DNA of 53,506 bases from positions 1-53,506 of the IMG/VR virus record IMGVR_UViG_3300027749_000141, one strand, 5' to 3'. Source of the stretch: a virus. Both the position numbers and the translations under genes were made by a program. This document shows positions 1 through 53,506 of this stretch, piece by piece; positions within the stretch are counted from its first letter, which is position 1, and the number at the start of each line of letters is the position of its first letter. The notes under the pieces are model-generated. The model did no database searches and was not told the DNA's origin. It worked only from the letters and a program-made list of their open reading frames with translations.

Positions 1-1
1 A

Positions 2-694
2 GATGAAAGTTGGGACGATGATGATGACGTAAGTCGTGCTGATCGCGAATTGAAAAAATTAGGTAAAAAACCAATTCCTGCTGCAAAAATCAATACTGAC
101 AAAGACAAAATCAAACGTACTAAAAAAGATAGTTCTGAAGAACAAGAAGTCGATGAAACTTATGGACAAGGTATCTACGAATCACAAGACGATGATGACG
201 TAAGTCGTGCTGATCGCGAATTGAAAAAATTAGGTAAAAAACCAATTCCTGCTGCAAAAATCAATACTGACAAAGACAAAATCAAACGTACTAAAAAAGA
301 TCGTGAAGAAGAATTAGATGAATCAGTAACACCTGTTAAAAAACCAAGTGCAGTTGCTGATAAAAAAGGTGGAAATCCTTTTGCTAAAAAGGACGACGCT
401 AAAAAAGGTAACGGTGATGCATTTAAAGCAGCCCTTGATAAAGAAAAAATGAAAGAGTCGACTAGCAAAAGAATTGCTGCTGCACTCTGGAATCAAGTCA
501 AAGAAAGTGCAAAAGCCAAAGACGAAAAAGAAGCAGATAAAGATTACGACGGCGACGGTGAAGTTGAATCAGGTAAAGAAGAACATAAAGGTTCAGTCGA
601 TAAAGCCATTAAAGCATCTAAAGAAAAAGAATGCATGAACGAATCAGCTGATTTAGCTCGTTTAATGTCAATTACTTCGCGAGTTCTTAGATAA
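2..694 (+). CDS. Partial lysine/aspartate-rich protein with internal repeat, 5' end outside window
   Basis: The reading frame is open from base 2, so the gene begins upstream of the window; a TTG at 50 is only an internal leucine codon, since the second repeat copy reads it as Leu. The visible 230 residues are very hydrophilic, rich in Lys, Asp, Glu and Ala. A 37-residue unit (DDVSRADRELKKLGKKPIPA and onward) occurs twice, 57 residues apart. The C-terminus is less biased (ADLARLMSITSRVLR). Its stop TAA shares a base with the ATG of the next gene, so the three first genes form a translationally coupled chain. No enzyme motif is visible. By composition and position it could be an internal head or scaffold-like virion protein, but that is inference; function unknown. 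Confidence 0.75.
   Translation, partial: DESWDDDDDVSRADRELKKLGKKPIPAAKINTDKDKIKRTKKDSSEEQEVDETYGQGIYESQDDDDVSRADRELKKLGKKPIPAAKINTDKDKIKRTKKDREEELDESVTPVKKPSAVADKKGGNPFAKKDDAKKGNGDAFKAALDKEKMKESTSKRIAAALWNQVKESAKAKDEKEADKDYDGDGEVESGKEEHKGSVDKAIKASKEKECMNESADLARLMSITSRVLR
20..301 (+). repeat. 111-bp perfect direct repeat, two copies inside a coding region
   Basis: Bases 20-130 and 191-301 are identical over 111 bp with an offset of 171 bp (57 codons), so the repeat keeps the reading frame. The spacer encodes an acidic linker with SSEEQEVDETYGQGIYES. Residues just before the first copy (ES-DDDD) resemble those before the second, so further copies may lie upstream. Identity at silent positions points to a recent duplication or gene conversion. 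Confidence 0.95.
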
Positions 695-1419
695 TGGATA
701 TGAAGAAAATTTTACAGGCAATTGATAACGTGTCTACGTTGCCTGTAGAAGGATCAAACGATATGAAAAAATTCATGTCAATTGTTACAGAAGGGGCTAA
801 TCCACATAAGGTTAGCCTACCTGTTCAAATGGCAATGCAGCATTTTTCAGAACCTGTAGAACAAATATCTGCAAGACCGTCGTTGCTAAAACAGTATGTT
901 GCCGAAGCCGAACAAGAGCAACAATTTAAACATGACGAACAAAAGCAATTAATTAGACAGTACTCGCGTATTATTGCAGAACGTGTCAAAATGAAAGAGA
1001 GTAAAACTATAAACGAACTTTCTAAAGACACGTTATCGAAATATATTCCGGCCAGTGCAGAAGATCAAGTACAACGTGCTAGTAGCCGTAGTTTTAAATC
1101 AGGAAAAGCAGGCGACAACTACAATACATCAGATGTTAATCATCAAGATAACATGCGAAAACGTGGTATCGACCGTGCTGTTAAGAAACTGTCAGCGATG
1201 GAATCTATTGAAAATCCAAAAGATATAGTTTCTATGGATATTCCGTTATTAATTCGCTTATTAGAGTATGCTCGCGAAGATGCAAAAACAGACATGGTGT
1301 TACATGACGTTACTGAAAAACTAATCGAATTGAGTAACCGAGGTGATGTACTAACAATGCACGATTACGATGCAATTGTAGGCGAACAACCTCTGATAGG
1401 ACCCCCCGAGGAAGATTAA
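694..1419 (+). CDS. Hypothetical phage protein, probably virion-associated
   Basis: 241 residues, mixed charge, predicted mostly helical with no membrane segment or signal peptide. The N-terminus (MKKILQAIDNVSTLPVEGSN, then MKKFMSIVTEGANPHKVSLP) resembles N-termini of uncharacterised proteins that I recall from aquatic T4-like phages. The middle is Gln/Lys/Glu rich (residues about 70-110). The ATG overlaps the previous stop (TAATG), and its own stop overlaps the next ATG in the same way, so all three genes are probably made together. No catalytic motif seen. An internal head or ejected protein is plausible from composition and company, but this is inference. Confidence 0.6.
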   Translation: MDMKKILQAIDNVSTLPVEGSNDMKKFMSIVTEGANPHKVSLPVQMAMQHFSEPVEQISARPSLLKQYVAEAEQEQQFKHDEQKQLIRQYSRIIAERVKMKESKTINELSKDTLSKYIPASAEDQVQRASSRSFKSGKAGDNYNTSDVNHQDNMRKRGIDRAVKKLSAMESIENPKDIVSMDIPLLIRLLEYAREDAKTDMVLHDVTEKLIELSNRGDVLTMHDYDAIVGEQPLIGPPEED

Positions 1420-2912
1420 TGGATTTAAGAGACTTAATTTCAAAATTAGAAAACATTGAAAACAATGTGCTTGCAGAAGCAATTACATTAAAAACTGTAA
1501 TTTCTGCAATTATGGGGCACGAGCACACTGATTCGGTACGTTTTCCATTATTGGCTGATCTTGCAAAGAAAAATAACTTACCGGGTTTATATGATCCAAC
1601 ATCTGGCCAGTTTGTAAGCAGCGACGGCGATGTCGACGAAACTTCAGGCGATGACGCGATCGATCAACAACTATCAAAGTTAGGTTTGATTCCGCAAAAT
1701 GCAAAATTAGGCACAGCAGGTTGGTTTGATAATGAAAAAGTGCAACAAGGTTATAATCAAGATTTGCGCACTACTAGTGCAAATGCAATGGCAGATCAAG
1801 ACAAAGCCGAAACCACGCAAGTCAAGTTATCACAATTAAAAACCTTATTTGCAAAATTTCTTGAATTAAAAAAGAAAATCGGAACAGCACCTGCTACACT
1901 ACCTGCTGCTTCGACTGCACCGGTTAAAGAGTCTAAAGGATTTGCACAATCATTAGTAGAAAGCTTTGGCTACGACTTTATTATCGAAGAACCAATTTCT
2001 GATTTCGGACAAGCAGGTCAAAATGTACAACAAGGTCGGGCCAATGCACAAGCCGAAAAAGCTGCAGCTAAACGAGCAGCACAAACACAGGCGCTCAATA
2101 AAGCAGCAAAATATACACCACCAGTATCTAATGTTGCAGCAGGAGCCGAAGCCGCTGCAGGTGCTGCAGGTGAATCGGGTTTAGCAGCAGGAATTGGTGC
2201 AATCGGCAAGAAACTTGCGTTACCTCTTACAGCAGCGTACGAAATATGGGATGCGTATAAACAAATTTCTGCTATCCCATCATCTATGCCAAAAGATCAG
2301 TACCGAAAAGAAGTTGCAAAAGCAATTACTCGGGTCGTGGCAGATTTTGGATTAATGGTAGTTGGCGCAGTAATTGGCGCTGCGATTACTGGTGCAGTTG
2401 CCGGACCTGCTGCATTTGTAGGTGGGATAGCCGGCGGTCTTGCTGCAGAGTTTACCTTTGGCAACGACGTCGAAGCATTGATTAATTGGGTTGTTGAAAA
2501 ATTATACAACGGTGTTGTTACTCCGCAAGGGGATAATGCCGCCAAAACAACGCAGCAACCTGTTGCAAAAACACCGCGTACTATTAATCCAGAAATTGCA
2601 AAACTGCAACAAGATTTAAAAGCCAAAGGCGCTAATTTAGGAACGACTGGCCCTAACCATGACGGCATCGACGGTGTCATGGGACCATTAACAAGAACTG
2701 CAATTGAAAAATTCGGTTCCGGTATGGCTAACTCTAAAGAAGCAACCGAACTTAAAGATATACAAACACAAATGGATGCGTTAATTAAAGATTTGGCACA
2801 ATCAGCAGATCCGACAATTAAACAAGCAGTATCTGATATTTCTGCACAATTAGGTACTACTGCGTTACGCGAGTCAGCCGAATTACTAAATATTCTTCGA
2901 TTGATTAAGTAA
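1419..2912 (+). CDS. Large protein with glycine-zipper membrane segment and peptidoglycan-binding-like C-terminal part
   Basis: 497 residues. The N-terminus (MDLRDLISKLENIENNVLAE) is helical. Residues about 205-260 are Ala/Gln-rich. Residues about 305-345 form a Gly/Ala-rich hydrophobic stretch with GxxxG-type spacing (VVGAVIGAAITGAVAGP), likely membrane-inserting. Residues about 392-435 (LQQDLKAKG, then DGIDGVMGPLTRTAIEKFG) match the core of PG_binding_1 domains. Such a combination suits a virion protein that contacts cell wall and membrane at DNA entry, or a wall-associated lysis helper; there is no visible hydrolase catalytic motif. It ends 14 nt before a rho-independent terminator, so it closes this transcription unit. 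Function inferred, not established. Confidence 0.65.
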   Translation: MDLRDLISKLENIENNVLAEAITLKTVISAIMGHEHTDSVRFPLLADLAKKNNLPGLYDPTSGQFVSSDGDVDETSGDDAIDQQLSKLGLIPQNAKLGTAGWFDNEKVQQGYNQDLRTTSANAMADQDKAETTQVKLSQLKTLFAKFLELKKKIGTAPATLPAASTAPVKESKGFAQSLVESFGYDFIIEEPISDFGQAGQNVQQGRANAQAEKAAAKRAAQTQALNKAAKYTPPVSNVAAGAEAAAGAAGESGLAAGIGAIGKKLALPLTAAYEIWDAYKQISAIPSSMPKDQYRKEVAKAITRVVADFGLMVVGAVIGAAITGAVAGPAAFVGGIAGGLAAEFTFGNDVEALINWVVEKLYNGVVTPQGDNAAKTTQQPVAKTPRTINPEIAKLQQDLKAKGANLGTTGPNHDGIDGVMGPLTRTAIEKFGSGMANSKEATELKDIQTQMDALIKDLAQSADPTIKQAVSDISAQLGTTALRESAELLNILRLIK

Positions 2913-2925
2913 CTTATCATCAACC

Positions 2926-2953
2926 AATGGCAGATTTATTTCTGCCATTTTCA
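2926..2953 (+). terminator. Rho-independent terminator after the first gene block
   Basis: A perfect 9-bp stem AATGGCAGA (2926-2934) and TCTGCCATT (2941-2949) with loop TTTATT is followed by further T residues. It sits 14 nt after the stop of the preceding gene and about 20 nt before the next promoter, which is the expected position. Confidence 0.85.
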
Positions 2954-2973
2954 TCTCTAATTTATCAAACGTG

Positions 2974-3002
2974 TTGACAAAAACACATATATAATATACA
3001 AT
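2974..3002 (+). promoter_or_regulatory. sigma70-type promoter for the dsbA-like gene
   Basis: TTGACA (2974-2979), a 17-bp spacer and TACAAT (2997-3002) lie in the 127-bp gap between a terminator and the dsbA-like gene. The -35 is consensus and the -10 differs at one base. A good Shine-Dalgarno (AAGGAG) follows before the ATG at 3040. Confidence 0.85.
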
Positions 3003-3039
3003 ATAACATTACTAACAACAGGCAAACTAAGGAGAAAAC

Positions 3040-3294
3040 ATGAGTAGAGCATACGGCCCAGAAGAAAAGGCTAAACTTGAAAGGCTAATCAGCGAAGGTT
3101 CAACCGTCCTTCACGAGATTGAAGATTTACAAGCAGGCTTAAAGGATACGGTTAAAGCAGTAGCAGAAGAACTAGGCGTTAAACCTTCGGTTATAACTAA
3201 AGCAATTAAAATTGCACATAAAGGTAACTGGCAAGATCATAACGAAGATTGGGAAGAAATTGAAGCTATCCTCGATATTACAAAACGTATCTAA
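3040..3294 (+). CDS. dsbA: DsbA-like double-stranded DNA-binding protein
   Basis: 84 residues, close to the length of T4 DsbA (about 89), a small dsDNA-binding protein reported to bind late promoter regions. The sequence starts MSRAYGPEEKAKLERLISEG and has the family layout of two helices followed by an ELGVKPSVITKAIKIAHKG segment. This is the form I know from marine T4-like phages. AAGGAG lies 8 nt before the ATG. It has its own promoter behind a terminator and is followed by gene 43, so it belongs to the replication/transcription set. The symbol is the phage T4 name, not the bacterial disulfide isomerase. Alternative: another small helical DNA-binding protein. Confidence 0.8.
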   Translation: MSRAYGPEEKAKLERLISEGSTVLHEIEDLQAGLKDTVKAVAEELGVKPSVITKAIKIAHKGNWQDHNEDWEEIEAILDITKRI

Positions 3295-3316
3295 TTTAGC
3301 TAGTTAAGGACGGTAG

Positions 3317-3361
3317 GCAGGCCATAATCTGCAAAAGGGTGTTTGCGAGCCACAAATCGCA
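3317..3361 (+). promoter_or_regulatory. Two tandem 8-nt-loop hairpins in the gene 43 leader, candidate translational operator
   Basis: Hairpin 1 is GCAG (3317-3320), loop GCCATAAT, CTGC (3329-3332). Hairpin 2 is TGCGA (3344-3348), loop GCCACAAA, TCGCA (3357-3361). The loops share the pattern GCCA(T/C)AA. In T4, gp43 represses its own translation by binding a hairpin with a 5-bp stem and an 8-nt loop next to the gene 43 ribosome binding site; hairpin 2 has exactly that geometry and ends 17 nt before the ATG. The loop sequence differs from T4's. Operator function is inference. Confidence 0.55.
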
Positions 3362-3378
3362 TAGTTTAAGAGTAAAAT

Positions 3379-6045
3379 ATGTCATATGTAGACGCATGGT
3401 TCGACCGCGACAACGATATTATCAAAGTTGTCGAGCGAAACGCTAAAGGCGAAAGGGAATTTAAAGATATAGCAGTTAAACACACGTTATACTATAAAGA
3501 TCCAAAAGGCAAGTACCAATCTATTTACGGAGACCCTGTTTCAAGAGTCATTTGTAAAAATACCAAAGAGTTCCGCAAAGAACAAGCAATTAATAGTGGA
3601 AAACAACTGTTTGAATCAGATATTAATCCATTATTTGTTTGCTTATCAGAAAATTATCTAAACATCGATGCACCGAAATTAAACGTTGCGTTTTTTGATA
3701 TCGAGGTGGACTTTGATCCAGAACGTGGTTATGCATCACCGGATGATGCATTTATGCCAATTACTGCAATCGCTGTCCACTTACAGTGGCTAGACACATT
3801 AATATGTCTTGCAATTCCTCCAAAGACATTAACCATGGAAGAAGCACAAGAACAAGTCAAGGAATTTCCAAATACAATACTGTTTAAAAAAGAAGCCGAT
3901 TTATTAGATGCATTCTTAGATCTAATTAAAGATGCTGATATATTGAGCGGCTGGAACAGCGAAGGGTTCGATATTCCGTATACAGTAAATCGTGTTATTA
4001 AAGTGTTATCAAAAGACGACACTCGCAGATTCTGCTTGTATAATCAGTTACCAAAACGCAGAGAATACGAAAAATACGGTAAAGATGCTGTTACCTATGA
4101 CTTAGTCGGTCGTGTACATTTAGATAGTTTGCAACTGTACCAAAAATACACCTACGAAGAACGGCATAGCTATCGATTAGATGCTATTGCAGAATATGAA
4201 TTAGGTGATCACAAAACGCAATACGAAGGCACTCTTGATCAATTATACAACAATGACTTTAAAACATTTATTGAATATAATAGACAAGATACTATGCTAT
4301 TAGATAGATTAGACAAAAAGTTAAAATTTATTGATCTAGCTAATGCTATTGCACACGAAAACACAGTATTACTGCAAACTACCATGGGTGCAGTGGCGGT
4401 GACAGAACAAGCTATCATCAACGAATCGCATCGTAGAGGTTTTGTAGTCCCAAACCGTACTAAAAAAAGTGATCGTGAAGATACTGCTGCTGCAGGTGCG
4501 TATGTTGCATACCCAAAGGAAGGTATCCATGACTGGATAGGCTCACTCGATATTAACTCACTGTATCCTAGTGTGATTCGTGCATTGAACATGGGACCAG
4601 AAAGTGTGATCGGCCAGTTAAGACCAATCAAAACTGATGCATATATCCAAGGACAGATGGCTAAGGGTAAATCGTTTGCTGCTGCATGGGAAGGATTGTT
4701 TGGTACCTTTGAATACGAATCCGTGATGAAACAAGAAATAGGCACAGATTTGACCATTGATTGGGAAAACGGCGAAAGTGATGTAGTTAGTGCTGCAGAA
4801 GTGTATAGGCTAATGTTTGAAAGCAATCAACCGTGGATGCTTAGTGCGAACGGGACGATATTTACCTGGGAGAAAGAGGCAGTCATTCCAGGATTATTAA
4901 AACGTTGGTATGCAGAACGTAAAGAAATGCAAGTCAAATTAAAAGAAGCAATTAATGCAGGTAATAAAATTGAAGAAGAATACTGGGACAAACGACAGTT
5001 AGTTAAGAAAATTAATTTGAACAGTCTATACGGTGCTATTCTTAATCCAGGATGTAGATTTTTTGATAAACGTATCGGACAATCAACTACGTTAACTGGC
5101 AGGCAGATTGCTAAACATATGGCTGCTAAGGTAAATGAGATAGTAACCGGTGAGTATGATCATTTAGGTAAATCGATTATCTACGGTGATACTGATTCGT
5201 GTTATTTTAGTGCGTATCGGACACTAAGAGTAGATATTGAAAACGGTAGTCTACCTTGGACTAAAGAAACCGTAACTCAACTTTATGATCAGATCAGTGA
5301 TGAAGTTAACGGAACATTCCAGCAGTTTATGTTAGATGCGTTTCATTGTCCTAAAACACGCGGTGAAGTTATCAAAGCAGGGCGTGAGATTGTTGGCAGT
5401 AAGAGCTTATTCATTACTAAAAAGCGGTATGCAGTGTTAGTATACGATAAAGAAGGTAAACGTAAAGACAAGGACGGCAAACCTGGTGAAATTAAAGCCA
5501 TGGGCTTAGATTTAAAGCGCAGTGATACTCCAGAATTTATTCAAGACTTTTTAAGCAACATATTAGAAATGGTACTTACTGGACACTTAGAACAAGAAGT
5601 TTTAGATTTTATCTCTGAATTTAGGTCGCGATTTAAATTAAGACCTGGGTGGGAAAAAGGTACACCAAAACGTGCAAACAACATTACTAAGTTTCTCAAT
5701 AAAGAAACAAAAGAAGGTAAGGCAAATATGCCAGGCCATGTTCGAGCAAGTCTAAACTGGAATACATTGAAACGAATATACGACGACAAGTATTCTATGA
5801 GCGTAACAGATGGTGCAAAAGTTATCGTTTGTAAACTTAAACCAAATCCATTAGGGTACACAAGTGTTGCATACCCGGTGGATGAATTAAGATTGCCACA
5901 ATGGTTTAAAGACTTACCATTTGACCATGCAGAGATGGAAGCCACAATTATCGACAATAAATTATCAAATTTAATCGGTGTATTAAATTGGAGATTAGTC
6001 GATACTGAAGAAAAAACTACATTTAATAGCTTGTTTGAGTTTTAA
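3379..6045 (+). CDS. 43: DNA polymerase, family B, T4 gp43 type
   Basis: Replicative polymerase with 3'-5' proofreading; 888 residues versus 898 in T4. Exonuclease motifs: FFDIEVDF (D107, E109), GWNSEGFDIPY (D198) and YNRQDTMLLDRL (D304). Polymerase motifs: A SLDINSLYPS (D391), B KKINLNSLYG (about 543-552), C IYGDTDS (D604, D606). The extreme C-terminus NSLFEF resembles the clamp-binding tail by which RB69/T4 gp43 attaches to gp45, and gp45 is the next gene. The ATG at 3379 has only a weak Shine-Dalgarno (AAGAG) preceded by two small hairpins, consistent with translational control. All catalytic residues are intact and no intein or split is present. Confidence 0.98.
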   Translation: MSYVDAWFDRDNDIIKVVERNAKGEREFKDIAVKHTLYYKDPKGKYQSIYGDPVSRVICKNTKEFRKEQAINSGKQLFESDINPLFVCLSENYLNIDAPKLNVAFFDIEVDFDPERGYASPDDAFMPITAIAVHLQWLDTLICLAIPPKTLTMEEAQEQVKEFPNTILFKKEADLLDAFLDLIKDADILSGWNSEGFDIPYTVNRVIKVLSKDDTRRFCLYNQLPKRREYEKYGKDAVTYDLVGRVHLDSLQLYQKYTYEERHSYRLDAIAEYELGDHKTQYEGTLDQLYNNDFKTFIEYNRQDTMLLDRLDKKLKFIDLANAIAHENTVLLQTTMGAVAVTEQAIINESHRRGFVVPNRTKKSDREDTAAAGAYVAYPKEGIHDWIGSLDINSLYPSVIRALNMGPESVIGQLRPIKTDAYIQGQMAKGKSFAAAWEGLFGTFEYESVMKQEIGTDLTIDWENGESDVVSAAEVYRLMFESNQPWMLSANGTIFTWEKEAVIPGLLKRWYAERKEMQVKLKEAINAGNKIEEEYWDKRQLVKKINLNSLYGAILNPGCRFFDKRIGQSTTLTGRQIAKHMAAKVNEIVTGEYDHLGKSIIYGDTDSCYFSAYRTLRVDIENGSLPWTKETVTQLYDQISDEVNGTFQQFMLDAFHCPKTRGEVIKAGREIVGSKSLFITKKRYAVLVYDKEGKRKDKDGKPGEIKAMGLDLKRSDTPEFIQDFLSNILEMVLTGHLEQEVLDFISEFRSRFKLRPGWEKGTPKRANNITKFLNKETKEGKANMPGHVRASLNWNTLKRIYDDKYSMSVTDGAKVIVCKLKPNPLGYTSVAYPVDELRLPQWFKDLPFDHAEMEATIIDNKLSNLIGVLNWRLVDTEEKTTFNSLFEF

Positions 6046-6050
6046 TTTAC

Positions 6051-6079
6051 TTGACAAATCTACAAAACCTAAATATAAT
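6051..6079 (+). promoter_or_regulatory. Perfect-consensus sigma70 promoter for gene 45
   Basis: TTGACA (6051-6056), exactly 17 bp, TATAAT (6074-6079): a full consensus match, 20 nt before the ATG of the clamp gene. A CCTAAATA element (6068-6075) overlaps the spacer and -10 and resembles a late-promoter core, but may be chance in this AT-rich DNA. Confidence 0.9.
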
Positions 6080-6098
6080 ATATAACACGGAGAATATT

Positions 6099-6830
6099 AT
6101 GAAAAGCATTTTACAAGACTTAGTAGCACATACACACGCATTAGGATTTATTTCATTAGTTAAAGTAACCGCCAACGAAGATGAAACATTAATCGAATCG
6201 ATCTCAGATACAAGAAGTGTAGTAATACAAGGAAAATCTAAACAGCCAATTAAAGAATTTACAGGTGTATTTGGCATGCCAAATTTAAACAAACTGCAAA
6301 TTCATTTAAATTGTCCAGAATATAAAGAAAACGCAAAAATTAAAATTGTTTCAAGCGAACGCAACGGAGAAGTAGTACCGACCGGAATTCACTTTGAAAA
6401 CCTAGCAGGTGATTTTAAAAATGATTATCGTTTTATGGCTCCTGAAGTCATAAATGAAAAATTAAAATCAGCAAAATTTAAAGGTGCAAACTGGGATATC
6501 GTATTTGAACCAAGTGCCGCTGCTATACAAAGATTAAAGTTGCAAGCAAATGCACATAGTGAAGAAAACGTGTTACAAGTATCAATAGTCGACACTAATC
6601 TTATAGTTAGTTTCGGCGACGAAAGCACTCATGCAGGATCATATATTTTTGAACCTGGCGTTACTGGTAAATTAAAAAATGTTTGGTCATGGCCTATTGC
6701 AGAGTTAATTGGAATTTTAAATTTAAACGGAGACAAAACAGTGAATATTTCCGACGGAGGTGCTATGAAAATTTCAATAGATAGCGGCATTGCAGAATAT
6801 GATTACATTTTACCGGCACAAACAAAATAG
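6099..6830 (+). CDS. 45: DNA polymerase sliding clamp, gp45
   Basis: Ring-shaped processivity factor for gp43, which in T4 also serves as a mobile activator of late transcription. 243 residues from the ATG at 6099, against 228 in T4. I chose this start because a Shine-Dalgarno (CGGAG) precedes it and because the upstream in-frame TTG at 6051 is the promoter -35 itself. The overall pattern (MKSILQDLVAHTHALGFI at the start, repeated DNA-sliding-clamp beta segments, and EYDYILPAQTK at the end) fits T4-like clamps. Its stop TAG overlaps the GTG start of the next gene. Clamp-loader genes 44 and 62 are not in the window. Confidence 0.9.
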   Translation: MKSILQDLVAHTHALGFISLVKVTANEDETLIESISDTRSVVIQGKSKQPIKEFTGVFGMPNLNKLQIHLNCPEYKENAKIKIVSSERNGEVVPTGIHFENLAGDFKNDYRFMAPEVINEKLKSAKFKGANWDIVFEPSAAAIQRLKLQANAHSEENVLQVSIVDTNLIVSFGDESTHAGSYIFEPGVTGKLKNVWSWPIAELIGILNLNGDKTVNISDGGAMKISIDSGIAEYDYILPAQTK

Positions 6831-7039
6831 TGGAAACCCATAAACGCACTATTGCAAGAATGATAAGTTACCGCATTACTGCATGGTTGTTTACAATCCT
6901 GTGGACATACTTGTTCACAGGAGACTTAGGCAAAAGCACAAGTTTTGCAACATTGTTACACTTATTGTTATGTGTTGATTACTATATTCACGAAAGGGTA
7001 TGGTTAAAAATAAAATGGGGATTAACTAATGGAAGATAA
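6830..7039 (+). CDS. Small membrane protein, DUF2061-like
   Basis: 69 residues starting at a GTG that overlaps the gene 45 stop. Two hydrophobic segments (about residues 14-30, AWLFTILWTYLFTGD, and 38-52, SFATLLHLLLCVDYY), followed by HERVWLKIKWG. The YRITAW...YxxHERxW pattern is that of DUF2061, small predicted inner-membrane proteins of unknown role found in bacteria and phages. It probably sits in the host membrane. The 11-nt overlap with the next gene suggests co-translation. Confidence 0.75.
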   Translation: METHKRTIARMISYRITAWLFTILWTYLFTGDLGKSTSFATLLHLLLCVDYYIHERVWLKIKWGLTNGR

Positions 7040-7376
7040 CAGTTTAAAAATATTAATCGAACTATTTGATGTTGCACTAGAATCAGATAATCCTGCTGTT
7101 AAAAAAGCATTGAAAAATCTGTTGCTAGTTGCAACGTTAGTTCACAGTGAAAACGAAAAACCTCTACGTGGCCCGTTGTATGCACTTGTTAATGAAGTCG
7201 AAACGCTAAAGAAGAATTTTACTATATTGTCAATGGAGTTCAAGCAAGCAGAACACGACCGCAAAATTGGCAAACTTCCGGTATCTAGTGGCAACGGGAG
7301 TGGGCAATCCTATCAATATCCTTATTTACAACAAAGTAGTTATTTAAAAGAATTAACCAGCTGGGGTTTAAAGTGA
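7029..7376 (+). CDS. Hypothetical protein
   Basis: 115 residues. The N-terminal 80 are helical with a likely short coiled coil (ALVNEVETLKKNFTILSMEF), and the tail is Ser/Gly/Tyr/Gln rich before LKELTSWGLK. No known domain recognised. It overlaps both neighbours (11 nt upstream, 4 nt with the dpdA-like gene), so it is part of the same operon. Confidence 0.7.
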   Translation: MEDNSLKILIELFDVALESDNPAVKKALKNLLLVATLVHSENEKPLRGPLYALVNEVETLKKNFTILSMEFKQAEHDRKIGKLPVSSGNGSGQSYQYPYLQQSSYLKELTSWGLK

Positions 7377-9106
7377 ATAGAGACTTAACTACTGCGCAGA
7401 AAGATTATGCAATTTTTTTGCCAGCAACATCAGGGTTTTACTCGACATTTATCGGTAAACAACGATATAGCAATTATGTCGATCCTGCCCGCATACCAAC
7501 TTCATTTAAAAGCGGTATGGCAAGTCTTAACTACTTAGAACCAGATAAGGGTGCATTTTACTACAACTGGTGTTTATACTCTGCAGGACACGCTAACTTA
7601 GACCTTAACAAGTATGACGAAAGCGAAGATATGTTCCGTAATAGAGATAGAAGTACTAGTTGGGTGCTAGGCGACTCAGGAGGGTTCCAGATTGGTAAAG
7701 GTGTATGGGAAGGCGAGTGGCGCGATCCGACTAGTGCAGTTGTGCAAACAAAAATGGCTGAGTGTATTGCAAAAGGAATAGAAACTGTTCCTGTACTTGA
7801 CAAAGACGGTAATCCCATTGTTAATAAAAAAGGTATTGCCAGGACTACTAAAATCGATCATGTTAAAGTCTATCAGGCACGTTTAGATGCTGCTCAAAAG
7901 AAAAGAGAGCAAGTGTTAACGTGGATGGATGCGTTAATGGATTATGGCATGGTACTTGATATTCCAGCGTGGGTTGAAAGAAGCCCTGCAGGAAGATTAG
8001 CAACAGGAATTACAAGCTACGACGAAGCAGTCGAAGCAACGATTTATAATAATGAATACTTTATGAAACATCGTAACGGAAACTGCAAGTTCTTAAACGT
8101 ACTACAAGGCGAAACACACGCACAAGCCGATGACTGGTACAGTAAGATGAAAGATTTTTGCGATCCTGCAAAATATCCAGACAATCATTTTAACGGATGG
8201 TCGATGGGTGGACAAAATATGTGTGATGTTCACCTTGTCCTTAAAAGACTAGTAGCATTACGCTTTGACGGTTTATTAGAAACAGGACTGCATGATTGGA
8301 TGCACTTTTTAGGCACGAGTAAATTAGAATGGGCATGCTTGTTAACTGACATCCAACGTGCTGTTAGAAAATATCATAATCCTAACTTTACTATTAGCTT
8401 CGACTGTGCAAGTCCGTTCTTAGCAACTGCTAACGGGCAAATATACATTCAGACAGAAACCGAAGATAGGAAAAAATGGGTCTATCGAATGGTACCAAGT
8501 GTTGACAATAAAAAGTATGCACTTGACACTAGGTTGTTTAAAGATGCTGTTATACAAGATGGAATTTTTAAGAATTTTGAATCAAGTCCGTTGATTGACC
8601 AAGTGCAAATCAAAGATGTCTGCATATATGCACCAGGTGATTTAAATAAAATTGGCAAAGAAGGTAAAACTTCTTGGGATAGTTTTAGTTATGCAATTCA
8701 AATGGGGCACAATGTGTGGAGCCATCTTAATGCAGTGCAAGAAGCAAATCGTCAGTACGACAATGGTAAATATCCTGCCATGATGGTTGCAAGCAAAGTC
8801 GAAGGAAAAAAGTTTCGGCAGTACAGTAGAAACTTCTTTAAAGATATAGTCGATGACATATTTGCAGCAGATACTCGAGATAAAGCAAACGCAATTATCG
8901 AACAGTATAACAGATATTGGATGGATATTCCAGGAACACGCGGTGCAATTGGTGCAAAGACTGTTAATTCGTCAACACAATTTGCCGTTTTCTTTGACGA
9001 AGAAGAGGATGATAGTGTACACTTAGAACACGGGGGCGAGCTTGAAGACAACATCGAACAAGCTGAAGCTATTTTAGATGAACTTGAACAGAGTGTAAAG
9101 GCATGA
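7373..9106 (+). CDS. dpdA: DpdA-type DNA guanine transglycosylase (TGT superfamily)
   Basis: Predicted to swap guanine in DNA for a 7-deazaguanine base, as described for phage DpdA enzymes, which shields phage DNA from host restriction. 577 residues, longer than bacterial tRNA-guanine transglycosylases (about 375). The TGT hallmarks appear in order: LGDSGGFQ (D101), VLQGE (Q244-G245), MGGQ (G278-G279), HFLGTS (311-315) and ISFDCASPF, where D343 aligns with the catalytic nucleophile Asp (D280 in Z. mobilis TGT). The acidic C-terminus (FFDEEEDDS onward) is extra. The start is GTG, overlapping the previous stop (GTGA). folE, queE and a QueD-like gene downstream supply the expected precursor pathway. 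Action on DNA rather than tRNA is inferred from family resemblance and context. Confidence 0.82.
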   Translation: MNRDLTTAQKDYAIFLPATSGFYSTFIGKQRYSNYVDPARIPTSFKSGMASLNYLEPDKGAFYYNWCLYSAGHANLDLNKYDESEDMFRNRDRSTSWVLGDSGGFQIGKGVWEGEWRDPTSAVVQTKMAECIAKGIETVPVLDKDGNPIVNKKGIARTTKIDHVKVYQARLDAAQKKREQVLTWMDALMDYGMVLDIPAWVERSPAGRLATGITSYDEAVEATIYNNEYFMKHRNGNCKFLNVLQGETHAQADDWYSKMKDFCDPAKYPDNHFNGWSMGGQNMCDVHLVLKRLVALRFDGLLETGLHDWMHFLGTSKLEWACLLTDIQRAVRKYHNPNFTISFDCASPFLATANGQIYIQTETEDRKKWVYRMVPSVDNKKYALDTRLFKDAVIQDGIFKNFESSPLIDQVQIKDVCIYAPGDLNKIGKEGKTSWDSFSYAIQMGHNVWSHLNAVQEANRQYDNGKYPAMMVASKVEGKKFRQYSRNFFKDIVDDIFAADTRDKANAIIEQYNRYWMDIPGTRGAIGAKTVNSSTQFAVFFDEEEDDSVHLEHGGELEDNIEQAEAILDELEQSVKA

Positions 9107-9624
9107 ATAGAGACTATACTGGTGTAACAACAGACGATGCTACTTTTTTTATAGGTAAAGAAATAGAACATACACCCGCATACGGAAAGAAAACGTTGTT
9201 TATAGTAGGCAGACATTCGGTAGGAGACATTGAACATCACATCGACAGCACCATTGAACATTTGTTCTTTGGTGCGAACCATAGCTTTAATCCAGAACGA
9301 CAAGATTATGCAGCATGGGCCGAATGGGAAGACATGATTACATATTTTCTCAACCTTGGCTATCTGTGTAGTTTAGATATTCCACTAAGTGCAACTGAAG
9401 AATTTCACGACGGCAGCTTTAACGAGTATAACAACTTTATACCGCAAATCCGAGTTCCGATTCCTTATATTAGATTTTGGAACTACAACACCATGATTAA
9501 AATCGACGATATCGGTTTTAACTCGACTAATCCGGGTGTATGGACTCACAGTTTGCACGATTTACAAGATCGTGCAAAATTTACTAACTGGGCTGAATAT
9601 AAAAAAGACGAGATCTTAAAATGA
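9103..9624 (+). CDS. Conserved unknown protein paired with dpdA
   Basis: 173 residues, soluble. The ATG overlaps the dpdA stop (ATGA), and the next gene overlaps in the same way. The N-terminus MNRDYTGVTTDDATFFIGKE partly echoes that of the DpdA protein (MNRDLT). His-rich positions (GRHSVGDIEHHID, TEEFHDG, WTHSLHD) could bind metal but no known motif is complete. I recall homologous uncharacterised proteins in cyanophages. Tight coupling to dpdA suggests a role in making or placing the deazaguanine base; this is inference and no reaction is assigned. Confidence 0.75.
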   Translation: MNRDYTGVTTDDATFFIGKEIEHTPAYGKKTLFIVGRHSVGDIEHHIDSTIEHLFFGANHSFNPERQDYAAWAEWEDMITYFLNLGYLCSLDIPLSATEEFHDGSFNEYNNFIPQIRVPIPYIRFWNYNTMIKIDDIGFNSTNPGVWTHSLHDLQDRAKFTNWAEYKKDEILK

Positions 9625-10049
9625 CAAGAAAAAGAAGTATCTATGCACCCTATGCGCCTACGTGTGTACTACCTGGTTGTGATAACAGAGTTAGTTATCA
9701 TGACATTGTTACAAAAAGTGACGGTACTCCGGGAATCCACTGGAAAGCATGCTGTGAACTGCACCGCAATGAAAACAAAGACGAGTCCGACACATACAAA
9801 CTTTCAAGAGGTTGTGAAAATAAAGACGGTAGGTTAGGTTTAGGTTTTTCATGTGAAAGTACAGCTATTACAGAATCAAGTAAATTAGATTACGATCACT
9901 GGAACGGTAATAGATTTGATCAATCAGAGGATAATATTGTTGTATTATGCAAAGACTGTCATTCAAAAAAATCAGTAATATGCAAAGACAACTTGAACAG
10001 GTATTCCTATGTTAATCCTAATTTTAATGACTTTTTTGAGTTAGTATAA
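9621..10049 (+). CDS. HNH-type nuclease-like protein
   Basis: 142 residues. The C-terminal half carries LDYDHWNGNRFDQSEDNI and then LCKDCHSKKS, which fits the HNH beta-beta-alpha-metal core (catalytic D-H, mid N, CxxCH zinc knuckle). A second Cys-rich part lies at the N-terminus (TCVLPGCDN, ACCELH). It overlaps both flanking genes by 1-4 nt, unlike most freestanding homing endonucleases, which usually interrupt operons. It might be a domesticated HNH enzyme of the modification locus or a mobile nuclease that inserted neatly. Family call is good; role unknown. Confidence 0.75.
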   Translation: MTRKRSIYAPYAPTCVLPGCDNRVSYHDIVTKSDGTPGIHWKACCELHRNENKDESDTYKLSRGCENKDGRLGLGFSCESTAITESSKLDYDHWNGNRFDQSEDNIVVLCKDCHSKKSVICKDNLNRYSYVNPNFNDFFELV

Positions 10050-10402
10050 TGACAAATAAAATGATATTTGTCACTTTTAAGAAAGAAGGAATACATCATT
10101 ACCCTGATGCGTTATCTAACCCAGCGTTAGCAGATGTGTCATTTTTAGGTCTTCCGCACCGACACATGTTTCACTTCAAAGTTTGGATTAGTGTAGTACA
10201 CAATGATCGAGATATTGAATTTATATTGTTTAAAAGATGGTTGACTTCATTATACAATGATGCTATACTTGAACTTAACAACAAAAGTTGTGAGATGATC
10301 AGCGACGATTTACATGATGTTATATATCAAAAATACCCAGATCGCAAGATTTGGATTGAAGTCTCCGAGGACGGAGAAAATGGTTCTTTCATTCAATACT
10401 AA
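10049..10402 (+). CDS. QueD-like T-fold protein without the catalytic cysteine
   Basis: 117 residues with the layout of 6-carboxy-5,6,7,8-tetrahydropterin synthase/PTPS: an early His pair (IHHYPDA, 16-17), HRH (37-39) where QueD has the zinc-binding HGH, RDIEF (54-58) in place of the (M/V)DF segment, a CEMISDDLHDVI helix (81-92) where QueD has PTxEN, and WIEVSEDGE...Y at the end. The catalytic Cys that precedes HGH in QueD is absent (VSFLGLPHRH). It may therefore do other chemistry on a pterin or deazaguanine substrate, such as a decarboxylation or base-modifying step, rather than canonical QueD activity. Position between dpdA and folE/queE supports a pathway role. The fold assignment is from motif order only. 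Confidence 0.6.
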   Translation: MTNKMIFVTFKKEGIHHYPDALSNPALADVSFLGLPHRHMFHFKVWISVVHNDRDIEFILFKRWLTSLYNDAILELNNKSCEMISDDLHDVIYQKYPDRKIWIEVSEDGENGSFIQY

Positions 10403-10416
10403 AAGGAAAACACAAA

Positions 10417-10653
10417 ATGGCTAAAAACTACAAAACATTTTCATACTTAGAATCACGCCCAGATGTTGTTAAGATTTTTGAAGATCTTGAAGCATTTCAT
10501 GATTTTTGTAGAATTGAGTTACGTAAGTTTGATCCAGCAGATTTGTATCGCAAGGATACAAAATCATACGGGGCATACTTAGCAAGCAAACGCCCACGTA
10601 AACCGTACCAAGGTAGCAAACCTTGGAACAAAAACAAGTTTAACAAATCGTAA
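10417..10653 (+). CDS. Small basic hypothetical protein
   Basis: 78 residues with a good Shine-Dalgarno (AAAAGGA) before the ATG. The N-terminal two thirds are mixed; the last 25 are Lys/Arg/Pro/Trp rich (KRPRKPYQGSKPWNKNKF), suggesting nucleic-acid contact. No family recognised. Sits within the dpdA-to-glycosyltransferase run. Confidence 0.7.
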   Translation: MAKNYKTFSYLESRPDVVKIFEDLEAFHDFCRIELRKFDPADLYRKDTKSYGAYLASKRPRKPYQGSKPWNKNKFNKS

Positions 10654-10657
10654 GACA

Positions 10658-11740
10658 ATGAGTAGAATCTTTCTTGTTGATTTAGAAGCAGTTGAGACAA
10701 GATACACAGGTGAGTGGAAAGACCACTTGCCTGCGGTTCTCACTAACCAAGGACATCATGTTACTATTATTTCTGGACCTAATGACATCCCTAGTGCAAC
10801 TACTCCAGGTGCCTTTCTTAATTTTGGTGGGACTAACATTTATAAGGCCAACCAAGTTGAACAAATCGGCCGATTATTTTGCAATGGTGACATCCAGCCA
10901 AATGATCATTTTATTTTTACTGATGCATGGCACCCCGGTATCATTAACTTAAAATACATGAGTGAGTTACTGGGTATTCCAGTAACTATACATGGCTTAT
11001 GGCATGCTGGCAGTTATGATCCACAAGATTTTTTAGGACGACTTTGTGGCCATCAGCCCTGGGTTGATAGTGCCGAACGCAGTTTCTTTTATGCGTTTGA
11101 TTATAACTACTTTGCTACAGATTTTCATATTGACATGTTCGCAGAGAATCTGCTTAGACTACAACCAGCTACTGTAAGAGCATGTTATATGAATGAAGAA
11201 AATCAAAAGTTTGTACGCACAGGTTGGCCTATGGAATATATGGCTACTGTGTTAGACCCATATAAAGGCACAGAGAAACGTGATCTTATATTATTTCCAC
11301 ATAGAATTGCACCCGAAAAACAAGTTGAAATTTTTAAAGACTTGCAATCACGGTTACCGCAATATGATTTTGTAATTTGTCAGGAACAACAGCTAACCAA
11401 AAGTGAATATCACAAATTACTAAGCGAAGCAAAAATTGTGTTTAGTGCAAACTTACAAGAAACATTAGGTATTAGTTGTTACGAAGGTGCATTACTTAAT
11501 GCAATACCAATGGTTCCTGATAGATTAAGTTATGTTGAAATGTACAATCTACATTTTAGATACCCGTCAGAATGGACTGAAAGTTTCGAATCATATCAAA
11601 CACACAGCGTTAAATTGTGCAATACTATTATTAACTATATAGAAACATATGACGAATTAGTTCCTGCTATAGAACATCAGGCACACTTCTTAACACAGCA
11701 GTTCTTTTCAGCAAATAAATTATATGACAACATCAAATGA
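10658..11740 (+). CDS. GT-B glycosyltransferase (GT4-like)
   Basis: 360 residues. The C-terminal half has the GT4-type donor site: FPHRIAPEKQVEIFKDL (about 212-228), then ETLGISCYEGALLNAIP (about 270-286), matching the E-x(7)-E region of retaining GT-B enzymes. The N-terminal half (IFLVDLEAVETRY, WHPGII, TIHGLWHAGSYDP) would form the acceptor domain. T4-like phages use GT-B enzymes to glucosylate DNA bases, but this protein is not clearly an alpha- or beta-glucosyltransferase homologue. Being in the dpdA-queE run, away from the surface glycosyltransferases at 22-28 kb, it might decorate DNA; this is speculative. Confidence 0.8.
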   Translation: MSRIFLVDLEAVETRYTGEWKDHLPAVLTNQGHHVTIISGPNDIPSATTPGAFLNFGGTNIYKANQVEQIGRLFCNGDIQPNDHFIFTDAWHPGIINLKYMSELLGIPVTIHGLWHAGSYDPQDFLGRLCGHQPWVDSAERSFFYAFDYNYFATDFHIDMFAENLLRLQPATVRACYMNEENQKFVRTGWPMEYMATVLDPYKGTEKRDLILFPHRIAPEKQVEIFKDLQSRLPQYDFVICQEQQLTKSEYHKLLSEAKIVFSANLQETLGISCYEGALLNAIPMVPDRLSYVEMYNLHFRYPSEWTESFESYQTHSVKLCNTIINYIETYDELVPAIEHQAHFLTQQFFSANKLYDNIK

Positions 11741-12098
11741 TAATTCAATAACAATTACCGGAATAAGTGGAAATAGCATAACATCTACTCCGTATACTAT
11801 ATCAACTATGGCTTCAGATACAATTACATTTCCTTACACTAACTCTAACTCGGGTACATTTACTATTAACAGCGGATCTGGATATGGTACAATATCATCA
11901 TCTTCTTCTATGTATGATTCTATTCATAGCGACTGGTCGTTTGTTCCGTTTAGTAACTCTTGGCCAGAATATGTTGATTTTCAAAAAATGGCTAAAGAGT
12001 ACCCCGGACTTGAAATTGCCTACGAAAAGTTAAAAACTACATACAAACTATGCATCGATGACTGGGAAGAACAGAAAAGGAATAAAAATGGCAAATAA
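11724..12098 (+). CDS. Hypothetical protein with Ser/Thr/Gly-rich N-terminal half
   Basis: 124 residues; starts 17 nt inside the preceding gene. Residues 1-70 are low-complexity Ser/Thr/Gly/Asn with beta-repeat character (SNSGTFTINSGSGYGT), and 80-124 form a helical, more conserved-looking end (EYPGLEIAYEKLKTTYKL). No domain recognised. The end overlaps the start of the phosphoribosyltransferase gene. Confidence 0.65.
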   Translation: MTTSNDNSITITGISGNSITSTPYTISTMASDTITFPYTNSNSGTFTINSGSGYGTISSSSSMYDSIHSDWSFVPFSNSWPEYVDFQKMAKEYPGLEIAYEKLKTTYKLCIDDWEEQKRNKNGK

Positions 12099-12591
12099 AC
12101 TATATTACAGCTGGTCACAAATAGAAGGAGCATGTTTAGAAATTGTTAGACAGCTTGCTGCCGATAATTGGAAACCTGATTACATCGTTGGTATAACACG
12201 CGGTGGTGCAGTTCCTGCAGTGTTAATTAGCCAATACACCGGAATTCAAATGAAACCGTTAGAAGTTAGTCTACGAGACAATGGCGACTGTACAACTGAT
12301 TGCGGAATGGCCGAAGATGCGTTTAATCGAAAACAAATTCTCGTAGTTGATGATATTAATGACTCGGGCGCAACTATTGCTTGGATTAAAGATGACTGGA
12401 TGCAGTCTACGATGCCAGATCATGTATCCTGGGAAACAATTTTTGGCAGCAATGTTAGATTTGCTACAGTGTTTACAAAAGCATCTAGCAAAGAAACTGT
12501 TGAATATTCAGTAGAGGAAGTTGAAGACAGCACTTGGGTCGTGTTTCCTTGGGAAGACTTTTGGAGGAATGATGTCAGATTTAACAATTAG
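12088..12591 (+). CDS. Phosphoribosyltransferase
   Basis: 167 residues from the ATG at 12088, preceded by AAAAGG; the frame is also open upstream to 12058 but that start lacks a ribosome binding site. The PRPP-binding motif ILVVDDINDSGATI (about 84-97) and the IVGITRGGAVPAV loop (33-45) are typical of type I phosphoribosyltransferases, in the style of hypoxanthine or xanthine PRTases. It probably salvages or redirects a purine-like base; given the deazaguanine genes around it, the base could be a modified purine, but nothing in the sequence fixes the substrate. Confidence 0.88.
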   Translation: MANKLYYSWSQIEGACLEIVRQLAADNWKPDYIVGITRGGAVPAVLISQYTGIQMKPLEVSLRDNGDCTTDCGMAEDAFNRKQILVVDDINDSGATIAWIKDDWMQSTMPDHVSWETIFGSNVRFATVFTKASSKETVEYSVEEVEDSTWVVFPWEDFWRNDVRFNN

Positions 12592-12742
12592 AGAACTAAA
12601 AGAAAAACTAAAAATGGTAACTCAGGATCTGCAAAATTTATCCGCAACCGGTGAAAGTATTCGCAAGATTGATGTGCTAACGCAGTACAAAGAATACATC
12701 GAAGATGAGATAAAATTTCTCTCTTCGGTTGACAAGACCTAA
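12572..12742 (+). CDS. Small helical hypothetical protein
   Basis: 56 residues from ATG 12572 (MSDLTIRELKEKLKMV). GGAGG at 12563-12567 sets this start or the adjacent in-frame ATG at 12569. Predicted helical hairpin or coiled coil. It overlaps the preceding PRTase end, and its last codons contain the -35 of the folE promoter. Confidence 0.65.
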   Translation: MSDLTIRELKEKLKMVTQDLQNLSATGESIRKIDVLTQYKEYIEDEIKFLSSVDKT

Positions 12743-12757
12743 ATAATGTTGTACAAT
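12729..12757 (+). promoter_or_regulatory. sigma70-type promoter for folE
   Basis: TTGACA (12729-12734), 17 bp, TACAAT (12752-12757), with the -35 inside the end of the previous gene and the folE ATG 24 nt after the -10. The spacer contains CCTAAATA, as also seen at the gene 45 promoter. Confidence 0.85.
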
Positions 12758-12780
12758 TAAAAACAATTTAAGGAATATTA

Positions 12781-13452
12781 ATGGCACACAATTCATCAAA
12801 AACAGATCCAGTATTAGGCAAATTAGTTCACGAGCATTTAGTTAAATTAGGTGTAGAAACGCCAGTAACAGAAAAACTGTTAACATCATCAGAAAAAGTT
12901 AATATCATTCAAGATAAGTTTTATGATATTATGGTAGCGTTAGGATTAGATTTATCCGACGACAGTCTAGCAGACACGCCTAAACGTGTTGCAAAAATGT
13001 TTGTCAACGAAATATTTTGGGGACTCGATTATGACGCATTTCCGAAATGTACTACTATTCAAAATAAAATGGGATACAATGAAATGTTGATTGAACGCAA
13101 CATTAACGTGCAAAGTAACTGCGAACATCACTTTGTAATAATCGACGGGCTAGCAACAGTTGGGTATATTCCAAAAGATGTTGTACTTGGTCTAAGCAAG
13201 ATTAATCGGGTAGTTGAATACTTTTCAAAACGTCCGCAAGTACAAGAAAGATTAACAGAACAAGTATTCCATGCATTAGAATATATTTTAGATACTGATA
13301 ATATTGCAGTAGTTATTGATGCAAAACATTATTGTGTTGCTGCAAGAGGTGTAGAAGATACTGGCAGCTCTACTGTTACCAGTAAACTAGGCGGTGCATT
13401 TAAAAACGATCCAACTACTCGTGCAGAATTTATGAGTATTGTTAACAAGTAA
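12781..13452 (+). CDS. folE: GTP cyclohydrolase I
   Basis: Converts GTP to 7,8-dihydroneopterin triphosphate, the first step both of folate and of 7-deazaguanine (preQ0) synthesis. 223 residues, the usual length. Zinc and catalytic residues are intact: NCEHHF (C114, H116, H117) and AKHYCVAARGV (H183, C185). The core GLSKINRVVEYFSKRPQVQE is canonical. Its own promoter and the queE gene 440 bp downstream mark this as the start of the deazaguanine precursor unit. Confidence 0.95.
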   Translation: MAHNSSKTDPVLGKLVHEHLVKLGVETPVTEKLLTSSEKVNIIQDKFYDIMVALGLDLSDDSLADTPKRVAKMFVNEIFWGLDYDAFPKCTTIQNKMGYNEMLIERNINVQSNCEHHFVIIDGLATVGYIPKDVVLGLSKINRVVEYFSKRPQVQERLTEQVFHALEYILDTDNIAVVIDAKHYCVAARGVEDTGSSTVTSKLGGAFKNDPTTRAEFMSIVNK

Positions 13453-13460
13453 GGAACTTT

Positions 13461-13901
13461 ATGAAACTAGAACCACAAATTCCAGCAGTAGGCATTACAC
13501 AAACGCACGACTGGGGCAAAAGTAAAATGTATGCGATTCGATGCGAATGCGGCAACACCGACGATGAAATTGAATTCATAGTAGAAGCCGACGAGTACAA
13601 TGTCACTGTTACTACATGGACGACTCAGAAAACTGTATATTGGGATAGACCAATCGATCTGCAAACTGCATATAAAATTAAAAATTCATTTCTAAGCAGT
13701 GCAACTTATGAAGTATTAAGTTTTCTAAACGGATTCCATCACCGACTTAAAATGTCTTGGAACTTGTGGTTCAATGGTTATCTTAAATATCAGCAATCGA
13801 CTATAATGTCTACACAACAAGCATTAAACTATGCAGAGGCACTGAAGTCTGCAGTTGAAGATTGCCAAGAATTTCGTAAACAGGATAAAGAATGTCAATA
13901 A
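13461..13901 (+). CDS. Hypothetical protein between folE and queE
   Basis: 146 residues with a Shine-Dalgarno AAGGAA. Contains one CxCG pair (IRCECGNTDDEIEF) that may form half of a zinc knuckle, beta-rich middle and a helical C-terminus. It is not QueD: no HxH or Cys-HGH pattern. Overlaps queE by 10 nt. A link to the pathway is suggested only by position. Confidence 0.7.
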   Translation: MKLEPQIPAVGITQTHDWGKSKMYAIRCECGNTDDEIEFIVEADEYNVTVTTWTTQKTVYWDRPIDLQTAYKIKNSFLSSATYEVLSFLNGFHHRLKMSWNLWFNGYLKYQQSTIMSTQQALNYAEALKSAVEDCQEFRKQDKECQ

Positions 13902-14746
13902 AAGTATCAGAATTATTTTACTCAATACAAGGCGAAGGACGCTACATGGGCGTCCCGTCTGTGTTTTTGCGAACGTTCGGCTGTAATTTTAAATGCCAAG
14001 GCTTTGGTGTGCCTAAAGGCAGTTTAAGTGGCGAAGCAGATGTTATTGCCGAAAAACAAGTAAAATATAACAAGTGGAAATCCTATGAAGAATTACCACT
14101 TGTATCTACCGGTTGCGATAGCTATGCAAGCTGGCATCCAAAGTTTAAGGATTTATCACCTACTATCAGGATTACCGACTTAGCTGCTAAAATTTTAGAC
14201 TTACTGCCAACTAAAGATTGGCAAGGTGAACATCTTGTTATTACAGGTGGCGAGCCATTGTTAGGCTGGCAGCGTAACTATCCGGATTTATTATCGCACA
14301 CATTGATGAGTAAATTAAAAGAGATTACGTTTGAAACAAATGGCACGCAACCACTAACTCCGGATTTCAAAAGCTATTTACAGAATTGGGGCATGCGACA
14401 CGGAAAAGATTCAATTACTTTTTCTGTTAGTGCTAAATTGAGTTGTTCAGGTGAACCTGCACACCTTGCAATCAAACCTGAAGTGGTGTGTGAATACGAA
14501 GAAGTCGGTTATGCATATTTAAAATTTGTAATTTCAACAGAAGAAGATGCAGAAGAAGCAATCGAGACTGCCGACATATATCGTGCTGCGGGATTTACAG
14601 GGCCGGTGTATTTAATGCCAGTAGGCGGTGTAACCGATGTGTATAATCTAAACTGCAAACGTGTCGCAGATATTGCATTAAAAAATGGGCTAAGGTACAG
14701 TGATAGGTTACACTTGCCACTATTTGGAAATAGTTGGGGAACATGA
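13892..14746 (+). CDS. queE: 7-carboxy-7-deazaguanine synthase (radical SAM)
   Basis: Makes 7-carboxy-7-deazaguanine (CDG) from 6-carboxytetrahydropterin. 284 residues. The family start (ELFYSIQGEGRYMGVPSVFLR-type) is followed by C31-x3-C35, while the third cluster cysteine appears to be C75 (STGCDSY), giving a CX3CX39C spacing instead of CX3CX2C or CX14CX2C. Such an insertion is known to me from cyanophage QueE homologues. VITGGEPLL (about 115-123) is the SAM-binding GGE motif. Overlaps both neighbours (10 nt and 4 nt). Supplies the substrate for DpdA or for a missing QueC. Confidence 0.92.
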   Translation: MSIKVSELFYSIQGEGRYMGVPSVFLRTFGCNFKCQGFGVPKGSLSGEADVIAEKQVKYNKWKSYEELPLVSTGCDSYASWHPKFKDLSPTIRITDLAAKILDLLPTKDWQGEHLVITGGEPLLGWQRNYPDLLSHTLMSKLKEITFETNGTQPLTPDFKSYLQNWGMRHGKDSITFSVSAKLSCSGEPAHLAIKPEVVCEYEEVGYAYLKFVISTEEDAEEAIETADIYRAAGFTGPVYLMPVGGVTDVYNLNCKRVADIALKNGLRYSDRLHLPLFGNSWGT

Positions 14747-15249
14747 TGTTTGAAAAAATAATAAAAGCAGTATTTGGTACAGGAGAATTTACGGAAGACC
14801 AAAGAATTGCACAACTCGAGCAAGAACTTGCAGATGCTGATAATTTAATCGAACAGGCAAAACTCCTCGAAGAAAAACGAGCAAAAAAAGAAGCTAAAAC
14901 GTTAGCTGCTGTTGAAAGGCGTCGAGCTAAAAAAGAATTCACAGGTTTGACACCAAAGGAAATTGCAAATAAACGCAAGGAGCCATGGGTAGATGTACTT
15001 TCATTTAAAGTTAATCAGGATAATATTCGAAATGGTTTTTATGAACTTGATTGGAACGATTACTTTATTTTAGAACTTAAACGCGAAGGGTACGGCTACG
15101 ACGGCGATCCTGACGAAGAAATCGTCGATCGTTGGTTTAGAGACATTTGCTTAAATGCTGCTGCAGAAACAGGTGTTGATCTAACTAATAGATCAGCAGG
15201 ATACATTAACTTAACAAAATTAACCGGCGGCAACGCTGAGGTACAATGA
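14743..15249 (+). CDS. Hypothetical coiled-coil protein
   Basis: 168 residues from the ATG at 14743, which overlaps the queE stop (ATGATG) with GGGGA just upstream. Residues about 20-70 are Glu/Ala/Lys-rich coiled coil (IAQLEQELADADNLIEQAK), followed by a more globular half with WVDVLSFKVNQDN and GDPDEEIVDRWFRDI. No family recognised. Confidence 0.7.
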   Translation: MMFEKIIKAVFGTGEFTEDQRIAQLEQELADADNLIEQAKLLEEKRAKKEAKTLAAVERRRAKKEFTGLTPKEIANKRKEPWVDVLSFKVNQDNIRNGFYELDWNDYFILELKREGYGYDGDPDEEIVDRWFRDICLNAAAETGVDLTNRSAGYINLTKLTGGNAEVQ

Positions 15250-16265
15250 CATATATTATAGTTGATACAGCAAATACTTTTTTTAGAGCAAGACATGCTG
15301 TGCAAGGAAACGCCGACATTAAATTAGGCATGGCATTACATATAACATTTAATAGTATTAAGAAAGCATGGCAAGATTTTGGAGGGCAACATGTTGTGTT
15401 TTGTCTCGAGGGTAGAAGCTGGCGTAAAGATTACTACGAGCCTTATAAACGCAACCGAGCAGTAACCCGTGCTGCAATGACTGTCAAAGAACAAGAAGAA
15501 GACAAATTGTTTTGGGAAGCCTTTGACGAATTTAAAAACTTTGTAACTGATAAATCAAATTGTACAGTAATGCAGCATCCGCAACTAGAAGCTGACGATT
15601 TGATAGCAGGTTGGATTCAAGCTCATCCAAATAGTAAGCATGTAATTATTAGCACCGATAGTGATTTCCAACAACTAATTAGTCCAACAGTGAGTCAATA
15701 TAACGGAGTTGCAGATGTTCTTATAACACATGAAGGTTATTATGATGCAAAAGGAAAACCTGTCAAGGACAAGAAAACTGGTGAGATTAAAATGCCGTTA
15801 GATCCCGAGTGGATGTTGTTTGAAAAATGTATGCGCGGCGACACAAGCGACAATGTATTTTCAGCATTTCCCGGTGTTCGAACTAAAGGGACTAAAAATA
15901 AAACAGGATTAACAGAGGCGTTTGCAGATCGCAACTCAAAAGGATATGCATGGAATAACTTAATGTTACAGCGTTGGACTGACCATAACGGACAAGAACA
16001 TCGCGTGTTAGACGATTACGATCGTAATCGTAAACTAATCGATTTAACTGCGCAGCCGGAACATATTAGATCTGTGATTAATGAAACTATTAGTACCAAT
16101 GCAGTACCAAAAGAAATAACACAAGTTGGGATTAGAATGTTAAAATTCTGTCAATCATACGAAATGAAACGAATGATTGACAATATTCAACAATTTGCTG
16201 AACCCTTCCAAGCAAAATATCAGGATTCAGCAGTAACATTGCGTAAATTAACACAGGATATTTAA
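15246..16265 (+). CDS. rnh: 5'-3' exonuclease / RNase H (T4 Rnh-like, FEN-1 family)
   Basis: Removes RNA primers from Okazaki fragments in T4-like replication. 339 residues versus 305 for T4 Rnh. Acidic metal ligands are visible: IIVDTANTFF (D7), LEADDLIAG (E115, D117, D118), STDSDFQQL (D138, D140) and RGDTSDNV (D199, D202), followed by the helix-hairpin-helix-like FPGVRTKG. ATG overlaps the preceding stop by 4 nt. The symbol follows T4; other aquatic phages annotate it simply as 5'-3' exonuclease. Confidence 0.88.
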   Translation: MTYIIVDTANTFFRARHAVQGNADIKLGMALHITFNSIKKAWQDFGGQHVVFCLEGRSWRKDYYEPYKRNRAVTRAAMTVKEQEEDKLFWEAFDEFKNFVTDKSNCTVMQHPQLEADDLIAGWIQAHPNSKHVIISTDSDFQQLISPTVSQYNGVADVLITHEGYYDAKGKPVKDKKTGEIKMPLDPEWMLFEKCMRGDTSDNVFSAFPGVRTKGTKNKTGLTEAFADRNSKGYAWNNLMLQRWTDHNGQEHRVLDDYDRNRKLIDLTAQPEHIRSVINETISTNAVPKEITQVGIRMLKFCQSYEMKRMIDNIQQFAEPFQAKYQDSAVTLRKLTQDI

Positions 16266-16744
16266 TGTCAGAGATACATGCCAAACCTATTGTAGACGGC
16301 GAATTTTGGATAGTCGAAGAAGACGGAGCTAAAATTGCAACTCTACATAAAAAAGAAAATAACAGGTTTTTATTAAGTAGCAAAGCCGGCGAAGTAATGT
16401 TTAATAAAAAAGAGGATCTTACTAATCAGTTTGGAAAAAGTTTCTTTTTACCTGATCATAAGGTTAAAGTAACAGTTGCCGAACCAAACAAGTGTTACGG
16501 ATATCCTACAAGTTGCAAGCCATTTAATGCAATGTATGATGTCCAACGAAAGTTACCATTGTTTACAAAAAGTGACCAAAGCAAAAGTTTATATTGTGCA
16601 GGTTACTATATTATTAAATTTGACAAAGGATGGGTTAAGAGTTTTTGTCCAAAAGCAATTACAATTGAACGGTATGCTAGCAAAGGCCCGTTTAAAACAG
16701 AATTAGAAATGAAAACGGTGTTATCAAATGCAAAATTCGATTAA
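16265..16744 (+). CDS. Hypothetical protein
   Basis: 159 residues, one-base overlap with the exonuclease stop (TAATG). Beta-rich; notable elements are EFWIVEEDGAKIATLHK, KCYGYPTSCKPFNAMYDVQR and GYYIIKFDKGWVKSFCPK with four Cys. I recall similar proteins near replication genes of cyanophages, without assigned function. Confidence 0.72.
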   Translation: MSEIHAKPIVDGEFWIVEEDGAKIATLHKKENNRFLLSSKAGEVMFNKKEDLTNQFGKSFFLPDHKVKVTVAEPNKCYGYPTSCKPFNAMYDVQRKLPLFTKSDQSKSLYCAGYYIIKFDKGWVKSFCPKAITIERYASKGPFKTELEMKTVLSNAKFD

Positions 16745-16976
16745 TACAACTCCAATCTCGCAATATGTTCAATTACTGCGTGCTGCTGAACAGAGTCGGC
16801 AAACCGAAGTTAAGATTCCGATCCAACAAGCTAGGCTATTGAATCTAGCACTTGCAGAAATAATGGATAAAATGAATCAAGACTACGAAACTATGTTTAA
16901 CCAGTTAAAACAAAGTGTCGAAACAGATGTAGTTAACATCCAGTTAGATGGCGGCAACTTGTCAGAAGAAAATTAA
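16728..16976 (+). CDS. Small helical hypothetical protein
   Basis: 82 residues; starts 17 nt inside the previous gene. Two predicted helices (SQYVQLLRAAEQSRQTEVKI, then QQARLLNLALAEIMDKMNQD) and an acidic tail. No family recognised. Confidence 0.65.
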   Translation: MQNSINTTPISQYVQLLRAAEQSRQTEVKIPIQQARLLNLALAEIMDKMNQDYETMFNQLKQSVETDVVNIQLDGGNLSEEN

Positions 16977-16984
16977 GATAAATA
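16977..16984 (+). promoter_or_regulatory. Late-promoter-like motif GATAAATA
   Basis: GATAAATA followed by CG differs from the T4 late -10 consensus TATAAATA only at the first base. It lies 22 nt before the TTG start proposed for the next gene, close to the 20-24 nt spacing of the other late-type motifs in the window. One short motif in AT-rich DNA, so moderate confidence. Confidence 0.45.
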
Positions 16985-17006
16985 CGTGGATAATGGAGGA
17001 TTGCAA

Positions 17007-17291
17007 TTGTCGCGACCAAAACCACGTATACTTTTAGAATACACTGATACTAAAACTTATAAGACTGATCAGATTTTAGAAGCTGACGCAATATGGGCAG
17101 TTTTTTATAAAGATGAACCGTTTAATTTAAAAAGTGCAAGCAGCATTTCGAATTATCCAGGTCCGAAATATAAAAAAGTCAGTTTCTCGAATCCCGGTCA
17201 TGCACATAATCTAGCTAATAAATTAAATCGTCAATTTAACAGCAACGATTTTACAGTTATTAAACTCACCGAAGGTATTATAGTTAAATGA
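17007..17291 (+). CDS. Hypothetical protein, likely TTG start
   Basis: 94 residues from TTG 17007 (MSRPKPRILLEYTDTKTYKT). This start has GGAGGA at 16995-17000, six bases upstream; the in-frame GTG at 16986 would lie upstream of that Shine-Dalgarno and abut the late-promoter motif. Beta/alpha small protein with NPGHAHNLANKLNRQFNSND. No family recognised. Confidence 0.65.
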   Translation: MSRPKPRILLEYTDTKTYKTDQILEADAIWAVFYKDEPFNLKSASSISNYPGPKYKKVSFSNPGHAHNLANKLNRQFNSNDFTVIKLTEGIIVK

Positions 17292-17680
17292 TCCCAAGAG
17301 ATGCCCTAACTAAAATTTTTTTAAATCAATGGGGCAAAAGCACAGACGATGCCAACGTAAAATTGTATTCGCGCAAATGGTGGCAATCAAATCGAGTAGG
17401 CAAGCAATTTGCATATCGATTGAGTCTAGATGGTTTGGATTTTTTAACTAAAGAGCTCGATTTAAGAGGATACGAAATTCCTTTTACCGAATCAATTGAC
17501 GCAAGCCCGCAAACTATAGTATTCTTAGAACGCTACATAGATTGCCCTTACTACTTAACTAATAAAAGTATTACAGTGTTTTCAGAACGTAAAAGTTTTG
17601 AACTTTATTTGTTTTCAGATGACATTAGAAAGTACGGAATAATTAAGGCACTGAATGCACGCGAAAATGAAAATAATTAG
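17288..17680 (+). CDS. Hypothetical protein
   Basis: 130 residues; ATG overlaps the previous stop (ATGA). Contains TKIFLNQWGKSTDDANVKLY and RKSFELYLFSDDIRKYGII. No known domain. Last gene before the promoter at 17681, so it ends this transcription unit although I see no terminator hairpin. Confidence 0.68.
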   Translation: MIPRDALTKIFLNQWGKSTDDANVKLYSRKWWQSNRVGKQFAYRLSLDGLDFLTKELDLRGYEIPFTESIDASPQTIVFLERYIDCPYYLTNKSITVFSERKSFELYLFSDDIRKYGIIKALNARENENN

Positions 17681-17709
17681 TTGACAACTGCGTAATTTGA
17701 AACTATAAT
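17681..17709 (+). promoter_or_regulatory. Perfect-consensus sigma70 promoter for the MoxR-like gene
   Basis: TTGACA (17681-17686), 17 bp, TATAAT (17704-17709). The -35 directly follows the stop of the previous gene. It drives a leader of about 75 nt. Confidence 0.9.
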
Positions 17710-17722
17710 ATATACATACTTT

Positions 17723-17745
17723 TTAAGTATGCCTGCTTTACTTAA
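17723..17745 (+). promoter_or_regulatory. Hairpin in the moxR-like 5' leader
   Basis: TTAAGTA (17723-17729) pairs with TACTTAA (17739-17745) across a 9-nt loop TGCCTGCTT. It lies close to the predicted 5' end of the mRNA, about 50 nt before the ATG. It could stabilise the transcript; it is AT-rich and could be chance. Confidence 0.4.
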
Positions 17746-17793
17746 TTACAAAACTTTTAATCTTCCTTACAACACACTACAAAGGTAATACAA

Positions 17794-18882
17794 ATGAGTG
17801 AAATTTCAAATCGTACTATTGGCCCAAGCAGCACTAAAAAAGCGTTACGTAAAGCGTTTTCTAGCAAACGTCCTGTATTTATTTGGGGTCCTCCAGGTAT
17901 TGGTAAATCAGACATTATTAAACAATTAGGCAAAGAAATGCCTAACACATTAGTTAAAGATGTGCGTTTAAGTTTGTGGGAGCCAACTGATATTAAAGGT
18001 ATTCCATTTTTTGATTCAAACAGCGGCACTATGCGTTGGGCTCCTCCTGCAGAATTACCAGATGACGAATTAGCAAGTCAATATGACAGTATCATTTTGT
18101 TTTTAGACGAGATGAACTCTGCGGCGCCAAGTGTACAAGCGGCATCATATCAATTAATTTTAGATCGTCGTGTTGGCACTTACCAATTGCCAGATAATGT
18201 GTTAGTCGTTGCCGCAGGTAACAGAGAAGCAGACAAAGGTGTTACTTATCGTATGCCAACTGCGTTATCAAATCGTTTTGTGCATTTGGAAATGGCAGTT
18301 GATTGGAATGACTACTTTGACTGGGCAACCGAAAACAAAGTTCACAAAGATGTTGTCGGTTTCTTAACTGGAAACAAACGTGATTTACACGACTTTAACC
18401 CAAAAACAAGTGGCCGTTCGTTTGCAACGCCTCGTTCATGGTCATTTGTTAGTGAGTTATTAGCAGATGACGACTGTGACGAGGAAACATTGCTTAACTT
18501 AATGTCAGGTGCAGTTGGCGAAGGATTAGCTATTAAATTTAACGCACACCGCAAGATTTCAAGCAAATTGCCAGACCCAACTGATATTTTGTCAGGACGT
18601 GTAAAGAAAATGGAGTCTAAAGAAATTTCTGCAATGTACTCTTTAACTATTAGCTTATGTTACGAGCTAAAAGATGCATGCGATAAAAAAGCCAAAGACT
18701 TTAATGCACAAGTTAACAACTTTTTTGACTTTATGATGACAAACTTTGAAACTGAGTTAGTTATTATGGGTTCAAAAATTGCGTTATCGTCGTACAAACT
18801 GCCATTAGATGTTGACGAGATTGCATGCTTTGAAGAATTTCACACTAAATATGGCAAATATATTTCGGCTGCAACTGGCTAA
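17794..18882 (+). CDS. MoxR-family AAA+ ATPase
   Basis: 362 residues. Walker A GPPGIGKS (32-39), Walker B ILFLDEMNSA (D105, E106), sensor region NVLVVAAGNREAD (about 138-150) and an Arg-rich MPTALSNRFVHLEM segment as in MoxR ATPases. These act as chaperone-like ATPases with a VWA-domain partner, here encoded next (75 bp downstream). The pair resembles RavA-ViaA or MoxR-CoxE in organisation. Own consensus promoter; a purine-rich AAAGG is the likely Shine-Dalgarno. The target in phage infection is unknown. Confidence 0.9.
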   Translation: MSEISNRTIGPSSTKKALRKAFSSKRPVFIWGPPGIGKSDIIKQLGKEMPNTLVKDVRLSLWEPTDIKGIPFFDSNSGTMRWAPPAELPDDELASQYDSIILFLDEMNSAAPSVQAASYQLILDRRVGTYQLPDNVLVVAAGNREADKGVTYRMPTALSNRFVHLEMAVDWNDYFDWATENKVHKDVVGFLTGNKRDLHDFNPKTSGRSFATPRSWSFVSELLADDDCDEETLLNLMSGAVGEGLAIKFNAHRKISSKLPDPTDILSGRVKKMESKEISAMYSLTISLCYELKDACDKKAKDFNAQVNNFFDFMMTNFETELVIMGSKIALSSYKLPLDVDEIACFEEFHTKYGKYISAATG

Positions 18883-18895
18883 AATGTAAAATAGA

Positions 18896-18924
18896 TTGAC
18901 ACCGCCTACGGGCGGTGTTATACT
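18896..18924 (+). promoter_or_regulatory. sigma70-type promoter with a hairpin filling the spacer
   Basis: TTGACA (18896-18901), 17 bp, TATACT (18919-18924), upstream of the VWA gene. A perfect 8-bp inverted repeat ACACCGCC (18899-18906) and GGCGGTGT (18911-18918) around TACG occupies the spacer and overlaps the -35. As RNA read through from the moxR-like gene it would form a very stable hairpin with a UNCG-type UACG loop, so it may serve both as a terminator or processing hairpin and as an operator. Confidence 0.8.
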
Positions 18925-18957
18925 TTATACATATTAACAACATTAGGAAATAAAATC

Positions 18958-20142
18958 ATGTCAAGTTTAGACCCAATCGTAGATAAAATTATTGTTGCTC
19001 GCGTAGGCCTGTTGTTGCGTCATCCATTTTTTGGTAATATGGCAACACGTCTTAAAATTCAAGAAGGATCAGAATGGTGCAAAACTGCAGCCACTGACGG
19101 TCGTTCTGTATTTTTTAATCGCGAGTTTTTTCAAAAATTAACAATTAAAGAAATTGAGTTTGTACTTGCTCACGAGATTCTGCACAACGTATTTGATCAT
19201 ATGGGTCGAAGAGAAGGCCGCCATCCAAAAATTTTTAATATTGCCGCTGACTTCTGTGTAAATGGGCAATTAATACGTGATAAAATCGGTGACGCAGTAA
19301 CAAGTATCCAAATTTATCACAATCCGGATTATTACGGTATGGGTGCTGAAGAAATCTATGATAAGATTTTTGATGAGATGGATGAACAAGAGTTAGATGC
19401 ACTTGGCCAAATGCTTGACGACCATATTGATTGGGAAAAAGAGGACGACAAAGACGGTAAGCCGTGTTACTCAAAAGAAGAATTGCGTGCAATACGAGAC
19501 GAAATACGTGAAGCAACTATGCAGGCAGCACAGGCAGCTGGCTCAGGTAAAACGCCAGCAAGCATTGCACGTTTAATCGGCGATCTTACACAGCCAAAAA
19601 TGAATTGGCGTGAAATCCTACAACAACAAATTCAAAGTGTAATTAAAAATGACTATTCATTTTTACGTCCAAATCGAAAAGGCTGGCACATGAATGCAAT
19701 ATTGCCTGGCTTAAAATTTGACAACACAATTGACATTTGTGTTGCAATTGACATGTCTGGCTCAATCAGTGATGCGCAAGGTAAGGACTTCTTATCTGAA
19801 ATTAAAGGCATTATGCAAGAGTATCAAGATTTTAGAATAAAATTATGGTGTTTTGATACTAAAGTGTACAACGAACAAGACTATGACAGTTACACAATGG
19901 ATGAGTTCGACGAGTACGAACTAATGGGCGGTGGCGGCACTGACTTTGATGCTAATTGGGAATATATGAAAGAGCACGACATTAATCCTAAAAAGTTTAT
20001 CATGTTTACAGACGGCATGCCATGGGATTCATGGGGCGACGAACAATACTGCGATACTATATTCATTATTCATGGCTCTGAAACAATTGTTCCGCCATGG
20101 GGCGAATATGCGTATTATGAAGCAGTCAAGGAAACAGCATAA
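18958..20142 (+). CDS. VWA-domain protein with N-terminal metallopeptidase-like domain (DUF2201-like)
   Basis: 394 residues. N-terminal domain has HEILH (H72-E73-H76) followed by FDHMGRREGRH and NIAADFCVN (D98), the zinc-peptidase-like arrangement typical of DUF2201_N. Residues about 150-240 are a charged linker. The C-terminal VWA domain carries an intact MIDAS: DMSGS (D265, S267, S269), GGGGTDF (T328) and FTDGMP (D352). It is the usual partner of a MoxR ATPase, encoded immediately upstream, but has a separate promoter. Whether it cleaves proteins is untested. The next gene starts at the base after its stop. Confidence 0.88.
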   Translation: MSSLDPIVDKIIVARVGLLLRHPFFGNMATRLKIQEGSEWCKTAATDGRSVFFNREFFQKLTIKEIEFVLAHEILHNVFDHMGRREGRHPKIFNIAADFCVNGQLIRDKIGDAVTSIQIYHNPDYYGMGAEEIYDKIFDEMDEQELDALGQMLDDHIDWEKEDDKDGKPCYSKEELRAIRDEIREATMQAAQAAGSGKTPASIARLIGDLTQPKMNWREILQQQIQSVIKNDYSFLRPNRKGWHMNAILPGLKFDNTIDICVAIDMSGSISDAQGKDFLSEIKGIMQEYQDFRIKLWCFDTKVYNEQDYDSYTMDEFDEYELMGGGGTDFDANWEYMKEHDINPKKFIMFTDGMPWDSWGDEQYCDTIFIIHGSETIVPPWGEYAYYEAVKETA

Positions 20143-20430
20143 ATGGCGTTAAAAAATGGCAAACCCAATCCTTTAAACTTTTTTAAATTAAGAAGGGTTG
20201 AGTTTGCTTGTCCTCATTTTAAATACATGACCATTGATCGATATCATCCTGCACAAGTCAGAAATATCGATCAATGGATTAAATCAAATTTAAATAATAG
20301 ATATTATTTAGGCAAACACGTTGTATTAGATTCACAAAATACAATCGTATATCATCTTAGAATTGGGTTTGAATCAGAAAAAGAGATTAGCTTTTTCACA
20401 ATTGCATGCCCGCATATACATACAAGATAA
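20143..20430 (+). CDS. Hypothetical protein
   Basis: 95 residues, starting immediately after the VWA gene. Basic, with RRVEFACPHFKYMTIDRYHP and FFTIACPHIHTR; two ACPH motifs could bind metal. No family recognised. Confidence 0.6.
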   Translation: MALKNGKPNPLNFFKLRRVEFACPHFKYMTIDRYHPAQVRNIDQWIKSNLNNRYYLGKHVVLDSQNTIVYHLRIGFESEKEISFFTIACPHIHTR

Positions 20431-20458
20431 TTATTGTAAACACACAAGGAGAAACAAT

Positions 20459-20689
20459 ATGACTGAAAATACACAAGAAGCAGTACAAGAAACCGCAGTA
20501 GAAGAACAATCAGGTGCAGATCTTACTATTAATGATTTAAACGCATTAAAAACTATTATCGATATTGCAAGTTCACGCGGGGCATTTAAACCAAATGAAA
20601 TGGTTGCAGTTGGTCAAACGTACACTAAATTATCATCTTTCTTAGAGCAAGTTGCTAAACAAGCAGAAGCAGCCGGAGCAGCAAAGTAA
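20459..20689 (+). CDS. Small acidic hypothetical protein
   Basis: 76 residues from ATG 20459, chosen because AAGGAG lies 8 nt upstream; the frame extends back to 20363 without a ribosome binding site. Acidic N-terminus (MTENTQEAVQETAVEEQSGA), then a helical body with IIDIASSRGAFKPNEM. I recall comparable proteins in cyanophages, function unknown. Confidence 0.72.
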   Translation: MTENTQEAVQETAVEEQSGADLTINDLNALKTIIDIASSRGAFKPNEMVAVGQTYTKLSSFLEQVAKQAEAAGAAK

Positions 20690-21330
20690 TGGCAGCACTA
20701 AAACATGTCGGTCGTGTTAAAGCAACAGGCAAAAAATGTATTGTTGCGTATAGAACATTGCCAGGTGATGCGTACAACTGTTTAATTGTACCAACAGAAA
20801 ACTTACCTGACAGCTATCATGATGCAATTATTAACTTAGTAGAAAGTAATGCCGGCCAATCTGCATACGAGTTTGCAGAAACAATGGCTCGAACTAACTT
20901 TCCAGATGGTAGTATAATGCTTGCTGCACTACACACCCAAAATAGAATGGTCAAAGTATCAACCGATCAAATTGAAATGTTACCAACTAATTCATACGCT
21001 ATTTTGCTGTCTGAATTGAACCAGGTAATTGCCGAACAACGTGGGGTAGCAGTCGATAACTTAGCGTTAAGATCAGCTGATGTCGAAAAAGCCGAAGTGT
21101 TAGATGTAGCTAAAGTTAGCAAAGTTCCGCCTTCGACTGAAGATTTTTCTAAAACAACCTCTGCAAGTATTAATGAAGCCGAAGTTGTAATTACCGAATA
21201 TACAGATCCAGTTGATGCTGCAAAGCATTATCGATCGCAAGCAGATAAACTTGCAAAACAAGCAGCAAATTTTCGAAGACTTGCTGAAGAGTTAGTCCCT
21301 GCACCAAAGAAGAAAGTAAAGAGTGATTAA
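20689..21330 (+). CDS. Hypothetical protein
   Basis: 213 residues; ATG overlaps the preceding stop (TAATG). N-terminal half is globular (KCIVAYRTLPGDAYNCLIVP) with AYEFAETMARTNFPDGSIML; the C-terminal 70 residues are a helical Lys/Ala tail (AAKHYRSQADKLAKQAANF) ending KKKVKSD. Resembles uncharacterised proteins of T4-like cyanophages. No catalytic motif. Confidence 0.72.
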   Translation: MAALKHVGRVKATGKKCIVAYRTLPGDAYNCLIVPTENLPDSYHDAIINLVESNAGQSAYEFAETMARTNFPDGSIMLAALHTQNRMVKVSTDQIEMLPTNSYAILLSELNQVIAEQRGVAVDNLALRSADVEKAEVLDVAKVSKVPPSTEDFSKTTSASINEAEVVITEYTDPVDAAKHYRSQADKLAKQAANFRRLAEELVPAPKKKVKSD

Positions 21331-21643
21331 TCAAGGAAAGATTTTACCACAGGAAGTGGTAGACCTTTGGCCTGAAGTATTTGAGGGGATTAAGATTAAA
21401 TCTTTACCCCTCAAATATTTAGAATCAGTTTCGATAAATTTTAAAGATGGAAAAAGTTGGGAAGTTAAACTAACAGCTAAAGCAAAAAAAGACGGATGGG
21501 ATGTTTTTTGTAATAGTTTATCCGAATTGCTTTTATCCTACGAAGATCGAATTGATGATATTGACTTCAAGCTAAACACAGTTAGAGTTAAAAAAGACAT
21601 CGAACGATCTACTTCTAAATTCCTAAAAAAACAAAAACTATGA
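21323..21643 (+). CDS. Hypothetical protein
   Basis: 106 residues; starts 8 nt inside the previous gene and overlaps thyX by 4 nt. Contains ILPQEVVDLWPEVFEGIKIK and a basic C-terminus (STSKFLKKQKL). Similar in look to small early proteins of T4-like phages; function unknown. Confidence 0.7.
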   Translation: MINQGKILPQEVVDLWPEVFEGIKIKSLPLKYLESVSINFKDGKSWEVKLTAKAKKDGWDVFCNSLSELLLSYEDRIDDIDFKLNTVRVKKDIERSTSKFLKKQKL

Positions 21644-22341
21644 CAGTAAAAATAGTATCATACTCGCAACCAACAGAAGAATTTGCAAACCAAGGTATTG
21701 CAGATGCACAGGATTTAATTGCATTTTGTGCAAGAGTTTCTAATCCATCAAATCAATTTAACACCGAAACTTCAGATAAATTGATTCGATATTTAATTAA
21801 CCATAAACATTGGTCACCACTTGAAATGGTAAACATTTGTTTAGAAGTTGAAACTACCCGTGATATCGGTAGACAAATTTTAAGACATGTTAGTTTTCGT
21901 TACCAAGAATTTAGTCAACGATATGCAGATCCAACAAAGGATCTTAATTTTGTAATTAGAGAAGCACGATTACAAGATACTAAAAATAGACAAAACTCAG
22001 TCGAGCTTGATATGACCAATGCAGATCATAGAGAAATCTCAAAGATCTGGATTGAAAAACAACATACTGTAATTAAGGCTGCAAAGGATGCGTATGCATG
22101 GGCAATTGCAAATAACATTGCAAAAGAACAGGCTAGAGTAGTGTTGCCCGAAGGCAACACTGAAAGTAGAATGTATATTAGTGGATCGTTGCGTTCATGG
22201 ATACACTTTATTCAAGTACGCACAGACGCATCAACTCAGAAAGAACATAGATTAATAGCGTTAGAATGCGCTAAAGTTATTTCTAAAATATTTCCAATGG
22301 CTGAAGAGTTTGTACACAAAGAATCAGAAACAACTAGTTGA
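21640..22341 (+). CDS. thyX: Flavin-dependent thymidylate synthase
   Basis: Makes dTMP from dUMP with FAD, NADPH and methylene-tetrahydrofolate. 233 residues, typical length. The ThyX signature region reads RHVSFRYQEFSQRYADP (82-98), a variant of RHRxxSxxxxSxRY, and the C-terminal half has LPEGNTESRMYISGSLRSW with the expected Arg/Ser substrate contacts. Last plus-strand gene; ATG overlaps the previous stop. Its end is only 7 bp from the end of the convergent gene. Confidence 0.95.
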   Translation: MTVKIVSYSQPTEEFANQGIADAQDLIAFCARVSNPSNQFNTETSDKLIRYLINHKHWSPLEMVNICLEVETTRDIGRQILRHVSFRYQEFSQRYADPTKDLNFVIREARLQDTKNRQNSVELDMTNADHREISKIWIEKQHTVIKAAKDAYAWAIANNIAKEQARVVLPEGNTESRMYISGSLRSWIHFIQVRTDASTQKEHRLIALECAKVISKIFPMAEEFVHKESETTS

Positions 22342-22348
22342 AAAATTA

Positions 22349-25303
22349 TTAATTAACAAATTCTTTAATATATTTAGATGATTCGAATTGTATTCGAAGC
22401 CAATCAAAATCATTAATCATTGCAAGTGCCAAAATATTTTTGGCATTTTTTTGACCGTAATCTTTGCCTGCGACAGCTCCGGCAATTGCAAAATTTCCAA
22501 ATTGTGTATCAACACCTACAGTACACCAGATATCTAATCGAATTTTTGATTCTTGATTAATCTGACCATCAATTAATCTACTGCTTAGTTTTACACATTC
22601 TCTAAATGCAGATTTCCAGGTATCGAATGGGCTAGTATCAAATGCAGTAATATTTGAAATTTCGGGCATAACTTTAAATTCTGAACTAATTGCAGTTGTC
22701 ATATCCGGAGAATATACATCAACATTTAATGTTAACTCTTTTGGAAGCAATTTGACGCCACCGTAACCGTAGACTAAATCGTTAATAGGGTTTTTACTAC
22801 TCCAGGTATACACAATGTTCATTTCATTTTTTGATATTATCATATCAAAATTAAAAGTTTCTTCAATAACTGCATCACCGTCTACTACCCAAAACATTGG
22901 CGATGATGCAAGTTTTGCTGCTGCGATATGTGCTTGATGAATACCTTTAACTCCGTGTACACGTTGAGCATACGGAAACCGTTTAACTAACTTGTCAAAA
23001 TTGGCATCGGCATTTGATTCGTTATAGCTAATAAAGACAATGTCGTACCAACCAGTTTTACTTGCAACAACTGGCCATTCCTTTCTATCAACTGGAAATC
23101 GGTGTTCAATTTCTTTTTGTGATAAAACTGCATGCGTCGAACATAAAAATACGCCATTATATGTATCGGAATTATGAACGAATGCGTGGTTTTGATATCT
23201 ATCAAAATCATACTTAGCGTTCTTTTTAGAAAAGAAAAGATCGAATTTAAAATCATCAACTGCTTTAATATTGCAAGATTCCATCCAAAACATTTCAGTA
23301 GTTGTATGATCAAGAGCATACAGGTATTCATCATACGAATCTATTACAAACCTATCATAGGATTTATATGTGCTTGCAACAACTGGCCATTCCTTTCTAT
23401 CAACTGGAAATCGGTGTTCAATTTCTTTTTGTGAAATGAAAGTATGTATCGAACATAAAAATATGCCATTATATGTTTGTTCGTCATCTTCTAAATGTAA
23501 AAATGCGTGATTTTGTTTTCTGTCATACTCGTATTTTGCGTTCTTTTTAGAAAAATACAAATCAAATTTAAAATCATCAACTGCGACAATATCTTTTGAT
23601 TCCATCCAAAATAATTCAGTAGTTGTATGTTCTAGTGCATACAGGTATTCATCATACGAATCTATTACAAACCTATCATAGGATTTATATGTGCTTGCTA
23701 CAATATCCCATTCCTTTCTATCAACTGGAAATCGGTGTTCAATTTCTTTTTGTGATAAAACTGCATGCGTCGAACATAAAAATATGCCATTATATGTTTG
23801 TTCGTCATCTTCTAAATGTAAAAATGCGTGGTTTTGATATCTATCAAAATCATACTTAGCGTTCTTTTTAGAAAAGAAAAGATCAAATTTAAAATCATCA
23901 ACTGCTTTAATATTGCAAGATTCCATCCAAAACATTTCAGTAGTTGCGGTAGCTAATGCCGAAAGATATCCATCATACGAGTCAATAACAAATCTATCAT
24001 AGGATTTATATGTGCTTGCTACAATATCCCATTCCTTTCTATCAACTGGAAATCGGTGTTCAATTTCTTTTTGTAATAATACTTCGTAGGTCGAACATAA
24101 AAATATGCCATTATATGTTTGTTCGTCATCTTCTAAATGTAAAAATGCGTGATTTTGTTTTCTGTCAAAATCATACTTAGCGTTCTTTTTAGAAAAATAC
24201 AAATCAAATTTAAAATCATCAACTGCGACAATATCTTTTGATTCCATCCAAAATAATTCAGTAGTTGTATGTTCTAGTGCATACAGGTATTCATCATACG
24301 AGTCAATAACAAATCTATCATAGGATTTATATGTGCTTGCTACAACTGGCCATTCCTTTCTATCAACTGGAAACCGATGTTCTATTTCTTTTTGTGATAA
24401 TACTTCGTAGGTCGAACATAAAAATATGCCATTATATGTTTGTTCGTCATCTTCTAAATGTAAAAATGCGTGATTTTGTTTTCTGTCGTAAAAATTGTTA
24501 AATTTAAAATGTAAATCAAATTTAAAATCATCAACTGCGACAATATCTTTTGATTCCATCCAAAATAATTCAGTAGTTGTATGTTCTAGTGCATACAGGT
24601 ATCCATCATACGAGTCAATAACAAATCTATCATAGGATTTATATGTACTTGCAACAATATCCCATTCCTTTCTATTAACTAGAAATCGATGTTCTATTTC
24701 GTTTTGTGTCGAAAAGGCATGCGTCGAACATAAAAATATGCCATTATATGTTTGTTCGTCATCTTCTAAATGTAAAAATGCGTGATTTTTGTCTCGATCA
24801 TAAAAATTGTTAAATTTAAAATGTAAATCAAATTTAAAATCATCAACTGCTTTAATATTGCGAGATTCCATCCAAAACATTTCAGTAGTTGTATGATCAA
24901 GAGCATACAGGTATTCATCATACGAGTCAATAACAAACCTATCATATTGCACAACTGTTGATGCGTTAATATTAACTTCATTGCTATTAAGATAAAACCT
25001 ATGATCTATTTCGTTTGTCGAAAGAAATCTTATCTTTGAAATTAAAATAACTCCAGTATATTCATTATCATTTTTAAATATATGAACATAATCTTTAGCC
25101 CATTCTTGGACTGTATAATCAAAGGAAAATGTATCTAAGATTGTAAGGTCCGAATATACAATCCAGAGAAATTTAGTAAACGAGTGGTGTTGTGCTGTAT
25201 TAATAGAAGCTGCACGTTTTGCTAACGGGTATTTTAACTTTAATTGTGCAAATTTATTAGTAGCATATTTTGAATCATCTGAAATAAAAAATATATCGTA
25301 CAT
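22349..25303 (-). CDS. GT-A glycosyltransferase with six tandem degenerate repeats
   Basis: 984 residues. The C-terminal domain (about 752-984) is a GT-A-like transferase: WYDIVFISYNESNADANFDK, RVHGVKGIHQAH and WVVDGDAV with a DxD-type metal site; it aligns with the 299-residue protein encoded upstream. An N-terminal unit (1-115, YDIFFISDDSKYA) is a degraded copy. Between them lie six repeats of 104-107 residues (YDRFVIDSYD ... FWMES ... VDDFKFDL ... EIEHRF), which look like truncated transferase modules with the DGD replaced by ES(K/R/C)(D/N). The repeats are thus unlikely to be catalytic and may bind glycan or act as spacers. ATG overlaps the stop of the upstream gene. Substrate unknown. 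Confidence 0.8.
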   Translation of the reverse strand: MYDIFFISDDSKYATNKFAQLKLKYPLAKRAASINTAQHHSFTKFLWIVYSDLTILDTFSFDYTVQEWAKDYVHIFKNDNEYTGVILISKIRFLSTNEIDHRFYLNSNEVNINASTVVQYDRFVIDSYDEYLYALDHTTTEMFWMESRNIKAVDDFKFDLHFKFNNFYDRDKNHAFLHLEDDEQTYNGIFLCSTHAFSTQNEIEHRFLVNRKEWDIVASTYKSYDRFVIDSYDGYLYALEHTTTELFWMESKDIVAVDDFKFDLHFKFNNFYDRKQNHAFLHLEDDEQTYNGIFLCSTYEVLSQKEIEHRFPVDRKEWPVVASTYKSYDRFVIDSYDEYLYALEHTTTELFWMESKDIVAVDDFKFDLYFSKKNAKYDFDRKQNHAFLHLEDDEQTYNGIFLCSTYEVLLQKEIEHRFPVDRKEWDIVASTYKSYDRFVIDSYDGYLSALATATTEMFWMESCNIKAVDDFKFDLFFSKKNAKYDFDRYQNHAFLHLEDDEQTYNGIFLCSTHAVLSQKEIEHRFPVDRKEWDIVASTYKSYDRFVIDSYDEYLYALEHTTTELFWMESKDIVAVDDFKFDLYFSKKNAKYEYDRKQNHAFLHLEDDEQTYNGIFLCSIHTFISQKEIEHRFPVDRKEWPVVASTYKSYDRFVIDSYDEYLYALDHTTTEMFWMESCNIKAVDDFKFDLFFSKKNAKYDFDRYQNHAFVHNSDTYNGVFLCSTHAVLSQKEIEHRFPVDRKEWPVVASKTGWYDIVFISYNESNADANFDKLVKRFPYAQRVHGVKGIHQAHIAAAKLASSPMFWVVDGDAVIEETFNFDMIISKNEMNIVYTWSSKNPINDLVYGYGGVKLLPKELTLNVDVYSPDMTTAISSEFKVMPEISNITAFDTSPFDTWKSAFRECVKLSSRLIDGQINQESKIRLDIWCTVGVDTQFGNFAIAGAVAGKDYGQKNAKNILALAMINDFDWLRIQFESSKYIKEFVN
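22427..22452 (+). terminator. Strong plus-strand terminator inside the 3' end of the convergent gene
   Basis: TGCCAAAA (22427-22434), loop TAT, TTTTGGCA (22438-22445), then seven T. It is oriented to stop transcription coming from thyX, about 90 nt past its stop codon, while the same bases encode residues near the end of the minus-strand repeat protein. Confidence 0.85.
23060..24960 (-). repeat. Six tandem coding repeats of 312-321 bp
   Basis: A marker sequence, CATTCCTTTCTAT (plus strand), recurs at 23076, 23388, 23709, 24030, 24351 and 24663, giving periods of 312, 321, 321, 321 and 312 bp. Units fall into two mixed subtypes (middle segment FWMESKDIVAVDD or FWMESCNIKAVDD), which alternate irregularly as expected from recombination between units. 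Large parts are near-identical at the DNA level. All units are in frame within one gene. Confidence 0.95.
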
Positions 25304-26202
25304 TAGTGTTTGATCCTATAACGTGGCGAATTATTGTAGACTGTTTTAAAAAATTTACTACCTTCGCTGTCAAGATACGAAACTGGTAATCCTAATTTTT
25401 CTCGTATTTCGTCACCAAGCAGTTCTCGACGTTTGCAAATTTGCACATTCCTCCAATCTTTATAGGTGTCTTCCCAGTAAGTTGTTAACCATTCAAAATC
25501 TCTAACATTTGCATAATCCCACGTTGAGTTAGCTGTTAGTAAACAACCTTCCCTTGCACCTATAATCGACCATTCACCGTTTTCAACATCGTTACCGACA
25601 TTACACCACACTAGCAATCTATGATAGTTTTGCCACCACACTGTAGTAAGATCATTAACTTTTGCACCTTGATCAAGACACATTTTAACACCTTCGCGAA
25701 ATCCTGCTCGCCATGCTTGAAACGGAGTTGCATTCGTATAACTAACAGAATAGTTTTCAGGAAACTGATAATAACGATCGTCAAAACAAAATTCAACTTT
25801 ACTTTTAATATCATTAGGATCTGCATTTTCGTGTGTTTGCATCTCATTAACAAATTTGCGAGTCCACATTTTTAACCCGCCATTACCATACATTAACCCG
25901 TTAACATGAATTTTCCCGCACCAACTAAATACGTGTTCAGATGTTAATCCTAATTTATCTAAATCAATTTCTAATCTTAAAAATGCAGGATCAATGATGT
26001 TATCAGCATCAACGGTTACAAAGTATTCAGTGTCACTTAACGCTGCGCATGCTTTATGGGCAGCGTCGCTGCCTTTTACACCGTGAACCCGTTTAGCCCA
26101 CGGAATTTTTTTAAGTAAATCGGCATAATTTTTTTCAGCATTTGGTTCATCGTAACTTAAGAATATAACATCTTGTTCAATAATTTTTATAATATTACTC
26201 AT
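25303..26202 (-). CDS. GT-A glycosyltransferase
   Basis: 299 residues. N-terminal DVIFLSYDEPNAEKNYADLL, RVHGVKGSDAAHKAC, then the DxD-containing FVTVDADNIIDPAF (about residues 57-70), with acceptor-side features W-rich FQAWRAGFREGVKM. Single-module relative of the C-terminal domain of the downstream repeat protein, probably the ancestral unit. It likely acts with the neighbouring transferases to build a glycan, perhaps on virion fibres or the host surface; acceptor unknown. Confidence 0.82.
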   Translation of the reverse strand: MSNIIKIIEQDVIFLSYDEPNAEKNYADLLKKIPWAKRVHGVKGSDAAHKACAALSDTEYFVTVDADNIIDPAFLRLEIDLDKLGLTSEHVFSWCGKIHVNGLMYGNGGLKMWTRKFVNEMQTHENADPNDIKSKVEFCFDDRYYQFPENYSVSYTNATPFQAWRAGFREGVKMCLDQGAKVNDLTTVWWQNYHRLLVWCNVGNDVENGEWSIIGAREGCLLTANSTWDYANVRDFEWLTTYWEDTYKDWRNVQICKRRELLGDEIREKLGLPVSYLDSEGSKFFKTVYNNSPRYRIKH

Positions 26203-26794
26203 GGGTAATTACTAATCCGTATGATTTTAACACTTTACTTGTTATCAATGTTATTTTATCAATATTTGTTTCGAACTTGCTTTCAAATGGGATATAAACA
26301 GAAGACGCTAACAGATCTGCTGGTTTAATTTTTATTGTTCGTATTAAAAAATCAAAATCATTTTCTAATGTAACAAAAAACACTAATACCTGCGAATATG
26401 ATTGCACGAACGGTCGACCTTCCTCTGCTACATTAAATACCCAATATTTGATTTTGTTATTCCATTCGACGATCAATCTAGTATCACTATCAGGTGAGTC
26501 ACATACCCAGGCCAATAAATCATTTTTAAATGAAATCGTCGGATTAAGTAACGAATATAATGAAATTTTATCACTGTCTTTATAACCAACTCTATAATTA
26601 GATAACGGTTCGATTCCGGATACTAGTGTGTAGTACTCGTCGTAATTTATTTCTAAAAAATTATCAAACGCAGTAGTAAACTCATTTGATACTAAAAATA
26701 TGCAGCCGGCATCATCATAATATACATAGTATTTTGGATCAACGGGCATCAATGCGGCGTTGGTTTTTTTAGATTTAGATTTACGTTTTGCCAT
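26195..26794 (-). CDS. Hypothetical protein within the glycosyltransferase cluster
   Basis: 199 residues. A basic N-terminus (MAKRKSKSKKTN) is followed by beta-rich sequence (YYVYYDDAGCIFLVSNEF, INYDEYYTLVSG). Overlaps both neighbours by 8-14 nt. No DxD or other transferase motif; possibly a structural or adaptor protein. Function unknown. Confidence 0.7.
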   Translation of the reverse strand: MAKRKSKSKKTNAALMPVDPKYYVYYDDAGCIFLVSNEFTTAFDNFLEINYDEYYTLVSGIEPLSNYRVGYKDSDKISLYSLLNPTISFKNDLLAWVCDSPDSDTRLIVEWNNKIKYWVFNVAEEGRPFVQSYSQVLVFFVTLENDFDFLIRTIKIKPADLLASSVYIPFESKFETNIDKITLITSKVLKSYGLVITHE

Positions 26795-27626
26795 GTGCTA
26801 ACTCTTTTAGTTGTGTTAATAATTTGTCATTTATAAAATCTTTTTCAACATAATGAAATAATTTTGATTGTTTAATATTGCCAACTACTAGGTCACCTTT
26901 TGAATTTAACATTGCAGGAACTACATCTTGCCATTTTTCCGGAGTCTCGTGCCATCCTTGCAATGCAGGTTTCATATGAATAAATTCCAACGGTGAAATT
27001 CGATCTACTGCAGTTTCTTGTAAACCTAGTAGTTCGATTGCAACAGCAACCGCAAGATCTATACTTAACCATTTTTGATAGTATGCCGGAGCAACTGTTG
27101 TCCATGCCCATTCCCAATTATAACAAACAAATTCGAGAACTTTATAAAAAGTGTATGCGCTGTCTGACTTTTTAAAATAGTGCAATGCCGAATATGGGTT
27201 TTGAAGGTGATTATAAGAAAACGCATTTCTATATACATTATCAATTACTGGTTCGAGTTTATAATTTTTAATTCTTGAACAAAATTTAAGATCATAGTTA
27301 CTACAGTATTGCCACCATTTACTAATGTCTTCTAATAGCAACATATCAGCGTCTAACACAATTGTTTCATCATACGGAGTAATATGAAAAACCTTCCATC
27401 TATTTTCAACCTTCCACTCTGAGTCTACTGCAGCATCATTCCACGGTATTGCTATAATTTTATCAAAGACTGCGCTATACTCATCGCTAACTAAATCATT
27501 AGTCATTATTGATATCTTATTATACGTATTTTGACTAAATTTTATCGATAGTGCAAGTGCATACGCCTGCTTGATATAATCAACCGATGGTGTATTTTGT
27601 GCAACTACTAAAAATCCTTTAGACAT
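26781..27626 (-). CDS. Glycosyltransferase, GT8/glycogenin-like
   Basis: 281 residues. N-terminus GFLVVAQNTPSVDYIKQAYA with SIKFSQNTYNKISIMTND, then the metal-site strand ETIVLDADMLLLEDISKWW (DAD at about 92-94). The GT8-type order (sugar-nucleotide strand, DxD, later His-containing segments such as FIHMKPALQGWHE) is visible. Paralogue of the next gene upstream. Likely cytoplasmic. Confidence 0.75.
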   Translation of the reverse strand: MSKGFLVVAQNTPSVDYIKQAYALALSIKFSQNTYNKISIMTNDLVSDEYSAVFDKIIAIPWNDAAVDSEWKVENRWKVFHITPYDETIVLDADMLLLEDISKWWQYCSNYDLKFCSRIKNYKLEPVIDNVYRNAFSYNHLQNPYSALHYFKKSDSAYTFYKVLEFVCYNWEWAWTTVAPAYYQKWLSIDLAVAVAIELLGLQETAVDRISPLEFIHMKPALQGWHETPEKWQDVVPAMLNSKGDLVVGNIKQSKLFHYVEKDFINDKLLTQLKELAHGKT

Positions 27627-28464
27627 TACTCACCTCATCAATATATCGATTTAGACTTATCTTATTCATTACATGTACATCAATACCAGTTGTTTTTGCA
27701 GCTATATATTCACCTAGACAATTCTCTTTTTCTACTAAAAATTGCATTTTGTTATCTTTTGCATTAATTAATAGATCTTTATCTGTAATATATGTCATTG
27801 TTCCCGGTAATTCAACTGCGAACTCTCCATTAGTCTTACCGTTCATTATATGAATTGCAATGCTAAATGCAAAATCGTTTCTAAATAACTTAGTTTCAAT
27901 GCTGTACAACACTCTAAAATATTCCCAATTTTCTCTAATATAAAAAATTAAATTAAAAAAAGACTCAATAATTGCTGATTTTTTAAACACAAACACAGTT
28001 GCCCAATAAAATGGAATAGAATATTGATTAATCCTTTCAAATTCAAATGTTGGTCGCCATTCTGCAAGATCAAAACTTTTTTTATAAATTTGAAAATCGT
28101 AATCTTGGTCTAAAGACATGTTTAGTATTGGCGAATTTAATATATAATCGCAGTCTAACACTATAGTAGTGTCGTACGGTGTTAACTCGTAAGCCAGGTA
28201 TCTTGAAAAATTTTTCCATTCTGATAAAATAGATGACAGTGTGCCATCGAACATAACTCTCTTTTGTTCAGTACTTTGGTCGATTTCAATTATTTGATCA
28301 AAATTATGATCAGGATACGAAGTTTCTAACCAATTTTTAGAATCAGTCACGATCGACACTGGGATATTTAAATATAATCGAACACGCGCTGCGCAAAAAA
28401 TTGCCATTTTAACATAATCTATATCAGTGTTATTTTGTGCAAATATCAAAGCACCGGTAGTCAT
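27619..28464 (-). CDS. Glycosyltransferase-like protein, paralogue of neighbour
   Basis: 281 residues, the same length and plan as the downstream gene: GALIFAQNNTDIDYVKMAIF at the start and TTIVLDCDYILNSPILNMS, where DCD takes the DxD place. The later acceptor region (DVHVMNKISLNRYIDEVSN) is divergent. Tandem duplication followed by divergence is the simplest reading. Overlaps neighbours by 4-8 nt. Confidence 0.7.
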   Translation of the reverse strand: MTTGALIFAQNNTDIDYVKMAIFCAARVRLYLNIPVSIVTDSKNWLETSYPDHNFDQIIEIDQSTEQKRVMFDGTLSSILSEWKNFSRYLAYELTPYDTTIVLDCDYILNSPILNMSLDQDYDFQIYKKSFDLAEWRPTFEFERINQYSIPFYWATVFVFKKSAIIESFFNLIFYIRENWEYFRVLYSIETKLFRNDFAFSIAIHIMNGKTNGEFAVELPGTMTYITDKDLLINAKDNKMQFLVEKENCLGEYIAAKTTGIDVHVMNKISLNRYIDEVSNV

Positions 28465-28811
28465 AATTCGACCATATCTTTAAGTTTTCGTTTCGATGAT
28501 ATATCACTAAATTTTGCTGCATAATCGTTTACTGCTTCAAAATATATTGAAAAAATATCATCAAAAAATGATTGCAAATCAGAAATTATTACAGGTAAAT
28601 TGTTAGTATCTACAATTGCAATATCAGTAGTATGTCCTAAATCTAACATAGTTTTGATAATACTAATTAATTCTGGTCCAATCTTAAAAGTTGCACCATT
28701 AGTATAATATACTAACTGCTGATCAAATTCTTCTAAGATAATGCGGCGTTGATTGGATAAAGTTGCCATATAATTTGCAACTTCAAATGCGGTTTCTATT
28801 CGGGTGTCCAT
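28461..28811 (-). CDS. Hypothetical protein whose ribosome binding site lies in a long hairpin
   Basis: 116 residues, mostly helical (MDTRIETAFEVANYMATLSN, FFDDIFSIYFEAVNDYAAKF). No family recognised. The Shine-Dalgarno AAGGAG is well placed before the ATG at 28811 but forms part of a perfect 16-bp inverted repeat, so initiation may be controlled. First gene of the glycosyltransferase run after the structural genes; the 4-nt overlap with the next gene would couple their translation. Confidence 0.7.
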   Translation of the reverse strand: MDTRIETAFEVANYMATLSNQRRIILEEFDQQLVYYTNGATFKIGPELISIIKTMLDLGHTTDIAIVDTNNLPVIISDLQSFFDDIFSIYFEAVNDYAAKFSDISSKRKLKDMVEL

Positions 28812-28860
28812 TGTATCTCCTTAAATCTACTAATTTTAATTAGCATTTAAGGAGATACAA
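28811..28860 (-). promoter_or_regulatory. Perfect 16-bp inverted repeat burying a ribosome binding site
   Basis: On the plus strand TTGTATCTCCTTAAAT (28811-28826) and ATTTAAGGAGATACAA (28845-28860) are exact reverse complements; inside the loop CTAAT and ATTAG (28830-28834, 28839-28843) pair again. In minus-strand mRNA the Shine-Dalgarno AAGGAG and the A of the ATG lie in the 3' arm. There is no U-tract, so it is not a standard terminator. Likely a translation-control or RNA-processing element. Confidence 0.85.
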
Positions 28861-28876
28861 ATAGACAAATATTGAT

Positions 28877-29758
28877 TTACGGGAATGATGCCGTTGCAGA
28901 CGGTGCAGTAACTGAAACATTTGTTCCAGATGCATAATACCCTTCGACTGTACTTGATATGACACCAGTGACATTTTCGTCGATTCCGTACCCTCCGGGC
29001 GCATAGCTATCGTTAAACTGAATTGTAAATATTATCTGAGCTGTACTCGATCCGGTTCTTGCATATATTCTGTATGCGTTAGGATTATACGTCGGAGCTT
29101 CTGTAGTTTTTTGAAAAACTAGCTGATCCGTCGATGTCAATGAAGAGTAACCTATACTTGATCCGGTTCCGGACCCTGATGCAAATGTCGACGCTAATAC
29201 AAAAGAGATTTTACCCATATTGCGCAATAATAAGTACCAAGAATTATTTTTTGTAGCAGTTGTGCCGTCATCAGGTAAACTTGCTGTAAATTCAATCACG
29301 CCGCCTGCATTAAAATACCACCTTGCTGCATTTAAACTTGCAAATGTTAATGTAATAGTGTGTGTGATTAACGTATTCCATGCAGTAGTTCTAGTCAACG
29401 CAGATAACGATAGTCGCGAACCTTGCCCTGTTGGCGGTACTACATTCCTATTTGTAGCTACGGTATTAGCAAACGTATCGTACTGAGTACGAATCGTTTC
29501 GGAAATTTTTGTACTAGTTGTAGCTGCTGTAAGATTAGTGCTTTCATCTACTCCAGTTTGGTGTTGTCTTGCTCGTAGCAAATCAGCTCTTAAATTGTCC
29601 CATTGGGCAACAGTTGCAATTAACGAATTAGTAACCTGACTACTATTAATAGTCTGGCCGTACCCGTATGTGTCTGTTCCTGTTGTCATGACATCTGATA
29701 TTTTTGTTTGAATAGCATTATAATCAGCTGCTGTTATGTTAGTTCCTACTCCGGCCAT
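28877..29758 (-). CDS. Virion protein, paralogue of the adhesin N-terminal domain
   Basis: 293 residues, Ser/Thr/Gly/Ala-rich, beta-structured. It aligns along its length with the first about 290 residues of the 1815-residue protein upstream: shared ADYNAIQTKIS/NDYNVIQSKIS, DTYGYGQ, RQHQTGV(D/N)ES, AARWYFN and AQIIFTI. It lacks the Calx-beta repeats and glycine-rich tip. Probably a fibre or baseplate component sharing the same docking site as the adhesin, or a competing truncated form. Inference from paralogy. Confidence 0.75.
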   Translation of the reverse strand: MAGVGTNITAADYNAIQTKISDVMTTGTDTYGYGQTINSSQVTNSLIATVAQWDNLRADLLRARQHQTGVDESTNLTAATTSTKISETIRTQYDTFANTVATNRNVVPPTGQGSRLSLSALTRTTAWNTLITHTITLTFASLNAARWYFNAGGVIEFTASLPDDGTTATKNNSWYLLLRNMGKISFVLASTFASGSGTGSSIGYSSLTSTDQLVFQKTTEAPTYNPNAYRIYARTGSSTAQIIFTIQFNDSYAPGGYGIDENVTGVISSTVEGYYASGTNVSVTAPSATASFP

Positions 29759-29798
29759 TTACTTTCCTATATTCTTTAATTAATGTTTTTAATGTATG

Positions 29799-29806
29799 TA
29801 TTTAAC
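29799..29806 (-). promoter_or_regulatory. Possible late-promoter motif GTTAAATA
   Basis: Minus-strand GTTAAATAC, 41 nt before the start of the 293-residue virion gene, two mismatches to TATAAATA. It overlaps the hairpin at the end of the adhesin gene. Weak candidate. Confidence 0.3.
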
Positions 29807-29822
29807 GATTTTGATATCGTTA
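29803..29822 (-). other. Hairpin at the end of the adhesin gene
   Basis: TAACGAT (29803-29809) and ATCGTTA (29816-29822) form a 7-bp stem with a 6-nt loop. On the minus strand the stem starts with the TAA stop codon of the 1815-residue gene. No U-tract follows; it may protect or process the mRNA end. Confidence 0.45.
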
Positions 29823-32800
29823 TCCCCATTTTAATGTAATGCTTCCGGTACCGCCAGGAAAATGATACGTACCACCGTTTGTCGCAACTGCAGCAATGCA
29901 TCCGCCCGGAACAAGCGATTGTCCAGTTTGTCCAGAATATGCGCCAGTGTCACCACTATTATACGTACCACCCATGCCACCGAATGGGTGGCCGGCGCCA
30001 CCGCCACCTGGTCCACCACCATCGCCTATTCTAAATGGTCCAGGGCCGCCATTTACACTAGCAGAATATACTGCAGGTACGATTGAATCAAGCCCGCTAC
30101 CGTTTAATCCTGCGCCACCGCCACCGCCACCGCCTGCAGCAACTACAATAGGTACACCGTCTCTTAATATAAACGATGCTGCGCCGCCGCCGCCACCTGC
30201 TCCAGAACTACCTGTAGGCCCGGCATTTCCGCCGATCCCGCCAGCATACAACCCGCCTGCACCAAGTCCGCCGACTCCGGCTCCTTTATTTGTTACTTGA
30301 TTAGAACCAAAATTTCCGCCTCCGCCAACTCCGATTGTTAAAACTTCGCTCGGCGTAACAGCTAGTGTACCTGACACACGAGCACCTGAATACCCGCCAT
30401 GACCTGCTTTATTATCATCTTTTCCGCCTGATCCGCCGCCTGCGCCATCTACTGTTATTTGAATTGAAGTAATACCGCGCGGTACGGTCCAACTATATTG
30501 ATTAGGCTGGGCAAATACTTGTGCCCCTGCCGGAGTTTTTGACGTGTCGCTAATTGTAATAGTATTACTAGTTCTAACTTTGTTAGTGTACATACTATCA
30601 GTGTATAATTCGACTTTAAAACTTTCAGGTCCTTCAGTGTCTTTATCTTCTGCAATTGGTAAAATTATTAATCCGTTACCTAAACTGTCAATAGTAACCG
30701 TGTCATCTAAAGATGTAAGTCCTGAAAAATCTGCAAGATTAATTTCGGTTCCGCTATCATTTACAATTCTCCAATATAAAACAGTATCCATATCAATCGT
30801 AGTAGTTGCAATATTAAATGTAACTGTAGGTTGAGTAGTAGTATACGAAGTAGTCGATGCAGTAGTGTCGTAAATAACAAGTGCAACACCGTCGCTACCG
30901 TGCCCGTCACCTGCATAAGTAACCGTAACAGTGTGTTCACCTGCAGATAAAGTTACACTAGTTTGAACTCCAGATCCGCCGTAGGTAAAACCAGTATGCG
31001 CAACCTGCGTGCTATCAACTAAAAACGTACCTGATTGGTCAGATCCATGTTGGAAAATATATTCTCCTGTATGAGGGAATTTTACTTTCCAATTTGCAGT
31101 ACTTCCACCTTTAAAATATACTGCATTTGCATTCATAAATTTACCCCACACATCGCCCGTAAGTCCGTGTACCGTAATTCCGGCAAGATCTGAACCTGCG
31201 GTTTTCATGTTCCATATTTGTTCACGAACAACTGTCGTTGTTACATGCGCAGTTGTAGTTGCTTCGTCTACATTGTTCGGAGATGATGAAACCCCGGTTG
31301 TTCCTAAAATTGCATACGTTGGATAATCCTTAGATGTATCATTAATAGTAATTGATTGGGTCGAAGCAATTATATTACTAGCAGCTGGCAATGCGTTAGC
31401 AACATCGACTGTAAATAACTCTGTACCTTCTGTCAAATGATCAGTTAACACATTAAATGCCCAAACCATAGAAGCACCACTTGTTAAAAACCCGTAATTA
31501 CTGTCAAGTGTTGGTCCAGAAACATACGCTAAATCACTCCAGCCAGCAAGACCGCTAATATTAAGATAGCGTTGTACCCCGTTATACGCATTTGTTATAG
31601 ATAATGTAACAGTAATCGTCGTAGTCGTAGTTTCGTTAACAATCAACGGAGTTGCAGAGATTGAATAGACAGGATCTCTAGAGGTATCTAACACAATCAA
31701 AGACGGATTAGATGCAAGCAACGATCCTGTTTTTGACCCACTTCTTATTTGCATAGCAAAGGTTTCAGTTGTTTCAGAAATATGATCTTCTACTATTTGC
31801 CATTGCCATACCATCGTCGGACCACTAACGATAAAAGATTGTTCTGTTTCGTTTAACGTCGGTCCACTAAATTTAGTCACATCAGCAAACGAAATTTTTC
31901 CTGGTCCAGTAGCTAACGAATAATATAATTTTGTTCCGATTGGTACTCCAATATTAGTAAACGTTACTAAAATTAATCTATTCGTTGTTTCATTAATCGA
32001 TGCTGAAGGTATAGTAACTGCCGATGCTGTTAACGAGTAGTTCGGATCTTGTGACAAATCTAAGATAGTCGTAGGCGGTTCGTCGTTGTTATCTCCGAGG
32101 CTAGATGCAACTACCTGCCCAGTATAACTTTTAGTTCGTAATTCAATTGCAAATACTTCAGTGTCTTCAGATTTTTGATCAGCACGTAATGCTCTGACAA
32201 TTTTAGGATCAGGTTGAGTACTATCAACTGTTACTGTTCCGCGCATGTCAGGGTTAGTAAGGTAATCAATAAAATCAGCTGCTTCGACACCATTTGTTTC
32301 ATATAATTTTGTTGTCCAGTATAATACGGTCCCATTCGGAATACCAGTTGTATGCACTGTATAATTAACTTGGCTAATGCCCTCACCGACGATATTTGCA
32401 TCAGGCGTAATACTGAACGTGCTTGCTGAATCTAGTATCGAAATAGTTTTACTTGTTTTAACTACATCACCCGAATATCGATTAGTTCGCAATGCAATCG
32501 CAAATTTTTTATTTTCAACGTTTTTATCAAATTGGGCAGCTCTGACGATTAAATCTAACGCTTCGCCCGTTGGTCCGATATACACCCTACCGCGCATATC
32601 TGGATTCGTATCGTAATCTGTAAAGTCAGCAGCAGTTACTTCATTAATATCGCTAGACACTGACACAGTAGTCCAGTATAATACAGTATCCACTGGAACA
32701 TTTTCTGTTGAAACTTTAAAAGAAATACCATTCGCGCCCTCTGTTATTGAACTAACAGATTCATCTGGAAACGGTACAATTGAATAAGTAGCAGTCGGGT

Positions 32801-35267
32801 TCGGTTGTGAATTAACAGGTAAATTTGCCTCGATTTTAATAAATGGGCTATTTTGTTCAAATTTACTGTTACCTTCTTCCGGATACCCTCCGGAATAAAA
32901 TTTAATTTGAAAATACTCTGCATCTTCGTATACATTGTCTTGTCTAATCGTGCGTTCAAAACTGTAAACTCCAGACGAATTGAGATTAAATGACCCTCGC
33001 ATTAACGGATTTGTAGCATAATCAGAAAAATCTTCATTAGAAATTCCTGTACCGAATGCGTCTGTTTTCCAGTATAACTTATTTCCGGCTGCAGATGTAC
33101 CGCCATTAATTGTAAAAGTTACAATTTTAGTCTCCGCCACAACTAACGGATCTGCGATAACAGTATAAACACTAGCAGGCACCGTAGTATCGATCGGAGC
33201 AGTAGGCGGTGGGTCAGAAATTGTAACATAAGGACTGTTCTGTACAAGTTTACTAGTCGAAACTGCTTCGTCTGGGAATCCTCCAGTATATAACTTAATT
33301 CGAAAATATTCATCACCTTCTAATGATTTGTCAGTATTAATTGTTCGAGTTAAATCATAAGTACCGTTTGAATTAAGAACAACGGTGCCGCGCATGAGTG
33401 GATTTGTTGCATAGTCAAAGAAGTCTTCTTTAGTTAATTCAGTACCATATGATTCGGTGGTCCAATAAACTCGGACTCCGGCTGCAGATGTACCGCCATC
33501 TATGCTAAATGTAACAGTATCTCCTTCGATTAATTTAGAAGGAGCTGCACTTATTGTATAGTTACTAGTAATAACCGGATCAGCAGTTAAATTAATAATT
33601 TGAACATCAGTACTAGTTTTTACCAATTTACTTGTCGATGCAGCCGGATACCCACCAGTATATAAATTAATCCGAAAATATTCTTTACTTTCAACTACAG
33701 TATCAAGTCGTGCAGTTCTCAATAATTCATAACTTCCCAATGCATTAAGATCAAAATACCCTTGCATATCTGGATTAGTTTGATAATCAGTAAAATCTTC
33801 AAAGGTAATACCTGCACCTTCAGTTGTCCAGTACAATCTGGTACCAACAGGGGCATTTGTAGAAGTAATTTTAAAAGTTACCGGTGTTTGCCCTTCTGAT
33901 ATTATAGTCGGTATTGGTTCAATATTAAACGTCGGTAAAAATGCATCAGTAATAGCTATATCCTGGCTTTCAATAAGAAACTTACTGTTAACATTAACGT
34001 CATCAGGGTATCCGTTACTATATAATTTAATTCGAAATTTTTCAGTTCCTTCTGGAATCGTACCATCTATTCTTGCAGAACGGCTAATATACCCTTTTCC
34101 TTGATTGTCAATCTGAACAGTGCCGCGCATTAATAAATTCGTAGCGTAATCAGAAAAATCTTCAGGTGTTATGTTTGCACCAGTGGTTGTCCAGTATAAA
34201 ATTGTACCGTTGTAAACAAACGTCGTAGCAATTGTAAAATTAACCGGTACACTACCTTCAGTTATTACTAGTGGTGAAATTGATTCAAAACTATATGTAG
34301 GAGTAGGTTCAACCGGTGGGACAGTAATAATGACCGATGACCCCGGAGCCGGTGCTGAAATTGTTGCAGTTATATCGTTCCCGTCGGCTACTGCTCCGTC
34401 TACTAGCGCACTTTTAGCTGCAGGAATCGGTACTTCTACATTCGATCCAGATGCATGATACGATTTTAATATACTAGTTAACGTTCCGTCAATGTTAACA
34501 TCTCCGCCGATCGTCGATAAATCGCGAAACTCAATAGTAAAAATTATTTGAGCAAGCGATGTTCCGGTTTTTGCAAGAATTCTGTAATCATTAGGAGTGT
34601 AAGAGTCAGTAGTAACCGATTGAAAAATCACTTGGTTAGATGCAGTTAATGTCAAATATCCGATTGCTGATCCAATACCTGCACCAGTTGCTGCAGTTAT
34701 GACATGATTAAAGGTTACGGTACCTATAGAACTTAAAAGATTTGTCCACGACGCATTCTTAATATCTGCAGTACCGCTAGTACGAGAAGAAGTAAACTCA
34801 AAGGTACTTCCGGTATTAAAATACCACCTTGCTGCAGATACACTACTAAATGTAACTACTATTAAGTGGGTAGCAACGCCGTTCCACGCCGACGTGCGCG
34901 TACCAACTACTAAATTTTCTCGTGTCGCTTGCGAACTAGGCGGGGTAATAAGCCGATTAGTTTCTGCAGCAGTTAACACTGATGATAATGTTAGAAAGTA
35001 ATTGTTTACTACTGTAGTTGACGCAGGTGTTAACAGCGGAATACTAGCCGATTCGTTAACACCTGTTTGATGTTGGCGAATTTTTAACAAATCAAGTCTA
35101 AGATTATTCCAATCATTGGCAAGAATTGTCGTGCGTGGTAAAATTTGACTACTGTATACGTTTTGGCCGTAACCGTAGGTATCTTCACCTGTTCCTAAAA
35201 TCTGAGAAATTTTTGACTGGATAACATTATAATCGTTATGAACAACCGGGGTATTTTGACCAGACAT
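29820..35267 (-). CDS. Large tail adhesin: Calx-beta repeats, lectin-like insert and glycine-rich tip
   Basis: 1815 residues. Residues 1 to about 290 match the neighbouring 293-residue virion protein and probably dock to the virion. Then come about nine Calx-beta-type repeats (pattern EGxxxVxFxI ... LYWTT ... EDF(S/T)DY ... NPxMRG ... E(Y/K)FRI), roughly residues 310-1575. The ninth is interrupted by a PA14/lectin-like sandwich (WKVKFPHTGEYIFQHGSD, near 31.0 kb). The last about 240 residues begin YSWTVPRGITSIQITVDGAG and are very glycine-rich (VVAAGGGGGGGAG), recalling polyglycine-II sandwich adhesins such as Salmonella phage S16 gp38. It likely recognises the host surface. Receptor unknown. 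Confidence 0.82.
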   Translation of the reverse strand: MSGQNTPVVHNDYNVIQSKISQILGTGEDTYGYGQNVYSSQILPRTTILANDWNNLRLDLLKIRQHQTGVNESASIPLLTPASTTVVNNYFLTLSSVLTAAETNRLITPPSSQATRENLVVGTRTSAWNGVATHLIVVTFSSVSAARWYFNTGSTFEFTSSRTSGTADIKNASWTNLLSSIGTVTFNHVITAATGAGIGSAIGYLTLTASNQVIFQSVTTDSYTPNDYRILAKTGTSLAQIIFTIEFRDLSTIGGDVNIDGTLTSILKSYHASGSNVEVPIPAAKSALVDGAVADGNDITATISAPAPGSSVIITVPPVEPTPTYSFESISPLVITEGSVPVNFTIATTFVYNGTILYWTTTGANITPEDFSDYATNLLMRGTVQIDNQGKGYISRSARIDGTIPEGTEKFRIKLYSNGYPDDVNVNSKFLIESQDIAITDAFLPTFNIEPIPTIISEGQTPVTFKITSTNAPVGTRLYWTTEGAGITFEDFTDYQTNPDMQGYFDLNALGSYELLRTARLDTVVESKEYFRINLYTGGYPAASTSKLVKTSTDVQIINLTADPVITSNYTISAAPSKLIEGDTVTFSIDGGTSAAGVRVYWTTESYGTELTKEDFFDYATNPLMRGTVVLNSNGTYDLTRTINTDKSLEGDEYFRIKLYTGGFPDEAVSTSKLVQNSPYVTISDPPPTAPIDTTVPASVYTVIADPLVVAETKIVTFTINGGTSAAGNKLYWKTDAFGTGISNEDFSDYATNPLMRGSFNLNSSGVYSFERTIRQDNVYEDAEYFQIKFYSGGYPEEGNSKFEQNSPFIKIEANLPVNSQPNPTATYSIVPFPDESVSSITEGANGISFKVSTENVPVDTVLYWTTVSVSSDINEVTAADFTDYDTNPDMRGRVYIGPTGEALDLIVRAAQFDKNVENKKFAIALRTNRYSGDVVKTSKTISILDSASTFSITPDANIVGEGISQVNYTVHTTGIPNGTVLYWTTKLYETNGVEAADFIDYLTNPDMRGTVTVDSTQPDPKIVRALRADQKSEDTEVFAIELRTKSYTGQVVASSLGDNNDEPPTTILDLSQDPNYSLTASAVTIPSASINETTNRLILVTFTNIGVPIGTKLYYSLATGPGKISFADVTKFSGPTLNETEQSFIVSGPTMVWQWQIVEDHISETTETFAMQIRSGSKTGSLLASNPSLIVLDTSRDPVYSISATPLIVNETTTTTITVTLSITNAYNGVQRYLNISGLAGWSDLAYVSGPTLDSNYGFLTSGASMVWAFNVLTDHLTEGTELFTVDVANALPAASNIIASTQSITINDTSKDYPTYAILGTTGVSSSPNNVDEATTTAHVTTTVVREQIWNMKTAGSDLAGITVHGLTGDVWGKFMNANAVYFKGGSTANWKVKFPHTGEYIFQHGSDQSGTFLVDSTQVAHTGFTYGGSGVQTSVTLSAGEHTVTVTYAGDGHGSDGVALVIYDTTASTTSYTTTQPTVTFNIATTTIDMDTVLYWRIVNDSGTEINLADFSGLTSLDDTVTIDSLGNGLIILPIAEDKDTEGPESFKVELYTDSMYTNKVRTSNTITISDTSKTPAGAQVFAQPNQYSWTVPRGITSIQITVDGAGGGSGGKDDNKAGHGGYSGARVSGTLAVTPSEVLTIGVGGGGNFGSNQVTNKGAGVGGLGAGGLYAGGIGGNAGPTGSSGAGGGGGAASFILRDGVPIVVAAGGGGGGGAGLNGSGLDSIVPAVYSASVNGGPGPFRIGDGGGPGGGGAGHPFGGMGGTYNSGDTGAYSGQTGQSLVPGGCIAAVATNGGTYHFPGGTGSITLKWG

Positions 35268-35277
35268 GTAAATCCTC

Positions 35278-36798
35278 TTATAGTATTACTGCTTCGACAA
35301 TTTTAACTTCTAAGTCTTCACTAGATTCAAGCGCAATTGCAAATATAAAATTAGTGTGTGCCGAAACATAAGTAGTCGATTCTGCAACACCAGGAATTGT
35401 CGATGCAATTAAATAATCTCCTTTGTTAACAGCGCCTGTTACCTTAACTGGCACTCTGCCTTTTAATGCAATATATGTTCCACCTACTAATCCAGTATTC
35501 ATCATATATGCAGGATTTTCGGATATCGTTCCTAGTGGTCTAGAACCAAATGTTGCAGCAGTGACTTCTTTATCGCCTCCGACTTTAACTACGGTGCCAA
35601 CTTCATAATCTTCATCTGCTAGATATTTTTCCGCTAAGTCAGCATAATACGCAGCAGTTGCAGTTCCTACAAAAAAGTTTGCCTTAATAGATCCTGCAGT
35701 TATATTAACACCACTAATTGTTTCATCTGCTGATGTTCTTGCAACAATTGTACCTGATGATGCAGCAGTACTTGCTATTCGGAAAGTTCCGCCTACGTTT
35801 AGGGAATTTGCTTGATCAGCAGTTCCGGACATTGAATCTGCAAATATTCGATTATATTTTAAAGTTGAAGAGCCAATGTTTGATGTAAGATGAATGCCAG
35901 GAAGTAAGTCTAAACCAACTAACTTTAACGGGGTATTCGTAGTAACGCCTATTGTTGTTTTAAATACTATAGTATCACTTAACTTATTGTGAATAGTCGG
36001 AACTAAGCTACTGTCGTTATAAACCCACAACCGCCGATTCGGTAACCCAACAGAAAAACCAACATCACCAAATTTAACTAAAGTATCAAATTCCAAATCA
36101 CTATTTAACACGAAATCACCCGCAACATATCCGCCTAATCTGTCTGCATTAGTTGCAGTTCCCCAAAATCTATGAGAACTCTGTGTTTGCCCTGGAAATG
36201 TATCAGTATGAGTATTGTATAAAGTTATACCCTGTCTAATAACGGTAAATCCGGTAATACTACTATTTGAATCTAATTCATACGCATCGTCGGCACTAAT
36301 AACAAAAATCGTTGCATCATTTACAATTGCTTCGATTATTGCATGGGTCGCTCCGCCGGTTCCGATAGTAGCAGTTACTGTTCGTGAACGCATTTGAGTT
36401 AAATGTGAACCGGTACCTTGTGGTCCAACTAAAACAAAACTAGAACCATCATATGCTTTTAATTGTTTATTGATCGAGTCCCACCACAAATCGCCCTCGG
36501 TTAAATTTGCAGGAGATATATTACTAACTTCTGATCCGCCCGCAATACGCCACCGCACGCTATCAAAAAATTTTAATTTCTTTGTCGCAGTGTCAAACCA
36601 TAGCTGGCCAGTAACTGCCCTCGAAGGTGCTGTCGAATTTGCAAAATTTTCAAGTAGCCATACAAAATTTTCATTTTGAGCTTCGCCGTAACCTGCATAA
36701 TTTTTACCGATTAGTTTAATATCTAAACTAGTGTTTATTGTACCGTCTTCTACTATTGCAACTTGTTCTCTATTATAATTGTTGATGATATATGACAT
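35278..36798 (-). CDS. Tail-fibre protein with shared N-terminal module
   Basis: 506 residues. Residues 1-125 contain the module IGKNYAGYGEAQNENFVWLL ... GQLWFD ... L(K/R)xYDG ... GDLWWDSINKQLKAY ... LVGPQ, also present in the next two genes upstream. The C-terminal domain (about 385-506) has ADLAEKYLADEDYEVGTVVK and GTISENPAYMMN, a C-terminal type I know from cyanophage fibres, possibly related to fibre-processing domains, though no catalytic residue can be named. A TATAAATA late-type promoter lies 24 nt upstream of the ATG. Confidence 0.8.
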   Translation of the reverse strand: MSYIINNYNREQVAIVEDGTINTSLDIKLIGKNYAGYGEAQNENFVWLLENFANSTAPSRAVTGQLWFDTATKKLKFFDSVRWRIAGGSEVSNISPANLTEGDLWWDSINKQLKAYDGSSFVLVGPQGTGSHLTQMRSRTVTATIGTGGATHAIIEAIVNDATIFVISADDAYELDSNSSITGFTVIRQGITLYNTHTDTFPGQTQSSHRFWGTATNADRLGGYVAGDFVLNSDLEFDTLVKFGDVGFSVGLPNRRLWVYNDSSLVPTIHNKLSDTIVFKTTIGVTTNTPLKLVGLDLLPGIHLTSNIGSSTLKYNRIFADSMSGTADQANSLNVGGTFRIASTAASSGTIVARTSADETISGVNITAGSIKANFFVGTATAAYYADLAEKYLADEDYEVGTVVKVGGDKEVTAATFGSRPLGTISENPAYMMNTGLVGGTYIALKGRVPVKVTGAVNKGDYLIASTIPGVAESTTYVSAHTNFIFAIALESSEDLEVKIVEAVIL

Positions 36799-36821
36799 CT
36801 CAGTTATTCCTCAGTATCTAG

Positions 36822-36829
36822 TATTTATA
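36822..36829 (-). promoter_or_regulatory. T4-type late promoter TATAAATA
   Basis: Minus-strand TATAAATACTA matches the T4 late -10 consensus completely, 24 nt upstream of the fibre gene ATG at 36798 and followed by a GAGGAA Shine-Dalgarno. In T4 such promoters need gp33/gp55 and the gp45 clamp; gp45 is present here, the other two were not seen in the window. Confidence 0.8.
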
Positions 36830-36831
36830 TG

Positions 36832-38502
36832 TTATAGATCGTTTTGATAAACCCAAACGCCACTACGCAATTCATAGGCTCGGATTGTTAGTACTCCACT
36901 TGCTGTGCAACATGCTCGGCAAATTGGACCATTAACACCTGCAACCGAATGCTCTGCAGGCGGAAATAATTTATTTAAATATATCGAAGCAATTTGAAGA
37001 ATTGTTAGGCCAGTAGTATCCAATGAAACTACTAACGCTTGTTGTTTAACTGTATTATATAATGTAAGAAAATTAACTGCGTCATTATCATCTGTAGGAG
37101 TTGCAAGATTTGTAATTTTTTTACTACTCACATCCACAGTGCCTGTACCTTTTGGTTCTAATATAATAGTGCCGTTTGCTTGCGAATTATTAACATAACT
37201 AATTGTTGTATCGTTGACATTTAAATTGTCAACTTGTAACGAAGTTAGCGTGCCTATACTAGAAAGACCAGGAGCCGATGTAATTGTCGATCCTAATGCA
37301 GAAGAAGTTAATACTGCAGTGTTGTTAATTTTATATGTTTTACCCGTAACTAGATTAAACGATTCTGACGAAGTCCAACTTAGTGATAATAAGTCCCAAG
37401 TTAACGTTTTATTGATATCAGTACCTGCAGCAATACTAATCCCTGATCCGTCTGCAGTAGTGTTAGTTGGGGTTGTAGTTTTTGCTAACAGGATAACTTT
37501 ATCTGAAATTTCTAAATTAGTAGTGTTAATTGAGGTCAATGCACCGATAACGTTTAAACTTCCTTGAATAACAACATCTCCATTAACATCCAATGTTGCT
37601 GTGGGATTATTTTTAAATATGCCCACTCTTTGATTAACAGTGTTAACATGTATACTAGGTAATAATTGATTATTATGTAACACATTAATTTGAAAATTTT
37701 GATCAGCTGAATTTGAATTAATTTTACATATTAAATCATCAACTACAATTTCAGTATTACTATTTGTCCCTAAAATTAACGGGGTTCTTTTTTGTATAGA
37801 CAATGTGCCAACAATTGCTGAATCTGCGTTATTTGCAACAACTGCATCAGCAGTTACAACTGTGCCCGACGAGTCGACTAATGATTCTGCACGAGTTGCA
37901 GTAGTGTTAAATTTAATACCTGCGTATTCGCTCGCGTTAAAACCAATTTTAATAATTCCAGAATACCCTGAAATATTAACAGAAGGGGTAAACATAGTTT
38001 TACTAAATATACCAATTAACGAAGTCGAAATATACAATAATAATATAGTATGATTAATGTTACTAGTGTCCAGCACATCAACAGTTTTAAATCCTGAGGT
38101 ACCTTGTTGTGCGTTATATTGCGGTCCGATTAATACCGGCGAAATACCATTGTAAAAATAAAGCTGTTGGCGGACACTGTCAATCCAAAAATCGCCTGCA
38201 GATATTGAACTCGGTGGGGTATTTTGATAAAACGCGCCACCGCTAACTCTAAAAGTCAACCCGTCATACACTTTTAATCGGTTATCAGTTAGGTCAAACC
38301 AAAGCTGCCCAGTAATTGGTTTATTAGGCTGCGCAGTACTTGAAAAATTCTCTAATAAATGAATAAAATTTTCATTTAAAAATTCTCCATACGAGCTAAA
38401 ATTTTTACCAATTAATGTCAAATCTGTTGTTGTCTGATCAATTACCCCGTCGATAATCTCTGTTATTTTTGACCCATCGGTCTTATTTAAAATGTAACTC
38501 AT
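36832..38502 (-). CDS. Tail-fibre protein with shared N-terminal module
   Basis: 556 residues. N-terminal module (IGKNFSSYGEFLNENFIHLL ... GQLWFDLTDNRLKVYDG ... GDFWIDSVRQQLYFY ... LIGPQ) as in its two neighbours. The middle has beta-helical or trimeric fibre features (TLDVNGDVVIQGSLNVIGAL; TNLEISDKVILLA), and the C-terminus carries a CRACC cysteine cluster before GVLTIRAYELRSGVWVYQND. One-base overlap with the collar-domain gene upstream, so probably co-expressed. Confidence 0.8.
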   Translation of the reverse strand: MSYILNKTDGSKITEIIDGVIDQTTTDLTLIGKNFSSYGEFLNENFIHLLENFSSTAQPNKPITGQLWFDLTDNRLKVYDGLTFRVSGGAFYQNTPPSSISAGDFWIDSVRQQLYFYNGISPVLIGPQYNAQQGTSGFKTVDVLDTSNINHTILLLYISTSLIGIFSKTMFTPSVNISGYSGIIKIGFNASEYAGIKFNTTATRAESLVDSSGTVVTADAVVANNADSAIVGTLSIQKRTPLILGTNSNTEIVVDDLICKINSNSADQNFQINVLHNNQLLPSIHVNTVNQRVGIFKNNPTATLDVNGDVVIQGSLNVIGALTSINTTNLEISDKVILLAKTTTPTNTTADGSGISIAAGTDINKTLTWDLLSLSWTSSESFNLVTGKTYKINNTAVLTSSALGSTITSAPGLSSIGTLTSLQVDNLNVNDTTISYVNNSQANGTIILEPKGTGTVDVSSKKITNLATPTDDNDAVNFLTLYNTVKQQALVVSLDTTGLTILQIASIYLNKLFPPAEHSVAGVNGPICRACCTASGVLTIRAYELRSGVWVYQNDL

Positions 38503-40676
38503 TATAATACACCAGTAAAAATTATATAATTAATAGTTTGATATGGATTCATCGTAGTAAAAGATGTACCTAACGAAGGCGTATCAACTCCACCTGTACG
38601 GCTAACGCCGCGCCCTGCAGCACCTGCTGCAAAACTTGCGCCAACAACACCATTTACATCAGTAAGTGACCCACCTGCAATACTACCTGCATAATAGTCA
38701 GCAGTGTCGTTTGATAATTTGTGACCATGTTCAGGAAGATTTGAAATCGATAACGAACTCGAATCAGCACCAGATCCTGCACCTGTTATATCTGCCGATG
38801 CGTCTGATACTCGATTTGCCGAATCAGATGAATTAAAACCGCCATTTCGTCGACCGCCTGCATTAATTTCTGTACCGTCGCCAGTGGTTACAGTTAAATT
38901 ATTATCCATGTTGTCACGCCCTAAAGGGAAACGACCTCTTAGATCAGGTAATGCAAACGTACCTGCACCTAATAATAAAGTAATATCGCGATATTTGATG
39001 CCAATCACATTAAATAATTCAATGTATGTTGATTGCTTTACTTCGCTGCCGTCACACAACAAATAACCTGCTGGAATAGTATCACCGGCAAATGGAAAAA
39101 TTGCACCAACCGGAACAAACGGAACTTGCGATAATAATGCTGATTTAGTTGTTCGCTTCAGCCCGCCATTTGTACCGCTTCGATATATTAAAAGCTGGTC
39201 GGTCAACGAGGTTGTAGACACCAAGTCTTTTTCAGTAATAATAGATTGGCTGATTGTAGTAACAAATGTTTCAGTCCCTGTTTGCGATTGGCCGTTAAAA
39301 CTAATGCTGTTACTTTCTACGTCGCCTGTTAAATTAAAAACTGTTGGACTTGCCAGTGCGCTTGCGGTTCCACTAAGTGATCCTAAAAAATTTCCAGTAA
39401 ATGTTCCTTGAAATGTAGATGTTGCATCACCGACTGATTGTGCGTAGATGTTTCTAAATTTACGAGTTGCAGAGCCGATATCGTATAAGGGCAAAAGTGA
39501 TGCTGAATTAGTATACCCCGGAAGGATTACGCTACCGCCAATTGGATCATTATTAGAATTTAAATTATTAAGAATTACATTACCGGAAAAAGTAACCGAT
39601 CCATTAAATCTCGATTGTTTTGCAACCGACAAGCCGCCTGCTGTTATAATACTGCCAGTACCTGTTGAAGTTGCATCAGTAGTCCCTGAAACAATAATAT
39701 TACTGCTAACTGCAATGTTTCCGATAACGTCTAACACTTCCTGTGGATCGTTATTATTTGGTCCTACTCCGATGTATGTATTTGATTTTATATACATTGC
39801 AGTTGTAACTACTGAATTATCATTAACCCTAATATCAATACTTTTTCCGGACGTTTTTGAAAATAAACTAGTACTAGTAGTGTCATTCGAAATATTAAAA
39901 CTTAAATCACTACCTAGACTAATACCTGCGTCTGCCCTGACACTAAGAGGAACGTCAAGAGGAGTAGTAACATCAGTCCTCACAAAGTTTGTAGACTTAA
40001 CTGATACATTATTAACTATCAATGCGTCTGCATTAGTTGATGTTCCCCAAAATTTTGTCGGTGTTATTAGCGAATCACTATCAACTGTGCTTAGGTTAAT
40101 CCCTTGATTAATAATCGGAAATCCAATAATTACGGTTTTTGGTGTAAAAGAAGTTTTACTTACAATTGCAATTCGATTATTTTGTGAAAACAGCGTTATT
40201 ACCGAATATTCATTGTTGTTAATGTCTGTAATAATTTCAATATCGGGACCTGTTTTTAACCCTGCACTATATTGAGGACCGACCAATAGCCAAGTCGATC
40301 CTGAAAATATATATAATTGTTGATTAACAGTGTCGACCCACAAATCACCACTGTTACTATTTGCAACTAGTGGTGCAGTTGTTGCTTTCTTTACAGAGCC
40401 AGCAGGTGACCAGGTAGTACCGTCGTACACTTTAAGAAGATTAATACCTGCAGAATTATCATACCATAGCTGGCCTTCAATAGGATTTGCCGGTGGAACA
40501 TTTTTTGCAAAATTTTCAAGAATATGTAAAAAATTTTCTGCAAAAACAGTGCCGTATCCTGCATAATTTTTTCCAACAAAAGTCAAACTAGTTTGGGTGT
40601 TAAGCGATTGGTCGTCAACTGTTAATGCTGGTTTTGCAGGGTTAGTTAATTCAGTAAATTTAACTTGATATGACAT
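38502..40676 (-). CDS. Short tail fibre-like protein with tail-collar domain (gp12-like)
   Basis: 724 residues. N-terminal module shared with the two downstream fibres (VGKNYAGYGTVFAENFLHIL ... GQLWYD ... GDLWVDTVNQQLYIF ... LVGPQ). Repetitive beta-structured shaft, then a Phage Tail Collar domain at about 535-605 (PVGAIFPFAGDTIPAGYLLC, FALPDLRGRFPLG) and a His-containing tip (NLPEHGHKL) typical of gp12-like receptor-binding ends that bind metal. Ends MNPYQTINYIIFTG, the normal collar C-terminus. Likely adsorption organelle of the baseplate. Confidence 0.88.
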   Translation of the reverse strand: MSYQVKFTELTNPAKPALTVDDQSLNTQTSLTFVGKNYAGYGTVFAENFLHILENFAKNVPPANPIEGQLWYDNSAGINLLKVYDGTTWSPAGSVKKATTAPLVANSNSGDLWVDTVNQQLYIFSGSTWLLVGPQYSAGLKTGPDIEIITDINNNEYSVITLFSQNNRIAIVSKTSFTPKTVIIGFPIINQGINLSTVDSDSLITPTKFWGTSTNADALIVNNVSVKSTNFVRTDVTTPLDVPLSVRADAGISLGSDLSFNISNDTTSTSLFSKTSGKSIDIRVNDNSVVTTAMYIKSNTYIGVGPNNNDPQEVLDVIGNIAVSSNIIVSGTTDATSTGTGSIITAGGLSVAKQSRFNGSVTFSGNVILNNLNSNNDPIGGSVILPGYTNSASLLPLYDIGSATRKFRNIYAQSVGDATSTFQGTFTGNFLGSLSGTASALASPTVFNLTGDVESNSISFNGQSQTGTETFVTTISQSIITEKDLVSTTSLTDQLLIYRSGTNGGLKRTTKSALLSQVPFVPVGAIFPFAGDTIPAGYLLCDGSEVKQSTYIELFNVIGIKYRDITLLLGAGTFALPDLRGRFPLGRDNMDNNLTVTTGDGTEINAGGRRNGGFNSSDSANRVSDASADITGAGSGADSSSLSISNLPEHGHKLSNDTADYYAGSIAGGSLTDVNGVVGASFAAGAAGRGVSRTGGVDTPSLGTSFTTMNPYQTINYIIFTGVL

Positions 40677-40677
40677 T

Positions 40678-41286
40678 TTAAACTCCCGCTAAGCCAGTAA
40701 GACTTTGAATACGAACTGTATAATCAATCTGTATCAATCTATTCAATGATTTTTGAACTGGGTGAAAAATAACATGAGTAATTAGCATACTATCACCAGT
40801 AGTGCTATATGATTTTAACCCAAGTTCGTCAAAAATAAACAAACTACTACCATCAGTAGCAGTATCGTATGCATCTTGACCAGTAGGTTCGCCGTAATCT
40901 AGTAAACACGTAACAAATACATCTGTATAATTAGTACCAGTTACATGCCGTGTTTCAATAAAATTTCTAGTAGGATCAATGTTGTTACTCGAACGATCAT
41001 CAACGACTTTTGCAAATGTTTGATTATACAAACTTGCATTTGACCCTGCGCTGTTCGGAGTTAAGTACGTGATAATTCCTGTCGGGTCAATAGCAGTGCC
41101 GCCATTTCCGAACCCCATCTCGTAAATAAAACCTTGTCCACTGTTAGCTAAACTTTGTGCCAATGCAATGCTTATATTTTCATAATGAATTGCATTGCGT
41201 TTATTCACAAAAATTTCTTTTGTATTAGGATCAAATATTTTAAGGTGCCCCTCAACATGAATCCCTGTTAACTCTTTACTTTGCAT
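40678..41286 (-). CDS. Virion structural protein, baseplate or fibre-associated
   Basis: 202 residues, beta-rich. Begins MQSKELTGIHVEGHLKIFDP and contains NAIHYENISIALAQSLANSG and EMGFGNGGTAIDPTGIITYL, a pattern I recall in structural proteins of T4-like cyanophages. It starts 21 nt after a GATAAATA late-type motif and leads directly into the fibre genes (2-nt gap). Exact role unknown. Confidence 0.72.
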   Translation of the reverse strand: MQSKELTGIHVEGHLKIFDPNTKEIFVNKRNAIHYENISIALAQSLANSGQGFIYEMGFGNGGTAIDPTGIITYLTPNSAGSNASLYNQTFAKVVDDRSSNNIDPTRNFIETRHVTGTNYTDVFVTCLLDYGEPTGQDAYDTATDGSSLFIFDELGLKSYSTTGDSMLITHVIFHPVQKSLNRLIQIDYTVRIQSLTGLAGV

Positions 41287-41306
41287 AGTGATCTCTCTTT
41301 ATCGTA

Positions 41307-41314
41307 TATTTATC
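41307..41314 (-). promoter_or_regulatory. Late-promoter-like motif GATAAATA
   Basis: Minus-strand GATAAATATAC, one base off the TATAAATA consensus, 20 nt before the ATG at 41286 in the 48-bp gap after the giant gene. Spacing matches the consensus late promoter at 36822. Confidence 0.6.
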
Positions 41315-41334
41315 ATGTTCTATTATCTGCTAGT

Positions 41335-44300
41335 TTAATTAACATTTGTGTTAACAGCGCCATGTGTGTACCACGATCCAGGAACTGCTTTTATAAAATT
41401 AGCAATTTTACTTTCTTCATCTGATATCGATGTTGTACTATCCCATGATTTTCCTACCCGTTTGACTACTGTAATTCTTGTACCTACTTCTAGTTTATTT
41501 GTCAATCTAAGTTGTTTTAAATTGCCATCAACTGCAAAATCTGCATCAAACTGTATATCACCCTCTGGACTTTCTAAATGAGTGTTAACATTATGAACAG
41601 AATACGGTATTTTCTTTAAACGAATATTCCCAATAAAAAATACCCAATTTAATTTGTCAGTATCGAATGAAAGTCCGCTAGTGTGTGCAATACTGCAACG
41701 GTAAGAATAACTTCCAAAAATAACCACATCATCAATGCTATAACTAACACCTGATACCCATTCGGTATTACTATAACCGCCCACAAATACTTCTATGTCA
41801 TTTGCCTGTCCGTAACTAAGAGGAATTGAAGAAACAAAATTTGAGCTGTAAGTCCAAATGTCTGTAGATTTTGTCGGTGCAAATGTCAAATTAACAATGT
41901 TTGTTCCATCTGAAATATGTTGTTCAACAATTACACTGTCGGTGTACGGTATAGTTTCACTTGCACTAATTTCTTGAACAAATTCGCCCACAGGATGAAC
42001 TTTAGGAGTACCAGTTCCTAACGTACCTCTACGTAATTGTCCTAACACATTACCATTGACTGTAAAAAATTCAATTCGTTCACCGTTAATTTCAATAATT
42101 CCAGGTTTATTTAACGAAATCGTTGGTTGGTCAAAATTGCTAGCATCATTAACAGTTATTGTTATATCTCTAAACGACAACTCTTTAACTAACCATGTTT
42201 GCTTGCTGAGATTTAAACGTTTAAAATGTGTTCTGTTTAGCATGTCTTTAAACTGCATATAAGAAATTGCAGGTCTGTCAACATTACTACTAAAGGTTAT
42301 CAGTGAAATATTATCAGTTAATTCTGGTAATTTAAATATCCTGACACTGGTCTTATCGTCGTTAAGTTTAAAATCAATGCTTGGAATTAACAGCGTACCA
42401 TTATGAATAACCCACACATATCGATCGTCAATAACTGCGCGGTCTAAATTAATCGTACCTGTCTTAACATCAGTACATTGATAATACTCGAGCGAGTCAA
42501 AAGCAAAGGTTGCCGACGGGATAACTGTTAAATTTGATCGGTGCATGTCTAATACATCGTGTTTAAAGAATGTAGTAACTTCAATCACTGACGGAATATC
42601 ATAAATTTGTGACAATCTAAGCGTTGCGACTGTTGTACTTGTTGCAGGTATATAAACATAGCCCGTGTCATCGGCAACCGAAACAGTTAATGTTTTACCC
42701 ACAAACCTTGAATACGTATTTTTATTAATTTTAATAGTAATACCACTAAGATCAACAATATAATCGATCCCAATTTCAAGCAGTATTCCGTTTGCAAACA
42801 CTGACAAGTGTTCAATATTTGCCGAGTACGGCGGAATTATTATCTTGTCTAATGAATAATTTAACTTATTATTTTTAATTTCAAAATACGAATTATTAGG
42901 TGAATTTAAAATATTTTGGCCAATTTTAACAATCATACTCGATTCAAGCGGTAGCGAGTTGCCAACTAAATTTGTCAACGGATACTCAATTACACCAGTT
43001 GCAGGAAACTTCTGAGTTTTAACAGTCGAAAATGTTTGTTCAGTGCCTTCAACAATAACATAATTAATTACATCACCAACTTTGGGAAGTTCTACTAATC
43101 TAAAACCTATCATAGACGACGATGGTATTTTAAACAATTCAGCATTAACTGCTTCTCCGTTAACGTATATTAATGATGAAACTTGCGGTTCCCATAATGC
43201 ATTTGTACTGAATTCACGCAAGGTTCCGTCACTGACTTTATAATTAATATCTAAAATATGCTCACCGCTAAACCCAAAGCTTATTATTGTAATAGTATCA
43301 GTTGCAGTAGGAGGTGTTATAAATTCTATAATTCTATTTTTATAATCAACAACATAATCAGCAGTCGCAGTTTTTACAGTCGATGTTAATGCATTTGATT
43401 GTTTTACTATGATTGCATCGGTGCTATTAGCAAATTGAGAAATTTCAAATTGTGTTAATGCCCCATCTGCAATATACGCATCGATATTAATATTTGCAGA
43501 ACTGTTTCTAGCTTTGTCAAATACTTTAATAGCAACTGCATCTACTATCTGACCAGGAACAACTTCGTCTGGTGCAAAACTTGTCATAGGGGTTATAAAT
43601 CCATCGCCGTCGACTACAATATCTTCTGCAGCAATACCAGATGCCGTTGTATATGCTAGATTGCCACCGCTTAATGCAGTATCATAATCGTCAAATTTAA
43701 TATCAGTAGCACCGTCACTTGTACTTTTACGAATGATAAACTTGTCACCGTCTGCTACAGTTAAAGAATTTGGTATTGTAACGATATCAGATGTTCCAGA
43801 TGCAGATATAGTTTGCATTATTGCATTATCATTTGTTTGCAACGGTGTGTTATAGTTAGGGTCGTCTAATCTAATCGCAGGACGATATCCAGAAATAATA
43901 ATATCACTTGCTAACGTTACCGGGACCTTTAATTCAATTTGGCCATCGTTAATCATAAAGATGTTGTTCGCGGTAGTTAACACTCGTGTAAATTTAATAG
44001 TAGTAGCAGTTGCAATATCTGCATATATCATTTGGTTTAATGTTACATCAGTATCGTTATCAATCGATACTACTGTTGTATTCGAATTAAATGTTCCAAA
44101 TACAATCCCCATTGCACCAACTGATACAGTAGTGTTGTCGACCCCAGGTTGAATATCAAACACTGCACCACCGATTGATGAACTAATTGTCAACGAAGTT
44201 TCACTAACTATAGTTTTAACATAATATACACCGCTTACTATCCCGCCAAAACCTTTTCCTGAAAACAAAAGTGGAGTGTTGATTGACATATTTTCAGTGC

Positions 44301-47300
44301 TAGAAACAAAGATAACATTTGAAACACTGTTTGTGTGTGTCATTGTAACCTTAGTGGTCCAAAATGCTTGATTACTGTCCGAAACAACATCACCTATTTC
44401 AATGCCAACGGTTGTGTTTACAGATAACGTAGTTACCCCCACGACATTTTTAGTAGCTATTACTTTCGGAAGAGTAACTGTCGATTTAACAACAGTTACA
44501 GTTGGTGTAGCAATTTCGTTACTAAAATAATAAATTAAATCAGCGCCGTTTGAATTAAAGGTCTCTGTTGCTGATTGAACATGATACACGTTTAAATATG
44601 TACCTTGTGCAGGAATATAAGGAAGTGTCATTGTATAAGTGTCAGCAGCAACAGTAACTGAATAATCATCAAATGATTGATCAACACTATCCCAGTTATC
44701 TGAAAAATACGGCGAGCCGTCCCATCCTTGATTAAATTCAAAACCTAGCCCATTAACAATAACACCGCCGTAATCAATTCCGCCCATGAGTTGAGCAAGA
44801 TCGTTTCCTAGCTGGCCCGACGTCGGATTGTAATAAAAATGCGCACGATCTGCTGCATTTAATAAATTCCAATTTTTTAAATACGTAATAGAGATTTTCG
44901 AATTAATTGCAGGCGGGGTATTAAATATCAATGAGCCTTGATAGCTAGTATACCCGCGTGATGTTAGTTTTATAATTTTTAAAACATATGAATCTTTTAA
45001 CACCGCCAATCCATTAACCATAACAGTCGACGTGCCAACTCGTATGTCAGGTGCCCAAGTTAAAGAAAATTGCGCACGCGATCCTGATCCAACAAATGTT
45101 TCAGTTTCTTGAAGTTGTGTAATAAAATATGTCTGCGTTAATCGGTCAAACTTCATTTTAATTAAATTTGATCGTATAACACTGTCACCGATAATTGCAA
45201 CTGCTCGAGCAGGTGATCCTCCGATATTAAGGCCACCGTCTAAAGTTACAGTCGGTGCAGATCGATACCCTTTACCTTTAGTTAATAGTATGATACGACT
45301 AACTTTTCCGTTCGTAATAAATGCTCGAGCAGTTGCACTTGTACCATGCTGGTTTAAAATTGTAACAATCGGTGCTGAAATATATCCTGAGCCCGAATCG
45401 ACTATTTCTAACGACATGATTGAAAATCCAAGGTTGTCTAACCAAAATTTCCAAGGATACTCATTAATTGCAGAATTACTAGTAACTAACTCATCGTTTT
45501 CTACTAGTTTAGTAGCAATCGGCGCAATTTGTTTTGATGCTGCGTTATATACTACCGGTAAATCAAAATCAGAAATTGCAGATTGTGTATTTTCAACTTT
45601 TGAAAATACACTAACATATTCGCGTATCTGTGTTCGATACGGTTTAACTTCCGAAACATAATCTTCAAAATTTTGAAGATTATCATTTTTATATGTTACT
45701 AGTTGTCGAAGACTACCAACGTTGTGATTTGCTTTTACAAAACTTGTTTTAAAAATCCAATCAACATACGCTTGTTCGCTTAGTACATACCGCACAGTCG
45801 AAAAGAATAGATTTAAGTATTCCGATTTAAGCTCATTAATTAAGATATTTTTCTTAATCGTGTCTAAAATAAGTCTAAGTTCAACTGCTGCACTGTTATC
45901 GTATACTCCACCGTCAAATCGTATGCCGTCAAATCCAACATCGGTGCTAGTGTATTTGTACAGAGTCGAGCTTAATTGAATAGTACCATTTTGACTTCCT
46001 ATGACTTTATACGATTGTGTCCAGTTAATCGAATCAGTATTTGCAAATTTTTCTAATAGTACCCAGTTACCCGAACTCGTTGTACGAATTTTAACAGTTT
46101 CACCGACTAATGCAGAAACTGAATTTAAATCAGCATACGTGTCAACAACATGAGTAATTTGATTAAATTGATTATAACCCGATGCATACCAATCAACTGT
46201 ATTCCAGTATTTTCTAACATCGTATGATTGCGAGATAACTTTTGACCAGCTAAGTGTCTCAGGTTGATATGAATATATGCTCCACACATTATTTGATTGT
46301 GAATCGGTTAAAAGCAGCACTGAATAATTTCTAACTATCAAAGTAGTGTTATCGTTATACCCTTCGCCACTGTTAACAACCTCACAACTAATAATTCTAC
46401 CAGCAGCATTAATAGTAGTTCCAACAACTGCATTTATCCCGTTGCCGACTACTTCGATTGTCGGAGCTACTAGGTAACCTCGACCCGAGTCAATTATTTC
46501 TACACCTGTAATTTTTCCGTCTACAATTATTGGTAATAATTCTGGTTTTTTATAAGATTTAATTAAAATAAATCGTAATTCTTCATATGTATCTATAATT
46601 TGATCATATTTTCCGTGGATAACATTCGGTACTTGATCATACAAATATAAGGAGGTTATATCGCACGAATCAACTATTAAATTTTTTCCTAGTACAATGT
46701 TAACTTGTTCTATATATTGCTTCAATGCCTCGAATCGATTAACAAACATTCCCTGGCGAGGTCTTGATTCTATTCCATATCGAAGTTTAATAGGAAGTGA
46801 CATGTCCGGAACATCTCGATTGTTTACATCTTTGCCACATAAGCTATCTATCCATTTTTGTTCGATAGTTGCCGGAATAGACGTCGACGAATCTGAATTA
46901 ATTAATTTCCATTCTGTATGAATATTTTGGTCAGTTTTGTCTACAGTCCAATATTCAATCGACAACGCTACATTATCATCATCTAATAAATCTTTGACAT
47001 TGATTAAACTAAATGAATTTGTTCCTGTTAACGCAAGAAATTTATACCCATTCCCGCGCGGATTACTAATTAACGACGAAACTTCGTATGCAGATATGCG
47101 TCGACTGTTATTATCTGGAACTGTTTTTTTGTTTTTGACCCAGTAATAGTAAGTAAATTTTTTAGTTTTACTGATTGTATCAAACCGAGTTTTAACACTG
47201 TATGCAGTATCTCCGTATAAAGTAGTCCCGCTTATATCTAGTGCAAGGCCTTCTTCGGTGTCTGCTAGCAAATCCCAATCAGACGGTTTATACTTTGATT

Positions 47301-50300
47301 CTACCCATTCGTATATGTCAATCGATGCGCCAACTGCAAGCGTGCACCAAGTATTATTTCTATACACCACATCAGTATCGTAGCTATCAATAAATTTTGC
47401 AGTTGTTAAATCCCACCATAGCTGGCCAACTTGCACAGTCGTCCATGCAATTCCTTCATCGATATTAACTGAAGCTGCAGTGCCTGTTGAATAAATTGCA
47501 GGATCATAGTATAATCTATATTTTACCTCTTGATCTGCAGTTCCGGGATTTTTACCCTGGATCGGATCAAGAATATCCAAATATGTTAGCAATTTTAAAG
47601 TGCGGGTGTTGTATAAAAATGCTTGTTTAATTTTAAAAACATCCGGGTTGTCGCTTTCTTCGTGAATCTTAACCCAACTTTTTAATTTTGAAATATTAAT
47701 AAACTCATATACGTTTCCACTCCTTTCGTATCCATTAGTCGAATACGGTGCACCTACTAACACGCTATGATTGTTAACTGCAATTGCACGTCCGTAGCCG
47801 TCATTAATGTGTGCAGGTGTTGTTATACTTTCGCTAAATGTCCAAGTAGCATCGTACCGATCGTAAATATCAACTCTACCGCAATCAAAATTTAAATCTC
47901 TAAATAAAGTTGACTGTAAATCAAATGTTGTTGTATCAAGATCAAAAGTTTGATCGTCGTAACTATCAGCATTTTCACTATAAACTACAAGCGTGGTAAA
48001 ATCATTTGTAAAATATAGTTTACTGCCAAATGCCTGAAATGCTTCCGGAGAAACATTAGTTAAAGTTTGAAAATATTCAAAGGACCCTGCAGTGCCGCTA
48101 TTTTTATAAATTAAAACTGTACCAGCAGTTGGTAAAATTGCAGTCTCATTGTTATACATTGCCGATATTGCAAGATATGTACCTGTATTTGAAATAGTAA
48201 CACCTGTTCCAAATCGGTTTATATTTTCAGCAGTACCGAGCGTCTGTACTAAGGTAAAGCCTGTCCCTCCGGCTGCATAAATGTAAACATTACCAGTTGA
48301 TCCTGCAGGTGTAGGAGCCGACACTGCTAACACTCTGCCGTCGATCGTTGAGACAATAGTTTCACCGAAATGACTAAGACTTATATCGTCAGTGAGCGTA
48401 TTTTGTAAATTAAATTTCCATTCTGTTTTAGTAAATTGATATGTACCTAGCAACTCCTCAGTCGGTGCTGCACTTAAATTAATTGTGCTATTTGCTAATA
48501 TTTCAGTAACGGTCTGGCCATCTACAAAGCCTATGCCAACAATTGCCATCCCAACTTCAATGTTTGCAATTGATGTTAAAACTAATTTAGTCCCAATCGA
48601 TCCGTTAGGGTCAAATGACGAAGTTGCAACAAATGATGTACCATATGTAAGATTATATAACTTTGTTTTACCGTCCTGGCCATCTGCTTTAATTAATAAT
48701 GAATTTCCTGCAAAAGCAATGTTTGACCCAAAATGTTCAAAATTAACAGGTTGCGGACTTACGATAGAATCAACTAGTTGGTAAATGTTATTTGAATCCT
48801 TTTCATATAACGAAATAACACCTTGTTCTAAAAGCGACGAGGTTTGTGCAGCTAAATCAACAGGAATATATGGAACTTTTTTCCATTTATCAAGATGCAT
48901 CGAAGGGTATTGTTTAGCAGAAACAGTAGTTACAATTGCTTGATAATGTAAATTGTTATATAATACTATGTTGTTAAGTGAGTATGCTGTAAATTCACTA
49001 AAGACTCCGACATAATTCGAAAATGCTGCAGATGCAAACGGTGAGCTAGTAACTAGCCAACGGCCGTCATTTGACATCGTAACATTATTTGCAAGCTGGG
49101 TGTTAATATTGTTTCCATCAATATCATTAGGATAGATAAACGGTTTAAAGATTTGTTGTCTATAAACCCATTCAGTTGTAGGATTTGATCTATCAAAAAT
49201 GTATGTGAATCCCGCAGCAGTAGAAACGGCAATAATATCACCTGCAGTACTTGTTGCAATACCTCGACCGTACTCTAAATTAAACGCAGGATCTGGGTTA
49301 AAAAATTGCCCCGGTTGGTAAACTGTATTATATTTCCAAGTTGCCCAATTATTATTTTCCGAATTATCGGTCCATAATAATTCACCGTTACCGATGTGTC
49401 GAGGTAAAATAGCATCAGCAGTATTAATTGAACTAGCTTTACGGCTATTAAACGTATATAAGATTGTAGATGATAGGTCAGCTACTGGATCTTCAATTGC
49501 CACGGTTGTTGGTACTTTGATTGTAATAGTGTTTAATTTAGCTAAAATTACTTTAAAAAATCCATTCAAGGTTGATTGGTGTTTGATTCCGATGTACGAG
49601 CCTGAAGGTAAGCTAATTGATCGATTAATTGTAAGAACCACAGTTTGGCCAACTTGAACAATGTTTTTAACTTTAATTTTAGGATCAGTGTATCTATACA
49701 CATTCCAGCTCATTCCTTCAAACGTACACCAAACATAATCACCTTCAGTAAAAGAATTAATATCTGCAGTTGCTATGTCATCGATAGCTTTTACTGTTAA
49801 TTGCACTTCGTCTGCCCTAACATGCCCGGCTGATCTTAAAAATTGAGAAGAATTAGCAACTGGCCACGGATTTGATGAATACCCTACAGGTTTAATGTAT
49901 AGGTCCGACGGTGTTTGTCGAATAATAAAATCATCAGTTTTTGGATTTATAGAGTTAACTAATTCAACACCTTGTGGATTAGTAATAAACTTATCTTCAT
50001 TAAGAATAATTTCAATATTTTCAAACGCTGCGTTTGCGCCATATTGGCCCATCCTAATCGCCCACTCTTCAAAAAATGTTAGACTTTCTTGATTATCTGC
50101 ACTAAGGACATCGAATAACTTGTTAAAGACATTTTGAGTGCCTTTTTCGATAATCATACCTTGATAAAATTTATATTCACTTACATCATCTTGAATAATA
50201 TTTTCAAGATATTGTCGTTTTTGATACCCGATCAAATGCTGCGCCATTTTTTGTTGGGTAGAATCAAAGGTGCCGGTATCTAAACTATAAAAATCTTCAA

Positions 50301-53300
50301 ACTGGCTTGCTTTATAAGTCCAATTTGCCAGCAATGCAGATTTTGGTTTTGAATCCAATTTAATCCATTGCGAAGAATCAAATTTTTCAGTTCCTGCAAT
50401 TGCAACATTTGCACTATAATAAAATTCTTTGTGCTTAACTACATCACCGATCGCATAATCAGACCATGCATTCCATTCTTTTACAATACCTTGATCAACA
50501 ATAAAACCCGGAACATTCAACGATCCATTCCAATTAGAACTAACATACCCCGAAACTTTAATCCTATCTTGTTTATATCCGCTTTCGGGATTAAAAATAG
50601 TGTCGTTAAACATTGTTAAATTATTAATCAAAATTACATGTTCTGTTTGTACAAGGTAAAATGCTGCACCGTAAATTGCAGAATTATCTTTAGGAGAATA
50701 AGAAACTGATTGATCGGCCCTAAATGAATTTAAAAAATTAAACATTACAGGACGGCCATCGACTCCACATATTTCATAATCATTAAATGTATTTGATATA
50801 TCATCAACTGTACTTAAATGGGTGCTAAACGCAACTTTTTCTGCAGCAGGACTTAACGAAATCACTGAACTTCCGACAATACTCAGCCCGTCTAATTTTT
50901 CAAAAAATGAAGGGTCAAACACAAGTGACGGTTGAACAATTCTGATTGCTCTATAATACTCACCTTTCCATCGAACAATTGAATTAAATTTAATTAATAA
51001 CCCCGGACTCCATTCGGTCCATTTATCGTTGCTCGACGACCAGTTTTGCGATGTCCAAAATAGAAATTCTCGTGCGCTTGTTCCCCAATTTGCTACACGA
51101 TTTAATTCAGAATTAAATTCATCGAAGATAAATCCTTGGCTTTTTAGATATTCCCCGTATCCGATTAAAAAATCAACAACTCCTTGAATATCAAAAAATA
51201 TCGATCCGTACGAATAAGTAACTACCTCTTTTTTATTCCACGATGTTCTAAATATTGCAGACCTGCCACCGACAACCGGAAGAGAAGACAGTTTTGCATA
51301 ATATTTTACGTCAAAAACAGAAGTTGTGTCATGCGTTTCTAAAACTCTAAAAAAATTATTTTTAAATTGTACAACTTTATCTTTAGAGTAAGTATTAAAT
51401 TCAGACCACACCATATAACTTTCCGAAATTCCGCCAACTGTAACAGTATTCCCTGAATTTAATGGTGAAAATACTTTAAAGTAAGGTTGTGTTTTACTAT
51501 AGCCCTTGACTGAAAATCCATTATTAATTTTAGTAATGATCACACCGCTATAACTAAGTTTTTTAATCGGTGACGATGTATTTAAAATTACTTCGTAGTC
51601 TTCTTGGGGGACAAATACACTACCTGCAGAAATTGGATTTTTCGAATCAAGTAATAAATTAAATTTCTCTTTGCTAGTAAATGCACCTACACGATAACAA
51701 AGCTGGCTAGTAATGTTTGTAAGATCGTATCGATATTCAGTTAAAGATTTTAATGTATCACTTAAAATATAATTAACAATGTAATTAATTAAACCTGCAG
51801 TTTGTACCCTAGTATTATCAGACAATGTACTTGGTATTACAATGTCCGCAGGTGAAATTCTAAGACCCGATGCTTTATAAATTATTTGGCCTGATAAATC
51901 TCGAACAATTTGCGATCTATCAAGTAACACACCGATAGTACGTGCAGGTGTTAATAACATCGATGCAATAAGAACACTAAACGGATAATAAGAGCTGCGA
52001 CGCCATGCACTTTCGACCGGACTAACGTCACCAAATTTAAAGTTAGTGTCCGTTAAGTATACGTTTGTACCGAATGCTAGGCCCGAAGCTTGCGGGCTAA
52101 TTACGTTTCCACTACTATCAACAGGAATATGATTAATTAAAAAAGGTTTTGCATATTTTTCAAGTTTAACTGCCGGCTTGCCAAGCTCTTTTAGTAAGCC
52201 TTTGCTGATATCATCCCACATTACTAGATTGTCAGCAGTATACGGTGCTGGTCCGTACAAAGTTACCCACCACGCTGGTTCTTCAGATAGACCTAGCATC
52301 TCCCACGGGCAAAGATTTGGTCGATCAGTGTCTAACATCCATCGATAAACACCTCGCCAATATCCAGGGACTAATCTGTTGTCTAAGGCGCGTTGACCGA
52401 TATAGTTGTATGTTAACGGATTGCTGTTGTTAAAATTTAATGGCATTGTAAAATCTTGATCAACATGCGATAACCATTTATAAAAACTCGGAGCTAGTAC
52501 TTCGTTAAATTCAGTTAAGCTGTAATCATTTGATCTATTATAACTCGGAACCACGTCTCCGATATCAAAAATTGTAGGATCATATTTAACCTTAATATTA
52601 TTGTAAATACGTTTTTCTAACTCTAAAATTAAATTGTCTCGATAATCGCCGTATGCAAGTATTTGGCTGCCGTCATGGCCTTGTATCATAAGACAAGGTG
52701 TTATTAGGGTAGTATCTAAATAAATTTTTGGTTCATATTTTGGCCATATTCCTAACTTAGTCGGAGTTTCAGGTACAAAGTTTCCGTCGGTACTCTCGTA
52801 TTCATATATTGTTATAACATCATCATTATGCTTAGTTGCAGTTATAATAACAAAACCTTGGCTATCAAACGTGTAATCTTTGCCGTGCAAAAGTTGTTCG
52901 TCGTTTAAATAAACACCAACTGCTTTATTTGATAATTCTGATAAATCAAACACATTCGCTAACGAATACCGTTGAATTCTGTAATCTAACACAGTAAATG
53001 ATGTTTTTAAACTTGCGCCATATGGTACCATGTCACTGAAATAGAACGAAGAATTTTTCGGAATGTCTTTATTAATTTCTCTCATTATTTGGTTAACAAA
53101 AGAAATAGGGTCAGTATGGATTCCTAATGACGTTGCTGTTATAATAAAACCACGCTTAAATTCATTATATCGATCACGTGAATATTCTAATGCTCGAACA
53201 ATATTTTTAGTACTAGAAGTAACATGATAAAGAGATAGACCAATAGGTCCGCTATGCTGCACAAATTTTGTACCAAATTGTGATATGTTCCCTAAATCTC

Positions 53301-53506
53301 TAATGTTACTTGCACCTGGGAAATTTCCCCTAAAACTGTCCAAATTATCAACGATCGAAGTTACATGATCGATCACTTCACCTAATGTAAATTCAGAAAT
53401 TAATTTATTAAACGGATTACTTTGAAGATTAACTGGAATTTCATAATACCCATTTGCGTTAATTGATTGCGAAGAAAATGTCCTTATTGATAAGACATCA
53501 GCCGGT
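41335..53506 (-). CDS. Giant multi-domain virion protein, 5' end outside window
   Basis: At least 4056 residues; the frame stays open past an internal GTG at 53376 to the window edge, so the true start is upstream. Several modules are visible. Five W-x4-Y-x5-VV segments resemble carbohydrate-binding modules, e.g. WNAWSDYAIGDVVKHKEFYY near 50.4 kb, others near 51.4, 51.0, 49.0 and 41.7 kb. An FG-GAP/beta-propeller-like region spans about 49.3-47.7 kb (FGTGVTISNTGTYLAISAMY, NGYERSGNVYEF). GxGYxxAP repeats lie at 46.5 and 45.4 kb (VDSGSGYISAPIVTIL). The rest is beta-rich linkers. Probably a long fibre or baseplate-attached surface-binding protein; no enzyme motif recognised. Related giant ORFs occur in aquatic T4-like phages. 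Confidence 0.82.
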   Translation of the reverse strand, partial: PADVLSIRTFSSQSINANGYYEIPVNLQSNPFNKLISEFTLGEVIDHVTSIVDNLDSFRGNFPGASNIRDLGNISQFGTKFVQHSGPIGLSLYHVTSSTKNIVRALEYSRDRYNEFKRGFIITATSLGIHTDPISFVNQIMREINKDIPKNSSFYFSDMVPYGASLKTSFTVLDYRIQRYSLANVFDLSELSNKAVGVYLNDEQLLHGKDYTFDSQGFVIITATKHNDDVITIYEYESTDGNFVPETPTKLGIWPKYEPKIYLDTTLITPCLMIQGHDGSQILAYGDYRDNLILELEKRIYNNIKVKYDPTIFDIGDVVPSYNRSNDYSLTEFNEVLAPSFYKWLSHVDQDFTMPLNFNNSNPLTYNYIGQRALDNRLVPGYWRGVYRWMLDTDRPNLCPWEMLGLSEEPAWWVTLYGPAPYTADNLVMWDDISKGLLKELGKPAVKLEKYAKPFLINHIPVDSSGNVISPQASGLAFGTNVYLTDTNFKFGDVSPVESAWRRSSYYPFSVLIASMLLTPARTIGVLLDRSQIVRDLSGQIIYKASGLRISPADIVIPSTLSDNTRVQTAGLINYIVNYILSDTLKSLTEYRYDLTNITSQLCYRVGAFTSKEKFNLLLDSKNPISAGSVFVPQEDYEVILNTSSPIKKLSYSGVIITKINNGFSVKGYSKTQPYFKVFSPLNSGNTVTVGGISESYMVWSEFNTYSKDKVVQFKNNFFRVLETHDTTSVFDVKYYAKLSSLPVVGGRSAIFRTSWNKKEVVTYSYGSIFFDIQGVVDFLIGYGEYLKSQGFIFDEFNSELNRVANWGTSAREFLFWTSQNWSSSNDKWTEWSPGLLIKFNSIVRWKGEYYRAIRIVQPSLVFDPSFFEKLDGLSIVGSSVISLSPAAEKVAFSTHLSTVDDISNTFNDYEICGVDGRPVMFNFLNSFRADQSVSYSPKDNSAIYGAAFYLVQTEHVILINNLTMFNDTIFNPESGYKQDRIKVSGYVSSNWNGSLNVPGFIVDQGIVKEWNAWSDYAIGDVVKHKEFYYSANVAIAGTEKFDSSQWIKLDSKPKSALLANWTYKASQFEDFYSLDTGTFDSTQQKMAQHLIGYQKRQYLENIIQDDVSEYKFYQGMIIEKGTQNVFNKLFDVLSADNQESLTFFEEWAIRMGQYGANAAFENIEIILNEDKFITNPQGVELVNSINPKTDDFIIRQTPSDLYIKPVGYSSNPWPVANSSQFLRSAGHVRADEVQLTVKAIDDIATADINSFTEGDYVWCTFEGMSWNVYRYTDPKIKVKNIVQVGQTVVLTINRSISLPSGSYIGIKHQSTLNGFFKVILAKLNTITIKVPTTVAIEDPVADLSSTILYTFNSRKASSINTADAILPRHIGNGELLWTDNSENNNWATWKYNTVYQPGQFFNPDPAFNLEYGRGIATSTAGDIIAVSTAAGFTYIFDRSNPTTEWVYRQQIFKPFIYPNDIDGNNINTQLANNVTMSNDGRWLVTSSPFASAAFSNYVGVFSEFTAYSLNNIVLYNNLHYQAIVTTVSAKQYPSMHLDKWKKVPYIPVDLAAQTSSLLEQGVISLYEKDSNNIYQLVDSIVSPQPVNFEHFGSNIAFAGNSLLIKADGQDGKTKLYNLTYGTSFVATSSFDPNGSIGTKLVLTSIANIEVGMAIVGIGFVDGQTVTEILANSTINLSAAPTEELLGTYQFTKTEWKFNLQNTLTDDISLSHFGETIVSTIDGRVLAVSAPTPAGSTGNVYIYAAGGTGFTLVQTLGTAENINRFGTGVTISNTGTYLAISAMYNNETAILPTAGTVLIYKNSGTAGSFEYFQTLTNVSPEAFQAFGSKLYFTNDFTTLVVYSENADSYDDQTFDLDTTTFDLQSTLFRDLNFDCGRVDIYDRYDATWTFSESITTPAHINDGYGRAIAVNNHSVLVGAPYSTNGYERSGNVYEFINISKLKSWVKIHEESDNPDVFKIKQAFLYNTRTLKLLTYLDILDPIQGKNPGTADQEVKYRLYYDPAIYSTGTAASVNIDEGIAWTTVQVGQLWWDLTTAKFIDSYDTDVVYRNNTWCTLAVGASIDIYEWVESKYKPSDWDLLADTEEGLALDISGTTLYGDTAYSVKTRFDTISKTKKFTYYYWVKNKKTVPDNNSRRISAYEVSSLISNPRGNGYKFLALTGTNSFSLINVKDLLDDDNVALSIEYWTVDKTDQNIHTEWKLINSDSSTSIPATIEQKWIDSLCGKDVNNRDVPDMSLPIKLRYGIESRPRQGMFVNRFEALKQYIEQVNIVLGKNLIVDSCDITSLYLYDQVPNVIHGKYDQIIDTYEELRFILIKSYKKPELLPIIVDGKITGVEIIDSGRGYLVAPTIEVVGNGINAVVGTTINAAGRIISCEVVNSGEGYNDNTTLIVRNYSVLLLTDSQSNNVWSIYSYQPETLSWSKVISQSYDVRKYWNTVDWYASGYNQFNQITHVVDTYADLNSVSALVGETVKIRTTSSGNWVLLEKFANTDSINWTQSYKVIGSQNGTIQLSSTLYKYTSTDVGFDGIRFDGGVYDNSAAVELRLILDTIKKNILINELKSEYLNLFFSTVRYVLSEQAYVDWIFKTSFVKANHNVGSLRQLVTYKNDNLQNFEDYVSEVKPYRTQIREYVSVFSKVENTQSAISDFDLPVVYNAASKQIAPIATKLVENDELVTSNSAINEYPWKFWLDNLGFSIMSLEIVDSGSGYISAPIVTILNQHGTSATARAFITNGKVSRIILLTKGKGYRSAPTVTLDGGLNIGGSPARAVAIIGDSVIRSNLIKMKFDRLTQTYFITQLQETETFVGSGSRAQFSLTWAPDIRVGTSTVMVNGLAVLKDSYVLKIIKLTSRGYTSYQGSLIFNTPPAINSKISITYLKNWNLLNAADRAHFYYNPTSGQLGNDLAQLMGGIDYGGVIVNGLGFEFNQGWDGSPYFSDNWDSVDQSFDDYSVTVAADTYTMTLPYIPAQGTYLNVYHVQSATETFNSNGADLIYYFSNEIATPTVTVVKSTVTLPKVIATKNVVGVTTLSVNTTVGIEIGDVVSDSNQAFWTTKVTMTHTNSVSNVIFVSSTENMSINTPLLFSGKGFGGIVSGVYYVKTIVSETSLTISSSIGGAVFDIQPGVDNTTVSVGAMGIVFGTFNSNTTVVSIDNDTDVTLNQMIYADIATATTIKFTRVLTTANNIFMINDGQIELKVPVTLASDIIISGYRPAIRLDDPNYNTPLQTNDNAIMQTISASGTSDIVTIPNSLTVADGDKFIIRKSTSDGATDIKFDDYDTALSGGNLAYTTASGIAAEDIVVDGDGFITPMTSFAPDEVVPGQIVDAVAIKVFDKARNSSANINIDAYIADGALTQFEISQFANSTDAIIVKQSNALTSTVKTATADYVVDYKNRIIEFITPPTATDTITIISFGFSGEHILDINYKVSDGTLREFSTNALWEPQVSSLIYVNGEAVNAELFKIPSSSMIGFRLVELPKVGDVINYVIVEGTEQTFSTVKTQKFPATGVIEYPLTNLVGNSLPLESSMIVKIGQNILNSPNNSYFEIKNNKLNYSLDKIIIPPYSANIEHLSVFANGILLEIGIDYIVDLSGITIKINKNTYSRFVGKTLTVSVADDTGYVYIPATSTTVATLRLSQIYDIPSVIEVTTFFKHDVLDMHRSNLTVIPSATFAFDSLEYYQCTDVKTGTINLDRAVIDDRYVWVIHNGTLLIPSIDFKLNDDKTSVRIFKLPELTDNISLITFSSNVDRPAISYMQFKDMLNRTHFKRLNLSKQTWLVKELSFRDITITVNDASNFDQPTISLNKPGIIEINGERIEFFTVNGNVLGQLRRGTLGTGTPKVHPVGEFVQEISASETIPYTDSVIVEQHISDGTNIVNLTFAPTKSTDIWTYSSNFVSSIPLSYGQANDIEVFVGGYSNTEWVSGVSYSIDDVVIFGSYSYRCSIAHTSGLSFDTDKLNWVFFIGNIRLKKIPYSVHNVNTHLESPEGDIQFDADFAVDGNLKQLRLTNKLEVGTRITVVKRVGKSWDSTTSISDEESKIANFIKAVPGSWYTHGAVNTNVN

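Follow-up and report, generated by a model that had tools for sequence, protein, structure and literature searches.

A QueD-like T-fold protein family of phages as a candidate to act on 7-carboxy-7-deazaguanine in place of QueC

Analysis of a 53,506-nucleotide stretch of viral DNA (IMG/VR record IMGVR_UViG_3300027749_000141; this whole stretch is the window referred to below) reveals that the 117-aa protein encoded at positions 10049-10402, which we label Q, is predicted to adopt a QueD-like T-fold that keeps the metal-ligand histidines of QueD and has lost its catalytic residues. Genes of this family are linked to those for FolE, QueE and a guanine transglycosylase, usually coexist with a separate QueD gene, and are found almost exclusively where full-length QueC is missing. 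On balance we judge it somewhat more probable than an even chance that Q is a QueD-derived, metal-dependent T-fold enzyme that acts on 7-carboxy-7-deazaguanine (CDG), replacing QueC, with decarboxylation to 7-deazaguanine as the likeliest reaction.

Fold and distribution of the Q family

10049-10402, plus strand: Q, QueD-like T-fold protein of 117 aa, ATG start, phrog_17812

Q belongs to PHROG 17812 (E 1e-33), a family whose function is unannotated, and Pfam and NCBIfam searches with Q recovered no meaningful match; a Pfam match to the PDZ domain (E 0.08) was dismissed. Relatives were detected in at least 118 viral contigs, in 588 stretches when a profile was used, and in 26 isolate-phage records, indicating that the reading frame is not a chance one. 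The isolate phages infect Pseudomonas, Cellulophaga, Vibrio, Acidovorax, Rhizobium, Sinorhizobium, Xanthomonas, Aeromonas, Synechococcus and Chryseobacterium, and the copy from a Faecalibacterium phage was recovered with a more distant query. A search for a host origin yielded no plasmid matches and, among genome contigs, a single match on a contig that also bears a phage polymerase and clamp. A scan of IMG/VR for relatives of the Q copy of phage phiST recovered none. The domain also occurs within longer proteins: in Vibrio phage Bakedbeans (L183:14212-15363) it is the C-terminal portion of a 383-aa protein whose N-terminal domain is of unknown kind, in Chryseobacterium phage MA9V-3 a longer ORF ends in it after an N-terminal part that is unrelated, and the BFVD models A0A6J5LEZ6 and A0A8S5V119 likewise look like Q fusions.

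An AlphaFold2 model of Q, built from 74 homologues (pLDDT 94.4, pTM 0.85), displays the beta-beta-alpha-alpha-beta-beta order of elements typical of the T-fold. Its top solved match is E. coli QueD (4NTK; Foldseek E 2e-5, TM 0.76), with which it aligns over 110 residues at 22% identity (VIA: Z 13.1, rmsd 2.0), and a Pyrococcus PTPS is also among the best solved matches. Weaker structural matches in the VIA comparison are FolB (Z about 10), a QueF-like protein (5K0P, Z 8.7) and urate oxidase (Z 8.6). The sequence-only reading had assigned Q to the QueD-like T-fold and named structure prediction and comparison as the check; both were run, and the model together with its match to 4NTK confirms that assignment. 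Sequence searches give a fainter signal: the PTPS family model PF01242 does not match the Q of the window and matches just 3 of 45 Q homologues (best E 0.033), a profile HMM of Q recovers chance matches only among PDB sequences, and profile-profile comparison of Q with phage QueDs aligns the C-terminal half alone, at 64% probability. Homology between Q and QueD is thus indicated by the structure and by that segment.

Residues of the putative active site

In QueD (COG0720/PTPS), H16, H31 and H33 are metal ligands, Cys27 and the Asp70-His71 dyad are catalytic, and Glu110 anchors the pterin. Alignment of Q with QueD of E. coli MG1655 and 19 phage QueDs, combined with conservation across 154 distinct Q homologues, identifies the following codons:

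10094-10096, plus strand: His16, aligned with QueD metal ligand His16; invariant in the 154 sequences
10145-10147, plus strand: Leu33, at the position of QueD catalytic Cys27; invariant Leu
10157-10165, plus strand: His37-Arg38-His39, matching QueD H31-G32-H33 with its two metal ligands; both His invariant
10199-10219, plus strand: HNDRDIE (codons 51-57), family-specific; Arg54 and Glu57 invariant, His51 in 150 of 154
10286-10294, plus strand: Ser80-Cys81-Glu82, aligned with QueD TSE (Glu86); invariant
10367-10372, plus strand: Glu107-Asp108, with Glu107 as the equivalent of pterin-anchoring QueD Glu110; Glu107 invariant

Thus Q shares with QueD a T-fold of equal length, the metal-ligand histidines and the Glu110 equivalent, with SCE at the place of TSE. 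It differs from QueD in reading HRH for HGH, in carrying new invariant residues (R54, E57 and C81), in falling below the Pfam PTPS threshold, and in lacking Cys27 and Asp70-His71. His16, the HRH motif (37-39) and a C-terminal WIEV...Y element are present as had been read from the sequence, and the noted replacement of the catalytic Cys by a hydrophobic residue holds for the whole family: every homologue has Leu at the position, and alignment columns 29-36 are free of Cys throughout. Beyond this earlier observation, the Asp-His dyad is gone as well, since Q has Y69-N70 there and column 70 is variable; a DH occurs somewhere in columns 60-80 in 8 rows, away from the dyad position, and that of phage ACP17 stands right before the SCE motif. 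With both catalytic elements missing, Q is not a QueD. The retained histidines suggest that it is a metal-dependent enzyme with a putative metal site; R54, H51, E57 and C81 have putative roles of their own.

Loss of the catalytic residues could also be expected of a decayed, functionless QueD, an explanation whose probability we put close to nil: 11 examined positions (H16, L33, H37, H39, F41, R54, E57, S80, C81, E82 and E107) are invariant in 154 sequences from unlike phages, and the linkage to the genes described below is strict. In the separate QueDs of the phages, the Cys, the Asp-His dyad and the Glu are all invariant. Many phage QueDs (in L088, L089, L192, L195 and others) have HC...HGY in place of HGH, with one metal-ligand His missing.

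Gene neighborhoods and the relation to QueC

The genes around Q in the window are as follows:

7373-9106, plus strand: guanine transglycosylase (DpdA-like, 577 aa) with an invariant DSGG..Q motif
9103-9624: uncharacterised 173-aa protein, with conserved counterparts in 57 of 79 Q loci
9621-10049: HNH endonuclease gene, its TAA overlapping the ATG of Q
10658-11740, plus strand: glycosyltransferase-like gene with weak glycosyltransferase matches in Pfam; in 68 of 79 Q loci
12058-12591, plus strand: purine phosphoribosyltransferase-like gene (xanthine/guanine); in 54 of 79 Q loci
12781-13452, plus strand: folE, GTP cyclohydrolase I (TIGR00063, 1.6e-71)
13892-14746, plus strand: queE, CDG synthase-like radical SAM protein (phrog_2076, 1e-53)

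Q therefore does lie between dpdA and folE/queE, as had been stated. The transglycosylase escapes both Pfam and PHROGs searches; its AlphaFold2 model (pLDDT 87.5) has tRNA-guanine transglycosylases (TGTs) as all six of its best PDB matches (the best at E 6e-7, TM about 0.5); as far as fold and DSGG motif go, this justifies the name dpdA. We collected 179 Q loci and counted the 79 with at least 8 kb upstream and at least 6 kb downstream. At least one of folE, queE and a transglycosylase of the window type is present in all 79 (folE in 77, queE in 71, the transglycosylase in 63), counts that are inflated by the kinship of close contigs. The linkage persists in contigs that have no recognisable polymerase or none that is similar (L028, L032, L039, L063) and is also seen in isolate phages of differing gene order.

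Presence and absence of the pathway genes was compared between 12 isolate phages with Q and 15 queE phages without it, the latter picked by QueE similarity and yielding no match to the Q profile. Of the isolates with Q, 11 of 12 encode FolE and as many QueE. The PTPS family is above cut-off in 29 of 41 Q records, including 10 of the 12 isolates, and Vibrio phage D479 has a two-domain QueD frame below cut-off that resembles that of KVP40. No full-length QueC was detected in the 12 isolates, 11 of which have nothing above cut-off; across the 41 Q records a single one exceeds it, with a partial match. D479 has a 69-position partial QueC match, and KVP40 and D527 have the same kind of partial match in addition to a full QueC. 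Conversely, all 15 phages without Q have QueC above cut-off, 13 of them at E 1e-46 or better, the weaker or atypical cases being SKa-4 (3e-20) and YB07 (partial, 1.5e-8). QueF exceeds the cut-off in 6 of 15 phages without Q but in 0 of 12 with it. The large Vibrio phages illustrate the swap, KVP40 having QueC and QueF without Q, and D479 having Q without full QueC, and Vibrio phage 2.275, described below, is a further example; a QueF-bearing schizotequatrovirus carries 15% dPreQ1 (PMC12028318). As the 27 isolates are not phylogenetically independent, we claim no significance for this QueC/QueD pattern. Given that a separate QueD is usual in Q phages and full-length QueC is absent from them, Q appears to stand in for QueC rather than for QueD.

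The shared fold and metal site might instead point to a QueD with a different catalytic set that converts dihydroneopterin triphosphate to CPH4, and no QueD was found within the 53.5-kb window. That window is a fragment, however, and in the relative L003 the QueD gene lies about 54 kb upstream of Q. As most Q records have a separate QueD, and Cys, Asp and His are all missing from Q, we reject it as a QueD replacement and attach very little probability to such alternative chemistry.

A role without catalysis, in which Q is an accessory protein that would bind CDG and pass it on to the transglycosylase, leaving dCDG in the DNA, appears unlikely to us. It would fit the loss of the catalytic residues alongside retention of the ring- and metal-binding ones, the frequent adjacency of the Q and transglycosylase genes, which overlap in Faecalibacterium phage Roos, and equally the exclusion with QueC. 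However, Q pairs in several isolates with unlike transglycosylases (the window type, phrog_10773 or phrog_887), Vibrio phage 2.275 has a transglycosylase of the window type with QueC and QueF instead of Q, and the new family-specific invariants R54, E57 and C81 suggest catalysis.

In phage Roos, the Q gene overlaps that of a phrog_887 transglycosylase, and a Vut_1 transporter gene comes next; the phage lacks both QueE and QueD, and a sub-threshold fragment is all that was detected of FolE. This gene set indicates that Q does not depend on a pterin pathway made by the phage, placing it at the base-tailoring step. Without QueE, the CDG of Roos would need a host source; the Vut_1 transporter could import preQ0 or preQ1 instead. 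The combination of Q, a Vut_1/YhhQ-type transporter and a transglycosylase in the absence of biosynthesis genes would also suit another 7-deazaguanine as the substrate of Q, namely preQ0 or preQ1, host-made or imported. Since FolE and QueE are both encoded by the remaining 11 isolates with Q, whose pathway ends at CDG, we regard this substrate as quite improbable.

Proposed reaction and companion genes

In light of the above, action on CDG would best match the set of genes found with Q. The suggestion of an altered chemistry, made from the sequence before and placed here downstream of QueD, gains support from the fold, the conservation pattern, the separate and catalytically intact QueD, and the near-exclusion with QueC. 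We propose that Q descends from QueD/PTPS and no longer produces carboxytetrahydropterin; that FolE, the separate QueD and QueE would generate CDG; and that Q, replacing QueC, would then act on this product. In this picture E107, which is retained, and the SCE motif would receive the guanine-like ring, and the carboxylate at C7 would point towards the family-specific Arg54, His51 and Glu57 and a metal bound by H16, H37 and H39. Q would most likely convert CDG to CO2 and 7-deazaguanine, which the neighboring DpdA-like transglycosylase would exchange into DNA. Given that the ring-anchoring Glu and the metal site are kept, an invariant Arg is gained and the place of QueC is taken, the carboxylate of CDG is the target that best explains the data.

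We prefer decarboxylation because Cui et al. in 2023 reportedly described 2'-deoxy-7-deazaguanine (dDG) in phages together with a predicted 'CDG decarboxylase, DpdL'. DpdL is reported to be predicted to act on CDG in phages with 7-deazaguanine DNA, and we take it to be a candidate identity of Q; the context of Q (FolE, QueD and QueE without QueC) suits it, and the expected co-occurrence of these genes and a transglycosylase, without QueC, is found in the isolate phages with Q. If the DpdL and Q families are the same, the prediction of the function is not new, and what is added here is the fold, the residues and the exclusion with QueC. We know of no T-fold decarboxylase. That Q is the first one, and that removal of CDG in addition starves CDG-dependent host defences (type IV CBASS Cap9, Qat QatC), is a long shot; if true, one small enzyme would both modify phage DNA and disarm immunity that needs CDG to tag proteins. 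CDG as a branch point has precedent in QueC and QatC/Cap9 (PMC13329287, which also cites Cui et al. 2023 on new phage 7-deazaguanines).

QueC (PF06508) holds the same pathway place as proposed for Q, the step after CDG, but its fold is unrelated, being Rossmann-type, and it depends on ATP and ammonia (PMC13329287). QueF and QueF-like proteins provide a T-fold working on 7-deazaguanines, QueF acting on preQ0, but are structurally more distant from Q (5K0P, Z 8.7) than QueD is (Z 13.1). The proposal assigns this widespread, unannotated phage family to a specific step of the 7-deazaguanine pathway, with a reaction that can be tested. If it is correct, phages with Q should carry a CDG-derived base made without QueC, a pterin-synthesising T-fold would have been turned into a carboxylate-removing enzyme, and presence of Q with absence of QueC would be a simple genomic marker for predicting the DNA modification of a phage.

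Among the companion genes, the HNH gene is probably a homing insertion, as just 2 of the 79 flanked Q loci have it. Phage Phosso has, immediately ahead of Q and at the same position as the 173-aa gene, a gene annotated as 'glycosylase'. No large transglycosylase is seen beside Q in phiST, MA9V-3 and D479; members of phrog_20335 (259-285 aa) lie near Q there (L091:12795-13571, L095:12785-13576 and L187:12683-13537) and may represent a small transglycosylase type. The phosphoribosyltransferase-like gene often adjoins queE or folE, and its product could serve in salvage or activation of the deazaguanine base. Of the 12 isolate phages with Q, 5 (ACP17, PA5oct, Phosso, X1 and BUCT-ZZ01) have the glycosyltransferase-like gene, against 0 of 15 queE phages without Q; given this co-conservation, further glycosylation of the modified base is possible.

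Follow-up and report, generated by a model that had tools for sequence, protein, structure and literature searches.

Why should a bacteriophage glycosyltransferase carry a row of closely similar segments ahead of its catalytic domain? The question is raised by a 984-residue open reading frame in a 53,506-nucleotide stretch of DNA (the window) from an uncultured aquatic phage. The parts of this gene, referred to here as the array gene, are as follows.

22349–25303, minus strand: array glycosyltransferase gene, 984 aa, a single open frame (start 25303, stop 22349–22351)
24947–25300, minus strand: divergent N-terminal pseudo-transferase unit, aa 2–119, alpha1-beta2 segment retained, without DxD
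24635–24946, minus strand: unit 1, aa 120–223, 104 aa (repeat and profile analysis)
24323–24634, minus strand: unit 2, aa 224–327, 104 aa (repeat and profile analysis)
24002–24322, minus strand: unit 3, aa 328–434, 107 aa (modelled with AF2)
23681–24001, minus strand: unit 4, aa 435–541, 107 aa (repeat and profile analysis)
23360–23680, minus strand: unit 5, aa 542–648, 107 aa (repeat and profile analysis)
23048–23359, minus strand: unit 6, aa 649–752, 104 aa, a boundary unit conserved in position, the ortholog of the last unit in relative L001
22352–23047, minus strand: GT-A-like transferase domain, aa 753–984 (alignment, AF2, Foldseek)
22874–22882, minus strand: transferase DGD (DxD metal site), aa 808–810, D56/D58 invariant in alignment A2

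Six direct repeats of 312 or 321 nt lie head to tail between positions 23048 and 24946 (TRF score 2447, 87% matches, period 321), and their products show 71–91% pairwise amino acid identity; chance is excluded as the origin of this pattern. The first-pass annotation had counted six units of 104–107 residues, and these stand at 104, 104, 107, 107, 107 and 104 aa, but a seventh, N-terminal unit had been missed. Residues 2–119 match the unit profile (E 4e-7) and are 42% identical to unit-free transferases (blastp, E 3e-22).

The C-terminal domain (residues 753–975) carries the motif VDGDA, which includes the two invariant aspartates, and its fold is GT-A by AF2 modelling and a Foldseek search of the PDB. 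Among the PDB fold matches are the fucosyltransferase WrtF, the PBCV-1 capsid glycosyltransferase 2p6w and the K4 chondroitin polymerase; these enzymes have the fold and the DxD in common with the domain, but no row of shortened copies of their own domain was found in any of them.

The units themselves are degenerate homologues of this transferase domain. The profile of the internal units aligns with that of the transferases over 68 columns across the DxD region (hhalign, probability 97.6, E 4e-12), and 257 of 370 internal units match transferases below 1e-3, shuffled units serving as a control that gave one such match. N-terminal units of relatives are up to 50% identical to transferases that have no units (E 7e-27), 82 of 95 matching them below 1e-5. 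An AF2 model of unit 3 (pLDDT 96.8, pTM 0.88) has as its best Foldseek matches in the PDB GT-A enzymes and related nucleotidyltransferases (best E 5e-3, probability 0.99), and its viral structural matches are largely annotated as glycosyltransferases. The predicted fold of a single unit is thus GT-A-like, as the first-pass annotation had supposed. A model of two units plus the transferase domain likewise has GT-A enzymes as its top PDB matches (best E 3e-5).

That annotation also described the units as truncated relatives of the transferase. The relationship holds by hhalign, Foldseek and blastp, but simple truncation does not, an internal segment having been lost as well. Secondary-structure comparison shows that a unit retains beta1, the helix preceding the DxD strand, that strand with its hairpin, the two strands that follow, a helix and a long strand (E95-105, equivalent to transferase E335-345 of the model); it has lost the internal alpha1-beta2 segment and every helix beyond model residue 345. 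Because the N-terminal unit still carries the alpha1-beta2 segment, it looks like an earlier evolutionary state.

Could the units be catalytic? The DGD had been described as replaced, and this is so throughout: WxxDxD, which the transferase domains retain, is absent from all of the roughly 380 unique units in relatives, the position of the first Asp being occupied mostly by S, P, W or T. The same units are also without the C-terminal helical third, including the conserved FNTDPFxTWRSAFRE region, and therefore have neither the DxD nor the complete domain of a full GT-A glycosyltransferase. Some GT-A enzymes, such as bacterial GT6, are metal-independent (PMC3961637), which would allow several catalytic sites per protein; with both the DxD and the whole C-terminal third gone, we regard active, metal-independent units as very improbable. 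The array protein combines one active-looking transferase domain with several folded, inactive-looking relatives of it.

Loss of the active site has not been followed by general decay. Across 385 units from 67 arrays, the residues Y12, F24, H58, G72, L75, E86 and S103 show a within-array mismatch of only 0–0.03, and many positions neighbouring them differ in 60–80% of within-array pairs, which indicates that the folds have been kept. The invariant residues argue for a common structural or binding role, which on sequence grounds would be compatible with binding, with a ruler or with a scaffold. Variable positions cluster in loops only modestly by count, and we have given this no evidential weight. 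One may ask whether the array is simply a by-product of unequal recombination, tolerated as long as frame and fold are kept and having no function that depends on unit number. The relaxed dN/dS of the units (about 0.3, compared with 0.09 for the transferase) fits such an origin, as it would fit weak constraint or a passive spacer; near-invariance at seven positions speaks against it.

Recombination between units is well supported. Synonymous divergence (dS) between the window units is 0.14–0.73, less than that between the window and L001, its nearest complete relative, where the transferase domain stands at 1.31, thyX at 0.91 and the neighbouring transferase at 0.74; the middle units were therefore homogenised, or amplified, after these phages had diverged. 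Unit 6 is the exception, being the ortholog of L001 unit 4 (dN 0.083) and sharing with it HNSD---TYNG and KTGW. That boundary units stay distinct from a homogenised middle is a further point against purely passive expansion. For the six units, a PHI-type test returns p 0.0005.

Compared with the window, the near-identical phages L002 and L004 carry 13 and 9 differences within the array, and in every case (13/13 and 9/9, or 22/22) the differing base occurs in another unit. The converted patches lie in unit 5 of L002 and unit 1 of L004. With a chance of 0.11 per site of matching another unit, this corresponds to p 5e-13 and 3e-9, values which treat the sites as independent although those of clustered patches are not. 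The density of differences in L002 and L004 is 1.7% and 4.1% in the array and 0.1–0.4% in thyX and the transferase-cassette genes alongside; L003 departs from the window at a single base out of 6108. L002 and L004 are metagenomic contigs and the three contigs nearest the window all end inside the array, so that some of the strain patches could be assembly chimeras. A DNA-pattern scan for further near-identical arrays recovered only two contigs already known. Taken with the PHI result, within-gene homogenisation and the patch bases bear out the earlier proposal that recombination shuffled the unit subtypes. A diversity-generating retroelement was considered and rejected: the substitutions (T>A, C>T, C>G, G>A) are not adenine-specific, and array differences equal to other units of the same array count against template-repeat mutagenesis.

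Unit number, the invariance of which would have told against the first-pass annotation, varies widely. Among 293 unique complete family ORFs, 198 have no units and the others have 1–9, 11, 14 or 16, the longest array protein (1855 aa, 16 units) being that of L115. L158 and L154 have 8 and 9 units at 99.6% transferase identity, and L199 and L196 have 3 and 4 at 96.4%; L001 has four internal units against six in the window. Assembly collapse was rejected as an unlikely source of the L154/L158 and L196/L199 gaps, because different units are mostly only 42–67% identical in DNA, whereas orthologous units of L154 and L158 are 82–98% identical. In a quick tree with many weak forks, unit number shifts even inside clades, and forms without units turn up among the others at several places, so that some phages can dispense with the array. 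Such free change in a tree that mixes the two forms is what passive expansion would produce, and together with the relaxed dN/dS it keeps some weight on a passive origin; but arrays recur across many lineages and extend to 16 units, and on balance we consider it unlikely that the array is a functionless by-product.

Several further arrangements were seen among the relatives. The lengths of the 16 units of L115 (635–6199) cycle by three (104, 100, 97), which suggests that three-unit blocks were duplicated. No transferase domain was detected in the array ORFs of L127, L129, L131 and L138 (7 units) or of L117–L121, L102 and L104 (4 units), some of which adjoin a separate transferase ORF. A more divergent GT-like segment (DYVWVVDKDIEV...FPWHYKP...KVRLVPT) lies ahead of the array at the N-termini of L165, L124, L164 and L244, and in L009 and L012. 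In L253 (3051–4637) the neighbouring transferase is fused to the array-family transferase, without units; this contig is binned as a Neisseriaceae MAG and appears phage-like.

What the enzyme acts upon may be indicated by its neighbours, listed here.

25303–26202, minus strand: unit-free second transferase belonging to the same superfamily, 33% identical to the array transferase domain (E 1.7e-31)
26195–28464, minus strand: rest of the overlapping cassette, a 199-aa ORF and two GT8-like ORFs of 281 aa each (GT8 by inspection)
29820–40676, minus strand: tail-fibre-like genes, with PHROG tail-fibre and virion matches at 35278–40676 and weaker ones at 29820–35267

The array gene closes an overlapping, one-strand cassette (28464–22349) that runs through the two GT8-like ORFs, then the 199-aa ORF and then the second transferase, the last base of whose stop codon is the first base of the array gene's ATG. 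The cassette order is repeated in L001, L187, L226 and L182, and the second transferase is the most common gene immediately upstream (46 of 95 scorable loci). Because the cassette lies just downstream of tail-fibre-like genes, the array gene is likely to help decorate virion fibres or the host surface. In other lineages it is found among radical SAM/SPASM genes; several radical SAM or SPASM-like genes adjoin it in L145, L132, L128, L226 and L186, which suggests a larger modification cluster. Elsewhere in the window, 10658–11740 encodes a protein with homologues, 41–50% identical, in large phages of Pseudomonas and Sinorhizobium (PA5oct, Phosso), some of them annotated as glycosyltransferases. 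A very long ORF of at least 4056 aa (41335–53505) runs off the window and has a sub-threshold CBM_5_12 match near one end.

The explanation that we favour, although we hold it to be about evenly balanced between right and wrong, is that the catalytic domain of a GT-A-fold glycosyltransferase is preceded by a duplicated, truncated, recombining array of pseudo-transferases which would serve as a non-catalytic scaffold for binding or positioning the acceptor. A GT-type domain would have been duplicated and truncated to give tandem pseudo-transferase modules ahead of the catalytic domain. The inactive units may bind the acceptor, a glycan or glycoprotein of the fibre or the cell surface, or position it for the one active domain, with unit number and subtype setting reach, avidity or product length. 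The enzyme would probably work with the neighbouring transferases in decorating virion fibres.

Alternatively, stiff units might fix how far the active domain lies from an anchor, and hence the choice of site or the glycan length, without binding any sugar. The units abut without linkers, the model of two units plus transferase is confident throughout (pLDDT 92), and glycan synthesis offers precedents in PglH (PMC5792488) and WbdD (PMC3482155), where a non-catalytic element sets glycan length. The likeness of the array to these is by analogy only, however, since their ruler is a helix or coiled coil and the present array consists of copy-variable pseudoenzyme units. Several conserved polar residues exceed the obvious needs of a spacer and no anchor was identified, so that we judge a pure length ruler improbable. 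An extension of the scaffold reading, namely that phages tune the glycosyltransferase through the copy number and subtype of its dead core, and that an array varied by recombination and by gain or loss of units sets virion glycan length or acceptor choice and thereby acts as a variation device driven by recombination, we offer tentatively and consider rather unlikely.

How does this family compare with known systems? No curated family covering the array protein was found in Pfam, PHROG or NCBIfam, where matches were weak or marginal (Beta-prop_ACSF4, for example, scores 35 bits against a cutoff of 133). Pfam Glycos_transf_2 (PF00535) gives marginal matches in 7 of 45 family members, the best relative (E 0.0011) falling short of the curated cutoff, and none to the window protein. 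A PDB search by sequence returned nothing credible. In tblastn searches of the cultured phages in INPHARED, the whole protein, the transferase domain, the neighbouring transferase and a unit-free relative had no match; another gene of the window did match cultured phages.

Tandem domain arrays are already known from phages. The BACON repeats of crAss-like phages arose by sequential duplication, are tail-associated and have a suspected carbohydrate role (PMC6949934). They sit with tail proteins, whereas the present array sits with an enzyme and descends from a catalytic domain of the kind that this enzyme itself carries; there is no Pfam match to a BACON domain in the array protein. Moraphages, large aquatic uncultured phages, have several core glycosyltransferases (PMC12619734), for which no mention of repeats was found; this comparison is one of published descriptions. 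Glycan rulers are likewise known, but within the part of the literature covered we found no paper describing an array of dead copies of an enzyme's own core.

The array gene thus belongs to a common yet unnamed gene family of aquatic phages. Its series from 0 to 16 units, with intermediates, shows an enzyme domain duplicated, truncated, deprived of its active site and retained as a recombining repeat, and the family allows a direct test of whether the copy number of a pseudoenzyme tunes glycosylation. It may represent a route by which phages vary the glycans of the virion or the host surface while leaving the catalytic domain unchanged.
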